IMG/VR virus record: IMGVR_UViG_3300046169_000125
Location: 1 to 60,788 of that record
Origin: a virus
Strand: one strand, 5' to 3'
DNA length: 60,788 bases
Under the pieces are notes generated by a model that searched no databases, had not been told where the DNA came from, and worked only from the letters and a program-made list of their open reading frames with translations. The number at the start of each line of letters is the position of its first letter. Position 1 is the stretch's first letter. Shown here one piece after another: positions 1 to 60,788 of the stretch. The position numbers were made by a program, and so were the translations under genes.

Positions 1-533
1 GAACAGTGAATAGATTTATTGCGAATTGAAAATTCAATCGCTTCGTTGTGGTCTGGCATGTTTAGTTTAAATAATTTATTTATACATTTAATTATAAATC
101 TGTTGTATATATAATAATATTTGTTTATCCATACGTTTACTCCATCGCAATGTATAACCAATGATGATTTGTTTGCGCATTTGAAATAAACCGAGCGAAC
201 AACTCTTTTGGTGTTGATGTTGTATTTGATTGAAAAGTTTAAACCTGTTAGCGATTGATGATTTTCCTGTGAATCATCTGCATTAAAGTATCCCATAAAC
301 GCATAATGAAATAAATCGTTATTGAAGAACCAATGCGAAAAATTGCAATCATAGATATCTTTTTTTGTATATATTTTATAATAAAATTTGATTGATAATA
401 TATCTTCTTCATCAAAATCAAATGCATAACCGTCAAGAGTTTTATATTGCTGTTTTAAATGACTAGAAAAGTCAGCAAATCGCGAGAGATCAGTTGATGC
501 TTTGCGGTGAATCAGGTATTGACGAATGTTCAT
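1..533 (-). CDS. Unrecognised protein, partial (3' end outside window)
   Basis: An open frame starts at the ATG at 533-531 and stays open to the window edge, so at least 177 residues are present and the C-terminus is missing. The N-terminus begins MNIRQYLIHRKAS. The rest is rich in aromatic residues and lysine, with stretches such as SIKFYYKIYTKKD that look like beta strands. No signal peptide or obvious membrane segment is seen. It overlaps the end of the citrate-synthase-like gene by 44 bases, so the two are probably cotranslated in the same minus-strand operon. I do not recognise the family and assign no function. Confidence 0.6.
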   Translation of the reverse strand, partial: MNIRQYLIHRKASTDLSRFADFSSHLKQQYKTLDGYAFDFDEEDILSIKFYYKIYTKKDIYDCNFSHWFFNNDLFHYAFMGYFNADDSQENHQSLTGLNFSIKYNINTKRVVRSVYFKCANKSSLVIHCDGVNVWINKYYYIYNRFIIKCINKLFKLNMPDHNEAIEFSIRNKSIHC

Positions 534-1131
534 TTTTTATATTTTCAAAAGAAGGAACTACTTTATTGAATTTGTTTTTAGTTTTGTTATAAAGTTTAAG
601 CCATCCAAACATTCTACCCATCAATGGAAGGAATAAACAATTGCTTGGGTCAATTCCATTGTCTAACGAAAGGGCTGCGATTGCACACCCAATATTCATT
701 GGTACGGGCATCTGCTCTTGAAGCCTTAAACAAAAATTTGTGTGATTATCTATCAAGTCGGCGAAATTTGTTATAAGGTAAATTACTCTTGCATCTTCTT
801 GCTTGATTGACGGATGTCCAAAGCCGGGAATTTTTATGCCATCATTTTCGCGCACAATATCTATAGGGTTTTTGTGGTAATTGCTTGATATAAATTCCGC
901 AATTTGATTGATTGGAAGATGTTGATCGGTTATACAGTTTAGTCCCGCCGCAAGTGCATGTGGCAAATCGGAACCACAATTTGCTGCAAGAGCAACAACT
1001 GCCGAGCTTGGCGGTTCATTGTCAATCGGAAATTCAACAAATACGCTTGCTAGCGCATCGAATAATCGACGCTGTTGCTTTGTGTATACTTGTTTGTCGA
1101 TTAAATATTCTAATACTTGATCAAAAAACAT
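490..1131 (-). CDS. Citrate-synthase/citryl-CoA-lyase-like protein, short
   Basis: The 213-residue product looks like the C-terminal part of the citrate synthase superfamily. Residues 40-75 (PPSSAVVALAANCGSDLPHA, then LAAGLN) match the helical core before the first active-site histidine. PGFGHP at 102-107 is the family's second histidine signature and is followed by KQEDAR. MNIGCAIAALSLDNG near 144-158 matches the segment that normally carries the catalytic aspartate (NVDGAIAALL), but Gly stands where Asp is expected. The Gly-Gly after the first histidine (H71) is also lost. Family enzymes are usually 260-430 residues, so this is short. It may be a degenerate enzyme or a lyase or condensing enzyme with altered chemistry. 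It overlaps both neighbours in an accessory operon. Confidence 0.65.
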   Translation of the reverse strand: MFFDQVLEYLIDKQVYTKQQRRLFDALASVFVEFPIDNEPPSSAVVALAANCGSDLPHALAAGLNCITDQHLPINQIAEFISSNYHKNPIDIVRENDGIKIPGFGHPSIKQEDARVIYLITNFADLIDNHTNFCLRLQEQMPVPMNIGCAIAALSLDNGIDPSNCLFLPLMGRMFGWLKLYNKTKNKFNKVVPSFENIKNEHSSIPDSPQSIN

Positions 1132-1627
1132 CTATTTTTCCCTTAAATTTAAATGATATTAAATCTGCGTCACAGTTTAATTGTTTAGCGACCTTTTGAG
1201 CGTTTAGCAGTGAGGCGTTGTTTGTTGTGTATATTTCAAACATACAACTATCAAAGCCTCTTAATTTTAATTCTTTAACTAAAGACAATCTTAAGCGACT
1301 TCCGATTCCAAACTTTCTAAAATCTGGGTGAACTATGGTAACAATACCGTGCGCTATTTTGCTTTTTGTGTCATAAATTTTATGTATTTGCGTAGAACAA
1401 CAAGAAAATCCTACGCAAGTTTCATTGAGAATACATGCGAAGGATGGGTCGTCATTAAATATTGTTTGAAACACTTCATGTTTGTAAAAGCTTAGAACAT
1501 TTTTTTCTGTATTTTTTAATGAACATAACCCGTGTATTTCTTCGTTGTTTGATATTGAATGTCTGATTATTTCGAGCACATCTTCTTCGTGATCATGAGA
1601 TAATGGCACTATCTGGGCTTTGTCCAT
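1121..1627 (-). CDS. GNAT family N-acetyltransferase
   Basis: The 168-residue protein has the GNAT layout. Motif A lies at residues 99-110 (VHPDFRKFGIGS), including the R-x-x-G-x-G type acetyl-CoA pyrophosphate loop, followed by a long helix. A motif-B-like segment NNASLLNAQK lies at 136-145. The N-terminal half is mixed alpha/beta, as expected. The family transfers an acetyl group from acetyl-CoA to an amine; the substrate cannot be read here. The start overlaps nothing upstream, and the gene runs 11 bases into the citrate-synthase-like gene. Next to a second protein of possible acyl-CoA chemistry, it may belong to a small modification pathway. Confidence 0.85.
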   Translation of the reverse strand: MDKAQIVPLSHDHEEDVLEIIRHSISNNEEIHGLCSLKNTEKNVLSFYKHEVFQTIFNDDPSFACILNETCVGFSCCSTQIHKIYDTKSKIAHGIVTIVHPDFRKFGIGSRLRLSLVKELKLRGFDSCMFEIYTTNNASLLNAQKVAKQLNCDADLISFKFKGKIDVF

Positions 1628-1651
1628 AAATGATGTTATATTTAAGAGGCT

Positions 1652-1777
1652 TTATTTTCCATAAAATTCATTATCTTTCTTTTTTTGAAAAGAAAAGATG
1701 ATTGCAGCTAATAATCCAAAAGCCAAAAAGTCACCTGTAAAAAATTCAAAATATGAAGACGCGATAATTTGTATCAT
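1652..1777 (-). CDS. 41-residue membrane peptide
   Basis: A short frame starts with ATG at 1777, sharing ATGA with the stop codon of the deoxyribosyltransferase-like gene. It ends with TAA at 1654-1652. The product begins MIQIIASSYFEFF and has one hydrophobic span around residues 14-31 (GDFLAFGLLAAIIFSF), followed by a lysine-rich tail QKKKDNEFYGK. This is a typical single-pass peptide with a positively charged cytoplasmic end. The ATGA coupling and the otherwise unexplained gap support it as a real gene. The function is unknown; a small holin or a membrane-targeting peptide are possibilities only. Confidence 0.55.
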   Translation of the reverse strand: MIQIIASSYFEFFTGDFLAFGLLAAIIFSFQKKKDNEFYGK

Positions 1778-2313
1778 CTATATTCTTTTCTTAACAAGCG
1801 CCAGCGATCTGAATCAATAGACTTGTTTCCATCATCAATGGCATACAACATTTGGATAATTTCGTCAACATTATTATAAATGTATTTATGAGGAAACATA
1901 CCAAGCATCCATAGCGGAGTCTTTGCTTTGCCACCTTCCATACTTACGAATACAGGTTTTTTTTCTCGAACCGCTGTGACAATTTCTTCAGCACTGCCCC
2001 AGCTTGCTACTTCAGGCACAAGATGCGCAATAATAAAATCACTACGATCTACCAAATTTAAATCGTATGCACGCACGGTTTTCATTCGCTCGGTTACTCG
2101 ATCATATTGCTTGGTACTCATCCAAGTTTCCATTTCTTGGCGACTAGCTTCGTCCTCTTCTACATCTTTAATGAAAGGTTTCTTATATGGATCAAAGCAT
2201 GTAATACTTAATGGTTTAAGTTCTTCTGCTACATGATCTCTCCAGTTACGACCGCTCACATACTGCATGTGACCCACTAAATAACATTTAGTTCTGTACA
2301 ATAGATTTTTCAT
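1774..2313 (-). CDS. Nucleoside 2-deoxyribosyltransferase-like protein
   Basis: The 179-residue protein carries the family pattern: an N-terminal strand with Gly (YLVGHMQYVSG), DPYK at 41-44, RAYDLNLVDRSDFIIAHL at 81-98, and SWGSAEEI at 104-111, where a glutamate is the usual catalytic nucleophile. A further strand KPVFV follows. Enzymes of this family cleave or transfer the deoxyribosyl group of nucleosides or nucleotides, and phages often carry them for nucleotide salvage. Here it leads a minus-strand operon and is preceded by the motif TGTGTTATA eight bases before the ATG. Length is normal for the family. Confidence 0.75.
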   Translation of the reverse strand: MKNLLYRTKCYLVGHMQYVSGRNWRDHVAEELKPLSITCFDPYKKPFIKDVEEDEASRQEMETWMSTKQYDRVTERMKTVRAYDLNLVDRSDFIIAHLVPEVASWGSAEEIVTAVREKKPVFVSMEGGKAKTPLWMLGMFPHKYIYNNVDEIIQMLYAIDDGNKSIDSDRWRLLRKEYR

Positions 2314-2321
2314 GCTTCAAC

Positions 2322-2330
2322 TATAACACA
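2322..2330 (-). promoter_or_regulatory. Late-type promoter motif TGTGTTATA
   Basis: On the minus strand, TGTGTTATA lies 8 bases before the ATG at 2313. It matches the nonamer (A/T)GTGTAATA seen before other operon-leading genes in this window, with two differences. Confidence 0.4.
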
Positions 2331-2351
2331 TAGCTGAAGGTATGTCAAGTA

Positions 2352-3374
2352 TTATCTTGTTGCGTGAATGTGAAGTTTTGCGTCTTCTGGGAGATCTGCC
2401 ACAAATGAAACTTTAAAAGATGAAGTTGTTGATTCGCTAATTAAATAAGAAACAATAAAGTTTTCACTTTCTAAACTTGTTGACAGTATAGGTGGAGCAA
2501 CAAATGCTTCTGGGTATGTTATTTCAAATGAAGACTGTCCTGATGCAAGATCTTCAACTAAGGATATTGTTTTTGTTTGTCTAAAAGACGCTCCTCCTGT
2601 TGGTTTTGCGAGAGTGTGAATCTTGTACGAATCATTAGGTATATTACTTGCAAAATTAACTGTATAATTCTGATTTGTTACATTCGTAATAAGGTATGGC
2701 ACGGCTACAGATCCAGATCCCTGAAGGTCCAGAGTTACAGATGGGGGGCTCTCGAAAGTTTTTGGAAAATCTATATTATACTGAGAGATTCCTGAAACTA
2801 ATGAAAGGGTGAAATTGACAGACTCTTCTGGATAAGAAGATATTTTTACAAACCCACCTGCATCATCTGATACATATAAATTATTAAAATATCCATCTCC
2901 ATTTACCGTAAGAGCTCCCGATGAAGATGTTGTGTTTATCGACAGCGACCCAGTACTGTCAATATTCATGGTTTGGCCGCTGACATCTATATTGATTGAA
3001 TCATTTGCTGCGAAATTAATTTTACCCGACTCGAATTGAATATAAGTATCTAAATCATCTTTGTGATAAATATAATCTTCCACAGTATAAGAATCCACCC
3101 CCAAACCTCCACCAAAAGAACACTCATCAATGAAAGTTTTTGAACCTCTAATTTCTTGGTCTCCACTTAACAAAACTGATGTGTCAAGTATTGATTTTTT
3201 TAAATTTTTAAATTTTATTTTTTCATTACTTGCTCCTGAAGATGCCACCATAAAAAGAACGTCGTCATCTTGATTGCCAATATTTGGGTCAAATCCAGAA
3301 GGAATGAAGGATGAATCAAAAGAAAACAAGCTCGTTGCTTCGTCTAAGTTTGAGATTCTATTATTTGTTGCCAT
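2352..3374 (-). CDS. Fibre-like virion protein with two beta-sandwich repeats
   Basis: The likely start is the ATG at 3374 (MATNNRISNLDE, 340 residues), one base after the upstream stop; a longer frame to 3434 would overlap the upstream gene by about 60 bases. Residues 1-90 form an attachment-like domain also found in the next gene (ISNL..., then DDDVLFMVASSGASNEKIKFKNLKKS, SGDQEIRGSKTF). The middle is rich in Ser, Asn and Gly strands. The C-terminus has two copies of a roughly 70-residue beta-sandwich (FPKTFESPPSVTLDL and YPEAFVAPPILSTSL), each ending in a strand such as YKIHTLA or AKLHIHA. This resembles H-type lectin or fibre-tip folds. Probably a tail or neck fibre that binds a surface ligand. 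Confidence 0.6.
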   Translation of the reverse strand: MATNNRISNLDEATSLFSFDSSFIPSGFDPNIGNQDDDVLFMVASSGASNEKIKFKNLKKSILDTSVLLSGDQEIRGSKTFIDECSFGGGLGVDSYTVEDYIYHKDDLDTYIQFESGKINFAANDSINIDVSGQTMNIDSTGSLSINTTSSSGALTVNGDGYFNNLYVSDDAGGFVKISSYPEESVNFTLSLVSGISQYNIDFPKTFESPPSVTLDLQGSGSVAVPYLITNVTNQNYTVNFASNIPNDSYKIHTLAKPTGGASFRQTKTISLVEDLASGQSSFEITYPEAFVAPPILSTSLESENFIVSYLISESTTSSFKVSFVADLPEDAKLHIHATR

Positions 3375-3375
3375 T

Positions 3376-4443
3376 TTAATTGCTTTCTTGAGATAAAGTA
3401 TGTATTGTATAATTTTGATCCACTTGTGATTCAAAACGAATAGTATATGAATTATTATTTACACTAGATATGGCGTGCGCAACAATGTTATTTGAGCTCT
3501 CCACTGAGGCGTGTACAGAAGGAGTGGATGAATATACAAAAGGAAAGTTGATTGTATGGGTTAAAGATTGAGCGGATAGCTGTGTGTGAAAACGTTGTAT
3601 TGTTCGAGCATCAGACACGCTACTTTCGCTTGAGTCAGGAAGAATAGAGGGGCTAAATGCTGACACATGCAAAGAGTAATCATTTTCTGTAATTGCTGAA
3701 TCGAATTTAATTTGAAAGCTATAGGTGTTAACATTCAATAAGATAAACGGCACATATGCTTGAGAATTTTCGCGAAATAAGTTTGCAGTTATAATTGGTT
3801 TATATTTAAAAGTTTTCGGAAGATATACTGTGGCAAGCGCTGTTCCCGCCTCTATTTTATGATCAAAACATACCGTTTCATCCTCTAGGTCTTCAAGTGG
3901 TAACTTGTTATAATTGCCTTTTATATTTTTTACATAAGTATTATTTATGTATGCGTCACCATTAATATTTAATGCTCCTTTATTTGTGTCTGTGTTGATG
4001 TTGAGACATCCACTGTTTGAAAAGTATACGTTTTTATTTTGATCAGAATAAAATGAAACTTCTTTGTCTGAATTTAAAAATAGTTTACCTTCTTCAAATC
4101 TTGCCGAACAAGATCCATCTGATTCATCATTGATATATTCATCGATGTATAGGTTTTGATAGGAGACTGCGTCTTGCGTTTTTAAGAAACATAGATCCAT
4201 GAAAACTTTTGATCCAGATATCTCTTGCTCACCTTCAGTTAATAATGAATTATCTATATTTGATTTTTTTAAATTTTCAAAAGATATTTTTTGATTAGAC
4301 GCATTCTCTATTGCAGTCAAAAATAAAATATCGTCATGATCTGAGCCAAGTGTGGAATTATTAGACGCAGATACCGCCTCTTTAATGCAGTCGGAGAATA
4401 ATCCCGAAGTTTCTTGCAGTTCTGATATTTTTTGATTCGGCAT
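3376..4443 (-). CDS. Fibre-like virion protein, paralogue of its neighbour
   Basis: Starting at the ATG at 4443 (MPNQKISELQET, 355 residues; an in-frame TTG lies three codons earlier), this protein parallels the next gene along its length. It has an N-terminal attachment-like domain (KISEL, DDILFLTAIENASNQKISFENLKKS, EGEQEISGSKVF), a variable middle, and two beta-sandwich units (LPKTFKYKPIITANL and FPFVYSSTPSVHASV). The pair probably arose by tandem duplication. No Shine-Dalgarno sequence precedes the ATG, but an exact AGTGTAATA motif lies 13 bases upstream on the same strand. Probably a structural fibre of the virion. Confidence 0.6.
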   Translation of the reverse strand: MPNQKISELQETSGLFSDCIKEAVSASNNSTLGSDHDDILFLTAIENASNQKISFENLKKSNIDNSLLTEGEQEISGSKVFMDLCFLKTQDAVSYQNLYIDEYINDESDGSCSARFEEGKLFLNSDKEVSFYSDQNKNVYFSNSGCLNINTDTNKGALNINGDAYINNTYVKNIKGNYNKLPLEDLEDETVCFDHKIEAGTALATVYLPKTFKYKPIITANLFRENSQAYVPFILLNVNTYSFQIKFDSAITENDYSLHVSAFSPSILPDSSESSVSDARTIQRFHTQLSAQSLTHTINFPFVYSSTPSVHASVESSNNIVAHAISSVNNNSYTIRFESQVDQNYTIHTLSQESN

Positions 4444-4456
4444 AACGAGCAATGTT

Positions 4457-4487
4457 TATTACACTAAACAGTATAAATAGTGTAATA
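4457..4487. promoter_or_regulatory. Divergent late promoter pair (inverted AGTGTAATA)
   Basis: TATTACACT at 4457-4465 and AGTGTAATA at 4479-4487 form a perfect 9-base inverted repeat with a 13-base spacer. Each arm is the exact window-wide promoter-like nonamer, pointing to the genes at 4443 (minus) and 4494 (plus). TATAAATA at 4472-4479, identical to the T4 late promoter core, overlaps the plus-strand arm. Confidence 0.6.
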
Positions 4488-4493
4488 TGATTC

Positions 4494-5978
4494 GTGGCAC
4501 AAGGAACAATTACTCGTTTAACTTACGAAAGGCTTGGTATTTTACTAACCGATGCACCTGCGTACAAAGAGAGCGGAACTAAATATAGTGATTTAATACG
4601 TATACAAAGCATGGATTATAGCTTCTCTCATGAAGCTGCAGACATAAAGGCTGTTGGTAGTGATAAACTTGTTACGAGGAGCGGGCAAAGTCCAATTATT
4701 AGAGCCCCCTCCGTTGACTGCAATATAGAGTATTTATTTTCAGAAGGTCAAAATGAAATTGCCGCAGGTCTTCATATGGGTAGGAATGATAGTGTCATTA
4801 AAAATTATGTACAAACATCTTCTACTGATGATATTAATATACTTGTTGTTGCTTCTGATGAAGATAGCCATAAAGATCTTTCTTTCTTAAATAGTGAGTC
4901 TGATTTTGAAGATTATAATGTTATTGGTATTGGTAATGCATTTTTAATTAATTATGCATATAATGCTTCGGTCGGTTCATTACCAACCAGTTCTTTAAGT
5001 TTTGCTGCGAGCAACATGAAGTATGACGCATACTCTGCAAGCAGTCGACCAACTTTACCCGCTGTAAAGCTTGGCGTGAACAACATTAACTCTACTGAGG
5101 AGGTTCATTTAGATGTATCAAAAATAAAAGACCATAGCCACGATCGAGAAAATCAAGGTTATGTATTTGATCAACATTTTAATCCAGAAGTGTCTGCGAT
5201 AAAGCCTGGTGACATAAAAATAACGATGACAAAACAAAGCGGAGGAAGGGGGGGTGCAATTCTTGATTCTTTGTCTGCAGCAGTTCAAGACATATCTATT
5301 GATCTGCCTATACCTCGCCAAGATATTTATGGAATGGGTAGTAATTATGTTTTTAATAGAAAATTAAAGCTTCCAATAATTGGCTCGCTATCTGTAGGCA
5401 TGGTTCTTAGGGGATATGCTCAAGATCAGGTTGACTCGTTTTTAACTCAAACGGATGTATATAATATACTCGTTGAACATACCACGCCAAAAAGAGTTGT
5501 TGGTAATCAAGGGGAAACTTTGGTTGAGAATCTTTATTATTATATTGCTGTTGAAAATAATGACTGGAGGAGAGTTTTAATGGAGTCGTTTACTCATTCC
5601 ATCTCTGGAAGTGTTGGAGACACTGCTTTTAGTAATGACGGTAACTTTTATTATGTTTGTATAAACGGTTTTACTTGGGGAAGAATAAATTTAACAAATT
5701 CAAGTGAGTCGTTTTCTGGTAATATTGCTTATTCTTATAATTTTATATACGTTCTGGATGGAACTACTTGGAAAAAATTCTCCGTCAATACAATTGACTT
5801 TGATTCTATTGGCTCAGGAACCGCATTAAATATTTCTTCGGGTATAGCTTTTGAAGTCAATAGAGCTCAATTAAAAAATCAGTCGTACAGTCATGCGATT
5901 GGATCTAATGTTCAAGTAGATAGCGCTATGACTTTTGATGTTACTAAAACCGACGGACTGAGGTTGTATTTTAAATAA
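4494..5978 (+). CDS. Tail-tube-like protein with an inserted repeat region
   Basis: The 494-residue protein starts at GTG (MAQGTITRLTYERLG), six bases after AGTGTAATA and with no Shine-Dalgarno sequence. It is a paralogue of the convergent gene at 6041-7360. Shared landmarks are IQSMDYSFSHEAADIKAVG, IGNAFLINYAYNASVGSLPT, LPAVKLG, IKPGDIKITM, and the segment VQDISIDLPIPRQDIYGMG. Compared with the paralogue it has an insertion near residues 340-435 with three short repeats, each ending in a Trp hairpin: LYYYIAVENNDWRRV, NFYYVCINGFTWGRI and NFIYVLDGTTWKKF. Probably a second, less abundant tube or distal-tail protein; it could instead decorate the tube surface. Confidence 0.55.
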   Translation: MAQGTITRLTYERLGILLTDAPAYKESGTKYSDLIRIQSMDYSFSHEAADIKAVGSDKLVTRSGQSPIIRAPSVDCNIEYLFSEGQNEIAAGLHMGRNDSVIKNYVQTSSTDDINILVVASDEDSHKDLSFLNSESDFEDYNVIGIGNAFLINYAYNASVGSLPTSSLSFAASNMKYDAYSASSRPTLPAVKLGVNNINSTEEVHLDVSKIKDHSHDRENQGYVFDQHFNPEVSAIKPGDIKITMTKQSGGRGGAILDSLSAAVQDISIDLPIPRQDIYGMGSNYVFNRKLKLPIIGSLSVGMVLRGYAQDQVDSFLTQTDVYNILVEHTTPKRVVGNQGETLVENLYYYIAVENNDWRRVLMESFTHSISGSVGDTAFSNDGNFYYVCINGFTWGRINLTNSSESFSGNIAYSYNFIYVLDGTTWKKFSVNTIDFDSIGSGTALNISSGIAFEVNRAQLKNQSYSHAIGSNVQVDSAMTFDVTKTDGLRLYFK

Positions 5979-5979
5979 T

Positions 5980-6017
5980 AAAAAACCCCCGACCGAATTA
6001 ACAGTCGAGGGTTTTTT
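5980..6017. terminator. Bidirectional intrinsic terminator
   Basis: Between two convergent genes lies a stem of AAAAAACCCCCGAC (5980-5993) and GTCGAGGGTTTTTT (6004-6017) with a 10-base loop and one mismatch. The A-tract and T-tract flank the stem, so it can end transcripts from both directions. Confidence 0.85.
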
Positions 6018-6040
6018 AAGAACAAGCTGTTATATTATAA

Positions 6041-7360
6041 TTATGCGAAATACTGGTGAATGCCAGTTGCGTTTCTTGATCCTGAAATAAAGATTCCGTT
6101 AGATTGATCTTCTGGACCTCCGACTTGAGCTGTAAACGTAAGATCTACGCTTTTATTATCTCCAATTGAAGAGCTGAACGATTCTCCTTCGAGTCGAGCT
6201 CCTTTCACTGTATACTGCATTGCGATTGGACCATTTCCGCTTTGAGTGGGCTCTCTCATTGTAAAAACAAGATCGTGTTCCTCTTGATCAAATAGCATGT
6301 CTGCAACGTTTCCTTCTTTGAGGTCAGAAAGAATTGCGTTTACTGACACAGATATATTTACTGGAAAATCTGTTACTTTTGCGTATCCATATGGATTTCC
6401 AAGACGATTAATGTTACTGCGGCTTATTGGCAAATCAATGCTAAAGCTTTGAACATGAGCAGATCCAGAACCTTCATAATCATCTGTAGGGTCAGCAGAA
6501 GGTAAAAGTTCGAATTCACCTGCGCGTCCTCCAGCTCCAAGCTTTAAGGATATATCTCCTGGGCGCAAGCATGAAATTCCCTCATCTCCAAAACCTTCAT
6601 TATTTCCTGTCCAGACGTCATCTGTACTTCCCCAGATTCCATCATTACCAATTAAAGCCTCTCCTTTTCCGCTAACGGCATCTGGAAGAGAGAACTCAAC
6701 ACCTTCTACCTCATAACCGTGCGTTGTGTTGATAGAGGGAAGTGTTTTGTTTTCAGTTCCGTTGTAACTACGAAGATTTAAACCGTCAATCGTTACACTT
6801 GCTGTTGGCATTCCTCCTACAGCCGCCTCGATCGAGTAATTAGATACAAATCCATTACCAAGCGCAATAACGCTTTTTGAGGCGTCAGCACTGGCATTGT
6901 TTACTGCATCTGTACCTTCTGGCGTTGTTAAAATGAAAAAGTTTTTACCGCCTGGGTTTTCAGCAGAATTTGATTTGCCAAGAAGTATTTCGTCTGCTAG
7001 GGATGAAGTTTCACCACCAACATCAAAACCTAAAAGGCGCTCATTAATTCCATTCGTTAAGTAGTAAGAAAAATCTAGCGTTACTGTGGGCGGTTCAATT
7101 GATACACTATCAATACGAGCGAGTTGGCCAAATTGATTTACATCTTGACGATTAACGCTAAAACTATAGTTTGCGCTTTGCACTCGACGAAGCTGCATAA
7201 TTCCTGTTTTAACATCTCCTCCTGCAGCTGTAGCGGCGGTTTGTGCGGTGCCTTGCGTTGCAAAACCTGTTCCGTTTACTGTGAAGTGATGACCTGTGGC
7301 GTCTACTGTACCAGCGTATAATGCCTCACTTTGATAAATTACTCTTGCTCTATTTGCCAT
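6041..7360 (-). CDS. Putative major tail tube protein
   Basis: The 439-residue protein begins MANRARVIYQSEALYAG. It shows an alternating beta pattern typical of siphophage tube proteins: QSANYSFSVNRQDVNQFGQLARID, LDFSYYLTNGINERLLGF, ALGNGFVSNYSIEAAVGGMP, LRPGDISLKLG, and HVQSFSIDLPISRSNINRLG. Its place between neck-type genes (7425-9359) and the tape measure region favours the major tube subunit. The opposite-strand gene at 4494 and the two genes after the tape measure share the GNGFVSNY...VGGMP motif. The 5' leader of about 30 bases has no clear Shine-Dalgarno sequence; ATGTAATTA at 7395-7403 is a possible promoter. Confidence 0.6.
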   Translation of the reverse strand: MANRARVIYQSEALYAGTVDATGHHFTVNGTGFATQGTAQTAATAAGGDVKTGIMQLRRVQSANYSFSVNRQDVNQFGQLARIDSVSIEPPTVTLDFSYYLTNGINERLLGFDVGGETSSLADEILLGKSNSAENPGGKNFFILTTPEGTDAVNNASADASKSVIALGNGFVSNYSIEAAVGGMPTASVTIDGLNLRSYNGTENKTLPSINTTHGYEVEGVEFSLPDAVSGKGEALIGNDGIWGSTDDVWTGNNEGFGDEGISCLRPGDISLKLGAGGRAGEFELLPSADPTDDYEGSGSAHVQSFSIDLPISRSNINRLGNPYGYAKVTDFPVNISVSVNAILSDLKEGNVADMLFDQEEHDLVFTMREPTQSGNGPIAMQYTVKGARLEGESFSSSIGDNKSVDLTFTAQVGGPEDQSNGIFISGSRNATGIHQYFA

Positions 7361-7424
7361 GATATGTATAAAATTGAAGTTAAATTTCTGCTGTTAATTA
7401 CATTTTTTAAGTATTAAAGGGAAA

Positions 7425-8273
7425 TTATGATCTAGGAAATCTTAAGTTTGTGATTTCAAAGTCAACGAATCCCACAAAAAGAGATGGATCAATATTTTTA
7501 CTAACGCGGTCACTAAGCTTGGAGCAGCGCACATCTTCCACATGAAAAAGATCACGCCCTTTACTGTGAATTAATGTCATATAGTTGAATCCTGTTGTGT
7601 CTCCGTATTCAGTTAATGGATAATCTGAAAAGTCTACTTTTTGAAATACTTCATTCTTTGAGTCGGCAAAAACCGACATTGCTCCATCAAGTTGATAGGT
7701 GTTTTCAGCGAAAACTACGCAACGAATGTTAGTGCTAGTTTTATCTTCTCCGCCAAATGCAAATGGCTCGTTTTCAACCAATTCAGGGTTTACGAAAATT
7801 GCAGGAACAACTTGTTTGTGAGGCGCAATTCCTGAAAGTTCTTGCTTGAACCTCCCATTAGAATCGAATTTGCTCTCCACAATGAGCTGCTCTTCAGTTT
7901 GGTTTGTAATGTACCAATTAAACTCTTTCACAGAATATGCGCCGCTTAGGGCGCTATTATTCGCACCAAAAGATGCATCAAGTATCACTCGACCATCATC
8001 AAAATCAATAATTAATCCGTCCTCTCCACGATCAATAAATGAACCATTATTATATATTCCACTTGGAATCTGTGCTCCATCAATACTTTCATCGAATACC
8101 CATTGCTTGTGTGGACTACTATAAGTTACAAACCCCGAACCAAGTTGGTCATCAACTCCCATTGGGTAAAGTGGGGATACGTAATTTTGGAAAGCTTCTG
8201 CCTTATCCACGACGAAATTGTCGGCCCAGAGCATAAAACTTGTTGTTAATTCATGTTGAAATTGCGGTTTCAT
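7425..8273 (-). CDS. Unrecognised structural protein, neck or tail-completion candidate
   Basis: The 282-residue protein starts at the ATG at 8273, two bases after the stop of the preceding gene. It begins MKPQFQHELTTSFMLWADNFV. It is mostly predicted beta, with no membrane segment, and ends FVGFVDFEITNLRFPRS. Its position between two neck-like genes and the tube gene is where tail-terminator and connector proteins usually lie. I see no diagnostic family motif. It is transcribed with the genes at 8276-9359. Confidence 0.4.
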   Translation of the reverse strand: MKPQFQHELTTSFMLWADNFVVDKAEAFQNYVSPLYPMGVDDQLGSGFVTYSSPHKQWVFDESIDGAQIPSGIYNNGSFIDRGEDGLIIDFDDGRVILDASFGANNSALSGAYSVKEFNWYITNQTEEQLIVESKFDSNGRFKQELSGIAPHKQVVPAIFVNPELVENEPFAFGGEDKTSTNIRCVVFAENTYQLDGAMSVFADSKNEVFQKVDFSDYPLTEYGDTTGFNYMTLIHSKGRDLFHVEDVRCSKLSDRVSKNIDPSLFVGFVDFEITNLRFPRS

Positions 8274-8275
8274 TT

Positions 8276-8899
8276 TTAAAAATATTTACTTGATACTCTT
8301 GATGCTTGTATTGAGTTTAAGTTTGTTTCGAATTGTTGTAATAATTGTTTTATGTATGGTATTTGTACACGTCCTCCCTCTGGTCGATTGCGATTTTGAA
8401 AACCAGCACCACTTCGGCTAGAGTTGATTCGTTTGTGCATGTATTGACCTAGATTGGGAATGCCGCGACCTTCAAGCTCACGCAGCCAACTTGATCCGCT
8501 GGCCCATGGTAGTGGAGTTGCTGCATACAAATCTTGCATTGATGGAGATGTGACCATGTAAGTCCACACAAATCCAAACGTGCCCATTTTGCGGCGGCGT
8601 ATTATAATATCTGTTTTTGCTAGCATTTTTTCGATTGTGCTGACAGGATCTGCGCCAGTCTCAAAACCAATAAATCCAAAAAGATTTCCTTCGGGTAATG
8701 TACCACTAATATTAGAACTTCCTGGGCCAGATCGTAACTCTCTGGTTACTGCGTGACCTTCAAATTCACTCATCATTTTTTGTTTTGCAACGCGAAATTG
8801 CTTTTCAATCAATAATCTTACTTTTAATTGCAGTTCTTTATCTCTACTGAGTTGTCGAGCAATAGTTGTTTTGATTGATCTATTTAGTGGATTGGCCAT
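8276..8899 (-). CDS. Neck or tail-completion candidate, basic
   Basis: The 207-residue, Arg- and Lys-rich protein begins MANPLNRSIKTTIARQLSRDKELQ. It has a helical N-terminal third followed by a region rich in Gly, Pro and Trp (WTYMVTSPSMQDLYAATPLPWASGSSWLRELEGRG), then a basic helical tail. Small basic proteins with this helix-then-beta layout often occupy the HK97 gp10 position in siphophages. That placement rests on gene order rather than a signature. The start overlaps the end of the upstream gene by 20 bases. Confidence 0.4.
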   Translation of the reverse strand: MANPLNRSIKTTIARQLSRDKELQLKVRLLIEKQFRVAKQKMMSEFEGHAVTRELRSGPGSSNISGTLPEGNLFGFIGFETGADPVSTIEKMLAKTDIIIRRRKMGTFGFVWTYMVTSPSMQDLYAATPLPWASGSSWLRELEGRGIPNLGQYMHKRINSSRSGAGFQNRNRPEGGRVQIPYIKQLLQQFETNLNSIQASRVSSKYF

Positions 8900-9359
8900 T
8901 TGCTTCGATGGGTCTCAAAAATAGAGTTGTGAATTGTATTACATCAAACAATCCGTGTGGTCGCGGATCCGATTCAACATGAAACATTCTACCATCAAGT
9001 TCAACGCGTTTTGCTTCTTTTATATACTCGTAATCTTCTACTCTTAATTTGATGCGTACTGTACTGTTTGGATCTGGGCGATTAACTTTAACTTGCGCAT
9101 CTGCTTCTCCAAAATATTCCAAACTGCGATCGGTGTCATATCTAACCCGCGCCTTGAAAACTTTGCGAACAGGAACATTTTCAACGCTTGGCGTATTTTT
9201 TCCTGCATTGCCGTACAGCTTGTTGAATCCTGGATCGGTACTGATAACAACTTTTTGCGCTTCTTTATATACAATAATTTCTCTTCCAAATGTGTCGTGA
9301 AGATCAATCAGGTTTGCCGCAATACTTGCTCGTTGAGAAGATGATAAAAACTCTGCCAT
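8880..9359 (-). CDS. Putative head-closure or head-tail joining protein
   Basis: The 159-residue protein has an N-terminal helix (SSSQRASIAANLIDLHDTFG) and then a beta barrel-like series (REIIVYKEA, VFKARVRYD, VRIKLRVEDYEYIKEAKRVELDGRMFHVESDPRPHG). The closing strands, with a DGRMFHV turn, are typical of stopper-type proteins that seal the head after DNA packaging. It leads a minus-strand operon of neck and tube genes. Its ATG lies six bases after AGTGTAAAA and lacks a Shine-Dalgarno sequence. The assignment comes from fold impression and gene order. Confidence 0.5.
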   Translation of the reverse strand: MAEFLSSSQRASIAANLIDLHDTFGREIIVYKEAQKVVISTDPGFNKLYGNAGKNTPSVENVPVRKVFKARVRYDTDRSLEYFGEADAQVKVNRPDPNSTVRIKLRVEDYEYIKEAKRVELDGRMFHVESDPRPHGLFDVIQFTTLFLRPIEANGQSTK

Positions 9360-9365
9360 AAATGT

Positions 9366-9374
9366 TTTTACACT
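9366..9374 (-). promoter_or_regulatory. Late-type promoter motif AGTGTAAAA
   Basis: On the minus strand, AGTGTAAAA lies exactly 6 bases before the ATG at 9359. It differs by one base from the AGTGTAATA copies at 4457-4487 and 47098. No Shine-Dalgarno sequence intervenes. Confidence 0.5.
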
Positions 9375-9387
9375 AAAGAAAATTTTT

Positions 9388-9396
9388 TGTGTACTT
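9388..9396 (+). promoter_or_regulatory. Possible promoter motif TGTGTACTT
   Basis: A weaker match to the nonamer lies 21 bases before the ATG at 9418. Here a leader with a Shine-Dalgarno-like AAGG (in caaggtataagg) follows, so this mRNA would have a leader. Confidence 0.3.
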
Positions 9397-9417
9397 CATT
9401 TCAAGGTATAAGGTTTA

Positions 9418-9705
9418 ATGAACGCAGAAGACATTTTTAAAAAATGTTGTCACAGGAATACGGTTTCCCTTTTTAAGGGTTTCCTCGTAATGCTTGAGGA
9501 CTTACATAAAGAGCATGAGATTAATTTCAATAAGTTAAGAAATAATCTTCCAGAGGGTTGTGTCCCTATTGTTGATCAAGCCGACTACTTTGATGAAGAA
9601 AAATTACAACATCTTCGCAAACGGACTCTCGATATTGGTAACGAAACAATTAGAAATATCATGGGAGATTTAGATAATTATACTATAGGCTTTACATTTA
9701 AATAA
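9418..9705 (+). CDS. Unrecognised small protein
   Basis: The 95-residue protein begins MNAEDIFKKCCHRNTVS and is mainly helical and charged, ending YTIGFTFK. An AAGG about seven bases before the ATG serves as ribosome-binding site. It leads the plus-strand tail operon, just before two chaperone-like genes and the tape measure. No family is recognised; a small neck or assembly factor is possible from position alone. Confidence 0.5.
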   Translation: MNAEDIFKKCCHRNTVSLFKGFLVMLEDLHKEHEINFNKLRNNLPEGCVPIVDQADYFDEEKLQHLRKRTLDIGNETIRNIMGDLDNYTIGFTFK

Positions 9706-9707
9706 TC

Positions 9708-10535
9708 ATGTCAGAATCAGCAACACAAGAAAAAACGCTTCCTACAATGGATGATACTCGAAAGAAATTACGTGAAATTTATAGTTTTACGTTCGAAAAA
9801 GAGGAGAAAGTAAAACGTACTGAAACAAGTAGCGTAAAGAATCCCGAAACAGGAGAACAAGAAGAAGTGTCCGTAACCAAAGAGGTTACAGATAAGGTTC
9901 CCTACCGCATCGTGATGAAGCAACCCACGCGTCGCCAGATTGAAGAGGCTGAGCTTGAGTTTAGTGTCGAGATGAGTAATTGTATTAAGAAAGGTGTGTT
10001 GACGAAAGCTATGCTTGCCAAAAAGTATAGTGACACAGGTGGACTGCTTGCCGAAGAAGATGCAAAAGCGTTAACAAGTATGTATGTTAAGTACGGCGAA
10101 CTATCTCAAGAAAGCGAAAAGCTTGGAATCAAATCATCCACTCTCAATGAAAAAGATACTGAGCGCATGAATGACATCGCAGGAGAAATTGCTACTTTGC
10201 GAAAAGATATTGTTAATGTTGAAACATCATATTCTAATTTATTCAATCATACTGCCGATGTTCGTGCAGAAAATAAAGTTATACAATGGTACATATTGAA
10301 TCTTACATTTTTACAAAAATCAGATGAAGAAGATATGACTCCGTTGTTTGCGGGCAATGACTTTGAACAAAAATTACAAACCTACTATGAAATGGAAGAA
10401 GAAGGAGATGAATTGTATGACATTGTGGGAGGAAAGATTGCGGCGCTCTATAGCTTTTGGTATTACAGTAGTGGTGCAGTGGGCAAAGCTGATTTCGAAA
10501 AGCTTGACAACGACATCGAAGAAGGAAATATATAA
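9708..10535 (+). CDS. Tail-assembly-chaperone-position protein 1
   Basis: The 275-residue acidic protein begins MSESATQEKTLPTMDDT and starts two bases after the upstream stop. It is largely helical and charged, with a likely coiled coil around 130-185. Its place two genes before the tape measure is where tail-assembly chaperones lie in siphophages; these bind the tape measure and help set tail length. No sequence signature is visible. The stop codon TAA at 10533-10535 overlaps an ATG (TAATG) that opens the next gene in another frame. Confidence 0.45.
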   Translation: MSESATQEKTLPTMDDTRKKLREIYSFTFEKEEKVKRTETSSVKNPETGEQEEVSVTKEVTDKVPYRIVMKQPTRRQIEEAELEFSVEMSNCIKKGVLTKAMLAKKYSDTGGLLAEEDAKALTSMYVKYGELSQESEKLGIKSSTLNEKDTERMNDIAGEIATLRKDIVNVETSYSNLFNHTADVRAENKVIQWYILNLTFLQKSDEEDMTPLFAGNDFEQKLQTYYEMEEEGDELYDIVGGKIAALYSFWYYSSGAVGKADFEKLDNDIEEGNI

Positions 10536-10538
10536 TGC

Positions 10539-11525
10539 GTGGAATCGACGAAGCGCAGAAGAATCTTTAGGGACGTTGTTCGCGGCTACTCTAGCACGCT
10601 TTTCAACGACAAGCTTGTATATATAAAACATCTCACTCCACACGATCAGGTGGAGCTTGAGGAAATTGAAGAGCGTTATCACAACGAGGCATTGCGGCGC
10701 GGTGTGCCCACCGAGGCAGACATGCTTGAGTTTCTGAAGGGGGAAGGTCAATGGCTTGACGAAGACGAACGTGTGATCACCGAGAAAACTCTTTATCTTG
10801 AAAATTTAAAAAAAGCATTAACCAAGCTCGTGCTCAAAAAAGATGTTGATCGACAAAAAAGTGTGATTGCAAAAGAGGAAAAGTTGCTGCTCGAAAAACA
10901 AACACAGAAAATACAACTTGTTGGCAACACATGCGAAAAGTACGCGAAAGATCGACTCAATGATTTTTATATGATCAAGAGTTTCTTTAAAGATGCCGAC
11001 ATGAAAACAGAATTGTTCAGCGAAGAGGTGTTTGACGAGCTTGAAAATTACGACATCAAAAAAATAATCTTTACATACAACGATATCTTTCAAAGTTTCA
11101 GCGAAGAAAATATACAATATACAATACTAGAAGATTTTTACAATCCATATCTCAGCTTTGCAGAAGATAGTCTACAATTTTATGGAAAACCATTTTGTGA
11201 TCTAACATACAATCAAATAAGATTGATCGTATATACTAGAGTGTTTAAAAATATATTTGACTCAAATGAAAATATACCTGAGAACATAAGAAAAGATCCC
11301 GCGAAATTGTTGGAATTTGGTAGCAGTTCAAAAGAAGAGCGCGACAAAGTGAAAGACAAACTTTCTCAAGGAGATGGCGGCACAATTGTTGGCGCAAAAC
11401 GCGAAGATTATGAACAACTAGGAGTCAAAAAACAAAAGGGCGGAGTTGATCTACATGAGGAAGCAAAGAAAAAAGGTGGAACATTAAATATGGAAGATTT
11501 GATGAAATTGCATGGTGTGACATAA
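10539..11525 (+). CDS. Tail-assembly-chaperone-position protein 2
   Basis: The 328-residue helical protein lies directly before the tape measure. The long frame can begin at GTG 10539, but the only well-placed Shine-Dalgarno (AAGGA, 10522-10526) favours the ATG at 10535, in the frame one base behind. That frame reads MRGIDEAQKNL and then meets TAG. A +1 shift at CTT-TAG (10565-10570) would join it to RDVVRGYSSTLFNDKLVYIKHLTPHD in this frame. Downstream are several coiled-coil-like stretches and a Gly/Lys-rich C-terminus (KQKGGVDLHEEAKKKGG). No enzymatic motif is seen. Role is inferred from position. Confidence 0.5.
   Translation: MESTKRRRIFRDVVRGYSSTLFNDKLVYIKHLTPHDQVELEEIEERYHNEALRRGVPTEADMLEFLKGEGQWLDEDERVITEKTLYLENLKKALTKLVLKKDVDRQKSVIAKEEKLLLEKQTQKIQLVGNTCEKYAKDRLNDFYMIKSFFKDADMKTELFSEEVFDELENYDIKKIIFTYNDIFQSFSEENIQYTILEDFYNPYLSFAEDSLQFYGKPFCDLTYNQIRLIVYTRVFKNIFDSNENIPENIRKDPAKLLEFGSSSKEERDKVKDKLSQGDGGTIVGAKREDYEQLGVKKQKGGVDLHEEAKKKGGTLNMEDLMKLHGVT
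10559..10573 (+). other. Candidate programmed +1 frameshift site
   Basis: The sequence AAG AAT CTT TAG GGA, read from the ATG at 10535, has CTT followed by a stop. Slippage of CTT to TTT by +1 gives AGG GAC and the long downstream frame. The arrangement, with purines AGAAG three bases before CTT and a stop right after it, resembles the prfB site (CTT TGA). Inference only. Confidence 0.4.
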
Positions 11526-11529
11526 TTTT

Positions 11530-11538
11530 GGTGTATTA
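11530..11538 (+). promoter_or_regulatory. Possible promoter motif GGTGTATTA before the tape measure
   Basis: GGTGTATTA lies 26 bases before the ATG at 11565. It resembles the nonamer at two or three mismatches. A good Shine-Dalgarno AAGGA lies between, so this would give a leadered message. Confidence 0.3.
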
Positions 11539-11564
11539 ATACCTTATCTAAGGAATAAGGAAAT

Positions 11565-14500
11565 ATGGCTATTGATCTTGATGTACATGGTAATACAAAA
11601 CCGCTTGAAGCGGCGGTACAGGCGGCTGTAAATAGAATTCGTCGTCAACCAATTAAAATTACGGTTGATGACAAGGGCGCCACCCAGCCATTGGGCAACA
11701 TGAAGCGTGGTGCTGATGAGTTTACCAAATCGATGGAAGCGGCGAATGCTCGTATTCTTGCGTTCGGTGCGAGTATGGCAATCATAAATGGTGTGGCTAA
11801 TGCATTCAAGGGTATGGTCAAAAACCTTGTTGAGGTTGAGAAAGCTATGGCTGACGTTAATGTGGTCATGGGTTTGAGCGCTCAAAACTTGGAAAAATTT
11901 AGTGATGGACTTTTTAAAGTGGCAAAAGAAACTGGTGCGGCATTCAGGGTTGCTGCAGATGCCGCTACAGAATATGCTCGTCAGGGCTTGGGTGTTGAAG
12001 AATCTCTAAAAAGAACGAGAGACGCTTTGGTTCTTACTCGCTTGACTGGCATGGACTCTGCCGAAGCAGTAAAATCCTTGACTGCCGCGATGAACACATA
12101 CGGCACACAAATCAAAGATACCACGCAATTGGTTAGTAAGTTTGCTGCTGTTGATGTTAAGTTTGCGGTTAGCGCCCAAGATTTTGCGGACGCTATTTCT
12201 CGTACTGGTCAATCTGCTCAAAGCGCTGGGGTGAGCATTGACGAGCTTGTGGGTATTGTAACTGCTGCTCAGCAAAAAACTGCTCGTGGTGGTGCGGTTA
12301 TTGGTAATGCGTTGAAAACAATTTTCACAAAAACAGGAAAAACCGATACTCTCAATCAACTTGAAAATTTAGGAATCGCAGTTCGCGATCTTGAGGGAAA
12401 TACAATTGGTGCACAACGCATACTGAATGATCTCGCCAATACGTTTGATACTCTTAGTGCTGCGCAAAAAGCTCAGATTACTCAAACAATGGGCGGTTTG
12501 TTTCACATCAATATTTTGAAAGCTGTTTTGAGTGACGCCGCAAAACAAAATGGTATCATGGCTGAGGCTACCAGAATATCTGCTGGTGCTACAGATGAAG
12601 CTATACAAAAGAATGAAGAGTTGCGCAAAACAATGTCTGCGGTTGCCACAGAAACAGGGCTCGCAATCAAACAAGTTAGTACTCAAATAGGTGAAATAGC
12701 ACTTGCTCCAGGAATGGAAAAGATTCTCAACTCTGTTAAAAGTCTGGCAGAAGGATTGAGTGGAGTGTTGGGAGATGGAGAAAGTACTGGAAGTAGTTTT
12801 GCCACTGGCCTTCTTAAAGGTATTGGTAATGTTATTACTGGGCCAGGACTTGTTGTTCTCGCGGGTGTATTTTTTAAATTATTTGGTCAAGCATTAAAGT
12901 TTACAAAAGAAAGCTTGACATCGTTGGTCGGCGTAACAACCGAAAAACAAAAACAAAAAGCCATACAAACAAGCTTGGTTGCACTGTTTGGTCAAAATGC
13001 AGCGCTCAACAAAGAAATGTTGCGTACTGATATTGGTCGCACCGAAAAAGAAAAAATCATACTAGGCCTACTCAAGGCGCAAGTTGTAGAAGCTAAAGCG
13101 TTGAATACTTTAACTGCTGGCATGGCTGGCACATTGTATCGAAAAGGGTATGGCGCAAATTTAACACCTGTTGGTAAAAAAGCAAGTGGACACATTCCAA
13201 ATTATGCAAATCCAGAACGCGCACAAGCTGCGCAGGGTGGATATGCCGCTGGAAGTATTCGAAGTATGAACATGCCTGGCGAAGGCCCAGTCATATACAA
13301 CAGCGCAGAAACAGTCAAAAATTTCGCAGGCTTTAAACAACCCGCAATCATGCCACCACAATCCAGCAAGGCTGGAAAAAATTATCAACAAGCATTTGGT
13401 AATATACATGGATTCGATCCATATGCTGCGGGGGGATATATACCAAATTTTAAGAAATCGAAAGCGAAAACTAAGGAAAAAGCTGGGCCGCCTATTAATT
13501 TAAATAGTTTGTTTGGGTCGCAAATTAAATCTATGGGAGTTTTGTTAGGTTTTGGGTCAGAGGGACCCGCTAAAGGACAAAAGTATAGTCAAACCTATAA
13601 TAGTTTACCTCCAAATGCTAAAGCGGTGTTAAAGAAGAAAAATATAGTTGATCGTGGTACATCGCAAGTAGTTGCAAAATTGCCAACCAAGGCTGTTTAC
13701 GAAGTAACCGAAGCGGACGTTGGAAAGATTGGAGGGGTTTTAGGAAAAAGCGAATTAGAGAAAAAGCTTTATCACTATGTTGGCCGCCCTTTTGATAAAT
13801 TTTCTCAAGCCATTGGAATGGATATGTTTGGAGGTAAAGTTGGTAAAGCTGGAATTAATGTTTTAAAGACACATATGGAAGGTTCTGTGCTGGGAGGTTT
13901 GTTTGAATCTGCAGTGAGGGGATCTTTAGATAATAAAAAAGTTAAAGATAGTCAAGCTCCTTTTGATTTCACCGGTTCTAACGCTGAGAATATTGCGGGG
14001 TTCATGGGTAACAAGAACTTGAGCCTGATTGAGGCAAAGTATAATTTATCTGCAGCAAAAGGAGGAGGTATTCCAAAAAAAGTTTTAAATTATATTTATA
14101 AAAATTCTAAGGGCTCAACTGAAGTTAGTCATACCAGTGACTTAATAACAAAAAAAGGTGAAGATATTTATGTGGGCGCCGAGAAATTTGACAATACAAA
14201 TAAAGATCAAATTAACAGGCTGGAGGAAGCGGAGCTTCCTACTACTTGGCAAAAATTAAATAAACTATTTAACGCTAGCGGTTTTATTCCCAACTTCGCT
14301 GACCCATTATCTGATGCAATAGGCCGAGAAAAAGCGGCTGGCGTTCCAGTTTCACAAATTCGTGTGGGCTCACACGGCGCACTCATGAGCAAAGGAAATC
14401 CCCTCGGCCTCGGCGTAACCAATACACATGATGAGCCAAATGGTTTGCGTGATGTGTTTGGTGCGAATGGATTTGTGCCGAATTACTTTAACCCCCTAGA

Positions 14501-17500
14501 CGGTATAAAAAGTTCTATAGCAAACACAAAATTTGGACAAAACTGGGAAAAAGCCACTACAGAACACGCCAAAAAAATAGAGAAGTTAAATCGCAGAATA
14601 GAGCAAAGAGTACAAGCTATACAAAAACATAATCAAGAGCTGTCGACACTTACCAAGGGTACTAGCGAGTATAGGGCAGCACAATCAAAACTTAAAAGTA
14701 CTACAAGTAATCTAGATAAAACCAGAGCGAAATTGAGTGTTCTTGAAAAATCTTCAGCCACAGGAATCGGAGGTAGAATGGGAAGGTTATCTTCTGGCCT
14801 TGGGAGGGCTTTTTCAGGAAACACTGGTATGGCAATGATGATGGGAGCACCAATGGCCGCGGGTTTTTTACAACAAGGTGGAATGGGTGCTCAAGGAGGT
14901 AATCAAAGTATGTATGCCGCAGGAGGAGCCTTAACAGGCGCTGCTTCTGGAGCAATGATGGCAAGTGTGATCGCGCCAATGTTTGGACCCGGCGCACCGC
15001 TGGTGATAGCGCTCGGGGGTGCTGTTGGAGCTTATCAGGGTTGGGCGAGTGCAACCGAAGAAAATACAAAAGCTTTAAAAAATGCAGAATTAAAAAGGCA
15101 ACAAGGGGTTGTTTCCTCTTTTGTGACTACAAGTCCAAAGTTTATGCAAAAATTTTCTAAAAACATATTTGATGATATGAGTCAAGAGGGTAAGCAGGTT
15201 ATGAAGATGGCTGCTCCAAAGTACACAGCTACTACGCCTCCCGATATCAGTGAAAAGGATTTTCTTACAAGGGGCCCGAATAACCCAATATTTAAAATGA
15301 AAATACCTTTTATTTCTGACCTTTTTGGCCCGTCAGCAGGAGAGATAGATCAGATCACGAAATATCGTGAGCAAGGAGATCAACAAAATGAATTTCAAAA
15401 AATTCAAAAATACCAAGTCGGCACTATGAAAAAAGCTATAGGCTCTATGGGTGATGAAGAGTTTTTGCTACCATCTTATATAAAAGATAAAGAAGGGAAA
15501 ATACAAAAACAGGATCAACCTGAACGACAAAAAGCATCTGATTATTTAAAGAAATTAGAAAAAATAGATTTTTTTAAAGTTGAGGATACAGGAGATGTAA
15601 AAAGAATTGAGGCGTTAAGATCTGCATTGTATAAAATTTATCAAGAACAAATCACTGCAGAGCACGATCAAAGTGAAGCAATAATTCTACAGTTAAATAT
15701 TCAAAAAGTCATGCTTGAATCTCAAAAAAGAGCAAAGCAAGCACAGTTTAATATTTCTTCCTCCATGCAAGCCCAAGCAAGTAATCTATCTTTAATGGAA
15801 AAAACAATGGGTGGATTTGCAACCGAACAACAGAAGGCTCAATTTAAATATATTGGATCAATAAATAAAGCCGCCGAAACTTATGCATCTTCTGCGCAGC
15901 AAGCTGAGAACGCTTTTGAGTCTAATATGTTGGGGGTACTTAAGGATGATGATGTAAAAAGTAAAGTCAAAACCGCACTAGCAAAGAGAATTAAGGAAAG
16001 GGGCGGCGGAAAAGTAGACGCAAATAAACTTGATGTTTCAGATGAATTAATAAATCTTTCCCAAGAAGAAAGGCAGGAGATGTATAAAGAATTGAAACTT
16101 GGAGACGACATTACTAAAAATATAGAAAACCAAGTTACTGCTCGAGAAAACGCATTAAGCCTTGCAGCGCAGCAAGTAAATCAATCAAACTCAATTGCAC
16201 AGTCAGAATTTAGAGTAAATGACGCTATTGCTAGAAGAAAAGATCTAATAAGTAATTTAAAGTCCGGCGGAGCCTTAATGTCTCAAGCGCTTGGTCATGC
16301 TCAAGCTATGCGAGGAATGGATGCACAAGTGGGCGCTGCACAAAGATTAACTAACGTAGGACCCGGATATCAAACACGTGCCGAGCAAGAAGCTTTTCAA
16401 ATGAGGGAAAAACAAATTGCGCTAGAAGATCAAATAAAAACAATTCGAGAAAACGCCACAATAGAGCTTCAAAAAGAGCAAACTAATCTTGAAGAAATAA
16501 AAATGGAGGAGCAGCAACTTCTAGATTTAAAAGCAAAAAGAGATAGCTTTGTTGGGGCTGGTGCAGAACTTGATGAAGATGACTTAGCTACTTTAAATGG
16601 TTTAATTCAGACTGAAGATAAAAGAAATCAAGCAAAAGAAAAAACACAAAATGCTATAGACAATATACTCAAGAAATCAGAAAAAGAAGTATCTACCGCC
16701 GAAAAACTATTAGCTTTAGAAGAAAAAAGATTAGCCGCAAAGCGCGCGCATGAAACTGGCCCAGGTGCATTTGGCAGAGGAATGAGTGACACCACGAAAT
16801 CAATGCGCGAACAAGTTAAAATGATGGATTACGAACTTGGCAAAAGAATACCAAGCGCTTTTGCCGACGGACTTGCCGGAGCAATGACCGAAGCAATCAA
16901 TGGAACAAAAAGCCTAAAAGATGCATTGACTGATGCCGCGGTTGGATTTCTTGGAATGATTCAACAAGCAATGATGCAAAAAATGGCCTATCAAATGGTG
17001 GGTGCAACGGGATTATTCTCTCGAGGTGGAAATGTTCGCAAATATTCAAAGGGTGGTGGGGTGCCTGCAATGGTAAGCAATGGTGAATATGTTATGGGTC
17101 GCGATGCAGTAAATAAATATGGCGGATCATTCATGCACGGAATGAATGCTGGCGGACGCATACCTGGATTTGCTAGTGGAGGGTCGGTAGAAAATGATTT
17201 ATTATCAAAAGGAAAAATAAGAAGAGAAGGTGCGCCAGGAGGTCCCGCAGCGCAAGGTTCTGCACTGGCATCTAATTTTGGAGGAGGACGAGGATTTGAT
17301 TCTGGTAGATTATATCAAAGAAAAGCAATGAGCGGCTCTTTTTACGCTCAATCTGGAAATGTAGGATTGGGAGAAGATACAAGCGCAATACAAGCAATAC
17401 TTTCAGAAGAAGAACGTCTTCGTCAAGAAGCTGAAGCAAAACGGCAAGCCAAAAAAGCAAAACGTAGACAGTTGCTGGGAATGGTTGCGAGTATTGGATT

Positions 17501-18047
17501 GATGTATGGATTGGGTAAAATGAATTTGTTTGGGTCAAAAACTCCTCAAGGAAGTATGTCTGCTCCGACCCGACCAGGTAGCGTTGGAGCTTGGTTTCTT
17601 AACCCAACAAACAGATACATGGGCGGCCCAATTCGCAAATACGCCAGCGGCGGACACATCGCAGGAAAATCTGGCATCGACCAAATTCCCGCAATGCTCA
17701 GTGAGGGAGAATATGTTATTCGTGCAAGTAGCGCTCGCCAAATTGGCAAGCCAATGCTTGATCAAATAAATGCAGGTAAATTTAATGAAGGAGGACCTGT
17801 CAGCGAAATCGGAGGTTCAAGTGAAACCGGATCGACTGGTGGCAACACAAACAACATTAGTATTTCTGTGAATATGGAACGTGGTTCGTCAAATAAGCAG
17901 CAACAACAAGATGATTCAAGCGGGCAAAATCCTGCAGATAAATCAAATGAAGAGCAAAGTAATGCTAAGCTTGCAGAACGCATCAAACAACAAGTAGTTT
18001 CCGTAATTGTGGAGGAACAACGTCCAGGAGGTTTATTGAGTGATTAA
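11565..18047 (+). CDS. Tail tape measure protein with embedded nuclease-like domain
   Basis: The 2160-residue protein is the largest here. Residues 1-330 match the TP901-type tape measure core (ANARILAFGASMAIINGVA, VEKAMADVNVVMGLS, AATEYARQG, LTGMDSAEAVKSLTAAMNTYG). Helical segments follow, with a hydrophobic stretch near 1120-1170 and long coiled coils from 1350 to 1750. Motifs of the type (G/S)-x-(I/V)-P-N-(F/Y) recur near residues 540, 624, 904 and 967. Between the second and third is a domain with FESAVRG (about 778), APFDFTG (about 799) and LIEAKYN (about 820), a PD-(D/E)XK-like E...D...ExK pattern. Two AMLSEGEYVI-type repeats lie near 1830 and 2050. It sets tail length and may carry a delivered domain. 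AAGGA precedes the ATG. Confidence 0.9.
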   Translation: MAIDLDVHGNTKPLEAAVQAAVNRIRRQPIKITVDDKGATQPLGNMKRGADEFTKSMEAANARILAFGASMAIINGVANAFKGMVKNLVEVEKAMADVNVVMGLSAQNLEKFSDGLFKVAKETGAAFRVAADAATEYARQGLGVEESLKRTRDALVLTRLTGMDSAEAVKSLTAAMNTYGTQIKDTTQLVSKFAAVDVKFAVSAQDFADAISRTGQSAQSAGVSIDELVGIVTAAQQKTARGGAVIGNALKTIFTKTGKTDTLNQLENLGIAVRDLEGNTIGAQRILNDLANTFDTLSAAQKAQITQTMGGLFHINILKAVLSDAAKQNGIMAEATRISAGATDEAIQKNEELRKTMSAVATETGLAIKQVSTQIGEIALAPGMEKILNSVKSLAEGLSGVLGDGESTGSSFATGLLKGIGNVITGPGLVVLAGVFFKLFGQALKFTKESLTSLVGVTTEKQKQKAIQTSLVALFGQNAALNKEMLRTDIGRTEKEKIILGLLKAQVVEAKALNTLTAGMAGTLYRKGYGANLTPVGKKASGHIPNYANPERAQAAQGGYAAGSIRSMNMPGEGPVIYNSAETVKNFAGFKQPAIMPPQSSKAGKNYQQAFGNIHGFDPYAAGGYIPNFKKSKAKTKEKAGPPINLNSLFGSQIKSMGVLLGFGSEGPAKGQKYSQTYNSLPPNAKAVLKKKNIVDRGTSQVVAKLPTKAVYEVTEADVGKIGGVLGKSELEKKLYHYVGRPFDKFSQAIGMDMFGGKVGKAGINVLKTHMEGSVLGGLFESAVRGSLDNKKVKDSQAPFDFTGSNAENIAGFMGNKNLSLIEAKYNLSAAKGGGIPKKVLNYIYKNSKGSTEVSHTSDLITKKGEDIYVGAEKFDNTNKDQINRLEEAELPTTWQKLNKLFNASGFIPNFADPLSDAIGREKAAGVPVSQIRVGSHGALMSKGNPLGLGVTNTHDEPNGLRDVFGANGFVPNYFNPLDGIKSSIANTKFGQNWEKATTEHAKKIEKLNRRIEQRVQAIQKHNQELSTLTKGTSEYRAAQSKLKSTTSNLDKTRAKLSVLEKSSATGIGGRMGRLSSGLGRAFSGNTGMAMMMGAPMAAGFLQQGGMGAQGGNQSMYAAGGALTGAASGAMMASVIAPMFGPGAPLVIALGGAVGAYQGWASATEENTKALKNAELKRQQGVVSSFVTTSPKFMQKFSKNIFDDMSQEGKQVMKMAAPKYTATTPPDISEKDFLTRGPNNPIFKMKIPFISDLFGPSAGEIDQITKYREQGDQQNEFQKIQKYQVGTMKKAIGSMGDEEFLLPSYIKDKEGKIQKQDQPERQKASDYLKKLEKIDFFKVEDTGDVKRIEALRSALYKIYQEQITAEHDQSEAIILQLNIQKVMLESQKRAKQAQFNISSSMQAQASNLSLMEKTMGGFATEQQKAQFKYIGSINKAAETYASSAQQAENAFESNMLGVLKDDDVKSKVKTALAKRIKERGGGKVDANKLDVSDELINLSQEERQEMYKELKLGDDITKNIENQVTARENALSLAAQQVNQSNSIAQSEFRVNDAIARRKDLISNLKSGGALMSQALGHAQAMRGMDAQVGAAQRLTNVGPGYQTRAEQEAFQMREKQIALEDQIKTIRENATIELQKEQTNLEEIKMEEQQLLDLKAKRDSFVGAGAELDEDDLATLNGLIQTEDKRNQAKEKTQNAIDNILKKSEKEVSTAEKLLALEEKRLAAKRAHETGPGAFGRGMSDTTKSMREQVKMMDYELGKRIPSAFADGLAGAMTEAINGTKSLKDALTDAAVGFLGMIQQAMMQKMAYQMVGATGLFSRGGNVRKYSKGGGVPAMVSNGEYVMGRDAVNKYGGSFMHGMNAGGRIPGFASGGSVENDLLSKGKIRREGAPGGPAAQGSALASNFGGGRGFDSGRLYQRKAMSGSFYAQSGNVGLGEDTSAIQAILSEEERLRQEAEAKRQAKKAKRRQLLGMVASIGLMYGLGKMNLFGSKTPQGSMSAPTRPGSVGAWFLNPTNRYMGGPIRKYASGGHIAGKSGIDQIPAMLSEGEYVIRASSARQIGKPMLDQINAGKFNEGGPVSEIGGSSETGSTGGNTNNISISVNMERGSSNKQQQQDDSSGQNPADKSNEEQSNAKLAERIKQQVVSVIVEEQRPGGLLSD

Positions 18048-18049
18048 TT

Positions 18050-18919
18050 ATGAGTTATTCAAACTATGAACAAAAAGTCATTATTAATGGTTATGAATTA
18101 CTTGGAGTTCAAAGTGTTGATGGTAATTATGGTATAAGCGAAAAGCCTGTCAGGGTTGCTGGAGTGGGATTTATTGACGCAGTTATCGATAGTCCTCTTG
18201 AGGGTAATTTTAGTATCAATAGGAAAATGGTCAGCAATGACCCCTTGATTGAAAAATCTGGAAGTCAATATTTATATGATGAACAAGAAATTAGCGGCGC
18301 AATACTATACGACAACGATACAAAAGGTTTTGGTTTCACAAAAGGTAGAATGTCTAGATATACAGCTAGCTGCTCTGTAGGCGAAGTTCCTGATGTACAG
18401 GTTGATATAACTGTATATGGAGATTTGGGTAGCGGAGTAAGTATGAACTCCCCTTCAGAAACACATCCTCCTGTACAATACCCAGATCAATCTGGTATGC
18501 GCGTCACGGTTAGTGATTTTTCGATTGATGCGATAAGCGACTTTAGTTTTAGTAGAACTATAAACACCCAACCTTTCTACGCTATTCCAAAAGGTGATTC
18601 CTCGGATTGGACTAACGGTACAGCTGGAACTAAAAATTTAGAACCTATACAAATCGACACACAATACCCTATAGAAACTGATATTAATTTTACTATAATT
18701 GCTGATAATTATGAAGTTCGTGAAATAAAAGATAGAATACAAGCTGCTCCAGAGAGTGATGTTAAGATAGAAATATTTGATTCTATTAGTGGTACATTAA
18801 TAAATGAATTTATTGGTGAGAACGTGAGGTTGATTAGTGAGAGCATAAATAGTACTACAGAAGAAGAAATGAGTATCTCTTTAACATATAAGGGATATAA
18901 AACTTTGCACAATTCATAA
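18050..18919 (+). CDS. Tail protein related to the tube family (distal tail candidate 1)
   Basis: The 289-residue beta-rich protein begins MSYSNYEQKVIINGYELLG, two bases after the tape measure stop. Residues around 105-130 (GFGFTKGRMSRYTASCSVGEVPDVQVDITVYGD) match the GNGFVSNY...VGGMP segment of the two tube-like proteins at 4494 and 6041. In siphophages the gene after the tape measure commonly encodes the distal tail protein, which links tube and tip. Probably a tube-fold ring protein. Its stop overlaps the next ATG (TAATG). Confidence 0.5.
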   Translation: MSYSNYEQKVIINGYELLGVQSVDGNYGISEKPVRVAGVGFIDAVIDSPLEGNFSINRKMVSNDPLIEKSGSQYLYDEQEISGAILYDNDTKGFGFTKGRMSRYTASCSVGEVPDVQVDITVYGDLGSGVSMNSPSETHPPVQYPDQSGMRVTVSDFSIDAISDFSFSRTINTQPFYAIPKGDSSDWTNGTAGTKNLEPIQIDTQYPIETDINFTIIADNYEVREIKDRIQAAPESDVKIEIFDSISGTLINEFIGENVRLISESINSTTEEEMSISLTYKGYKTLHNS

Positions 18920-19821
18920 TGACCACTCCACTTTTAAGATTTGAAGATAGCAAGGTTGCTATTGGTGGAAAGAACTTATTTGCAGATAGCGCAGGTTTAT
19001 CTCTAGCTCCCGCGCTTGAGGTTGAAAGAGTTTATGGAGATTATGATGCAAACTTGGCGGGAGCAAAAACTCAATTTGTAAATTTTTCACCAACCAACGG
19101 GCTAAAAGGTAAATTAGATGTTTCTTTTTTTATATCCGCCGAACAATTTGCACATGGAGGAAATCCTAATACGATACATAGAATGTTTGAAATTGCAGAA
19201 GGTATGAGCGAGGTCCCTATTCATCAAAATAGAGTTGGTCGATATGCTTTTGATAATATGTATCTTACTTCATTTACTTTTGATATGAGTCCTTTTCAAA
19301 TTATAAAAGCTAGTGCAAGTTATGATATATATGGAAGTGTTAATAAGGTAATAGATACAAGATTCAGTAAAAGTCAAATTGATTTCGCGCACTCATTAAA
19401 GTCATTTGGAGGATTGTCCGCAACAGGAATAACTGATGAGGAGTTTGAGATATCTAGTTTGAACTATAATATAATTGTTGGGCGAAAAGTTTATAATCAT
19501 ATCAGGGGTAATGAAGGCACAATTGTAAATACCTCTCCGAATGGAGTGGTTCCTGTTAGAGTTTCTGTAGAAAATATCGAAAAAGAAATGACTATAGGAT
19601 GCAGTGAAATGCTTGAAAATTTAAACGCATACGGTGATAAACAAGATTCAATGACTTCATCAGGGCTTCCAGATTCTAAAATTGAAGCGTTTCTCTTATC
19701 TATGCAGGGTGATAGAATAGCTAGATTTTCTGCGTCAGGTAAGATACAGTCTGAATCTATGAGTATTGCAGAGGGAAAACATGCTGATGGAAAAATAACA
19801 ATAAAAGAAATAGTTAAATGA
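18919..19821 (+). CDS. Tail protein related to the tube family (distal tail candidate 2)
   Basis: The 300-residue protein shares the beta pattern of its neighbour, including VGRYAFDNMYLTSFTFDMSPF and KASASYDIYG at about 107-137. It starts at the ATG overlapping the upstream stop and ends overlapping the next start (ATGA), so the three genes are translationally coupled. It is probably a second ring component of the tail end. No catalytic motif is seen. Confidence 0.45.
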   Translation: MTTPLLRFEDSKVAIGGKNLFADSAGLSLAPALEVERVYGDYDANLAGAKTQFVNFSPTNGLKGKLDVSFFISAEQFAHGGNPNTIHRMFEIAEGMSEVPIHQNRVGRYAFDNMYLTSFTFDMSPFQIIKASASYDIYGSVNKVIDTRFSKSQIDFAHSLKSFGGLSATGITDEEFEISSLNYNIIVGRKVYNHIRGNEGTIVNTSPNGVVPVRVSVENIEKEMTIGCSEMLENLNAYGDKQDSMTSSGLPDSKIEAFLLSMQGDRIARFSASGKIQSESMSIAEGKHADGKITIKEIVK

Positions 19822-22112
19822 TAGATAATTCAAACATATTTAGTTCTGAATATTTAACTAACACTTCTAATTATAGCGGTGTATTCCAAACTGGAACAAG
19901 TTATAAAAAATTTGATTTTGTTCATGATACTGGAGATGGATTGTTTTATTATGCTAAAGAGAATGTTGTATATGGAGGAGGCGCGCAAATATCTGGGGCG
20001 AATCGATTGACTTTAGTTCCTGGCGGGTCATACACAAGTGAGGGTGATGCTCATTTTATAGTTGACACGCAAAATCAATTAGAGAATTTAGGAGCTTCTT
20101 TTGAGGTTGGACAGATTGTTTCTCTGCAAGGTTCAACTGGCACAAATGATGGAACCTATAAAATACTATCCATAGAGAAAGATTTATTGTCTGTAAATTA
20201 TGACAATTCAATTACTGGATCCTCGATGACAGTTATTGGGTTAAATAATAATGATTCAATCGACACTTTGGAGGTTGCGAGTGCAAACATATTGAGTTTA
20301 TCTGAAATAAATATATCTCCTGGAGATAATGATACGGTTTGGTCTAGAGATTCGTTTTTCTTTGACGCAGATTACGGAAGCAATGTAAGTTTTAAGGCAA
20401 ACAATCATAAATATCAATATGGAAATGGATATTACATACTTCAACCAAAAAACATTAATAGCCTGAGTATTGAAGTTAATTTAAAATTTAAAAATCGAAC
20501 AAATAGAGAATCAAATGCAATAGTTCACTTTTTAGAAAATCATCAAGGGCAACAAGAGCAGATAAATATTTCTCCAAATTTAATATATAGTCAGGGTATA
20601 TCAGGTTTTCGGTGGGACGAATCTTCAACCTTTCACCCCTATGCTTCAATAGGACTTCAGGCAAAAAGGTTTACCTGTGGCGAATGGAATCATAGTTTAA
20701 ATTTTGAAAACAGTAATGATATAGAAGTTAAGCTGAGAAATTTGGATTCATCTATCCTTCAAAAAACAAGCGGTTTGTTTGTATCTCCTATAGAGGCATA
20801 TTCTGATTCTAGAACTTACGAGAAAAATGATGCGGTGTATAGCACGGGTAATAAGCGTCATTATTATTGGAGTGGTGATTCCAGTTTGAGTGGATTTGCT
20901 CCGTCACAAAATAGATCTGAGTGGAGTAGAGCCGGGGGTTTTTATCAGGATATAAACACGCAGTATTGGACGCGCGATTTTTTCTGGAAACCCTCCCTTG
21001 GTTTGAGCGTGAGTCAAAAACCAAGAATGCAGGATATCGGTGTTGGCGATGCATATATACAAATATTTAACGATGGAATTAATGAAAGTTTACTGACTCT
21101 TGATTTGGATTTTAATAATCGCAATGATTCTGAAGCGAGATCTATTATTCATTTTTTAGAGCAACATTATGGTTGCGTACCTTTCGGTTTTACTCCTCCG
21201 GCACCCTACGAAACAAGGCAAAATTTTGTATGTCAAGAATGGAGCCATTCTTATAATTTTAAAGGTAATCATAGTATAAGTGCTAAGTTTGAGCAATACC
21301 CCTTTAATTTAGAGGGTCAACAATATGATTCTATTAATCCCGTTCCTTTTATTAATACTGGAGAGCTAATATTTACTTCGCCTTTTATTATGAGAAGTCA
21401 AGATTCACAAGAGCGGTTATCAATATATAATCCGTTTAGATCTAAGTTCCTGTTGAAAAATATTGGTGATACCCCTATCGATTTAAGTTATTGCTCTATA
21501 TCCGGCAGAGAGAATCTACAATTTTCAATTCTAGGTCAAGAAAATAATGATGTACCAATGGTTTCAAAAAATTTAGTTGCTAGTGATTATGAATACACTC
21601 TACCTTTACAAGGAACGCTTCCAGCAGAATCAGGATTAAGCAATAGTTCTTCCACAATCGATTTGCACGGAGCTAATATTAGACTTAGGAAGGGGTTTTT
21701 GGGGGGAGATGAGGGCGGGTATATTTTTGAGCTTCAAGACAAAACAAGATCATTTATTCAATATAATGATGGACTAATCCGCGATCTTGGTAATGCCGAT
21801 TATATGCTGCAAACTAATTATTTTATAAATTATGACTTTATTACTGGGAATAAAACAAGCATTTTAAATGCGCAGGAGTCTTCTGATATAGAAATTATTT
21901 ACCAAGGTGCAGATGAAAGTGATTTATTTTGTAACTTACTTGATATAGACGGAGACAATTTGATTTATATGACCGACACCAATCCAAGTACTGAAGGTGG
22001 GAACATATTATTAAAAGAAGCTAGTAGATATTATGAGCAGGAAATATTAATAAGTGGAAATTATTTAAATAGCCCAAAATCTGGAGATGTGAGAATATAC
22101 CTAAATATATAA
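19818..22112 (+). CDS. Lambda gpM-like tail tip protein with duplicated domain
   Basis: The 764-residue protein has two copies of a gpM-type module near residues 170-300 and 375-500. Each contains a strand-rich start (YYILQPKNINSLSIEVNL; DAYIQIFNDGINESLLTL), a helix of the type AIVHFLENHQG or SIIHFLEQHYG, and a Cys-Glu-Trp turn (FTCGEWNHSLNF; FVCQEWSHSYNF). Lambda gpM is normally a single copy of about 110 residues. The N-terminal 170 and C-terminal 260 residues are beta-rich, the last part with Ig-like character. It lies between the ring genes and the gpL-like gene, as in lambda, so it probably builds the tail tip. Confidence 0.6.
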   Translation: MIDNSNIFSSEYLTNTSNYSGVFQTGTSYKKFDFVHDTGDGLFYYAKENVVYGGGAQISGANRLTLVPGGSYTSEGDAHFIVDTQNQLENLGASFEVGQIVSLQGSTGTNDGTYKILSIEKDLLSVNYDNSITGSSMTVIGLNNNDSIDTLEVASANILSLSEINISPGDNDTVWSRDSFFFDADYGSNVSFKANNHKYQYGNGYYILQPKNINSLSIEVNLKFKNRTNRESNAIVHFLENHQGQQEQINISPNLIYSQGISGFRWDESSTFHPYASIGLQAKRFTCGEWNHSLNFENSNDIEVKLRNLDSSILQKTSGLFVSPIEAYSDSRTYEKNDAVYSTGNKRHYYWSGDSSLSGFAPSQNRSEWSRAGGFYQDINTQYWTRDFFWKPSLGLSVSQKPRMQDIGVGDAYIQIFNDGINESLLTLDLDFNNRNDSEARSIIHFLEQHYGCVPFGFTPPAPYETRQNFVCQEWSHSYNFKGNHSISAKFEQYPFNLEGQQYDSINPVPFINTGELIFTSPFIMRSQDSQERLSIYNPFRSKFLLKNIGDTPIDLSYCSISGRENLQFSILGQENNDVPMVSKNLVASDYEYTLPLQGTLPAESGLSNSSSTIDLHGANIRLRKGFLGGDEGGYIFELQDKTRSFIQYNDGLIRDLGNADYMLQTNYFINYDFITGNKTSILNAQESSDIEIIYQGADESDLFCNLLDIDGDNLIYMTDTNPSTEGGNILLKEASRYYEQEILISGNYLNSPKSGDVRIYLNI

Positions 22113-22113
22113 A

Positions 22114-23214
22114 ATGAGTAGCCAGTCAGCAAATATAAATAAACAACTAGTTTCTTTGGTTCCTGATTCCTTAATTGATTTATATGAGATTGATTTTAGT
22201 AATCTGCAATCTAATTTTGAGGAATTAAAGAATTTGTATGATATAAATTTAGGGGTTGATACAGTATATCGATTTTGCCCTATGAAAAATGGAGTTAATC
22301 CTATTATTTGGCAAGGATTTTCTTATCAACCTTTACCTATTAGAACTGATGGTTTTGAGTCTCAATCAGACGGAAAACTTCCTAGGCCAACTTTAACTCT
22401 CGCAAACCCTGAGGGGTTATTTTCTAAAATTTTAAAATCAAATCAAGATTTTGCGAACTGCAAGGTAGTGAGAAAAAGGACATATGCAAGATTTCTTGAT
22501 GAGGTAAATTTTCAGGGAGGCGTAAATCCTTTTGGTTCGTCTAGCGAAAGTTCTTATCTGCCTGACGATGTTTTTTATATCAATAATAAAAAAATAGAAA
22601 ATAAAAAAGTTATTGAATTGGAGCTAGTATCTGCTCTAGAACTCGAGGATTCTTTTATTCCTGCAAGGGTAGTTTTGTCTGGTTATTGCAATTTTACCTA
22701 TAGATGCAGTATTGGTTGTGGATATAAAGGTTTACCGATTGAGACGTCAGAAGGAAAAAGTTTAATCAAAGGTTTTGCTGTTAACAAAGAGAAAATTGGA
22801 GATCAATATGACACTGGTATTGTAGATGCTTCGATCTATGGTGGAAATATAAGTAATGTGGATTATTGGAACAAATATGGGAAAGACGGAAACTACCAAA
22901 GTTTATCTGGTTATCAATTGGGGGATGTTGTTAAGATTGTTCCAACAAATGCAAACAATCCATATAAATCTACTCCGCATATTTTTGTTTGCATTCAAAA
23001 GCATGAAGACGCATCAAGATATCATCCATTTTTCTCAAAAGAATATTGGCTTAAGGATTCATGCTCTAAAACAATTGAGTCATGCAAAAAAAGGTTTACC
23101 TTAAAAAAGGATCCGATAACAGGTCAAGATCTAACACCCTACAATGAAAGCCTGAAAGCAAGAGGTTTGAGATTTGGAGGTTTTCCGGGAACAGAAAGGT
23201 ATCCAATTGAATGA
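22114..23214 (+). CDS. Lambda gpL-like tail tip protein
   Basis: The 366-residue protein has the gpL-type pattern: an N-terminal region that ends in PRPTLTLANPEGLFSKIL, a middle KKVIELELVSALELED, and a cysteine cluster YCNFTYRCSIGCGYKG near 191-206, with CSKTIESCKKRF near 317-328. Lambda gpL is known to bind an iron-sulfur cluster through cysteines in this region, so the same may hold here. It has an insertion near 240-310 with a DYWNKYG...GDVVKI hairpin module. It sits between the gpM-like and gpK-like genes. Confidence 0.75.
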   Translation: MSSQSANINKQLVSLVPDSLIDLYEIDFSNLQSNFEELKNLYDINLGVDTVYRFCPMKNGVNPIIWQGFSYQPLPIRTDGFESQSDGKLPRPTLTLANPEGLFSKILKSNQDFANCKVVRKRTYARFLDEVNFQGGVNPFGSSSESSYLPDDVFYINNKKIENKKVIELELVSALELEDSFIPARVVLSGYCNFTYRCSIGCGYKGLPIETSEGKSLIKGFAVNKEKIGDQYDTGIVDASIYGGNISNVDYWNKYGKDGNYQSLSGYQLGDVVKIVPTNANNPYKSTPHIFVCIQKHEDASRYHPFFSKEYWLKDSCSKTIESCKKRFTLKKDPITGQDLTPYNESLKARGLRFGGFPGTERYPIE

Positions 23215-23539
23215 AATAAACAAAACAATACTTGATGAAATTAGAAAATATTGCCGGAAATTTAAAAAACAGGAATCTTGTGGGGTGGTTTATTTTGATA
23301 ATTCTACTTTATATTTTTTGCCATGTGAAAATATAAGCAGGTCTCCCGAGTATTATTTTTTAATAGACCCTGTAATTTTAATAGATTATGATGTACAATA
23401 TATTGTGCATTCTCATGTAATAGGATCATCTCAGCCAAGCGAAAATGATATCAATAGTTCGAACGAATTATGTATACCTTATTTGATATATAGCTTGAGA
23501 GACAATGACTTTTTCCTGTATGAAAATATAGGTGTATAA
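23207..23539 (+). CDS. JAMM (Mov34/MPN) metallopeptidase-like, lambda gpK N-domain type
   Basis: The likely start is TTG at 23207, seven bases after AAGG and overlapping the end of the gpL-like gene; a TTG at 23174 would add 11 residues. The 110-residue product (MNEINKTILDEIRKYC after start-codon conversion) has the complete JAMM signature H68-S-H70, seven residues, S78, two residues, D81, plus E24 in QESCGVVYF. JAMM proteins bind zinc and cleave isopeptide or peptide bonds. Lambda gpK pairs this domain with an NlpC/P60 peptidase; that second domain is absent here. Probably a tail-tip assembly or peptidoglycan-related protease. Confidence 0.8.
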   Translation: MNEINKTILDEIRKYCRKFKKQESCGVVYFDNSTLYFLPCENISRSPEYYFLIDPVILIDYDVQYIVHSHVIGSSQPSENDINSSNELCIPYLIYSLRDNDFFLYENIGV

Positions 23540-23561
23540 ACTATAAAAGGTTTAAGGTAAA

Positions 23562-26500
23562 GTGAAAACGGTATATCTACATGGAGAGCTAGGCAAACGC
23601 TTTGGTAAAAAGTGGGAACTTGCTGTGAACAATATCGAGGAGGCGTTTTCTGCTATAGAGGCAAATTGCGAAGGATTTTTTAATTATGTGTACAAGTCTT
23701 CAGCTAAAGGTATTGATTATATTATACTCACAAAAGATCCAAAATCTATAAAAGATAAGGATGATTTACGCGAAAATATAATTGATGAAAAATTATCGAA
23801 AGTAAATTCAAAACAAAAAGAAATACATCTTTTGAGTCCTGTTGGTGGGTCTGCTGTTTTTGGGGTTGGTGGATCTCTTGCGTTGTTAAAGGTAGGGGGA
23901 GGTTTAACGACTCTTGGTATGGTTGTTGCTTCTGTGGCAATATCTTTTGCAATGCAAGCTTTGACTAAACCGCCAAAGCCACCCCAGCGAAAAGATTCAA
24001 TAAGTACAAAATCATTTTTAATTTCAGGAGGTATAACTAGGCAAGCTCAAGGAATAGCTGTTCCTTTGGGTTATGGGCGTTTAAAAATTGGCCCAACAAA
24101 CATCGCATCAAAAAAAAGTAGTAAAAAACTGTCTAAATATAATTCTGGAAGTTCGGCAACTTTGGAAAGTTATACAGAGTCAGAGTTTATAGACTTACTT
24201 TCCGAAGGTCCGATACATGGCTTTGTTGATCAATACGGAGTAACTCTGCCCGCTGATGATGTTTTTGAGGGAATATACTTAAATGATGTACAGGTAAGAA
24301 ACTCGGCCTCCCCGGGAGAACAGGTTGGTACATATAATTATATATTAAATGAAAATCAAAAAAATTCTCAAGGTAGGCCTAAATATAAAATTGGATCAGA
24401 CGAAGAGAGTATAATATTGACCAAAGGTGTGTTTCACGTAAGGGAATACGACGTTATATTGTATGGACCTAGTCCATATACCACAGCTGATACAGCAAAC
24501 GAAGCTATAGAAAAGGGTTCGAAGGTAGCGTCTCATTTTGTTTCAAATTCATCAGTAGATGAAATAACTATTTCGATTCGCACAGAATTATATGTACAGA
24601 ATATGGAGACGGGGGGAATGAATTCAAATACTGTTTTGTTTGCGATTTTAGTTTCAAGAGGCAATAAAGATTTTAATATTCTTGAGCCTGAATCTGGGTG
24701 TATAATGATTACAAAAAAAGGTGATGGCCTCAGTTGGGATGAAGGCATCAACAGATTTGAAATGTCAGGAATTGCTACCTCTACTTATCAATTTGATATA
24801 AGCTTTAAGGTCGATAGAAATTTAGATATTTCTGACGCTAGTGGAGGAATAACTTTTAAGATAATTAAAATTTCTCCTGAATACGATCCCTCTGTTAAGG
24901 GTAGTTCTGGGGGTGTAGGAAGGGTAAGGTCTATTCAATTGTCACATGTAGAGGAAAAAATAAGTGAAAATTTAATATATCCACATAGTGCTATGGTTAA
25001 AATATTAGTTGATAGTAAAAACTTTTCAAGTATACCTGATCGATCATATCACTTGAAGTTGAAGAAGGTTGTTATTCCTGATAATTATGATCCGATATCC
25101 AGAAAGTATACCGGACCTTGGAATGGACTATTTAAGGGTCAGTTGCACGGAAATATGTCTGTACATTCAATAGCTGATTCAGATAAATATTGGACGGATA
25201 ATCCTGCTTGGATATTTTTTGATTTATTGTATAACGCTAGATATGGAGTGGGTAAATATGGACTCGAGGAGGAGAATGTTGATAAGTGGCAATTATATAA
25301 AATTGCAAAATACTGTGATGAGCTTGTAGAGACTGATTACCCTATTGAGACTGAAAATGGTCAACCGATTGCATTTACATGTTTAAATAATTTGAATGAA
25401 TCTGTTGAACCTAATCAATTACAAATTAAAATAAAATATAGTGAAACAGAAATAATAGCTCCAACCCCTGAACCTCCAAGCTATGATCATAGTACATACG
25501 AGGTTATTAATGGAAATTATACGTACTCACAAGCCAAAGCAGATGCAATATCTAGAGGTGGAAGACTTGCTATTATAAGAAATGCTCAAGAAAGTCAACA
25601 GGTAATTACCGCCTACAACTCCGGCATTTCGCACGGATTGGGAAGTTTTTACCGTGCATGGATTGGTTTGGAGCAGGTTGGTTTGGATAATTCAAGCTGG
25701 ACTTGGTCAGACGGTTCAAGTTTAACTTATACAAATTGGGGGGGGAATAACCCAAATAACGATTCGGAAACTAGGGGTTTAATTGGTTGGGATGGGAAAC
25801 ATAGAACAACATGGAATGATGCACAGTCATCCACGGTAGCTTCTTATATACTTGAAAAAAAGGGTGTGGATGTTAATAATCCAACACCAACCCTACTACA
25901 ATTAAATAAAGAAAAATTTATTTCTAAATTCGGCGAAGGTAACTCACTTAAGGGTAAAAAGGTGGCATTTTTTATACCAAAAACATCCAGCTCTCTTACA
26001 GAGGAGTCTTTGATCGAAAAAGCTGTTGCTAGAGAAGGTAAAATGAAAATTGAAGAAAGAATGATTTTAAGTTCAGACCCGTCAACATTTAGTGTGATTG
26101 TTTCTGGGCCAAAAATAGAGGATAATAAAGGTTCGTTTGATTTTGTAGTTGGTGCATGCGCTGTCCAATTAAACCACCCTGTAGTTGAACCTAGATTCAC
26201 TGCAAATTTATACCTAACTGACAGAGCAGAGGCTTTAGAGGTTATTAAAAATTTAGCATCAATGTTTCGCGGAATATCTGCATACTCTGCCGGTAAAATA
26301 TTGGCAATTCAAGATTCTCAGAAAAAACCAATACAACTTTTTAATAATTCAAATGTCGATAACAACGGTTTTATTTATATGGGTGTGCAGAAAAACAAGA
26401 GGATTACAGCCTCTTTAGTGAGGTTTAATAATTCTGTAAAAAATTATAAGCCCGATTTAGTTTATGAAGAAGATTCCGAAGCTATACAAAAATTTGGCTA

Positions 26501-28430
26501 CATAGAGAATGAAACAATGGCCCTTGGTGTAACTTCTGAAAGTCAAGCCCGCAGATTTGCAAAATGGATACTTCTTACGTCTCAATTTGAAACCGAAACA
26601 ATAACCTTTAACACTGGTCAAGAAGCTTCTTATCTGTTTCCTGGGTGCATATTTGAAGTTTCTGACGAGTTAAGAGCTGGACAAACAAAAAGTGGTAGGA
26701 TTTTGGATATCGCTCCTTCTCGAAAACTCGAAATAAATGGAGTACAGTATACTCACAATGACCCGTATATACTTATAGATAAATCTGTTAAAGATGATCC
26801 TGTATTATCAAGGGTGGAACTTACGGTTTGTGTAGGGCTAGAAAATTCAAATCAAGAAAACTTAGACTTAAGAGCTCCATCAGAGGCTTCTCAGGAAGAT
26901 CAGGATCAAGAAATTGAATCGATTTTTACACCTCAAATTTATAAGTTTGATGCGTTATTGAAAGAATCTGATAATATTAAAAAGGGACCAAGGGGACAAA
27001 AAACGATTGCTTGCGAATTATTGCTTAAAATACCATTGGAGATTGACCTTGCAAAAAATAGAATAAAAAAATATAACCATAATTTTGATTCTGGTGAAAA
27101 AATAATTTTAAGAAGCGAAGGTGTTCTTCCTGGCGGTTTACAAGAAGACAGGGTATACTTTGTTGTTAATAAAACAAAAAATACATTTCAAATATCACTT
27201 GATGACCCGTCTTCCGTGCCCCAGTATCAGGTTGTTAATATAATTGATGAAGGAAAAGATTTTCTTGGTGTTGATGGAGGGGATCATTATTTTTGTCCGT
27301 TTTCCATACTTGGTGTTAATAATGTAAGAACACGAGAGGCGTTAGATCAAGTATCTATAGGCTCCAGTTATTCAATAAAAGGTCTAATTGGCGCTTCTTC
27401 CAAGGGGGGATTGGGTTATCAAAACTTAATACAAAACCTTGAAATAGAGGGTTCGTTAACTGATGGTTGGGGAGTCTCTTCGATATTTGGATATATAAAT
27501 ATCGAAAATAATGACGGTTGGGTGTATTCTGTTCAGTTAAATGAGTGGATTTTTCTTAAAAATAAAATAGAGAATAATTCTGGTTGGTTCTATTTAGATT
27601 CTTTGGGTTGGATTTACTTGAAGAGTGATGGAGATAATTATTTGTGGTATATATCTTCACAGGATGAATGGGTTCGCTCTGAAAAATATTCTAATAAGTT
27701 TTATAGATTTCAGCAATCTACAAGTGGCATATCTAGTGGAGACTCAAAAAAAATAAATAACAAGACAATATTTGTTAAGAACATATTTTCTAATCACGGT
27801 TACTTCTTTTCGTTTCTTGAAAACTCTTCAGATATTACTTCAACTAATCCAAGTTCATCGTTTAATACTACTATATCTGAAGTTAATCCAGGAATGAGTT
27901 CATCAATTATTTCTGACGTAATATCAGTTACTTCAGAGGAGTCTTTACAAGGTCAGGACTCAATAAGAATAATATTTCAATCCGGGCACGGGCTAGATTT
28001 AAGGAGTAATAATATTGTTAATATATCAGGTTTTTCTAGCGATAATTCTGCTCTTAACTCCCATATAAATCAACAAGGTATTGGTACTATATTTATTAAT
28101 TCAACCGTGATAGAGTTAGTAAACTCAAATTCTGCCGCGACCTTAATCGGTTCTTCTACGATTTCTTCAAAAGGTACATTAAGTTTCATTAACTCGGCGA
28201 AAAGTAAAGTAGAAAGAATGCTTGAATCTCAATTATTTAGAGCAGTAAGCGTAAAAGAATTGTCAGAAAATAAATATGAAGTTGTTGGTTTAGAATATAA
28301 TAGTAGTAAATTTAATGCTGTAGATAAAAAAGGCGCAATTAAGAAACCTCATTTGCCTATTCCCCCACAAGCAGATATTGCTGCCCCAACTGCCCCAGCC
28401 GGATTAACGTTGAATAATTTAACCTTGTAA
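23562..28430 (+). CDS. gpI-gpJ fusion: tail tip hub protein with C-type lectin domain
   Basis: The 1622-residue protein starts at GTG after TTAAGG. Residues 1-75 match lambda gpI (VYLHGELGKRFG), and 95-140 give its Gly-rich hydrophobic segment (GGSLALLKVGGGL). From about 150 it follows gpJ: ISGGITRQAQGIAVPLGYG, SEFIDLLSEGPIHGFV, and WTDNPAWIFFDLLYNARYGVG. A C-type-lectin-like domain is inserted near residues 645-767 (ARAWIGL-type RAWIGLEQ, WTWSDGSSLTYTNWGG, NPNND, TTWNDAQ). gpJ resumes with FTANLYLTDRAEALEVIKNLASMFRG. Trp-rich GWxY repeats lie near 1300-1390. It is the receptor-facing hub. The gpJ C-terminal domains appear in the next gene. Confidence 0.85.
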   Translation: MKTVYLHGELGKRFGKKWELAVNNIEEAFSAIEANCEGFFNYVYKSSAKGIDYIILTKDPKSIKDKDDLRENIIDEKLSKVNSKQKEIHLLSPVGGSAVFGVGGSLALLKVGGGLTTLGMVVASVAISFAMQALTKPPKPPQRKDSISTKSFLISGGITRQAQGIAVPLGYGRLKIGPTNIASKKSSKKLSKYNSGSSATLESYTESEFIDLLSEGPIHGFVDQYGVTLPADDVFEGIYLNDVQVRNSASPGEQVGTYNYILNENQKNSQGRPKYKIGSDEESIILTKGVFHVREYDVILYGPSPYTTADTANEAIEKGSKVASHFVSNSSVDEITISIRTELYVQNMETGGMNSNTVLFAILVSRGNKDFNILEPESGCIMITKKGDGLSWDEGINRFEMSGIATSTYQFDISFKVDRNLDISDASGGITFKIIKISPEYDPSVKGSSGGVGRVRSIQLSHVEEKISENLIYPHSAMVKILVDSKNFSSIPDRSYHLKLKKVVIPDNYDPISRKYTGPWNGLFKGQLHGNMSVHSIADSDKYWTDNPAWIFFDLLYNARYGVGKYGLEEENVDKWQLYKIAKYCDELVETDYPIETENGQPIAFTCLNNLNESVEPNQLQIKIKYSETEIIAPTPEPPSYDHSTYEVINGNYTYSQAKADAISRGGRLAIIRNAQESQQVITAYNSGISHGLGSFYRAWIGLEQVGLDNSSWTWSDGSSLTYTNWGGNNPNNDSETRGLIGWDGKHRTTWNDAQSSTVASYILEKKGVDVNNPTPTLLQLNKEKFISKFGEGNSLKGKKVAFFIPKTSSSLTEESLIEKAVAREGKMKIEERMILSSDPSTFSVIVSGPKIEDNKGSFDFVVGACAVQLNHPVVEPRFTANLYLTDRAEALEVIKNLASMFRGISAYSAGKILAIQDSQKKPIQLFNNSNVDNNGFIYMGVQKNKRITASLVRFNNSVKNYKPDLVYEEDSEAIQKFGYIENETMALGVTSESQARRFAKWILLTSQFETETITFNTGQEASYLFPGCIFEVSDELRAGQTKSGRILDIAPSRKLEINGVQYTHNDPYILIDKSVKDDPVLSRVELTVCVGLENSNQENLDLRAPSEASQEDQDQEIESIFTPQIYKFDALLKESDNIKKGPRGQKTIACELLLKIPLEIDLAKNRIKKYNHNFDSGEKIILRSEGVLPGGLQEDRVYFVVNKTKNTFQISLDDPSSVPQYQVVNIIDEGKDFLGVDGGDHYFCPFSILGVNNVRTREALDQVSIGSSYSIKGLIGASSKGGLGYQNLIQNLEIEGSLTDGWGVSSIFGYINIENNDGWVYSVQLNEWIFLKNKIENNSGWFYLDSLGWIYLKSDGDNYLWYISSQDEWVRSEKYSNKFYRFQQSTSGISSGDSKKINNKTIFVKNIFSNHGYFFSFLENSSDITSTNPSSSFNTTISEVNPGMSSSIISDVISVTSEESLQGQDSIRIIFQSGHGLDLRSNNIVNISGFSSDNSALNSHINQQGIGTIFINSTVIELVNSNSAATLIGSSTISSKGTLSFINSAKSKVERMLESQLFRAVSVKELSENKYEVVGLEYNSSKFNAVDKKGAIKKPHLPIPPQADIAAPTAPAGLTLNNLTL
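25495..25866 (+). other. C-type lectin-like domain inside the tail tip hub
   Basis: Within the hub protein, residues 645-767 show the canonical lectin landmarks in order: YTYSQAKADAISRGGRLAII, AWIGL, WTWSDGS, NWGGNNPNND and TTWNDA. NPNND resembles the calcium and sugar-binding EPN/QPD loop, and WND is the second calcium-site motif. It suggests direct glycan binding at the tail tip. Confidence 0.8.
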
Positions 28431-28434
28431 GGAA

Positions 28435-31400
28435 ATGAAATCAACATCAATATCTATAGAGTTTATCGTTAACGACTTAAGTGCGAATTATGAAATTATT
28501 GGCACTTCAGATAATTATTCTTTTCAGCATAAAATGGGGAAGGGGTCAAGTTTGGTTGACTCTATTGGGGAAAGCGCTATACAAATTATACCTCTAAGGG
28601 GAAACTACGGGCAGTTTGAAATAAAGCTTTTTGCTGTAAGTGATATTGGTATCAGGTCTAGTTTTGTAACTAGCTTTATAACTGTTAACCCACCAATATT
28701 TGATGGAACCTTTACATTTAATAATTTAAGAATATCCGATTTAAAAGGAGCGGTGCAGGATAGTTTTTTTGTAGATCAATACCCCTCTGCAACTGAGAAT
28801 AAATTAACTACTTTTCAACGCTTTCAAGGCAAGGATGTAGAAATATCCTGGGAGTTGATTCCTCCTAGCGGTCATGCGAGGGAGAGTCAATCTTTATCAA
28901 CAGAATTATTGTCGGATACTTTGTTTTCTGGTTTCATGGTTAATATAATAAGTGATGGTCAGGTTATTGATGCGTCTTCTTATAGCGGTGAAAATCTTGC
29001 AATACAATCCCTTTCAGAACAATTGAATACAACCACTGGTAATGTCGCCGAAAATCTTCAAGGTTTTCGAGATTTTTCATTAATTCTGGATAGAGATGTA
29101 TTTGATGGATTTAGTTTATCTAGGAATATTGGCCTTGAGATTGTTGCTGTTGATAATTTTGGCTCAACTGCTACAGGTAGTATTAGTGGTAGTAGTATAG
29201 AAGCCTCTTTCACCACTTTTATTTCAAACTTGAACGGTTCAGATATGTCTTTCTCCTGGGGTGCAACACAGCAAGATTATAGTGGAGTGATCATTGACGT
29301 TGTTGCTATACCTGCAGATAGAGAACTGTTTGATAGTGGTAATTTAAATGCCAATATGAACTTTTTTAATGATTTGAATTCAGCGATATATGGAGAAATA
29401 TCGTGGGATGAAAATTTTAATTACTCTTCTGGAGATTTTGTATCAATAAGTGGGAGTGGTTTTCAGGCAAATATTGATCATACTGGTACTTACGCAAATT
29501 CACCACAAAGTGATTCTGTGAATTGGACTAATTATGGGGAGTTCATTGATTTTTCTTTTGCAAGAGAAACTGTAAGCGATTTAAAGTTTAATCAAGAACA
29601 ATTTTTTGGGTACAAGTATTATTATACGTTTGAATTATTTGATAGTTTTGGTGCAAGCGATGTAATGCTATTATCTGAAGAAGGCTCTCTAAGTCCACAA
29701 GGAGAGTCAGGCTCTTTCTTGTTTCCATATCAATCAGAACTAAAAATTAAAAACTTAAGATACCTAGAAAGAAAAGATGACTTAGTTTTTAATTGGGATA
29801 TCGTAGATCAAGATGATAATTTAATTGATCTAATCCAGTATCGATTGGCATTTAAGAACGGTGAGTTGCCTGCTATATTAGGATTGAGTGGCTCTCTGTA
29901 TGATATTAATACGGATCAAATTTTAACTGGATTAACAGAAGGTAATAACTCTATATCTCTATCTGAAGATGAAAACTTTGAAACCTCAACTACTTTTGGT
30001 TTACCAACGGCTAAGTTATTTGAAACATTTGAGTATACAAGGAATTTAAATAATTCAATATATAGTACGGGAGGTTTTCCTAGTAATTATGAAGCCTTGA
30101 ATTATAGCGGAAGCTATATCTCTGGCGACCATGTTGTTGATTCGTCAAATAATGTTTACAAAAACATGATTGATACTTCTTTTAGAGATCCGTTAGTTCA
30201 ACCCTTTTATGATGATTGGTCTAAAAAAATAAATTATATTTCAGGCGAATCTTTTATTTATGGAGCGTTTCTCTATCAAGCTAATCAGGAGTTTGGGCCT
30301 CGGTATACAGATGGGCTATTTGATTTTTCTAAAACTTATTATTCTGGAGATTTAGTTATATCTCCAAACGAGCACTATGAAAACTTTAATTCCGGAAGTG
30401 GATACGCGTTTAATGATTTAGTTGTACATAATTCAACGTTATATAGGAGTCTTCAGAATCAAGAAAGCGGTTATTCTGTTACTCCTGGATCTGATCACAC
30501 CAAGTGGAAAATCACCTCTTTATTTAATGGAGTAGATTGTGATGTATATAAAGCCCTCGACTCTTCATCAGGGCTAATACCCGTGAACCTACAAATTTAC
30601 GAGTCGGGTGTGTTTGTTGATAAATGGGAAATATCTACACCCGAAACATTTAGTGGTTCACAAAATTACATACAAACTTATAGTCAGCAGATTAGTGAGT
30701 GGACAAGTGGTCAAGATTTTTTCACTGGAGATTTTGTTGTTTATTCAAATGATATATGGAGCGGCGTTCAGAATAGTGGGCCAAATCAAGGTTCTGGCTC
30801 TATTGCTCCAGGTACAAATTCTCAATTTTGGACAGATCAAACTGGCGGACAGGATATAATTTTTTCATACAATTCTGGGGATCTTGTATACAGTAATGGT
30901 ACTGTATATAAAGCAGGCAGTGATAACCCTGTTGGAGCACCAATAGCTGCAATTAATGAACCTGGCGAAGAATCTCAGTCAACATACGAAGGAACTGAGT
31001 GGATTCCATATTGGCAACAAGAAGTCCAGTATCAAGATACAGTTTTTGGTCATGCGGGAATACCTCAAAGCGGCAAAAGAAGTGTTGGAATTGAACTTGC
31101 TATTGTTGATAGAGAAGGAGATATATTTAGTTATCAGAAGTTGAATGCAGAAAACCCTCCTCCTGTTATATTGAGTAGTGGATTTAATGTTGATAGCATA
31201 AGTGAGGCGTCTAAGGTTAAGCTTAATTTTAATTATAATCTAGGGTTTCAAGAGAAAACAACCAAGGTATATTTGTATAGGTCAGAAAACCCAGTTTTTG
31301 ATATTATTGATGAAGATGGATACCCTTTAACGAGTACAGGTACTGCGTTTGTTAAAAGTGTTATTGGCGCAGGAGATTCAACATTTGGACAAAACATAAC

Positions 31401-34400
31401 ACAAATAATTGACGAACCGCCAATTCCAAGGATTGATGGAGTAGATAAAATAACAGGATACTATTATAAAATATTACCTTTTGATGATTTTGGTAGTGGT
31501 GAGCTCTATAATGCAAATGATAATATGGGGGATTTGGAGAAAGTAATTGTTTATCCGACTAGATATAACAGTCCTAACCCTAATTCTGTTCCTGGAAGAG
31601 TTTTGCGCGCAGATCCAACTGATGGTGAAGGTGGCGTGCCTGGACCTATTATTGATTTTTCAGGCTCAACAGCTTTCGAGAATTTCTTTTTAAATTGGAA
31701 GGCTCCGGGGTCAGAATATGAAACTGGGATAAATACCTTATTGAAGGAAAAACAAAATGATATTGATCATTACGAGGTTTGGGCTTGGACGGGCAGCGTA
31801 CTGTATACTGGTGATGGCCAGGGTAATATTTCACCTTTTTCACAAGCAGATAACAATAATGGGCATAGAAAAATAAATGGAGTCGCTTATAGTACAGGTA
31901 TTATACCAACAGAATCTATTGACCCCGCATTAAATATATTTGGCGCTAGGAATATTTTTGATGTCTCAGCAAATTCGCCGTCTTTAGAGGCTGTATATCC
32001 AGGCACAACAAGTAAAAATGAAAATTTTTGGATTAGAGCTGTTGATTTTGCTGGTAATAAAAGTCCATTTACTGGATCATTAATTAATGATAACGATAAT
32101 ATTTCAGGACTATCTTTGACTCCTGGATTGGCGAGCGCCACAGATGTTGCAGATTTTGAAATAGGAATGACTGAAAAATTTGGAAATAGTATTGCTTTGA
32201 TTCCCTCGAACCCTTTCTCTGATGATGTAGGGAGTATATCATGGGTTGATCATGTTTTGTATTTTAGGGGGACGGGATATTTTATTAATGGCTCTAGTAC
32301 AAATAGTGGATATGTTTGGTGGGATATAAGCGAAAAACCGAATCAATCTAATTACGAATATCAAGGCTTAAGAGATATTAAATATAGTGGCGATTATAAA
32401 GTATCTGACGCTCATCCTCAGGGTGGTTATAACGCAAGTAATGAATATATTTCTGGTTTGGATGGTTTTCAGGATATAGATTTTATTATTGCAAGAAATG
32501 ATAACGGTACTGCTTCTCCTGCGTTTTCCTCATTTCCGAACGCTTTAATTGGTACCGCTAATATTGCAGAAGCGGCAATAGTGAGCGCAAAAATTAACGA
32601 CTTATCTGCAGATAAAATAACCTCATCCAAAATTACTAGTGCGGATATACAAATAAGTACATCTGGGAGTGGGGCTGGGGTAATTCGATCTGACGGATTT
32701 ACGGGAATCGATTCTAATCAAAACCGTTCAGGTTTTTACATAAGTGGAGATGGAACTTTTGCGTTTCAAGGAGGAGGAAGTAGCTTAAGTCTTGAAGATG
32801 ACACTTTAACCCTTAGGGGTAAACTTCGGCAAACAAATGGCTTTGATTATGATTTTGTAGACTTAAATGTTTCTCCTAGTTATTTCAATTATATCGAAGC
32901 TAGAGGTTATGAGGCTGGTACCGCTGGAGTTGATACATTCATTCCTGATGATAATTCTCCAACTAGTATTGAAATAATTTCAACTTTTAGGAATAGCTCT
33001 GTAACTCAAACAGGTGTTCGTTTTAGAATGGATGTTTTGTCTGGAGATAATAGGCGTCCCGTGTTTGGTTATGACGAGTTTACTGGTAGCGGACAATATA
33101 ATGTTTCCGGTTTTGAGTATAATCCAAACAACTTTATTGATGATTCCAATAATTCCTCGACTAAAATAGCTAGTGGAAGTTTTGCTTTAGGGAAAAGATT
33201 AGATTCCACTGCACAGCTTAATGGGTTTGATTATTTAATTGATGAAGCTTTTCCAGGTTCTGGGCTTGCTGATTCTGTGGTGTTATATGTTTCAGGTCTA
33301 TACTCAACTTACGAAAGGTCTTTCACTATAACAAGAATTAATGATGGTAGATTTGGGGATCCAGGAGTAACTCCAACATACCGAGGTCCTTGGAATAATA
33401 CAAATATTTACAACTTCACTCCATCAACAATAGATAATCCTGGGCGAGGTGATATTGTTAGTTTTGGGCAGAATCATGCAGATAGAACACCGACTGATTT
33501 AATTAATAGTAACTATTTTATAGCGAATCAAGATAATTTTAGTGGACAGAAGCCCGTTGTTTCTGGAAGTGTTAATTCATTATACTGGTCTCAGTTTGGT
33601 TCTGAGTTAGAAAATGTAGCCACCGATTTACTTCTTACTAAAGATGCGTTTATAACAGAAAAATTAACAATGGGGGCAAATAATGGCCCCGCGGATATTC
33701 CTCATAGTGGAATAATCGTTTCAGAAGGTTTCACTGGTGGACTGTTGAATGTAAATACTCTACCATATCAAGAATTGGATCCTTCAATAGAAAACTACGA
33801 AACGCCAGGTTTTCTTCTAGCTCGAAAAGATGGAGGAGTTGTTTTTGATGTTGGGGGAACGGGAAAAGCTGGGCAAACTGGATACATTAGATTTAATAGT
33901 CATACAGGGAAATTAGAAATCGCCGGTTCGTTTATTAATAATACTGTTTATGATGAAAGTTTGCTATATACAGGAAGTTTTGCAAGTTTTCAGGAAGCTG
34001 ATAATTTAACAAGTTTTATTGGTGGTGGGTATAATAACACATTATCAACTGAACCTGGTGGAAATTATAAATATTTTGAGAACTTAGGGTCAGCTATACT
34101 TGGGGGAGCATGGAATACGATGGATAGTAGATTTTCCGCTATTGCTGGCGGTTATAGCGGATACCTTGCAGATAATTTTTCGTTCATTGGTGCTGGGTAT
34201 GGAAATTCTATGCCCCTCGAAGAACCTGGGGATCATCAAGGCGCAAACTTTATTGGTGGAGGTATAGAAAATATTATAAGTGGGGGAGCGTCACAGAGTA
34301 TACTTAATGGTATTGAAAATAAAATAAATCAAACAGAAGGTAAATATTTAAATAATGAATCCGTAAAGTTTGACGAAGATCAAGGGTGGTTAAGTTCTAG

Positions 34401-34851
34401 GTTTTTGGGTGATCAGCTAACTGCTCAATTTATACCTAATCAAACAGGTATGGTTTCTGGAGTAATATTTCCAAGTGTAGAAAATTCTGACTGGGGAGAA
34501 AATGCAAGCGGTTATTGGCAAAATGAGTTGAATGTTGGGCACCTGGAGGGAATTAATGAAGGAGGGTGGATAGAATACTCGGGACTGGGGTGGTTTTACA
34601 TGAACGAACCAAACGTAAGCGATATTTATTCTGATAGCAACTGGAATCTAGGTTGGGTATTTTCACATACATATAGAACTTGGATGTATTGGGTGGGAGA
34701 GTACGACGATGAAAAACATCATCTTATAGCTTTGTCTACCACAGGGTGGTTTGAGATGAGAATGAATAGGAGTAATCCTTCCTCACCTTATGTTCAGGTC
34801 ACACTACAAGACTCTGGCAATTGGGATTCATGGGGTAATCCAATAACTTAA
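28435..34851 (+). CDS. Giant tail fibre / gpJ C-terminal part
   Basis: The 2138-residue protein starts after TAAGGAA, four bases past the hub stop. Fibronectin-III-like and Ig-like strands fill the first half. Several chitin-binding-like units of the form Y-x-x-G-D-x-V-x-x-x-x-x-x-Y/W occur near 328, 557, 634, 655, 758 and 811. Near 1370-1410, IGTANIAEAAIVSAKINDLS and DKITSSKITSADIQIS match the gpJ central-fibre domain. A YadA-head-like series (FIGGGYNNT, AILGGAWNT, AIAGGYSG, FIGAGYGN, FIGGGIEN) lies near 1862-1960, and Trp-rich GWxY repeats end the protein. Probably the central or side fibre trimer working with the hub. Confidence 0.75.
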   Translation: MKSTSISIEFIVNDLSANYEIIGTSDNYSFQHKMGKGSSLVDSIGESAIQIIPLRGNYGQFEIKLFAVSDIGIRSSFVTSFITVNPPIFDGTFTFNNLRISDLKGAVQDSFFVDQYPSATENKLTTFQRFQGKDVEISWELIPPSGHARESQSLSTELLSDTLFSGFMVNIISDGQVIDASSYSGENLAIQSLSEQLNTTTGNVAENLQGFRDFSLILDRDVFDGFSLSRNIGLEIVAVDNFGSTATGSISGSSIEASFTTFISNLNGSDMSFSWGATQQDYSGVIIDVVAIPADRELFDSGNLNANMNFFNDLNSAIYGEISWDENFNYSSGDFVSISGSGFQANIDHTGTYANSPQSDSVNWTNYGEFIDFSFARETVSDLKFNQEQFFGYKYYYTFELFDSFGASDVMLLSEEGSLSPQGESGSFLFPYQSELKIKNLRYLERKDDLVFNWDIVDQDDNLIDLIQYRLAFKNGELPAILGLSGSLYDINTDQILTGLTEGNNSISLSEDENFETSTTFGLPTAKLFETFEYTRNLNNSIYSTGGFPSNYEALNYSGSYISGDHVVDSSNNVYKNMIDTSFRDPLVQPFYDDWSKKINYISGESFIYGAFLYQANQEFGPRYTDGLFDFSKTYYSGDLVISPNEHYENFNSGSGYAFNDLVVHNSTLYRSLQNQESGYSVTPGSDHTKWKITSLFNGVDCDVYKALDSSSGLIPVNLQIYESGVFVDKWEISTPETFSGSQNYIQTYSQQISEWTSGQDFFTGDFVVYSNDIWSGVQNSGPNQGSGSIAPGTNSQFWTDQTGGQDIIFSYNSGDLVYSNGTVYKAGSDNPVGAPIAAINEPGEESQSTYEGTEWIPYWQQEVQYQDTVFGHAGIPQSGKRSVGIELAIVDREGDIFSYQKLNAENPPPVILSSGFNVDSISEASKVKLNFNYNLGFQEKTTKVYLYRSENPVFDIIDEDGYPLTSTGTAFVKSVIGAGDSTFGQNITQIIDEPPIPRIDGVDKITGYYYKILPFDDFGSGELYNANDNMGDLEKVIVYPTRYNSPNPNSVPGRVLRADPTDGEGGVPGPIIDFSGSTAFENFFLNWKAPGSEYETGINTLLKEKQNDIDHYEVWAWTGSVLYTGDGQGNISPFSQADNNNGHRKINGVAYSTGIIPTESIDPALNIFGARNIFDVSANSPSLEAVYPGTTSKNENFWIRAVDFAGNKSPFTGSLINDNDNISGLSLTPGLASATDVADFEIGMTEKFGNSIALIPSNPFSDDVGSISWVDHVLYFRGTGYFINGSSTNSGYVWWDISEKPNQSNYEYQGLRDIKYSGDYKVSDAHPQGGYNASNEYISGLDGFQDIDFIIARNDNGTASPAFSSFPNALIGTANIAEAAIVSAKINDLSADKITSSKITSADIQISTSGSGAGVIRSDGFTGIDSNQNRSGFYISGDGTFAFQGGGSSLSLEDDTLTLRGKLRQTNGFDYDFVDLNVSPSYFNYIEARGYEAGTAGVDTFIPDDNSPTSIEIISTFRNSSVTQTGVRFRMDVLSGDNRRPVFGYDEFTGSGQYNVSGFEYNPNNFIDDSNNSSTKIASGSFALGKRLDSTAQLNGFDYLIDEAFPGSGLADSVVLYVSGLYSTYERSFTITRINDGRFGDPGVTPTYRGPWNNTNIYNFTPSTIDNPGRGDIVSFGQNHADRTPTDLINSNYFIANQDNFSGQKPVVSGSVNSLYWSQFGSELENVATDLLLTKDAFITEKLTMGANNGPADIPHSGIIVSEGFTGGLLNVNTLPYQELDPSIENYETPGFLLARKDGGVVFDVGGTGKAGQTGYIRFNSHTGKLEIAGSFINNTVYDESLLYTGSFASFQEADNLTSFIGGGYNNTLSTEPGGNYKYFENLGSAILGGAWNTMDSRFSAIAGGYSGYLADNFSFIGAGYGNSMPLEEPGDHQGANFIGGGIENIISGGASQSILNGIENKINQTEGKYLNNESVKFDEDQGWLSSRFLGDQLTAQFIPNQTGMVSGVIFPSVENSDWGENASGYWQNELNVGHLEGINEGGWIEYSGLGWFYMNEPNVSDIYSDSNWNLGWVFSHTYRTWMYWVGEYDDEKHHLIALSTTGWFEMRMNRSNPSSPYVQVTLQDSGNWDSWGNPIT

Positions 34852-34865
34852 CAAATTAATAAATT

Positions 34866-35540
34866 ATGAGTCAACATCAGGTAGATCTTACTTCTATTCC
34901 AACAGCTAGTGAAAGTTTTTCATTGTATTACAATGATAATAATTTTATCGGCGCAGGTTTCGAAAATGAAATAAAAGATAGTATAAGATGTAGTATAATA
35001 CAGGGGTCAAACAATACTATTAGTGGTAAATATAATTGTCATGTCGTTGGTGATTATATTGGTATGAGTGGAATAACTGAAGTTAGAGACAATTCATTTC
35101 ACGTAGGATGTTATAATGGAATGGATATTTGGGGTTCATTAAATGTTAAGCGAGGTGGCTCGATAATAAAGGGAGATGTACTTGTGTCTGGTAATATATC
35201 CGCAACCGGAGATGTTGTTGCATTTGTTACATCTGATTCAAGATTAAAGAATGATCAAACACCAATATCTGGATCTCTTCAGAAAATATCCACACTTGAT
35301 CCAATACAATTTAATTGGAGTGAGAAACAAAATACTTATGTGGGGCATGATATAGGGTTAATCGCCCAACAGGTACAGTCTATAGCCCCTGAAATTGTAA
35401 TTGAAAGACCAGATGGTTTTTTAGCTATGAAGTACGATAAGATGGTTCCTTTATTGGTTGGCGCAATACAAGATCAACAAAAAATTATAGATGAGATGCG
35501 CGCCGAACTTGATGAATTAAAATCAAAGATTAACCATTAA
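34866..35540 (+). CDS. Fibre protein with S74 intramolecular chaperone domain
   Basis: The 224-residue protein continues the YadA-like pattern at its N-terminus (NNFIGAGFENEI, SIIQGSNNTISG) and ends in a peptidase S74 domain. SDSRLKND begins at Ser123; Ser123 and Lys128 have the spacing of the autocleavage dyad. GLIAQQVQSIAPEIV, then MKYDKMVPLLVGAIQDQQKIID, complete the domain with its terminal coiled coil. These domains trimerise fibre shafts and then cut themselves off. It is likely to fold the tip of the preceding giant fibre or form its own short fibre. It overlaps the convergent gene by 11 bases. Confidence 0.85.
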   Translation: MSQHQVDLTSIPTASESFSLYYNDNNFIGAGFENEIKDSIRCSIIQGSNNTISGKYNCHVVGDYIGMSGITEVRDNSFHVGCYNGMDIWGSLNVKRGGSIIKGDVLVSGNISATGDVVAFVTSDSRLKNDQTPISGSLQKISTLDPIQFNWSEKQNTYVGHDIGLIAQQVQSIAPEIVIERPDGFLAMKYDKMVPLLVGAIQDQQKIIDEMRAELDELKSKINH

Positions 35541-36369
35541 TCTCTCTCATTAATATGCGCGCATCAGTCGGAGATATATCGCTAAAGTCGCTCCAATCTT
35601 TAGCTCTTTCATTTTGATATTTTCCATCTTTCCACCAGTCTCTAAGTATAACTTTAAATTCTTCAAAATTAGAACAGTTTAATTTTTCTTTTGCTAGATT
35701 TTGTACCATTGAATATGGAGTAAGTGATGGTGAAATATTTAATGACGAATTGTTTGTTCCTCCCCCTGGATTGTTTGATTTGTCAATCTCATCGTCACCT
35801 ACAATGTGGACGTTTAAAAAATTGCGAACGCAGCGAACGAATGCCCGATTACATGCGATAGTTTCTAAAAACTTTGTAGCGAAACTACTTGTGTTGTCAA
35901 GAGTAGCATTTGCCATGTCTTGAAATTGTACAGCCTTACCCCCGGTTTCATAATTAGGTAGAAAGCTCATGTGGCAAATTACAGCGACATGATCGGGTTG
36001 ACATTTAACAACTTCGTAAGATACATCTGTAAAACCACGAAGCTTTGCAAGTTCCTTGATTCCACTAAGCTTGATAAGTAGTTGATGATCCTTGAGGCCG
36101 TCTATACTACGTGGAAGATCTTTTTTGCGTAAATCAAACCACGAGCGGTTTGGAAATAAATGTTCATCTTTGATCATACTTCTCCAGTTGACCGAACCAT
36201 CTTCTGCAAACTCATAGTCTACATCACCTAATAGTCCAAATGTATTGCGCTGAAACTTGCCTGGGCCGTCGGCGTAATTTTTTGGGTATTCTACTTTTGT
36301 TTCTTTTATTTTTGTTTCTGTTTCATATGTTACAGAATTGTCTGATGTTGATTGTGATTTACGTACCAT
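35530..36369 (-). CDS. Possible ssDNA-annealing or recombination protein
   Basis: The 279-residue protein has a disordered N-terminus (MVRKSQSTSDN), a domain with LSGIKELAKLRGFTDVSYEV and CQPDHVAVICHMSF, and a helix SSFATKFLETIACNRAFVRCVRNFLN that recalls the ATK...ETRA..RA helix of Rad52/ERF/RecT-like annealing proteins. The C-terminus (KVILRDWWKDGKYQNERAKDWSDFSDISPTDARILM) is helical. Its downstream position in the operon led by an SSB-like gene supports a DNA role, but the family match is weak. It may be an uncharacterised phage family. Confidence 0.4.
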   Translation of the reverse strand: MVRKSQSTSDNSVTYETETKIKETKVEYPKNYADGPGKFQRNTFGLLGDVDYEFAEDGSVNWRSMIKDEHLFPNRSWFDLRKKDLPRSIDGLKDHQLLIKLSGIKELAKLRGFTDVSYEVVKCQPDHVAVICHMSFLPNYETGGKAVQFQDMANATLDNTSSFATKFLETIACNRAFVRCVRNFLNVHIVGDDEIDKSNNPGGGTNNSSLNISPSLTPYSMVQNLAKEKLNCSNFEEFKVILRDWWKDGKYQNERAKDWSDFSDISPTDARILMREING

Positions 36370-37528
36370 GATTATTGTCGTTATAAAGTTTTAGATTGAT
36401 TGCGTCTTCCCAAAATTCATCGCAGTCGATAACGGTATTGTGTTCTCCCTCGATACCGTTCCTCCATGCCGCTTTGCTAGCATAGATTTTATTATCTGAT
36501 ACGATGACTTGTGAGCTTTTATAACGAGTATTATTGCATATTTTATCATGGTTGTCAATATCATTCTTTGTTTTTTGTTCAAGAAAATGCACATCCCAAT
36601 CGAAGAACTTTAATCGCACATCATTTATTATGTCATTATCTTTGCATATTAATTTTAATTTTATACCTAATTTCTTGCATGCTTTAAAAAATGTATCGTC
36701 ATCATCTGGTTGTACAAAATAATTGATTTGATTTACATTGTTTTTGATTGCCTGTAAGTAGTTGATTTGCATAGGTTGGTCAAGGAATAGGTTTACCTTG
36801 CGGGTGTATGCCCATTGAGCGATATTCTGTTCGTTAAAATGTTCGTGACCAAGTATGTTTGCGGGTTGACCTGACGCAAAGCTTTTGCCGAGTACGCAAT
36901 TTGGAACAACTGCAAGTGAGCTAGCGTGATATGCGGCGCCAGTATGAAAAGTTTTAATGTTATGTAGATTATTTTTTATATTCAATAACCTCAAGACGGA
37001 TTCCGCGATTTGCTCGGGCTTGATTTCATTGATTGTTTTTGGATATTCATTGTCAGAAAAACTTGCTTTTCTTTTGGTGCGATCTGGTTCAAGTAAAATT
37101 TGACTTGCTTGGTCGCCCCAATATGGCCCACAACATTCTTTGTATAATGTAGAATATAAATTCACTATCTTTTTATCGAAGCCGCTTGCAATATGAGTAC
37201 TGAATGAATCAGTGCCAAAATGAAGCATTGAATTTTTGATGATGTATGCTGCTTGACGAATAGTTGTTTGACCTTGGTGGTGCAAGCAATGACTTACCTT
37301 AGATTCTTCTTTATTCCCTATTTGTATAATTTTAATATTTTCTTTATCTAAATAAGGGTGAATTAGGTCTGTTACGTCATTGTAATAATCGTAAGTTTTT
37401 GATTGAATGCGGTTGCTTGCATGTAATGTGATATACTTATCCGGTGTAACTGGGAAGTAAGAAGTTTCGATTGAGGGCCTGTCTATTTTAACACCGCAGG
37501 AAAGTGCATATTGTTCGACTAGGTGCAT
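36359..37528 (-). CDS. C-terminal half of a GT9 glycosyltransferase fused to an unknown domain
   Basis: Residues 1-185 of this 389-residue protein match the C-terminal, donor-binding half of family GT9 (heptosyltransferase-type): KYITLHASNR, IIQIGNKEE, GQTTIRQAAYIIKNSMLHFGTDSFSTHIAS, KIVNLYS and GPYWGD. The N-terminal half of the same fold lies at the end of the upstream gene (37519-39426), with which it overlaps by 10 bases at TTATGCACCTAG. The remaining 200 residues form a separate domain I do not recognise (LAVVPNCVLGKSFASGQPANILGHEHF). The pair may work as a two-chain enzyme or be joined by a -1 frameshift. Confidence 0.65.
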   Translation of the reverse strand: MHLVEQYALSCGVKIDRPSIETSYFPVTPDKYITLHASNRIQSKTYDYYNDVTDLIHPYLDKENIKIIQIGNKEESKVSHCLHHQGQTTIRQAAYIIKNSMLHFGTDSFSTHIASGFDKKIVNLYSTLYKECCGPYWGDQASQILLEPDRTKRKASFSDNEYPKTINEIKPEQIAESVLRLLNIKNNLHNIKTFHTGAAYHASSLAVVPNCVLGKSFASGQPANILGHEHFNEQNIAQWAYTRKVNLFLDQPMQINYLQAIKNNVNQINYFVQPDDDDTFFKACKKLGIKLKLICKDNDIINDVRLKFFDWDVHFLEQKTKNDIDNHDKICNNTRYKSSQVIVSDNKIYASKAAWRNGIEGEHNTVIDCDEFWEDAINLKLYNDNNHGT

Positions 37529-39426
37529 AATTCAAATTGTATTTTATCTTTACCGTTATGTGGAAAGTTGACGATTCGTTGGGTGCCAAGAAATGGAATG
37601 AATGCAATTTCGAAATATCCTTCGTGATCGCCTTGACCCTCCATAAGTGGTAGGTTTGCCAGTGAGTCGTGATAAGGTATGCATTTATGAATATAAGGGT
37701 TTCCATCTAACACTTCAAAATACTGTGGGCGAGTGGCAAAGTAAATATTTAAATTTTTGTATTGTTTTTTTATGTTTGGAAGAAGTGAAGTTGTGAGATA
37801 CACGTCCCCAATTCTTTCTGGCATTACAATCAACAACCTTTTTCCTTTATCATCTTCGTCTAATAGGTCACTTAAATCTACCTTTTTGTTTTCACGGTTT
37901 TCTTTTTCTGCAACACTTCTGAAATATTTTAATACGTCTTCTCTTTTTAAGTCATCATTTAACCTTTTCATCCAATGCTTGTGCCCTTCATCTGTTGGAT
38001 ATGTCTCTACTTTAAGTATGTTTTTATATAAATCACTTAACCATTCTGAGTCATTATCTGTTTGTATTGGTTCATAATTTGGATCTCTTTCCTCTGTCTC
38101 AAAATCAAAATTCCAATCAACTGGCTGCATTTCATCCAAAACCTTTTCGAGCTGCTTACCTATAACTTCTACACTGTAATTATCTATAACGAATTGTCTC
38201 GCCTGCTTACCCATTTTTTCACGCTTTTTGGGTTTCATTTCATAAACTTTTCGAAGTTGGTAAGCTATACTTTTGGGGTCGGTACTTGCTTTAATGAATT
38301 GAGTTCCTGGTTCACGGTATTCTGTCCAACTAAGAGGTAAACTTTCAGCCTCAGGTACGCAACAATCCTCTCCGCAACTATAATTTGTTACAAGAGTAAC
38401 TAGCTCTGTTAACTTAGCTTCTTGAATGGGAATTTCTTGGCCACCACTTGTAAATGGGTGACAATAAACATTCATTAAATTATAAATTTCATTGAGCTGA
38501 TCTTCATCTACTCCAGCTCTAGTACTTGTTGTTACTTGAGTTTTTTCTCCACCACAAAATTTACAATCCTGATTTTCTCCCGAAAAATTTTTTACTTCAT
38601 ACTCTTTGCATTCTTTACAATAATAAGTTGTTAGAATTTTTGTTGGATCTATATCTTTTTCTTTCAGTAGTCGTGGTATGTCCCAACCTTCACCCCAGTG
38701 AGTATGCAACAGTAATTTTGCATTGCATGTTGGGTTTTGTTGACAAAAGATTTTGAATCCTTCGAGAAGATTCGGGACGCTTTTGCGAAGTTGGTTGCGA
38801 AAAACAAAACCAATGATGAAATCATCCGAGTTGACATTATGTCTCTGACGAAGCTCCCAACGTTTTTCATCTTTAAGTTTATAAAAATTAGATGTGTCTA
38901 ATGCGCCACGAAGAGTCTTTACGTGATCTTGACCGATTTCATTTAAAGATCTTTGAGCGAAACTTGCCCATGTAAAATAGTTTTTAATTTTTGGGGCAGC
39001 TTTAACTGCGTCAGGTAAGATCGGAAGACTGTCTAACGTTGTCCAAATCATTGAATTTATCTTATTCCACCAAGTTTTTTCAGTGAAACCATTGAAAGCC
39101 CAAATATCTTCAATTCCAATGTAAACGTCAGGCTTTTCACGTTCGATGATTTTATCTATCATCTCAGCTCCGTATCCAGCATTTCTAGCTAATTGAGGAT
39201 CCTGTTGTAGTTTTTTTATAGTTCTGGAGTCGGAAGGTAGGGAACCTTCAGCTTTCCATGGTAGGTTTTTCAAACTTGGATCACCCCACCTTATTCCGTT
39301 TGAGAATTCTACTAAATCATATTTACCAGTTTTCTGAAGATGTATCAGTATATTTTTGGTACATTTACCAAATCCAGTAAAAGCTTTACAGTGATTGCTA
39401 TGTATTAAAACCTTCTTTTTTTTCAT
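37519..39426 (-). CDS. Multidomain glycosyltransferase: GT4, DUF4214-like, GT9 N-half
   Basis: The 635-residue protein starts MKKKKVLIHSNHCKAFTGFGKCTKN, a GT-B acceptor domain. A zinc-ribbon-like insert with CxxC pairs (YYCKECKE and CKFCGG) occurs near 267-297. The donor-domain signature follows: NVYCHPFTSGGQEIPIQEAKLTELVTLV. Residues 455-510 (SEWLSDLYKNILKVETYPTDEG, KHWMKRLNDDLKREDVL) resemble the DUF4214 linker found in bacterial glycosyltransferases. From about 530 a GT9 N-terminal Rossmann half begins (RLLIVMPERIGDVYLTTSLLPNIKK) and ends at the stop; its partner half is the next gene. Cytoplasmic transfer of sugars to a glycan or protein is likely. Confidence 0.75.
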   Translation of the reverse strand: MKKKKVLIHSNHCKAFTGFGKCTKNILIHLQKTGKYDLVEFSNGIRWGDPSLKNLPWKAEGSLPSDSRTIKKLQQDPQLARNAGYGAEMIDKIIEREKPDVYIGIEDIWAFNGFTEKTWWNKINSMIWTTLDSLPILPDAVKAAPKIKNYFTWASFAQRSLNEIGQDHVKTLRGALDTSNFYKLKDEKRWELRQRHNVNSDDFIIGFVFRNQLRKSVPNLLEGFKIFCQQNPTCNAKLLLHTHWGEGWDIPRLLKEKDIDPTKILTTYYCKECKEYEVKNFSGENQDCKFCGGEKTQVTTSTRAGVDEDQLNEIYNLMNVYCHPFTSGGQEIPIQEAKLTELVTLVTNYSCGEDCCVPEAESLPLSWTEYREPGTQFIKASTDPKSIAYQLRKVYEMKPKKREKMGKQARQFVIDNYSVEVIGKQLEKVLDEMQPVDWNFDFETEERDPNYEPIQTDNDSEWLSDLYKNILKVETYPTDEGHKHWMKRLNDDLKREDVLKYFRSVAEKENRENKKVDLSDLLDEDDKGKRLLIVMPERIGDVYLTTSLLPNIKKQYKNLNIYFATRPQYFEVLDGNPYIHKCIPYHDSLANLPLMEGQGDHEGYFEIAFIPFLGTQRIVNFPHNGKDKIQFELCT

Positions 39427-39998
39427 TAAAAAGGAACGTCTTCACTAGGCTCAGGGCTTTGACTTTCTTCTTTTTTGTTTGACTTGTAGTCTTTTAATTT
39501 TTTAAGCTCTTCTTTGCGGCGGTGGGAATATAAAGTATTTAAATAAAACTTTAAAAATTCACAAAGATTTTCTACCTCTCCAGGTTCAAGTGGAATTCTA
39601 AATGCTTGATTTCCGTTTCTGGTGAAATTTATTCCAAAGGCAGGAAGCGTTATCCATTCTTCTTTGTCTCCATTGCGAACTTTTGATTTCTTGTCCCAGG
39701 GAGCGCACTTGATTGTGGTTTTGTTTTCTTCGTAAGCGTGGTAAGATGAAAATTCATGACGTTTTTGAAACGCGCTAATCATTCCACCAATTTCGAATTC
39801 AGTAAATTTTAAATTAATTTTCTTTTCGGGGTCGCTAGCATTACCTGAGAAGTTTCCCGTTCTCCTCTTTTCGTCCCAACCGAATTGCTGAATTGCGTTG
39901 ACGTATACTACAGGCTCTTTCTTTTTATCGACCCCGATAGAAAAGTTAAATGCGCAACCTGTGTTTTTACTGTTTGGTTTATATATTGCTAGTGACAT
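39426..39998 (-). CDS. Putative ssDNA-binding protein with SSB-like acidic tail
   Basis: The 190-residue protein has a beta-rich body (MSLAIYKPNSKNTGCAFNFSIG, FTEFEIGGMISAFQKRHEFSSYHAYEENKTTIKC, AFGINFTRNGNQAFRIPLEPGEVENLCEFLKFYLNTLY). The pattern of strand, helix, YH and a closing helix recalls whirly/PC4-like nucleic-acid-binding folds. The C-terminus SPEPSEDVPF closely mimics the acidic DDIPF tip through which SSB proteins recruit partners. A canonical SSB is encoded separately at 45290. A sigma-70 type promoter (40020-40047) precedes it, so early expression is likely. Confidence 0.5.
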   Translation of the reverse strand: MSLAIYKPNSKNTGCAFNFSIGVDKKKEPVVYVNAIQQFGWDEKRRTGNFSGNASDPEKKINLKFTEFEIGGMISAFQKRHEFSSYHAYEENKTTIKCAPWDKKSKVRNGDKEEWITLPAFGINFTRNGNQAFRIPLEPGEVENLCEFLKFYLNTLYSHRRKEELKKLKDYKSNKKEESQSPEPSEDVPF

Positions 39999-40019
39999 AG
40001 TTTAATAATTTGTTTAATG

Positions 40020-40047
40020 ATTATATCAACTATGTTGTTTTTTTCAA
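40020..40047 (-). promoter_or_regulatory. Sigma-70-type early promoter
   Basis: On the minus strand, TTGAAA (40047-40042) and TATAAT (40025-40020) are separated by 16 bases, pointing to the gene starting at 39998. About 21 bases separate the -10 element from the ATG, so the mRNA has a short leader. Confidence 0.6.
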
Positions 40048-40866
40048 TTATATATCATTTATATGATGACACCAATCTTCTTCTGCTCGCAGGGAATCGT
40101 ATTTTCTGTAACTAGATGTCCATGTGCGACTAGGTAGATCGCGTATTCGAATAATGTCAAAGTGCTTTTTCATTTGTTCTTTTGAGCGATTTGGATCAGG
40201 TTTATCGCGGAATTTTAAAATAGGGTCAAAATAAGTTGATATGACTCCGTGTGCAATTAGTTGTTCTGGGCCAAGGGAGCCAATCCTATTCATAACGCAC
40301 CTCATGTAAGTGTACTCGAAAATCTCTTGCATCCTTTTTTTGTTGCCAGCTATTAGGTGGTCGGAAGGGTGAAATTTAAGTTGTGAGTCTCTGCGAAAAT
40401 AAATATTGGATGTTACGATTTTGTACCAATTTTGCGAATCTCTATTTGATTTAAGTATTTTTAGTAACGAATCAAGTAAGGGGTAACTTTCGTCAGATCG
40501 TGTTTTAATCGCAAAGTATCCAGTTGCTTCTTTTAATCCGTTATATGTTGTATGGTTTTGAAGTATAAGTGGATGCTTTTGGTTTGTACGTTTGGCTTTT
40601 CCAAAAATATCTTTGTAGTCGTTGACTATAATTTTTATTTTATCTTTATATGCGTCAAGCAATGATAGGTTATCATTGTTCCAACAGCTTACAATCACCT
40701 CTCCATACTTTAAGTAATTAGGGATGGTATCAATGCTTCTTTTGTTAAGTGGGCCCTGTATGATAATAGAAACTGTATCTTCATAAGCTTCTATTTTTTT
40801 TAATAAGCATTTATTAAACTCAAGCCACCAACGATCAAAGCGGCTAACATACGGCTCGTGGTTCAC
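40048..40866 (-). CDS. WavE-family glycosyltransferase-like protein
   Basis: The 272-residue protein shows the WavE lipopolysaccharide-synthesis pattern: VSIIIQGPLN near 32-41, IPNYLKYGEVIVSCWNNDN, a middle ATGYFAIKTRSDE, and FHPSDHLIAGNKKRMQEIF. The KTRSDE acidic site probably binds the sugar nucleotide and metal. It is the last gene of the minus-strand operon that begins at 43678 and overlaps its upstream neighbour by 4 bases. Length is slightly short for the family. Substrate unknown. Confidence 0.7.
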   Translation of the reverse strand: MNHEPYVSRFDRWWLEFNKCLLKKIEAYEDTVSIIIQGPLNKRSIDTIPNYLKYGEVIVSCWNNDNLSLLDAYKDKIKIIVNDYKDIFGKAKRTNQKHPLILQNHTTYNGLKEATGYFAIKTRSDESYPLLDSLLKILKSNRDSQNWYKIVTSNIYFRRDSQLKFHPSDHLIAGNKKRMQEIFEYTYMRCVMNRIGSLGPEQLIAHGVISTYFDPILKFRDKPDPNRSKEQMKKHFDIIRIRDLPSRTWTSSYRKYDSLRAEEDWCHHINDI

Positions 40867-41285
40867 AATAAATAATCACCACACAATCCAAAGCAATTTT
40901 TACTAACATAATTTCTTGTGTCTTGCATAACTAAAACACTTTTTTGACAAACGCTCTTTTGTGGATATGTCCACACGTACCCTTTTGATGTTAATGTTCG
41001 GTCATCTTCTTGATGAAAGAAAATATTGAGTGAATCAAAATGTATTAATGTAAATAACGCTTCGTCGTTTTTGCAATGTATCCATAATTTGTTTTTGTTT
41101 TGTATGAGAAAACTTAGTGAGCATGGATACTGGGGGCTGTCGTGACCAAGCCATAGTTGTTTGTGTGCCCAAACGTCAACCTCTACATCGTATCCTTTAT
41201 CAATCGCTTCAATGATATACTTAGGATCATTTTCGCGCTCAGGGTTCGGGCCCTCAATGTTTCCTCTATGAGCTATTAATTTCAT
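40863..41285 (-). CDS. Short glycerophosphodiester-phosphodiesterase-like protein
   Basis: The 140-residue protein begins MKLIAHRGNIEGPNPERENDP, then AIDKGYDVEVDVW and LWLGHDSPQY. This is the N-terminal GDPD active-site pattern: His-Arg-Gly-Asn, then Glu-x-Asp, then a His. The usual C-terminal barrel strands are reduced, so it is about half the size of a classical enzyme. Similar short forms accompany surface-sugar genes. It may act on a sugar phosphate rather than on phospholipid. It lies between the HAD/nucleotidyltransferase and WavE-like genes, overlapping both. Confidence 0.75.
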   Translation of the reverse strand: MKLIAHRGNIEGPNPERENDPKYIIEAIDKGYDVEVDVWAHKQLWLGHDSPQYPCSLSFLIQNKNKLWIHCKNDEALFTLIHFDSLNIFFHQEDDRTLTSKGYVWTYPQKSVCQKSVLVMQDTRNYVSKNCFGLCGDYLL

Positions 41286-42642
41286 ACTTCAAAAATAAGT
41301 CTAAATCTTCCGGGGTGCCAAGGCCCCACATTTTATCAATATGAAAAGTTTTAACTCTAGCGCCGCGAAGAAGTGCTTCATTATAAACAGGGCAAACATA
41401 AAATTCATTGTTTACTCGAATATCTTTTTCAATCATAGATTCTGCGCATTCAACATAATCTTTCCCACGCTTCCAGAAATAAATTCCAACTGTAGCATGC
41501 TTACTGATTGGTTTTTTTTCTGCTACTTCAGTAACAAAACCGTCCTCGTTTAATTTTGCGTAACTCCATTTTGGGTGAGTTGCTTCGAATGTCAATATTG
41601 ATCCATCAATGTCGTCAGCCATGCATGAGTACATGTATTCATTACTGTTCCAATTTACATACTGATCTGAGTTTGCAAGAACAAGCGGTTCGTCGTTGTT
41701 TATAAATTCTTTCGCGAGGAGTGTCGTGCACGCCGCGCCTTCAGTGATTCCTTCTACTTGTACAATTTCACAGTTTGGTGCAATTAAATTGAGTGTGTGT
41801 TGAAGCGCATACTTTTCGTAATGTTCTTTTTGCACAATAAATATATGTCTAGCATCCATGTTTAGGTTCTCAACAACTCTTTGAATCATTGGTTTACCAT
41901 TGACATCAATAAGAGGTTTTGGGAAAGTATACCCCGCCTGCTCAAATCGAGAGCCTGCACCTGCCATTGGAATTAATACGTTCATATTTCCTCCTTGCCA
42001 CTTGGGTTGTATGTGTGATCTTCGTTCTGCATTAATGATAGTATTGTGAACTTTATCAAATGTCAAATCGTTGCTATCAGTTACCGCGCAGAGATTAGCT
42101 CCTGAGCGTAGAGCTCCCTTTCTACCAATGTGCGAATCTTCAATGATAACTGTTTCATCTGGATTGACTGCACATCTCAACATACATCTCATATAAATTT
42201 CTGCATTTGGTTTTGGGCTTTGTACATCTTCGTTTGAATAAAGAAAGTCTATATGTTCAAAGAATCCTTTTCTTATGAGTTGTAATTTTGCTGTACTGCG
42301 TATAGAGTTGGTTGCGCATGCAATTGTATAATTTTGTTTTTTTAATTTTTTTAAAATTTCTTGTATTCGAGTGTCAATTGTAAAATTGTTAATTTCTTCA
42401 AGAGTTTTTTGTTGCTTCAATTTCCATACTTGATTGTGGCTAGATTTAGGCAATCCTTTTTCGCGAGTTAGTTTCGCTAGTTTTTGTGTTGTGGTTAACG
42501 CATCATACTTGCAGAGATGCTCTTCTTTACTTATAACATATTGCTCGCCAACGTCAGATAGCGCTCGATTCAATGCGATGAAGTGTAATTCGCGCGACTC
42601 AACGAGTACGCCATCAAGATCAAATATTATTAATTTTATCAT
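41266..42642 (-). CDS. HAD phosphatase fused to sugar nucleotidyltransferase
   Basis: Residues 1-205 of the 458-residue protein form a HAD hydrolase: FDLDGVLVES (nucleophile D8, acid/base D10), ACATNSIRS, and PKPNAEIYMRCM with VIIEDSHIGRKGA. From residue 220 a complete nucleotidyltransferase follows: MNVLIPMAGAGSRFEQAGYTFPKPLIDVNGKPM, then VLANSDQYVNW with the metal-binding Asp, and EVAEKKPISKHATVGIYFWK. A strong Shine-Dalgarno AAGGAGG sits four bases before the ATG of residue 220, so the second domain may also be made alone. Such pairs make NDP-activated sugars for transferases nearby. Confidence 0.85.
   Translation of the reverse strand: MIKLIIFDLDGVLVESRELHFIALNRALSDVGEQYVISKEEHLCKYDALTTTQKLAKLTREKGLPKSSHNQVWKLKQQKTLEEINNFTIDTRIQEILKKLKKQNYTIACATNSIRSTAKLQLIRKGFFEHIDFLYSNEDVQSPKPNAEIYMRCMLRCAVNPDETVIIEDSHIGRKGALRSGANLCAVTDSNDLTFDKVHNTIINAERRSHIQPKWQGGNMNVLIPMAGAGSRFEQAGYTFPKPLIDVNGKPMIQRVVENLNMDARHIFIVQKEHYEKYALQHTLNLIAPNCEIVQVEGITEGAACTTLLAKEFINNDEPLVLANSDQYVNWNSNEYMYSCMADDIDGSILTFEATHPKWSYAKLNEDGFVTEVAEKKPISKHATVGIYFWKRGKDYVECAESMIEKDIRVNNEFYVCPVYNEALLRGARVKTFHIDKMWGLGTPEDLDLFLKYEINSS
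41983..41996 (-). promoter_or_regulatory. Internal ribosome-binding site in the HAD-nucleotidyltransferase gene
   Basis: AAGGAGG (41996-41990, minus) lies four bases before an in-frame ATG (41985-41983) exactly where the nucleotidyltransferase domain begins. It is among the strongest Shine-Dalgarno sequences I saw here, and suggests an internally started 239-residue product. Confidence 0.6.
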
Positions 42643-43373
42643 TTTATTAGTTTTGTTTTTAGGTTACCAAATTTTGTTGAACCTGTCAATACTGAATATT
42701 TTATGTTATTCATTTTTAGATACATTGTTAATATGCATTCGGGTATTTTGCACATGTAATCAGGGTATCCTTGGTTCCACATAAAATTTACAGGCTCTTC
42801 TATTTTATCAAAACAATTCATGTATTTTTTCATCTGTTTGGGGGCGCCAATTGCTATCTGATCATTGATTTGATTTGGCAATATCGCTTTCTCGTAAACA
42901 AAACTGAATGCAAATTCTTTTTTTAGTTCTTCGTCGTGGTCGTATATTTTATGACCTTCGTAAAATGGTAATTTTATATGCTTGCGACTGATTGCGTCCT
43001 TGATTTCATGCAGTTTTATTTGATTCAGTACATCCAGATCAGGACGAAGTCTGATCACAAGATCATAATCTTTTTTGTGAAGCTTGACGTAATCCTCAAA
43101 TACACCGAAGACTTTCTTCATTCCGAATGTCATGGGTTTGAGGCCCGACCAAATGTCGATCGTGGAACTCTTCATTTTGTGTTCATGGTTCGCATAATCA
43201 AGGGCTGAGAATCTAATTGGTTTATAGTGATTGCAAAAAGCTTGGTGATCTTCATTTTCCCATGTCGACAGAAAGATATCTGGTTTGAATGGTAAGATTA
43301 TATTCTCAAATATACTGTCTCTTGTGAGCTTCCATTCTCCAAGTTTACCACTAAAGCACAGAGCTACCTTCAT
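42639..43373 (-). CDS. Putative GT-A-type glycosyltransferase
   Basis: The 244-residue protein begins MKVALCFSGKLGEWKLTRDSIFENIILPFKPDIFLSTW and continues with YDLVIRLRPDLDVLN, a pattern shared by small uncharacterised transferase-like proteins in phages and bacteria. The RLRPDLD acidic cluster may act like a DxD metal site. Overlaps by 4 bases at both ends couple it to the HTH gene upstream and the HAD gene downstream. Target unknown; context points to surface-glycan synthesis. Confidence 0.5.
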   Translation of the reverse strand: MKVALCFSGKLGEWKLTRDSIFENIILPFKPDIFLSTWENEDHQAFCNHYKPIRFSALDYANHEHKMKSSTIDIWSGLKPMTFGMKKVFGVFEDYVKLHKKDYDLVIRLRPDLDVLNQIKLHEIKDAISRKHIKLPFYEGHKIYDHDEELKKEFAFSFVYEKAILPNQINDQIAIGAPKQMKKYMNCFDKIEEPVNFMWNQGYPDYMCKIPECILTMYLKMNNIKYSVLTGSTKFGNLKTKLIK

Positions 43374-43678
43374 GATTTGCCGCGAACTATCAGTTTGCCT
43401 CCATCAAGAACTAGGGTCTCAAGCTTTGTTGCGGTTCTATTGCAAGTCTTGAATCTTGATATGTGTTGAGCTTTTTTTAGTCGAGATAAACTAGCAGATA
43501 TCTTTCCATAAGACATACCACCAAGATCTTTACCGATTCTCTCGTTTGTAAAAAATATATTTTTACCATGACTAGCTTTAGTTACAAGATAATTGTAAAC
43601 TACGAGATCGTTTCCTATTAATTTTCCGCTAATTACATCTTCCTGAATAGCGCTTGGTATCTGTGTGAATTTTCTCAT
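43370..43678 (-). CDS. Small winged-helix DNA-binding protein
   Basis: The 102-residue basic protein (MRKFTQIPSAIQEDVISGKLIGNDLVVYNYLV) has the winged-helix layout seen in replication-initiation and helix-turn-helix proteins: a helix ending in YNYL, then FTNERIGKDLGGMSYGKISASLSRLKKAQHISR as the recognition part. It leads the minus-strand glycan operon and faces the divergent control region, so it may regulate this operon or its plus-strand counterpart. Its ATG follows the -10 element by seven bases with no ribosome-binding site. Confidence 0.6.
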   Translation of the reverse strand: MRKFTQIPSAIQEDVISGKLIGNDLVVYNYLVTKASHGKNIFFTNERIGKDLGGMSYGKISASLSRLKKAQHISRFKTCNRTATKLETLVLDGGKLIVRGKS

Positions 43679-43714
43679 GCAAATAATACTAATTCAAAAA
43701 CTATGTTTTGTCAA
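43679..43714 (-). promoter_or_regulatory. Sigma-70 promoter for the minus operon, leaderless spacing
   Basis: On the minus strand, TTGACA (43714-43709), a 17-base spacer and TAGTAT (43691-43686) are followed seven bases later by the ATG at 43678. Transcription would start at or next to the start codon. Confidence 0.75.
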
Positions 43715-43817
43715 ACAAAATTCAAAAAATTGAATCCTGGACATTCAATTAATTGTACAATGTTAATACAATACATATTCATAGATATATCTTAATTAAT
43801 ATATATAAATATAAGAA
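43715..43817. other. AT-rich divergent control region with palindromes
   Basis: Between the two early promoters lie ATTCAA-AAAA-TTGAAT, the palindromes CAATTAATTG and ATTGTACAAT, and a TTAATTAA run followed by a long AT stretch. No gene fits. It could hold operator sites or a replication origin; I cannot choose between these. Confidence 0.4.
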
Positions 43818-43846
43818 TTGACAAATTGATGAAATGTTGATATACT
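43818..43846 (+). promoter_or_regulatory. Sigma-70 promoter for the plus operon, leaderless spacing
   Basis: TTGACA (43818-43823), a 17-base spacer and TATACT (43841-43846) lie six bases before the ATG at 43853. This is a near-consensus promoter, with the start of transcription predicted at the start codon. Confidence 0.8.
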
Positions 43847-43852
43847 TGCTGT

Positions 43853-44149
43853 ATGAAAATTATAGATTTAAGTGATGGAAGATATTATATGATTCGTTGC
43901 TCTGACTGGTCAGTAGTAATCCAAGCTGAAGATGAAACCGAGGCCTGTACCGAAGCTCTCAGGGAGATGCTCGATCGGCGAGACAAGAACCTGAAACTAT
44001 CATCAGTCATGATTTCCCACGAGCTCAAGGCTGACGCAATGGAGGATGAATTCGATGACCTAATATCGTACCATAGCGTATCAAGAATGCTAGCTAACGC
44101 TGGATTACACGACCTATCATCTAATGTTAAGATGGTATTTGGCGCATAA
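43853..44149 (+). CDS. Unrecognised early protein
   Basis: The 98-residue acidic protein begins MKIIDLSDGRYYMIRCSDWSVVIQAEDETEACTEALREML, a beta hairpin followed by helix, and is helical later. It opens the early plus operon. Starting at 43853 it would be leaderless; an alternative ATG at 43889 (residue 13) has a Shine-Dalgarno-like GGAAGA six bases upstream. The coherent hairpin from residue 1 favours the first start. No function is recognised. Confidence 0.6.
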   Translation: MKIIDLSDGRYYMIRCSDWSVVIQAEDETEACTEALREMLDRRDKNLKLSSVMISHELKADAMEDEFDDLISYHSVSRMLANAGLHDLSSNVKMVFGA

Positions 44150-44151
44150 TT

Positions 44152-44700
44152 ATGAAACTCATAGGAATATGTGGCTTAGCTAGATGTGGTAAGGATAGTT
44201 TATTCGACCTATCAAAACCATTCTTCGATTCCGCAGGTAAGAAATACAAAAGGTACGCGTTCGCGGACTCATTAAAAAAAGAAGCAGATGAACTACTCTC
44301 AAAGTATGTTGGTATATCTGCCTTTACGGAAGATACATCTCAAAAGCAAACAATAAGACCATTTTTGGTTACATACGGAACTCACGTTCGAAGAAAATTA
44401 AATAAGAATTGTTGGATCGACAAAATCAAAGATGATGTTCTTAGGGATCTAAGTAGCGAAGTTTATGTATTTGTAACAGATGTTCGATTCGAAAACGAGA
44501 TTGATTGGATTCATGAGATGGGCGGAGAGGCAATACATATCACTAGAACGGGTAATGTAGCACCAAACCAAGAGGAGTTAGATAACGACCCCATACTCAA
44601 AAATAAATCAAGAAACCATATTGAATGGAGTGATTTCGATCTTGAAAACATGGAAGAAATATCGAATAAAGTAAATCAAGTGTTATCATCTATATTATGA
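44152..44700 (+). CDS. Deoxynucleoside monophosphate kinase
   Basis: The 182-residue protein has the P-loop GICGLARCGKDS at residues 4-15, as in phage dNMP kinases. Then YRF-type FADSLKKEADELLS, VTYGTHVRRKLNKNCWIDKI, and VFVTDVRFENEIDWIHEMGGEAIHITR follow, the last being the characteristic DVRFxNE substrate and lid segment. It phosphorylates dNMPs to dNDPs for phage DNA synthesis. It follows two bases after the first early gene and overlaps the sigma gene by four bases. Confidence 0.8.
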   Translation: MKLIGICGLARCGKDSLFDLSKPFFDSAGKKYKRYAFADSLKKEADELLSKYVGISAFTEDTSQKQTIRPFLVTYGTHVRRKLNKNCWIDKIKDDVLRDLSSEVYVFVTDVRFENEIDWIHEMGGEAIHITRTGNVAPNQEELDNDPILKNKSRNHIEWSDFDLENMEEISNKVNQVLSSIL

Positions 44701-45293
44701 ATGAAAACCTAGAAGATTCACAGCTCATCCAAAATATTCAAAAACAAATTGATGTTGAAGACAGTCTTGAGGAATTAGTTAATAGGCACAGCGGCATCTA
44801 TCTCGAGATGGTCAATAATTACGCAAGTCCAAACAATCCCTTTATTGATTACAACGAATTAATACAAGATAAGGAATATAAAATATATAACGCCGCCAAG
44901 AAATATGACCCAGATCGAGGTGCGAAATTTAGCACTTATCTTGGCAATGAAACTAAATGGATGTGTTTAAATTTATATAACAGAAACAAGCGTCGCCCAG
45001 CATTCCAAAACGAGTTCATAGAAAATATGCCTGAAAACAATAATTTTAATGAAGACACAATATCTGAGAGCATTAAGCAAGATCTGTTCAATAAAGTATT
45101 GGGCGTAATAAAAGAACATCCCGATACTAGGGTTGAAAAAATATTTGAAATGAGATACATTATTGGCACAAAAAATAAAGTTATGCCATGGAAAAAAATA
45201 GGAGAATCAATGAATTTAAGCATACAGGGTTGTATCAACATCCACAACTCTGCAATAGAACACATACAACACGAATTATTAGAAGAATTATGA
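44697..45293 (+). CDS. Phage RNA polymerase sigma factor
   Basis: The 198-residue protein has region 2 at about residues 51-100 (DYNELIQDKEYKIYNAAKKY, DPDRGAKFSTYLGNETKWMCLN, then basic NRNKRR) and a region-4 helix-turn-helix at about 146-190 (RVEKIFEMRYIIG, WKKIGESMNLSIQGCINIHNSAI). It is short, like T4 gp55-type late sigma factors, but retains region 4. It most likely directs host RNA polymerase to the (A/T)GTGTAATA motifs before virion operons. Coupled by ATGA overlaps to dNMP kinase and SSB, so it is made early and used late. Confidence 0.8.
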   Translation: MNENLEDSQLIQNIQKQIDVEDSLEELVNRHSGIYLEMVNNYASPNNPFIDYNELIQDKEYKIYNAAKKYDPDRGAKFSTYLGNETKWMCLNLYNRNKRRPAFQNEFIENMPENNNFNEDTISESIKQDLFNKVLGVIKEHPDTRVEKIFEMRYIIGTKNKVMPWKKIGESMNLSIQGCINIHNSAIEHIQHELLEEL

Positions 45294-45691
45294 ACAAATA
45301 TATAGCATTAGGAAATTTAACGCGCGACCCAAAGTTCCGCGAAATCAAAGGAGATAATAAAGTTTGCGACTTCGCAGTTGCAATTAACAATAAAGTTAAT
45401 AATAGCGTCTTTTATATTGACGTAGAGACATGGAATAGCGTAGCAGAAAACTGCAACCGCTTCTTAAGTAAGGGAAGAAAAGTATTGGTCGAAGGAAGAC
45501 TCGCTTCAAGCAGCTGGAAGACGAAAGATGGAGAAAATCGCACTCGAACATATTGTGTTGCAGAAAAAGTAACATTTCTTGATAAGTCTGAAGATTCTTC
45601 CAGCTCAGGACAATCAAGCACCAAAGAACCTCAAGCCAAAGAACCTCAAGCCGAAGAAGCTGACGACGAATTTTCAGATATTCCATTCTGA
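45290..45691 (+). CDS. ssb: Single-stranded DNA-binding protein
   Basis: The 133-residue protein begins MNKYIALGNLTRDPKFREIKGDNKVCDFAVAINNKV, the SSB OB-fold opening. It continues with FYIDVETWNSVAENCNRFLSKGRKVLVEGRLASSSWKTKDG. A low-complexity linker (KEPQAKEPQA) leads to the acidic tip FSDIPF. It coats replication intermediates and recruits partner enzymes through that tip. The start at 45290 overlaps the sigma stop (ATGA); a frame from 45188 would only add non-homologous residues. Confidence 0.95.
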   Translation: MNKYIALGNLTRDPKFREIKGDNKVCDFAVAINNKVNNSVFYIDVETWNSVAENCNRFLSKGRKVLVEGRLASSSWKTKDGENRTRTYCVAEKVTFLDKSEDSSSSGQSSTKEPQAKEPQAEEADDEFSDIPF

Positions 45692-45692
45692 T

Positions 45693-46748
45693 ATGAATAG
45701 ACTAATATACAAAGGACCACTAAACTCATTGTCATTTGGCAATGTATCCTACAATCTACTCAAGGCAATGTTCAAAAAAAATATGGATGTTGCGTTGTTT
45801 CCCATTGGAAAGATTGATGTTAGTTCATTTGGAGAGGAGAAAGATGACTTCAGGAAGTGGCTTGAAGAATCCGGCAAACAGAGATACTCAAAACTAGATA
45901 TTGATACGCCCACTCTACAAATGTGGCATCTCAATGGATCTGAACACAGAGTTTCCTCTCGGCAAATACTTTATACTTTTTACGAACTAGACGAACCAAC
46001 ACAATCAGAGAAAAAGCTTGCCTCGTTTCAAGATAAAGTTGTATTCAGTAGTAGCTACGCGGCAAGCAAATTTGATAACGCCCACAGTGCACCACTTGGA
46101 TTTGATGAATCATTTCATAAAACAAACAAAACATACATGCCAAATAAAATACATTTTGGCTTGATGGGTAAGTTTGAAAAAAGAAAACATACAGAAAAGA
46201 TCATACAATCCTGGATTAAAAAGTATGGAAACAATTATGACTATCAATTGACATGCTGCATTACCAATCCATTCTTTAAGAAAGAACAAATGGAAAGTGC
46301 TATCTCGAATATCACAAAAGGAAAAAGATATGGAAATATAAATTTCCTTCCGTTTCTACCGCAAAACTCACAAGTAAATGATTTCCTAAACTCAATAGAT
46401 ATTGATCTTGGAGGAATGAGTGGCGCAGAAGGATGGAACCTACCATCTTTTAACGCAACCTGCTTGGGCAAGTGGAGCGTGGTATTAAATGCAAGCAGTC
46501 ACACTGATTGGGCGACACAAAAAAATAGCATACTGGTTGAGCCAAGTGGAACAGAGCCCGTGTATGATAACATATTCTTCCATCAAGGCGGTGACTTCAA
46601 TCAAGGAAACATACATACATTTGATACAGATGAGTTTATATCAGCTATGGAAAAAGCAGAAACAAAATGTAAAATAAATAACAGTGAAGGTGAAAAATTA
46701 AAACAAACCTTTACTTATGAAAATACATTAAATAAAATTCTAGAATAA
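45693..46748 (+). CDS. GT4-type glycosyltransferase
   Basis: The 351-residue protein begins MNRLIYKGPLNSLSFGNVSYN one base after the SSB stop; an upstream frame to 45579 lies inside ssb and is not used. It has a GT-B layout with an acceptor loop (GPLNSLSFGNVSYNLL) and donor-domain strands IHFGLMGKFEKRKHTEKIIQSW and DIDLGGMSGAEGWNLPSFNATCLGKWSVVLNASS, matching the GT4 donor-binding helix. It sits in the early operon next to replication genes, unlike the other transferases. Target unknown. Confidence 0.75.
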   Translation: MNRLIYKGPLNSLSFGNVSYNLLKAMFKKNMDVALFPIGKIDVSSFGEEKDDFRKWLEESGKQRYSKLDIDTPTLQMWHLNGSEHRVSSRQILYTFYELDEPTQSEKKLASFQDKVVFSSSYAASKFDNAHSAPLGFDESFHKTNKTYMPNKIHFGLMGKFEKRKHTEKIIQSWIKKYGNNYDYQLTCCITNPFFKKEQMESAISNITKGKRYGNINFLPFLPQNSQVNDFLNSIDIDLGGMSGAEGWNLPSFNATCLGKWSVVLNASSHTDWATQKNSILVEPSGTEPVYDNIFFHQGGDFNQGNIHTFDTDEFISAMEKAETKCKINNSEGEKLKQTFTYENTLNKILE

Positions 46749-47092
46749 TGCCGCTTTATACATACGAACATCCTGAAACAGGAGAAACTCTTGATTTACT
46801 TCAATCAATGAAAGATGAGCACATCTATATTGATAAAGAGGGAGTGAAGTGGAATAGGGTATTTTATAGTCCTGAAGCTGCCATAGATAGCAGTATTGAT
46901 CCATTCAGCAATCAAGCTTTCGTTGAAAAAACCGGAAATTCAAAAGGTACAGTTGGCGAACTGATGGATAGAAGCAATGAAATGAGTCAGAGACGCACAG
47001 ATAAACTTGGCTACGATCCAATGAGACAAAAATACTTTAAGGAATATAGCAAGAAAAGGAACGGTATCAAACATCGCCTAGATAAGGGTTAA
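46748..47092 (+). CDS. FmdB-like small protein lacking its cysteines
   Basis: The 114-residue protein opens MPLYTYEHPETGETLDLLQSMKDEH, the FmdB-family zinc-ribbon start. The position of the first conserved Cys is His, and the CxxC pairs are absent, so zinc binding is unlikely. The C-terminus is basic and helical (RRTDKLGYDPMRQKYFKEYSKKRNG). The start shares TAATG with the glycosyltransferase stop. Role unknown; possibly a virion or regulatory protein. Confidence 0.55.
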   Translation: MPLYTYEHPETGETLDLLQSMKDEHIYIDKEGVKWNRVFYSPEAAIDSSIDPFSNQAFVEKTGNSKGTVGELMDRSNEMSQRRTDKLGYDPMRQKYFKEYSKKRNGIKHRLDKG

Positions 47093-47097
47093 AAAAA

Positions 47098-47106
47098 AGT
47101 GTAATA
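47098..47106 (+). promoter_or_regulatory. Late-type promoter motif AGTGTAATA
   Basis: An exact AGTGTAATA ends nine bases before the ATG at 47116, at the border between early and virion genes. No Shine-Dalgarno sequence follows it. Confidence 0.6.
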
Positions 47107-47115
47107 GTTTCTGAA

Positions 47116-48150
47116 ATGCCAGAAACTAACATTCATAGCCACAATCCGTGTTATACGGATATAATAAAACTTGACTATCCTACCCCAGGCCCCTCTTTTA
47201 ATTACAACTGGAATTTAGAAAGTCAAAGATGGGAACCTGCAGTAGGGGTAACTATTGATAATGTTAATATTGATAGTTTAGATATTGATTTTTCTGACAC
47301 AAACCAGATACTATCTTTAATATCAGATCAGGTATCTGGATTATCTGGAGTAATAGGAAATTTAAATCTCTCAGGTTTATCGAGTACGTCCACAGCTATA
47401 TCTGGGTCGATACAAGATCAAGAAACTCACAGGTTATTATCTGGACTATCTGGTCAATTTGACTCAATAAACGACCAAGAAACACACAGATTACTCTCGG
47501 GCGTATCTGGACAATTATCGAATTTATCAATATCTACAGACTCCTATAGATTATCAACAAAAACCGTAAACCTAAAAATAGAAGAAGATTTTATACTTCT
47601 CGAAAACATTCCAGATCAAGACAGATTTGGAAATGTAACCGGAAATACTTACGGAATTGATAGATTTGTAATGAACGACATATTCAATACCCACTATCAA
47701 AATGGAAGAACAAACCCCAGTACCCCAGAAACAGGTCATGTTAATTACTTCCTCCATTCAGAAAGTACAGACCCTGATAGAAGTACAGATTCCATACATA
47801 CTTTTCATAGCGACACGTTACATAGCATGCGTTTTGAAAATGACTCAGCTAGTTCAATAAATTCCTACGAACTAAAAGATTTCACAAGTTTATATGAGAG
47901 TGGTCTTGCCCAGAGCATATTATTAATCAATGAATCTAGTTACCCCATAAAATTCCACACTATAGATGAAGACTTTAAGAAACATCAACTAGATGATCCA
48001 GAAAATACAAACCTTATAACATTATACGGAGGAAGCTCGGTTGAGATAGATAGTGATGAAGCTCAAAAAATATACATTAAAAGACCGCACACAATATCGG
48101 GCTTTATGATGAAATACACAATTACTTACAGAGAAAAAATAAATAAGTAA
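47116..48150 (+). CDS. Virion protein with coiled-coil DQETHRLLSG repeats
   Basis: The 344-residue protein begins MPETNIHSHNPCYTD, resembling fibre or decoration proteins. Residues 90-135 contain repeats of DQETHRLLSGLSGQF and NDQETHRLLSGVSGQL, likely a short coiled coil between Gly-rich turns. The C-terminal half is beta-rich (SILLINESSYPIKFHTI, GGSSVEIDSDEAQKIYIKRP). It leads a three-gene structural operon with the fibre protein at 48566. No exact family is recognised. Confidence 0.5.
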   Translation: MPETNIHSHNPCYTDIIKLDYPTPGPSFNYNWNLESQRWEPAVGVTIDNVNIDSLDIDFSDTNQILSLISDQVSGLSGVIGNLNLSGLSSTSTAISGSIQDQETHRLLSGLSGQFDSINDQETHRLLSGVSGQLSNLSISTDSYRLSTKTVNLKIEEDFILLENIPDQDRFGNVTGNTYGIDRFVMNDIFNTHYQNGRTNPSTPETGHVNYFLHSESTDPDRSTDSIHTFHSDTLHSMRFENDSASSINSYELKDFTSLYESGLAQSILLINESSYPIKFHTIDEDFKKHQLDDPENTNLITLYGGSSVEIDSDEAQKIYIKRPHTISGFMMKYTITYREKINK

Positions 48151-48152
48151 AT

Positions 48153-48542
48153 ATGAAATTCCAACAAGTAAGAAACCCACTAACGGAAGTTGAACCGGGA
48201 AAATTTGTTATAGGAAATGACCCTTTAAACCCTGAACTTATAGTGGGTGGTGGAGAGATCGAAATACCATCTACCCTAAAAATAGAAGGAATTGACTTTA
48301 AGGAATATATTACTGGAGACGTAATAGTAAGTAACACAATTTTAAATAATTATACATCCGGAAGGCATACGCTAGAAGAGGCTTTTGAGCTGGATGCAGA
48401 AGGGGACATTGTTCCATCCAATGCTCAACACATATCTGATTCTATGTGGACACTAAGAAGTGATAATGATCTTGAGTTAAAAAATAATTTATGGAGATAT
48501 AACACTGGTCCAGACGCATTTACAGACGAGATATCATTCTAG
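48153..48542 (+). CDS. Small structural protein
   Basis: The 129-residue protein (MKFQQVRNPLTEVEPGKFVIGN) has beta character with Gly-rich turns (IVGGGEIEIPSTLKIEGIDF). It follows two bases after its neighbour's stop and is presumably a virion component. No family is recognised. Confidence 0.45.
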   Translation: MKFQQVRNPLTEVEPGKFVIGNDPLNPELIVGGGEIEIPSTLKIEGIDFKEYITGDVIVSNTILNNYTSGRHTLEEAFELDAEGDIVPSNAQHISDSMWTLRSDNDLELKNNLWRYNTGPDAFTDEISF

Positions 48543-48550
48543 ATATATTT

Positions 48551-48559
48551 TGTGTAATA
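48551..48559 (+). promoter_or_regulatory. Late-type promoter motif TGTGTAATA
   Basis: TGTGTAATA ends exactly six bases before the ATG at 48566. The intervening bases aataag give no convincing ribosome-binding site. Confidence 0.6.
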
Positions 48560-48565
48560 AATAAG

Positions 48566-51151
48566 ATGGCTACAAGAAATTTAGTACCAAGAAATAGTGG
48601 TGAAGGCGGAGTTGGTAGACCAACTAAAGCTTGGGCGACCGGTGTGTTTGATAATCTTTATATTAGTGGATTATCTATTTCTTTAGATCAGAACGTAAGA
48701 ACTTCAGATAATGTTGTATTTTCAAGCGGAGAATTTTCCCAAGGGTTAACTATTAATGGAGTTGATGTAGCAACATCCGTTGAAACAATCGAACAAACAT
48801 TAGAAGAATCTTCCCCCTTTATATTTTTCTCTGATGCTATAGATAACCAAGGAGTTACAAACAAAGACTTTTATCAAACTCCCACGTCAAACACTCAACT
48901 TTCTGGAATTACTGTTGCAAGCGCGCAAAATATGAAAGTTTCTCTTCAATGGGATGGACCAAACGATGAATATATTGGAGCTGCAAGTATAAACGGACAA
49001 CAAATACCCTTCAACAACATAAATCAATTAGGAACAAATACCAGACGCTTTGAAGGTTTCATTGATAACCTTGATGCCGCAGGACTCACAGGAATTACTG
49101 GGGAAGCAAACGGAAGAGAAGTGATCCTCCCGCTAAATGAGCTTGGAGCTGGTCCTGCCCCAATAAATATACTGATTGACTCTATAGATAACGTAACACC
49201 AAAACAAGGTGAGCTCTTAGGTTCGACGCATTTAAAACAAGGGGACACAATAAATATATATGTAGACTTTGATAGAAGTGATATACAAAGCATCAAAGTT
49301 CATGACCACGGGCTAGCTGAAGAAATTGATTTTACGAGTTATAATTTACAAAGCATAGGCGGGAATTTCAGAGCTACTATCCCAGTAACTGTATCCAGTA
49401 GAAACGGATCTCAATCTGTAGCAATTCAGGCTATTGATAATTTCGGTAGTACAGGCCAACTAAGAGAGGCTATAGACTTTGCTCATTCCAGCGGATCAAG
49501 AGACCTTGATCAAACATATCCAAATGTGATCGCCTCAGACCCCAGCTCCTACAATTCAAGAAGTGACGGATTAAGAGAATCAGAAAGTACAACCTTTAAT
49601 AATAGTATATCCAATTGGAGTAGCACTACAGATTTCGTTAGTTATACAAGTCTAACAAATGATATATCCATAAATAATAGCGGAGATTTTGAAGCAATCA
49701 AGACCGTCAATTATGAAGATGGCATATACAGCAATACGGATAATATAGAAATATACGCAATAAGAACAGGAAATGGAGCAACAGACACAGAAAGGGTTTC
49801 AGTTAATATAGCCAATGGCCCAGTTATCATATCAACGCAAATGGATAATCTTGCTACCAATTCAACTTCACCCCACATTGTTGGAACAAATCAAGTTAAA
49901 GCAGGAGACACAGTTAACTCATCTATTGAGGTTGACGGAAAAGGTGTTGCCATTGAGGATATATCAATTTCAGTCTCAAGTGCAGGTATAAGTGATGGAT
50001 CACAAACTTCATTTAGTTCTAGTTATTCAAAAACAACCCTTCCTAATGGAAATTTCGAGTTCTCAGTACCATTAAATGTTTTTGGCCCACTTGGCGCAGC
50101 ATCTAGAGACGGAAATCAACCCGCAACATTCACAGCTAAAAATAATTTTGGAACCATTGGTGATTCTGTAACAAGTTTAGATACAGCAGAAGTTCATAAT
50201 GCAACAACTCCATCTATCAGCATTGGATCAGTGTCTTACCCTTCTAATCAAGAAGCAATAAAATCAACAGAATCAGCCTCCGTAAACAATACAATTTTAG
50301 ATCAAGATATAATTTCTTATACTTCACCCAATAATCAATTAACTGTTTCCAACTCAAGTACTTACGAAACAAATAAAAATGTTTCATATTCTAGTGGTGG
50401 ATATAATATAGATGGAGATGGAGGTGTAAATAATTTAAAAATTACAGCAACAAAAACATCAAACGGCGCAGTCAGTGAATCATTTAAAATAGTAAATATT
50501 GCAAATACTCCATTAACAATAAGCATAAATAACCTTGCATCAAAAATAAAAACAAGCACAAGTAGCACAAGTGATAATTTTAATTTATCAACAAGTCAAT
50601 TGATGCTGAATGCACCTACGGTAACAGTTGATTCAAATCAAACGAATCCATCAAGCCTTTCGCAAACAGCAAGCGGTACAGGAAAATTAAGTAATGCATA
50701 CAGCTTGACAGTCACAGATACAGACACAAAAGGAACATTCAACTGGGGTGCCAGCGCTACCAATTTAGCAGGCATAACAACAACCTCTATACTAAGCAAC
50801 CCCAATTATACGCTCGAAGGATTCACATCAAGAACCGTTATCGCATCCCCAAACAGTTTGGGTGCTGGACTAGCTCCTATTGGGACAAACGTTTCAGTAC
50901 CAGGAAACATAACATTTGAAAATGTATCAGAAGGTGGTACCGCCGCAAATGGCGGAACAATTTATACATACCAAAGCTTTTTAGATGGAGTGCAGCTTGA
51001 TAATAGTTATGATATAAACAATAAGTTTACTGTTTGTGATAGCAATGGAGTAACAGACTCTGACGGAGATTATGTATTCAACTTGGACCAATTAAACAGA
51101 TCAGCAAACAGCTCAACAAGCAACCCGGCTAGTTTCGTAATTTCAGAATAA
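48566..51151 (+). CDS. Large fibre or adhesin with Ig-like repeats
   Basis: The 861-residue protein starts with MATRNLVPRNSGEGGVGRPTKAWATG, a virion-attachment N-terminus often seen in phage fibres, then LYISGLSISLDQNVRTSDNVVFSSG. From about 90 it has repeated Ig-like units, recognisable from recurring VQAIDNFGSTG / TAKNNFGTIG and ANGPVIISTQMDNLA / ANTPLTISINNLA segments. It ends VTDSDGDYVFNLDQLNRSAN. It probably extends from the particle and binds the host surface. The convergent gene follows after 34 bases with no strong terminator. Confidence 0.6.
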   Translation: MATRNLVPRNSGEGGVGRPTKAWATGVFDNLYISGLSISLDQNVRTSDNVVFSSGEFSQGLTINGVDVATSVETIEQTLEESSPFIFFSDAIDNQGVTNKDFYQTPTSNTQLSGITVASAQNMKVSLQWDGPNDEYIGAASINGQQIPFNNINQLGTNTRRFEGFIDNLDAAGLTGITGEANGREVILPLNELGAGPAPINILIDSIDNVTPKQGELLGSTHLKQGDTINIYVDFDRSDIQSIKVHDHGLAEEIDFTSYNLQSIGGNFRATIPVTVSSRNGSQSVAIQAIDNFGSTGQLREAIDFAHSSGSRDLDQTYPNVIASDPSSYNSRSDGLRESESTTFNNSISNWSSTTDFVSYTSLTNDISINNSGDFEAIKTVNYEDGIYSNTDNIEIYAIRTGNGATDTERVSVNIANGPVIISTQMDNLATNSTSPHIVGTNQVKAGDTVNSSIEVDGKGVAIEDISISVSSAGISDGSQTSFSSSYSKTTLPNGNFEFSVPLNVFGPLGAASRDGNQPATFTAKNNFGTIGDSVTSLDTAEVHNATTPSISIGSVSYPSNQEAIKSTESASVNNTILDQDIISYTSPNNQLTVSNSSTYETNKNVSYSSGGYNIDGDGGVNNLKITATKTSNGAVSESFKIVNIANTPLTISINNLASKIKTSTSSTSDNFNLSTSQLMLNAPTVTVDSNQTNPSSLSQTASGTGKLSNAYSLTVTDTDTKGTFNWGASATNLAGITTTSILSNPNYTLEGFTSRTVIASPNSLGAGLAPIGTNVSVPGNITFENVSEGGTAANGGTIYTYQSFLDGVQLDNSYDINNKFTVCDSNGVTDSDGDYVFNLDQLNRSANSSTSNPASFVISE

Positions 51152-51185
51152 ATAACGATATTCACACAAGTCCTTAGCGACTGTA

Positions 51186-53522
51186 TTAAAGTTTCTCAAG
51201 CTTAAAGTTAGTAAATGTAAATGTAGGAGCATTACTACCCTGTATCTTTAACTCGTAGACCCCCTCAGTTGCGGTGAAGGTTTGCTCTTTGACACCAGCT
51301 CCCCCTCCAAGACCCAGGTTAAAATCACTAAATAAATAGGAACTACTATCCCCTTGATTTCTTGACGAAAGAATTATTTTACCAAACCCAGAGGAAATTG
51401 AATTAATGTTTACTGACAATTTATAGGGTCCTGATTGTAATTCTGATATTTTTACACATTCGTCAAAACCATTTAGTTCTATGGCAGAAGGATTTGTCGT
51501 TTCAGTTCCTTCATATGTATCGAAAAAAGAGACGTTATTGTTTACTGCAATAAACTCAAATTCTCCTGTATTTATAGAATAATTCGCGGTTATCGAAACA
51601 TTTTCGTCGGGCATCACGAACGAATCGTTAACAATTGTTACTCCTCCGCTATTTATCGTCCAGCCGTCAAAAATATATCCACTATCTGGTGTGGCAGAAA
51701 GCGTTACAGTGTCACCGACATTGTAGGTACCACCACCACCTTGTGTGCCATTATCGCCATCAACCGTAACCGCATAATCTATCGCTGTGTAATTCGCAGT
51801 GATCGAAACACTTTCGTCCGGCATCACAAACGAATCGTTAACAATCGTCACCCCTCCGCTGTTTACCGTCCAGCTGTCAAAAGTATATCCACTATCTGGT
51901 GTGGCAGAAAGTGTCACGGTATCTTCAACATTATATGTCCCCCCTCCAGTTTCGATGCCATTATCACCATCAACTGTAACCGTATTATCACCAAGAGGAT
52001 TATCTAAACAGCTTAAAACTACTAATTGGTAAGTAGATTGGTTTTTAATTATTGATATTTTGTCTCTAACCAGGTAATTCCCGACAACTAAATTTAAATT
52101 CCAGGTGCTTGGTTTAAAAAAGCTACTTAAAACACTTAACTGAGGAAAATAAAACACATCTCCAATTTCAGTATCTTCCCATAATTCTGATGTATTAGGG
52201 TTTTGATTGTTAATTCTTACGCACCAATTTGCAACAGAACCATCAAAATAACCGTTATCAAACCAATTAGTTTTTATATCTTGAAGCTCATTGTTACTTG
52301 GATTAATCAGAGCCTCTTGATAAGGTATGCTGATATTATAAAGCGCAAAGGTGCTAGCCATATATTTCTCTGAAAGGTTTAAATTTGTGGTTGGATTATG
52401 ATGCATTATCTCATTACTTTGGTACCTGATATCAGTAGGATCATCCCATTGTAAAAACAAATGCTCCGCTTCCGTAGACCACCCACTAAAGCATGCGTGC
52501 TCATCTATAGTATAATTCGCAGTGATCGATACATCATTATCAGGCATCGTAAACGAATTGTTAAAAATTGTTACTCCTCCATCATTTACCGTCCAGCCAG
52601 AAAGATTATAACCCGTATTAGGTGCGGCAGAAAGCGTCACTGTAGATCCAACTGTTTTTTGCCCGCCTCCAGAAACAGAACCATTTAAACTTGTAATTAA
52701 AACAGCGTAACTTGTATCAAACTCATCATCTACTCCATCGCCATCTGTATCATTTCCACTTGCACGGTCTGAATCGCTTGGAAAGTTATCGCTCTCATTC
52801 GCCACTCCATCGCCATCTATATCGTCATCAAACTCATCATCTACTCCATCGCCATCTGTATCATTTCCACTTGCACGGTCTGAATCGCTTGGAAAGTTAT
52901 CGCTCTCATTCGCCACTCCATCGCCATCTATATCGTCATCAAACTCATCATCTACTCCATCACCATCTGTATCGGTTCCACTTGCACGATTTTCATTGTT
53001 TGGAAAGTTGTCGTTCTGATTGGTCACACCATCACCATCACTATCTCCAAGCGGCCCGTCTGTGTTGTCGGTATCAAACTCATCATCTACTCCATCACCA
53101 TCTGTATCATTTCCACTTGCACGGTCTGAATCGCTTGGAAAGTTATCGCTCTCATTCGCCACTCCATCGCCATCTATATCGTCATCAAACTCATCATCTA
53201 CTCCATCGCCATCTGTATCATTTCCACTTGCACGGTCTGAATCGCTTGGAAAGTTATCGCTCTCATTCGCCACTCCATCGCCATCTATATCGTCATCAAA
53301 CTCATCATCTACTCCATCGCCATCTGTATCGATCCCACTTGATTCAACATAAGAAGACCTAATTCTTACATTAAGAGAGGGCATTAAAAAAATACCATCT
53401 TCATCTACAGAGACATCCCCATACTCCACCACCCAAGAATTAAAGACGTGCCCCTCTGGAGCTTCATCAGCTATAAGGGATATAGATTTACCTACATTAA
53501 AAACCCCAGTAAAATTAGACAT
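51186..53522 (-). CDS. Adhesin-like protein with TSP3 and InlB-type repeats
   Basis: The 778-residue protein has, in order: an InlB/Flg_new-type repeat (residues 1-55, GHVFNSWVVEYGDVS), six thrombospondin type-3 calcium-binding repeats at about 60-270 (DTDGDGVDDEFDDDIDGDGVA, NESDNFPSDSDRASGN), one repeat GYNLSGWTVNDGGVTIFNNSF, a lectin-like globular domain at about 335-500 (WSTEAEHLFLQWDDPTD...GSVANWCVRINNQ), two more GYTFDSWTVNSGG / GYIFDGWTINSGG repeats and a terminal beta domain. Such architectures are usual in bacterial surface proteins and rare in phages. Probably a particle appendage stabilised by calcium. Confidence 0.75.
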   Translation of the reverse strand: MSNFTGVFNVGKSISLIADEAPEGHVFNSWVVEYGDVSVDEDGIFLMPSLNVRIRSSYVESSGIDTDGDGVDDEFDDDIDGDGVANESDNFPSDSDRASGNDTDGDGVDDEFDDDIDGDGVANESDNFPSDSDRASGNDTDGDGVDDEFDTDNTDGPLGDSDGDGVTNQNDNFPNNENRASGTDTDGDGVDDEFDDDIDGDGVANESDNFPSDSDRASGNDTDGDGVDDEFDDDIDGDGVANESDNFPSDSDRASGNDTDGDGVDDEFDTSYAVLITSLNGSVSGGGQKTVGSTVTLSAAPNTGYNLSGWTVNDGGVTIFNNSFTMPDNDVSITANYTIDEHACFSGWSTEAEHLFLQWDDPTDIRYQSNEIMHHNPTTNLNLSEKYMASTFALYNISIPYQEALINPSNNELQDIKTNWFDNGYFDGSVANWCVRINNQNPNTSELWEDTEIGDVFYFPQLSVLSSFFKPSTWNLNLVVGNYLVRDKISIIKNQSTYQLVVLSCLDNPLGDNTVTVDGDNGIETGGGTYNVEDTVTLSATPDSGYTFDSWTVNSGGVTIVNDSFVMPDESVSITANYTAIDYAVTVDGDNGTQGGGGTYNVGDTVTLSATPDSGYIFDGWTINSGGVTIVNDSFVMPDENVSITANYSINTGEFEFIAVNNNVSFFDTYEGTETTNPSAIELNGFDECVKISELQSGPYKLSVNINSISSGFGKIILSSRNQGDSSSYLFSDFNLGLGGGAGVKEQTFTATEGVYELKIQGSNAPTFTFTNFKLEKL
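52719..53335 (-). repeat. Thrombospondin type-3 DNA repeats, 111-base period
   Basis: Units beginning at 52719, 52830, 52941, 53076, 53187 and 53298 repeat with a period of 111 bases (37 residues), except one spaced 135 bases with an 8-residue insertion. Several units are nearly identical at the DNA level, which indicates recent duplication or homogenisation. Confidence 0.9.
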
Positions 53523-53538
53523 ATAAATTTAGGTCAAC

Positions 53539-53856
53539 TCAATTGCTCGAAGCTGAACCTCCCTCAACCTCAACCCTGTAAAAGTCACTGAGCGCAACCC
53601 TCCTCCATGTATCTTGATCAACACAAATATAAAAATGTCCAGTATCGTATGCAGTTTGACCCTCCAACCCCAAGCTTAATCCGCTCTCCGGCAAGTCTGA
53701 GTTACCAAAAGTCGAACCTTCTAAGCTTCCTGATATTTGATAAATATCACCACTCATATTATCAATCCTACCTGACAACACATTAAAATCCTGAACAACA
53801 TTATCGGCCTGTACATGATCAAAAACTCCACTATCTGATTTAAAAACTATTGACAT
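53539..53856 (-). CDS. Small virion protein with Trp-hairpin motif
   Basis: The 105-residue protein begins MSIVFKSDSGVFDHVQADNVV, with a helical section and a C-terminal motif AYDTGHFYICVDQDTWRRVALSDFYR. The same hairpin type occurs in the tube-like protein at 4494. It leads the adhesin gene downstream on the same strand, so it may anchor that protein to the particle. The ATG follows TGTGTATAT by six bases. Confidence 0.5.
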   Translation of the reverse strand: MSIVFKSDSGVFDHVQADNVVQDFNVLSGRIDNMSGDIYQISGSLEGSTFGNSDLPESGLSLGLEGQTAYDTGHFYICVDQDTWRRVALSDFYRVEVEGGSASSN

Positions 53857-53862
53857 ATAAAA

Positions 53863-53871
53863 ATATACACA
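53863..53871 (-). promoter_or_regulatory. Late-type promoter motif TGTGTATAT
   Basis: On the minus strand, TGTGTATAT ends six bases before the ATG at 53856. The match to the nonamer is partial, but the spacing is the same as in four other cases. Confidence 0.4.
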
Positions 53872-53972
53872 TTTTTCAATTACTAGTGCAATATTATAAT
53901 TAAAGAATTCTCCGGAACGCCAGTAAGTAAGCGGGTTCTAGCAAAAAATAAAGTTCCCAAAAATAATAATTA

Positions 53973-53981
53973 CATGTAATT
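53973..53981 (+). promoter_or_regulatory. Late-type promoter motif CATGTAATT
   Basis: CATGTAATT ends six bases before the ATG at 53988. It keeps the TGTAAT core. There is no Shine-Dalgarno sequence between. Confidence 0.4.
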
Positions 53982-53987
53982 TCAAGT

Positions 53988-55850
53988 ATGGCGAAAATAT
54001 TCCGCACACAAGAGTTAAGCGTAAATGGGGACAATATCCGCATTTCCGCAGATCAAAATGGAAATATCGTATTCAAAGACAAAGATGAAAATGTTGTAAC
54101 AAGTTCAAATCAAATTACAACTGAAGTCTCCAGTCTTCATGCTCAACGCGATGGCGACTTGAACACAAAGAATACTGAAGTTTCCAGTCTTGCTGCTCAA
54201 CGCGACAGCGACCTGAACACAAAGAATACTGAAGTTTCCAGTCTTCATGCTCAACGCGTAAGTGATGAGTCAGTAAAAACAGGTGAAATGTCCAGTCTCT
54301 CCGCTAAAGATCTTGATCTTGACGGTGATGTTTCAAGTTTAAAAGTTGAAATCAACAGTGCGTTGACAGCTTCAACAGGAGATCTTGATGATGACATTTC
54401 CAGTCTTCAAGCTCAACGCGAAAGTGACGAGAACACAAAGAATACTGAAGTTTCCAGTCTTCAAGCTCAACGCGAAAGCGACTTGAACACAAAGAATACT
54501 GAAGTTTCCAGTCTTCAAGCTCAACGCGTAAGTGATGAGAACACAAAGAATACTGAAGTTTCCAGTCTTCAAGCTCAACGCGAAAGCGACTTGGGTACAA
54601 AGAATACTGAAGTTTCCAGTCTTCATGCTCAACGCGTAAGTGATGAGTCAGTAAAAACAGGTGAAATGTCCAGCCTCTCCGCTAAAGATCTTGATCTTGA
54701 CGGTGATGTTTCAAGTTTGAAAGTTGAAATCAACAGTGCGTTGACAGCTTCAACAGGAGATCTTGATGATGACATTTCCAGTCTTCAAGCTCAACGCGAA
54801 AGTGACGAGAACACAAAGAATACTGAAGTTTCCAGTCTTCAAGCTCAACGCGAAAGCGACTTGAACACAAAGAATACTGAAGTTTCCAGTCTTCAAGCTC
54901 AACGCGTAAGTGATGAGAACACAAAGAATACTGAAGTTTCCAGTCTTCAAGCTCAACGCGAAAGCGACTTGGGTACAAAGAATACTGAAGTTTCCAGTCT
55001 TCAAGCTCAACGCGAAAGCGACTTGGGTACAAAGAATACTGAAGTTTCCAGTCTTCATGCTCAACGCGTAAGTGATGAGTCAGTAAAAACAGGTGAAATG
55101 TCCAGTCTCTCCGCTAAAGATCTTGATCTTGACGGTGATGTTTCAAGTTTAAAAGTTGAAATCAACAGTGCGTTGACAGCTTCAACAGGAGATCTTGATG
55201 ATGACATTTCCAGTCTTCAAGCTCAACGCGAAAGTGACGAGAACACAAAGAATACTGAAGTTTCCAGTCTTCAAGCTCAACGCGAAAGCGACTTGAACAC
55301 AAAGAATACTGAAGTTTCCAGTCTTCAAGCTCAACGCGTAAGTGATGAGAACACAAAGAATACTGAAGTTTCCAGTCTTCAAGCTCAACGCGAAAGCGAC
55401 TTGGGTACAAAGAATACTGAAGTTTCCAGTCTTCATGCTCAACGCGTAAGTGATGAGTCAGTAAAAACAGGTGAAATGTCCAGCCTCTCCGCTAAAGATC
55501 TTGATCTTGACGGTGATGTTTCAAGTTTGAAAGTTGAAATCAACAGTGCGTTGACAGCTTCAACAGGAGATCTTGATAATGACATTTCTAGCTTGAACGC
55601 TAAGATTGAATTGGAAGACGTTAGAGTTATGAGTGAAAGCTTGAGTGTTAATGATGAGTCCATCACTGTAACATTCCCAACTGCTTTCTCGGGTACTCCA
55701 TCAGTAATAGGAATCATCCAAGGCGACGACGCAGATTCCCCAATTATTGCATGTCAGTTAGTGTCAAAAAGTACAACCGGAGCAACATTCCAATTCTCAG
55801 ATGGAATTCCTACAACAGGATATACCATCGAGATTATGGCTTCTGTATAA
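53988..55850 (+). CDS. Repetitive coiled-coil fibre with C-terminal beta-sandwich tip
   Basis: The 620-residue protein begins MAKIFRTQELSVNGDNIRISADQNG. Residues 45-530 are built of 18-residue units (TEVSSLQAQRESDLNTKN) grouped in larger blocks that also contain KTGEMSSLSAKDLDLDGDVSS and LKVEINSALTASTGDLDDD. Regular Leu/Val spacing predicts a long trimeric coiled coil. The last 75 residues (ITVTFPTAFSGTPSVIGIIQGDDAD, then YTIEIMASV) repeat the beta-sandwich fold of the proteins at 2352 and 3376. It is likely a shaft plus receptor-binding tip whose length can change by repeat recombination. Confidence 0.75.
   Translation: MAKIFRTQELSVNGDNIRISADQNGNIVFKDKDENVVTSSNQITTEVSSLHAQRDGDLNTKNTEVSSLAAQRDSDLNTKNTEVSSLHAQRVSDESVKTGEMSSLSAKDLDLDGDVSSLKVEINSALTASTGDLDDDISSLQAQRESDENTKNTEVSSLQAQRESDLNTKNTEVSSLQAQRVSDENTKNTEVSSLQAQRESDLGTKNTEVSSLHAQRVSDESVKTGEMSSLSAKDLDLDGDVSSLKVEINSALTASTGDLDDDISSLQAQRESDENTKNTEVSSLQAQRESDLNTKNTEVSSLQAQRVSDENTKNTEVSSLQAQRESDLGTKNTEVSSLQAQRESDLGTKNTEVSSLHAQRVSDESVKTGEMSSLSAKDLDLDGDVSSLKVEINSALTASTGDLDDDISSLQAQRESDENTKNTEVSSLQAQRESDLNTKNTEVSSLQAQRVSDENTKNTEVSSLQAQRESDLGTKNTEVSSLHAQRVSDESVKTGEMSSLSAKDLDLDGDVSSLKVEINSALTASTGDLDNDISSLNAKIELEDVRVMSESLSVNDESITVTFPTAFSGTPSVIGIIQGDDADSPIIACQLVSKSTTGATFQFSDGIPTTGYTIEIMASV
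54124..55590 (+). repeat. Nested coding repeats: 54-base units, 378-base blocks, 810-base dimer
   Basis: The marker ccgctaaag recurs at 54301, 54679, 55111 and 55489: spacings 378, 432 (378 plus one 54-base unit) and 378. Copies 1 and 3 share two single-base variants (agtctctcc, tttaaaag), while copies 2 and 4 share the alternatives (agcctctcc, tttgaaag). This means a dimer was duplicated as an 810-base block. Confidence 0.95.
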
Positions 55851-55874
55851 TACGAGCAAGATTATCTTATCTTG

Positions 55875-55902
55875 GGCGACCCCGTTTGGGGTCGCCTTTT
55901 TT
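55875..55902 (+). terminator. Intrinsic terminator
   Basis: GGCGACCCC, loop GTTT, GGGGTCGCC and then six T form a perfect 9-base-pair hairpin directly after the fibre gene. It isolates the fibre from the J-domain gene downstream. Confidence 0.97.
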
Positions 55903-55910
55903 GTGTAAAC
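55902..55910 (+). promoter_or_regulatory. Late-type promoter motif TGTGTAAAC
   Basis: TGTGTAAAC starts at the last base of the terminator T-tract and ends seven bases before the ATG at 55918. Two bases differ from AGTGTAATA-type copies at the end. Confidence 0.4.
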
Positions 55911-55917
55911 ATATAAA

Positions 55918-56565
55918 ATGAAAAATTGGAAAAATATATTCTTTAAAAAGAGAAACGATCAAATAGATAAATTTCAAGAAACAAAGTCAACTAGAAGTCA
56001 AAATCAAAAAATATTAAAAAAGAAATTTAATAAACTCAAACATAAAGCATTGTACCTTGATGCTGAATACGAAGAAGTAAGTGATATATTCGCTCACGCA
56101 AAAAGTGAATTTATTAGCTCTATCTTCAATTACTGCTCTAACAGAAAAATACGCCCACCATTGAGCGATGGTAAGAAGTCAGACGATACAACAAATAATA
56201 AACTAGAAACAAGTCAAGAGATGAAAGATCTCTACAGAGAAATTGTAAAGGTTACACATCCAGATAAAACAAAGTCTCTTGAAGAGGATGAAATAGAAGA
56301 AAGGACGGAGCTCTACCAAGAAGCAGTTCTAGGTAAGCAAAAAGGTGATTATTGGGGTATTTTTAAAGCTGCATTAGAACTCGGAGTTCCTATAAAAAAC
56401 TTATCTTTTGAATATTTGGAAGAATTAGAGCAAACAATATTAAAAATAGAGGAAAAGTCTAACATTATGAAAAACGACTTGATGTATAAATGGTTCCATT
56501 GCGATAAAGAAGCAAGGGAGAATATTTTTGAACAACTTACAAAAAATCAAGAAAAGTACGAATAA
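55918..56565 (+). CDS. J-domain protein
   Basis: The 215-residue protein has a lysine-rich, helical N-terminus (MKNWKNIFFKKRNDQIDKFQ), then a J-domain-like section at about 101-155 with the HPD motif at 114-116 (LYREIVKVTHPDKTKSL) and the following helix ELYQEAVLGKQKGDYWGIFKAALELG. J domains stimulate Hsp70 ATPase activity through HPD. Here the domain could recruit host DnaK for particle assembly or replication. The Gly/Phe and zinc regions of full DnaJ are absent. Confidence 0.7.
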   Translation: MKNWKNIFFKKRNDQIDKFQETKSTRSQNQKILKKKFNKLKHKALYLDAEYEEVSDIFAHAKSEFISSIFNYCSNRKIRPPLSDGKKSDDTTNNKLETSQEMKDLYREIVKVTHPDKTKSLEEDEIEERTELYQEAVLGKQKGDYWGIFKAALELGVPIKNLSFEYLEELEQTILKIEEKSNIMKNDLMYKWFHCDKEARENIFEQLTKNQEKYE

Positions 56566-56584
56566 TTTGTTAATATATAAGACT

Positions 56585-56776
56585 ATGATACAATTTTACA
56601 ATGTAAAGAAAAAACAAAAAGTTAAAGTTGACCCAACTAAAATAACAAAGCATGCATATGAAAAAACCGCTAAAAGTGGCAAGCTTACGATTCGATATGC
56701 GTTAAAAGCTGTGGACGAAGATGGCACAAAGCTCACCAAGTTCTGCAGTAAAGCAGATTATGACTCAATAAAATAG
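56585..56776 (+). CDS. Small basic protein, unrecognised
   Basis: The likely start is ATG 56585 (MIQFYNVKKKQKVKVDPTKI), giving 63 basic residues with strands such as KLTIRYALKAVDEDGTKLTKFCSK. A longer frame from 56528 overlaps the J-domain gene. It ends overlapping the convergent transferase gene by 19 bases. Function unknown; small basic nucleic-acid-binding proteins look like this. Confidence 0.55.
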   Translation: MIQFYNVKKKQKVKVDPTKITKHAYEKTAKSGKLTIRYALKAVDEDGTKLTKFCSKADYDSIK

Positions 56777-58911
56777 CGCATAAATATTTTTTTCAACTCG
56801 AATGGATAAGCCATAAAATGTAATATAAAAGTGTGCTCGTCGACGAAACGTGGCTCAGTATTAAATTCATTCATAGGAAAGATCTTTCGGTTAAAACCAA
56901 AACCGTCACTTTCCTTCAATACATCACACAATATTCCTTGATCGCCGCCACTTGCATATAAACTACTTTTATCGCAATCTGCGTTCATCCATTTTCTTAT
57001 TATGTTTTTTGTATAAGAATGATTTCTAAAAACAACAACTCCACTATTAAGCATCATACCTTTGGTAATTTTTTTGTTATTCGTGCCAATATCTTCACAT
57101 GCAATAATCTTTTTTGTACCAGTGCATCTAGAAAGTATATCTTCGAAACGTTTTTGTGGATTGTATATGATTGTATCTGAATCCATCCATACAATGTCTT
57201 CGTGATCATCAAAGTGATTGAGAATCGCGCGCGCTTTCGACCAATTTGCACTAGCATCAGCTTGTAGTTTTTCGCGATAAACATAAAATGTATATCCATT
57301 TGCCAAACAATAATCTCGCACACTCATCTCAGAACATATCGCATAATCTGCAATCTCAGGAGTATACAAACTAACAATCGCGATTTTCTTTCCAGGATTG
57401 TATACTGTGAACTTCTCCTTGGGTACATCCACTTGATTTAAATGCTTACTTATGTATTTAAGGTAATCGCGGCCAACAAGATTAGACCATTCATCTTTCA
57501 ACCTTAAAAATTCTTTATGTTTTTGTGAATCAATTTGGGAACTATTTTGTTTCTTTTTATTATCAATTGAAAATTTTTGCCAGAAATTCGCGCCAGAACA
57601 ATCACTATTCCAGGGCTTATCTTTACCTATAAAATGCAAGACAAAAGATTTGTAACTTGATAAACTTGATTTCTTTAAAAAGTGCTCTCCAAGCTTGCAA
57701 CCAGTTTCGTAATTTTGAGATACCAAAATATCCCCCTCAACCGAAACGAACTGTTCGGAGCTTAAACAATTTAAATTATCGCTTAATATGGTATAATCAC
57801 ACCTACAATATATATTAATTATATCTTGATCACCCCCGGTTAATGGAATTTTTTGATGGTTTGTTTTTTTTATTTCAAAACATTTTTCAGTGAATTTATT
57901 TTGTCTTAATAAATCAAGGTTCAATAACATAACTCCAGTATTGCCTATGATCTTATCGCCAAACTCAACAGGATTTTTATTTTCTGTTGCAGTTCCTTTT
58001 GAGCCATTAAATGTTCTCCAGCCATTTTTTATTTCAGGTTTTAACGCTACGCCTGACTTGTTCAATTTAATATCATCGAACAAACTTAAATCAACAAAAG
58101 GAATAGTGTCTATATCAAAATACAATACCCGACTTACCCCTAAAAGTATCTCAGGTATTTTTAGTTTAAGGTTTGTGGCGCTTGATAAATGATCAATAGA
58201 TCTACAACTTTTTTCGGTTTTTATAGCAATCTCGGAATGCAAATATACCTTAAGATTTAAATTGTTTTTATTTTCAATAAATTGTTTTAATGGAATCAAT
58301 TCGCTTTCTTTACCTGAATAAATTAAATGTATATTTATACTTTTGTCTTTATTTTTTTGACTCAAAGCATTAACTGGATTAACAATGTAATTTATTAAAT
58401 TTTCATCGCAACAAAAGCATACATCATAAACTTTCCTTTTCTCGGCAATTATATTTGCAATATCTTGTTTTAATTGTTGTTTGTATTTAACCCACCAAGA
58501 TTGTACTTTCTTGGAATGCTTAATTATCCACTCTGTATTCTCAAGAAGTAAATTTATATCGTTGGATATATTATTCCAAGAGGCAGTTTCAATGAGTGGA
58601 TGTTCGCCAAGCATATCACTCCAATAATCGCTCTTCTCAACAATTGGAATTGCGCCCACTTCTAGCGCTTCGTACAATCTAAAAGTGTCAACGCTTGTGT
58701 TTCCACGAGGGCATGGTACAAAAATTGAGTCACTTAATATTTTTTTATATTCTTGAGTGCTCAAAGAATTGCCCGATTGCCAACCCTCGGCTACATGAAG
58801 ATGATATTCGCCATTGCATTTTTTCAACAAATCAATCATTTTTGAGCGATCACCTTGTGCATGAACCTGACCAGCGAAACACCAAGTATATTTTTTATCC
58901 AATGAATTCAT
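56758..58911 (-). CDS. Three-domain glycosyltransferase: exostosin C-half, GT8, GT34
   Basis: The 717-residue protein begins MNSLDKKYTWCFAGQ, which is mid-fold for an exostosin-like transferase. Its donor motif FVPCPRGNTSVDTFRLYEALEVGAIPIV follows at about 77-104. A GT8 domain runs from 160 to about 405, with the DxD site FDIDTIPF near 264 and GNTGVMLLNLDLL. A GT34-like domain runs from 507 to the end: WMDSDTIIYNPQKRF near 575 with DxD, NSGVVVFRNHSY, GGDQGILCDVL and ILHFMAYP. The missing N-half of the first domain is at the end of the gene at 59733. It probably adds several sugars in series. Confidence 0.75.
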   Translation of the reverse strand: MNSLDKKYTWCFAGQVHAQGDRSKMIDLLKKCNGEYHLHVAEGWQSGNSLSTQEYKKILSDSIFVPCPRGNTSVDTFRLYEALEVGAIPIVEKSDYWSDMLGEHPLIETASWNNISNDINLLLENTEWIIKHSKKVQSWWVKYKQQLKQDIANIIAEKRKVYDVCFCCDENLINYIVNPVNALSQKNKDKSINIHLIYSGKESELIPLKQFIENKNNLNLKVYLHSEIAIKTEKSCRSIDHLSSATNLKLKIPEILLGVSRVLYFDIDTIPFVDLSLFDDIKLNKSGVALKPEIKNGWRTFNGSKGTATENKNPVEFGDKIIGNTGVMLLNLDLLRQNKFTEKCFEIKKTNHQKIPLTGGDQDIINIYCRCDYTILSDNLNCLSSEQFVSVEGDILVSQNYETGCKLGEHFLKKSSLSSYKSFVLHFIGKDKPWNSDCSGANFWQKFSIDNKKKQNSSQIDSQKHKEFLRLKDEWSNLVGRDYLKYISKHLNQVDVPKEKFTVYNPGKKIAIVSLYTPEIADYAICSEMSVRDYCLANGYTFYVYREKLQADASANWSKARAILNHFDDHEDIVWMDSDTIIYNPQKRFEDILSRCTGTKKIIACEDIGTNNKKITKGMMLNSGVVVFRNHSYTKNIIRKWMNADCDKSSLYASGGDQGILCDVLKESDGFGFNRKIFPMNEFNTEPRFVDEHTFILHFMAYPFELKKIFMRYFIES

Positions 58912-58944
58912 TTGGATTATTTATGTTTTAAATTTTTTCATTAT

Positions 58945-59736
58945 TTAATGAGGTACATTCATATCTTTAAGCTGTTCTGCATGATATAATATATTTTCCG
59001 GAGAAAACCTTATTTCTTCATTGTTACTTGAAGTATATTCATAAATTCTATCAATTCTATTAAAACTTTGAAAACTATATACCATCCAAAAAGCTTCAAG
59101 AGTACTTTGATCTTTAATATTTAAATCAGCAAAAGAAACAAATTTCTCAAAATCAATAGGATGATGACCCATGAAATGTATCGCAAAATCACCCTTTTTA
59201 TAATTTTTTGGATATATATTTAAATCATGAGGATTTTGTATTGGAATACTATATTTTTTTAAAACTTCATTAAGATATTGTTGGTCAGCATCTCCGTTCC
59301 CAGCTTGATGCCTCCAATGCTTATCAGTTCCAATAATTCTATTGTCCCACCACTCATTGAGTATTTGCCTAGATAAATCAGAATTTTTAAAAAACACAAC
59401 TCCACTATTCGCTGTTTGATTTGAAAAATAAGCTGGGTCTCTACATATCAACACGTCCTGATTTTTATCGATCAAGTAACCCTGCAAATCAAAACTTCTA
59501 TTTGCTATAGCTATATCCATATCCATCCAACCAACATACTGAAAAGAATCAATTTCTTTTAAAATAGATAAAGGTTTTTGAAAAGCTACATGGGTAGACT
59601 TATCTAATGTTCCCACCAAACCCCTCCATTCATAACCCATTTTATTGCAGTAGTTAGAGACAGACCGAACACAGCCCTTTCTGTCTTCATAATATTTTTT
59701 ATCAGCTAATTGTATAATACATATTTTATTTTTCAC
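58945..59736 (-). CDS. GT34-type (GMA12/MNN10-like) glycosyltransferase
   Basis: The 263-residue protein starts at GTG sharing GTGA with the upstream stop. It has YVGWMDMDIAIANR with a DxD-type site, NSGVVFFKNSDLSRQIL, GNGDADQQYLNEVL, and FAIHFMGHHP, the GT34 pattern also seen in the third domain of the next gene. It transfers a hexose from a nucleotide sugar. Its gene lies exactly between the two halves of an exostosin-like transferase, which suggests insertion there. Confidence 0.75.
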   Translation of the reverse strand: MKNKICIIQLADKKYYEDRKGCVRSVSNYCNKMGYEWRGLVGTLDKSTHVAFQKPLSILKEIDSFQYVGWMDMDIAIANRSFDLQGYLIDKNQDVLICRDPAYFSNQTANSGVVFFKNSDLSRQILNEWWDNRIIGTDKHWRHQAGNGDADQQYLNEVLKKYSIPIQNPHDLNIYPKNYKKGDFAIHFMGHHPIDFEKFVSFADLNIKDQSTLEAFWMVYSFQSFNRIDRIYEYTSSNNEEIRFSPENILYHAEQLKDMNVPH

Positions 59737-60788
59737 AATTTAAATCCTTTCTTGTATCCCAATGGAATGAATGTTACATTATCTGCTACAGCATCTTTTC
59801 TATAATATTGTCGAAATACATGTTTAAAATTTTCGTAATGATCAATTTCGGCGTGACAATGTTCGTCGCTCAAATGAACCAATATACAATTTTTATTTTT
59901 TAATTTTTCAAAATATTCATTTTGTTTTGCGCGCAATTGATTTAGGTTTTCGCGGATTTTTTCTGGGTATATGTTTATGTTTTTTGCATACATATCACTA
60001 TAAATTATAATACTATCCTTAGCGACAACCTGCATTTCGGTATCAAATATTTTTTCGTAATCATTATTGGCAAATAATTCATCAATAAAATCTTCCTCAA
60101 AAAGATGTTTTTCCAAAATAATAATTTTACTACTTACTTCATCAATAGAGGTTGAACCCTGAATTTCAAATCTATCATTACGCCCCCTTACATCAGAACT
60201 TTTATCCCCCTGGGTATTTCCATTTATCTCATGCCTCTGGCAAGACATTAAGGGGTTTAAGTGAAAAATTTGGCCAGCTCTTCCTTCATCAATTAAACCT
60301 TGTTGCAAAAAGTGATCTACAGCACAATCCATCCCATATTTATACACCTTATCGCACAACCTCACGGCAGCTTCTTTACTCAATATATATGAGTTGGCAT
60401 TCATATGCCAAAAAGAATTTAAATCGCCGAAAAATTGATTTTTTTTAATTCTGCAAAAATAATCATTATATCGAATTAATACATTGTTATAACGAGGCGT
60501 ATTCCAAGGTTGACAACCCCCAAGGAAGATCAGAGAATATTGCTGTGGGATACTATTACTAAATACTTGATTCCAGAAAACTGTAAAGCCATCTTTAAAA
60601 ACATTATCATCCTCAAGTATCAAATAGTTTGACGCAGATTTATCCTTTGAAAGTTTTTCCCACAATCTAAAATGACTAATTGCGCAGCATATCTCACCCC
60701 TGCTCCTAGAATTCCATGTTTTAGGAAATAAAAGCTTAACTTTTTGACTATCCACATTACTACTTGAATCTGTCGCGGAGAACCTTTG
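59733..60788 (-). CDS. GT25-like transferase fused to exostosin N-half, partial (5' end outside window)
   Basis: The frame is open to the right edge (QRFSATDSSSNVDSQKV before an internal GTG at 60755), so the true start lies outside. The first part matches family GT25 beta-galactosyltransferases: SRGEICCAISHFRLWEKL, YLILEDDNVFKDGF, SFWHMNANSYILSKEAAVRLC and NPLMSCQRHE. From about residue 200 of the visible part the sequence switches to the N-terminal half of an exostosin-like transferase: CILVHLSDEHCHAEIDHYENF, KHVFRQYYRKDAV and NVTFIPLGYKKGF, then stops. The C-half resumes in the gene ending at 56758. Confidence 0.75.
   Translation of the reverse strand, partial: QRFSATDSSSNVDSQKVKLLFPKTWNSRSRGEICCAISHFRLWEKLSKDKSASNYLILEDDNVFKDGFTVFWNQVFSNSIPQQYSLIFLGGCQPWNTPRYNNVLIRYNDYFCRIKKNQFFGDLNSFWHMNANSYILSKEAAVRLCDKVYKYGMDCAVDHFLQQGLIDEGRAGQIFHLNPLMSCQRHEINGNTQGDKSSDVRGRNDRFEIQGSTSIDEVSSKIIILEKHLFEEDFIDELFANNDYEKIFDTEMQVVAKDSIIIYSDMYAKNINIYPEKIRENLNQLRAKQNEYFEKLKNKNCILVHLSDEHCHAEIDHYENFKHVFRQYYRKDAVADNVTFIPLGYKKGFKL

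Follow-up and report, generated by a model that had tools for sequence, protein, structure and literature searches.

Motif-bordered, exchangeable nuclease-like cassettes in a phage tape measure protein

The tape measure protein (TMP) encoded in the window, by which we mean the whole 60,788-base virus record analyzed here, contains a cassette that is bordered by short IPN(F/Y) peptide motifs, carries the catalytic signature of PD-(D/E)XK nucleases, is under purifying selection and has been exchanged between phages. From these features we infer a nuclease activity, a route of delivery, a proteolytic step and a target, and propose that the TMP has a cargo slot whose exchanged nuclease-like cassettes would be delivered and would cleave nucleic acid early in infection. 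We assign this reading a probability of roughly 0.6. The features on which the argument turns are as follows.

11565..18047, plus strand: TMP gene, an open reading frame (ORF) of 2160 aa with a PF10145 match
11922..12497, plus strand: PhageMin_Tail core (residues 120-311; PF10145), the conserved chassis
12819..12908, plus strand: transmembrane (TM)-like hydrophobic segment before the cargo slot (residues 419-448), from hydrophobicity, also in relatives
13185..13205, plus strand: motif copy 1, SGHIPNY (residues 541-547)
13431..13451, plus strand: motif copy 2, GGYIPNF (residues 623-629), left cassette border from DNA breakpoints
13452..14276, plus strand: exchangeable cassette (residues 630-904), from breaks in DNA homology with relatives
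13689..14126, plus strand: PD-(D/E)XK-like nuclease domain (residues 709-854), from a profile match (E 1e-28 on the identical TMP of L002)
13893..13907, plus strand: G777 to E781 (GxxFE), predicted helix, from alignment and AF2
13965..13967, plus strand: D801, from alignment
14031..14039, plus strand: E823-x-K825, predicted strand, from alignment and AF2
14079..14081, plus strand: K839 in the following helix, a position that is K or Q in 89 of 89 relatives
14277..14297, plus strand: motif copy 3, SGFIPNF (residues 905-911), right cassette border from DNA breakpoints
14298..14465, plus strand: 56-aa 'DEP' element (residues 912-967), conserved in relatives
14466..14486, plus strand: motif copy 4, NGFVPNY (residues 968-974)
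14952..15029, plus strand: second hydrophobic segment, Gly/Ala-rich (residues 1130-1155)

A tape measure chassis and its peptide motifs

Tape measure proteins are rulers inside phage tails that cross into the host at infection, and are usually regarded as scaffolds and membrane channels. The window protein belongs to PF10145 (PhageMin_Tail at residues 120-311, E 5.8e-27, 95 bits against a cut-off of 33), and its gene stands in a tail gene cluster with minor tail proteins downstream. Like TMPs of the TP901-1/lambda type, which share PF10145, it combines an N-terminal PhageMin_Tail domain with hydrophobic segments and large size, but the cultured-phage matches listed cover window residues up to ~447 only. 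Among the matches listed, its N-terminal domain is common to 104 of 105 N-complete relatives. Just ahead of the cargo, all 67 N-complete TMPs have a TM-like segment; such a segment lies inside the cargo in 2 of the 67 and after it in 41.

Elsewhere in the window, an 861-aa protein (48566-51151) matches a PHROG tail-sheath family (E 8e-48), and the other tail genes look siphophage-like. A GpJ-like tail protein (Phage-tail_3; 23562-28430) includes a C-type lectin domain, and its neighbor is a 2138-aa protein with a CBM_5_12 carbohydrate-binding module.

The earlier note described an insert bounded by GGYIPNF and SGFIPNF, with further motif copies near residues 540 and 967, and the four copies indeed begin at 623, 905, 541 and 968. 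A degenerate fifth copy, GGRIPGF, occurs at residue 1863 of the TMP, and a six-frame scan of the whole window found the motif nowhere else. At cassette borders the consensus is A-(A/S)-(G/S)-G-(F/Y)-(I/V)-P-N-F-A. The DNA pattern for GG(F/Y)IPNFA picked out at least 120 viral stretches and that for SG(F/Y)IPNFA 75; nearly all ORFs found with the motif pattern are very large and nearly all are TMPs. With at least ~180 non-redundant ORFs, nearly all TMPs, carrying the motif at domain borders, the association exceeds chance. A genome collection gave 16 pattern matches, about the chance number, of which only L198 and L205, both fragments of MAGs, are real.

The motif is kept as peptide rather than as DNA, with codon identity between copies of 0.53 against 0.47 expected, a result on which we reject the idea that the motif is conserved mainly as a DNA signal for recombination. 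A protein-level role, as a protease site or a docking peptide, is therefore likely. Between the last two motifs, after the cargo, lies the DEP element (PLxDAIxRExAAGVPxSQIRV...NPxGLxVxNTRDEPxG), which is conserved far above the cargo. Of the 51 complete TMPs among the matches listed, 45 show a DEP-like pattern, and the element matched no solved structure.

Exchange of cassettes at the motif borders

That the motifs delimit swappable modules, as the earlier note had suggested, is strongly supported by the TMPs of relatives, in which different inserts lie between the same motifs and other modules can occupy the same slot. The DNA of the window and that of L301, for example, are 93% identical over codons 0-631, have no identity over codons 631-905 and are again 94.5% identical over codons 905-1873. 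The window and four relatives (L300, L301, L303 and L307) have TMP N-termini that are 98% identical and five different cassettes (23-42% amino acid identity), all of which keep the catalytic signature, and L329, whose N-terminus is 95% identical to that of the window, carries a sixth. The same cassette can also be found on diverged chassis, L329 and L305 sharing a 100%-identical cassette on chassis that are 85% identical. The pairs L024/L076, L106/L129 and L152/L021, among others, show the same pattern of breaks at the motifs. When pairs are counted regardless of shared ancestry, the right ends of DNA homology fall within 10 codons of a motif in 124 of 153 cases (81%, against 8% for random positions) and the left ends in 50% (8% expected). 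The flanks of exchanged cassettes are 90-98% identical in nucleotide sequence and the borders are sharp.

Synonymous divergence gives a similar picture. The nuclease-like domains of L092 and L129 are 98% identical in amino acid sequence with a synonymous difference of 0.06, against 81% and 0.37 for their N-termini. Between L002, whose TMP region equals that of the window, and L003, dS is 2.38 in the N-terminus and 0.52 in the cassette; the cassette, with the lower value, has therefore travelled. These comparisons strongly support a recombination that carries entire cassettes from phage to phage and whose breakpoints fall on the motifs. The 7.6 kb upstream is collinear between the window and both L301 and L307, though the cassettes differ. 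Thus no upstream neighbor gene was exchanged along with the cassette, and a linked immunity gene moving with it was not found in these 7.6 kb.

A nuclease-like domain and the slot's other modules

FESAVRG, APFDFTG and LIEAKYN, the strings in which the earlier note saw a nuclease core, start at residues 780, 798 and 821, where that note had put them, and thus place the putative catalytic residues at E781, D801, E823 and K825. The domain carries the E..D..(D/E)xK signature of PD-(D/E)XK nucleases, and its catalytic columns are near-invariant among relatives (E/D in 87 of 87, D in 88 of 89, D/E in 89 of 89 and K in 89 of 89), as is the G column, despite a mean column identity of ~15% across 90 distinct domain sequences; the first position of (D/E)xK is D in 49 and E in 40. 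In close pairs, a dN/dS of 0.09-0.31 indicates function and purifying selection.

A hidden Markov model of the domain, seeded with five inserts from other phages and then iterated, finds it in 95 of 126 ORFs, in 132 of 179 in a larger set and in 46 of 51 complete IPNF TMPs, all among the motif matches listed; none of the ORFs lacking the motif, among 3593 ORFs, contains it. In a motif-independent sample of 75 distinct TMPs, gathered by the N-terminal domain alone, 69 have the motif, 55 have at least two copies and 58 have the nuclease-like domain. The earlier description of an insert interrupting the TMP thus stands as to an enzyme-like insert but not as to an interruption of a protein otherwise without it, since most members of this TMP family carry the insert, in a fixed slot behind the TM-like segment at about residue 430. 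A tblastn search for cassette relatives in 50,697 records of cultured phages found none.

The domain is a candidate member of the PD-(D/E)XK superfamily. Profile searching, which the earlier note had proposed, gave no family match in Pfam, PHROG, NCBIfam, PADLOC or PDB sequences, and profile-profile comparison by hhalign with three genuine families of the superfamily, UPF0102, Mrr_cat and VRR_NUC, gave none either. AF2 models of the window domain (pTM 0.63) and of a short member, from L121 (pTM 0.78), both place the signature in the order helix(E)-strand(D)-helix-strand(D/ExK)-helix, but Foldseek searches with the two models returned no PD-(D/E)XK structure. A weak chain of profiles connects the domain with other nuclease-like IPNF modules (P 0.0016), which are in turn connected with UPF0102 (P 0.0015); for comparison, UPF0102 and VRR_NUC, real members of the superfamily, score P 0.004 against each other. 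The invariant columns of alignment A3, which comprises 11 other nuclease-like modules, were set aside as circular, the sequences having been chosen by eye for the motif.

What the cassette domain has in common with PD-(D/E)XK nucleases is a helix predicted to bear E, then D, then a strand predicted to bear (D/E)xK, with D and E interchangeable and with K or Q in the next helix. In contrast to those nucleases, it has a long spacing from D801 to E823 (22 residues, with a helix predicted between them) and an N-terminal three-strand meander, and it has no detectable link to any described family. The name 'PD-(D/E)XK-like' that the earlier note had used draws support from the signature and from the predicted helices and strands on which its residues fall, whereas neither a profile family nor a Foldseek match backs it; with only weak profile links and no structural match, we therefore keep the '-like'.

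In other relatives the slot houses modules of other types, singly or one after another. The TMP of L117, with eight IPNF motifs, has a PolyA_pol/CCA-adding-like module (7575-8978; Pfam E 9e-15), and those of L043 and L037 have GNAT modules (Pfam E 7e-8 and 7e-5). A P-loop module of ~155 aa with the sequence GPAGSGKST, labeled from sub-threshold Pfam matches and a Walker A motif seen by eye, occurs in L020, L024, L067, L076, L098 and L108, and is followed directly by the nuclease-like domain in several TMPs; in further TMPs it precedes other cargo. An SNase-like module scores below threshold (E 0.014), and ART-, kinase-, HAD- and metallopeptidase-like modules are proposed from motifs seen by eye or sub-threshold matches, including HE..H motifs seen by eye in two relatives for the metallopeptidase-like type. 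Module type can differ even among L105, L148 and L112, whose N-termini are 92-96% identical, and L098, L117 and L123 have several modules each, of which only part are confirmed by Pfam. The window TMP has one recognized enzyme-like domain, and Pfam gave no match to a zincin-like processing peptidase within it.

Proposed cargo delivery and competing explanations

We propose that the cargo slot lies between an N-terminal chassis, formed by PhageMin_Tail and the TM-like segment near residue 430, and a downstream hydrophobic and coiled part. Motif-bordered, enzyme-like cassettes fill this slot; in the window and most relatives they carry the fast-diverging PD-(D/E)XK-like domain, and other TMPs have further modules beside it or in its place. 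Within the TMP, the domain would travel in the tail lumen and, once the TMP leaves the tail before the DNA does, could be delivered at the inner membrane or across it, possibly being freed by proteolysis at the motifs. It could then cleave nucleic acid at the start of infection, whether host DNA, plasmids, prophages, defense elements or rival phage genomes. Siphophage TMPs reach the host inner membrane and are labeled there during DNA entry (PMC13190303), and delivery of cargo to the cytoplasmic side is therefore plausible; a TMP channel has been proposed for a marine siphophage (PMC10276861).

Could the cassette instead be an active enzyme that serves the phage's own genome, by trimming, repair or recombination of entering DNA, or that serves virion maturation, with its variation due only to neutral drift and recombination? 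The near-universal presence of the domain in the TMP family (46 of 51 complete TMPs among the matches listed) would suit such a role, as would the virion proteins of REase fold that serve their own phages' packaging or recombination (PMC7824862). A housekeeping nuclease would, however, be expected to track its chassis, and the cassettes move independently of theirs; versions differ widely between near-identical phages, and in some TMPs the slot holds modules of quite another kind. Fast exchange together with conserved catalysis appears to fit conflict better than housekeeping, and we regard the own-genome role as unlikely.

A structural insert, acting as a spacer, a chaperone-binding segment or packing for the lumen, with the E, D and ExK residues holding the fold or a metal rather than catalyzing, seems somewhat less likely still. 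Its location inside the tail ruler and a fold search that shows no nuclease are consistent with such an insert, and the tube or a chaperone could dock at the motif peptide. Against it stand the near-invariance of precisely a charged set (E..D..D/E-x-K..K), with D and E interchangeable, where the rest of the family is ~15% identical, and the presence of recognized enzymes between these motifs in relatives. Least probable is a selfish or homing element whose nuclease cuts differing TMP genes during co-infection and which uses gene conversion at the motif borders to spread, as a nuclease-like domain exchanged with sharp borders between similar flanks might suggest, but no splicing (intein) elements were recognized, non-nuclease modules share the slot, close relatives are equally nuclease-bearing with no empty site seen, and motif copies barely exceed the expected codon identity.

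Polymorphic toxin systems, including phage MuF toxins, join a constant delivery part to exchangeable toxin-like domains. The TMP with its cargo slot would have the same arrangement, but its cassettes are internal to the polypeptide and, in the upstream 7.6 kb, no immunity gene is exchanged alongside; such toxins are touched on in two of the papers cited here (PMC5512222, PMC7824862). Polyvalent proteins are large phage proteins with disparate enzyme domains, among them kinases, GNATs, ARTs, nucleases and peptidases, that are predicted to be injected with the DNA (Iyer et al. 2017, PMC5512222). The module classes of IPNF TMPs resemble theirs; here, by contrast, the chassis is the TMP itself, one short peptide motif borders the modules and a single nuclease-like family predominates. 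The text of that paper uses neither 'tape measure' nor 'TMP'. We read the cassette as related in concept to injected polyvalent proteins, with the TMP as its carrier. SNIPE, a host defense nuclease, acts at siphophage TMPs (PMC13190303) and so likewise places a nuclease where the TMP delivers phage DNA, whereas the nuclease-like domain described here is part of the phage TMP. A search of the open-licence literature, with subscription papers and preprints outside its scope, found no published description of motif-bordered cargo in TMPs.

More broadly, these TMPs may form an open effector-delivery chassis in a widespread uncultured lineage, with IPNF-bordered cassettes, mostly of an undescribed nuclease family whose high polymorphism would be maintained by conflict, being shuffled between phages, carried in the tail, injected and freed by proteolysis at the motifs; we hold this wider picture tentatively, as a possibility somewhat short of even odds. 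If the proposal of delivered cargo is true, the tail ruler doubles as a weapons rack, restocked by exchange at defined peptide borders. Several questions could then be put to the test: what accompanies the first protein that goes in before the phage DNA, how a tail tube conducts folded enzymes, and which targets, in hosts or rivals, lie behind cassette diversification. The cassettes would also provide a nuclease-like family that is large and undescribed, along with cases of cargo exchange in nature.

Other genes in the window include a deoxynucleoside monophosphate kinase and several glycosyltransferases (44152-44697, 45579-46748, 37519-39426 and 56758-58911), which could hypermodify the phage DNA, a change that could shield it from the nuclease the phage itself would carry, or could be surface glycan genes. 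An ORF at 53988-55850 is built largely from 54-base (18-aa) tandem repeats, and a minus-strand ORF at 51186-53522 contains 111-base repeats that apparently encode D-rich, calcium-binding-like repeats.
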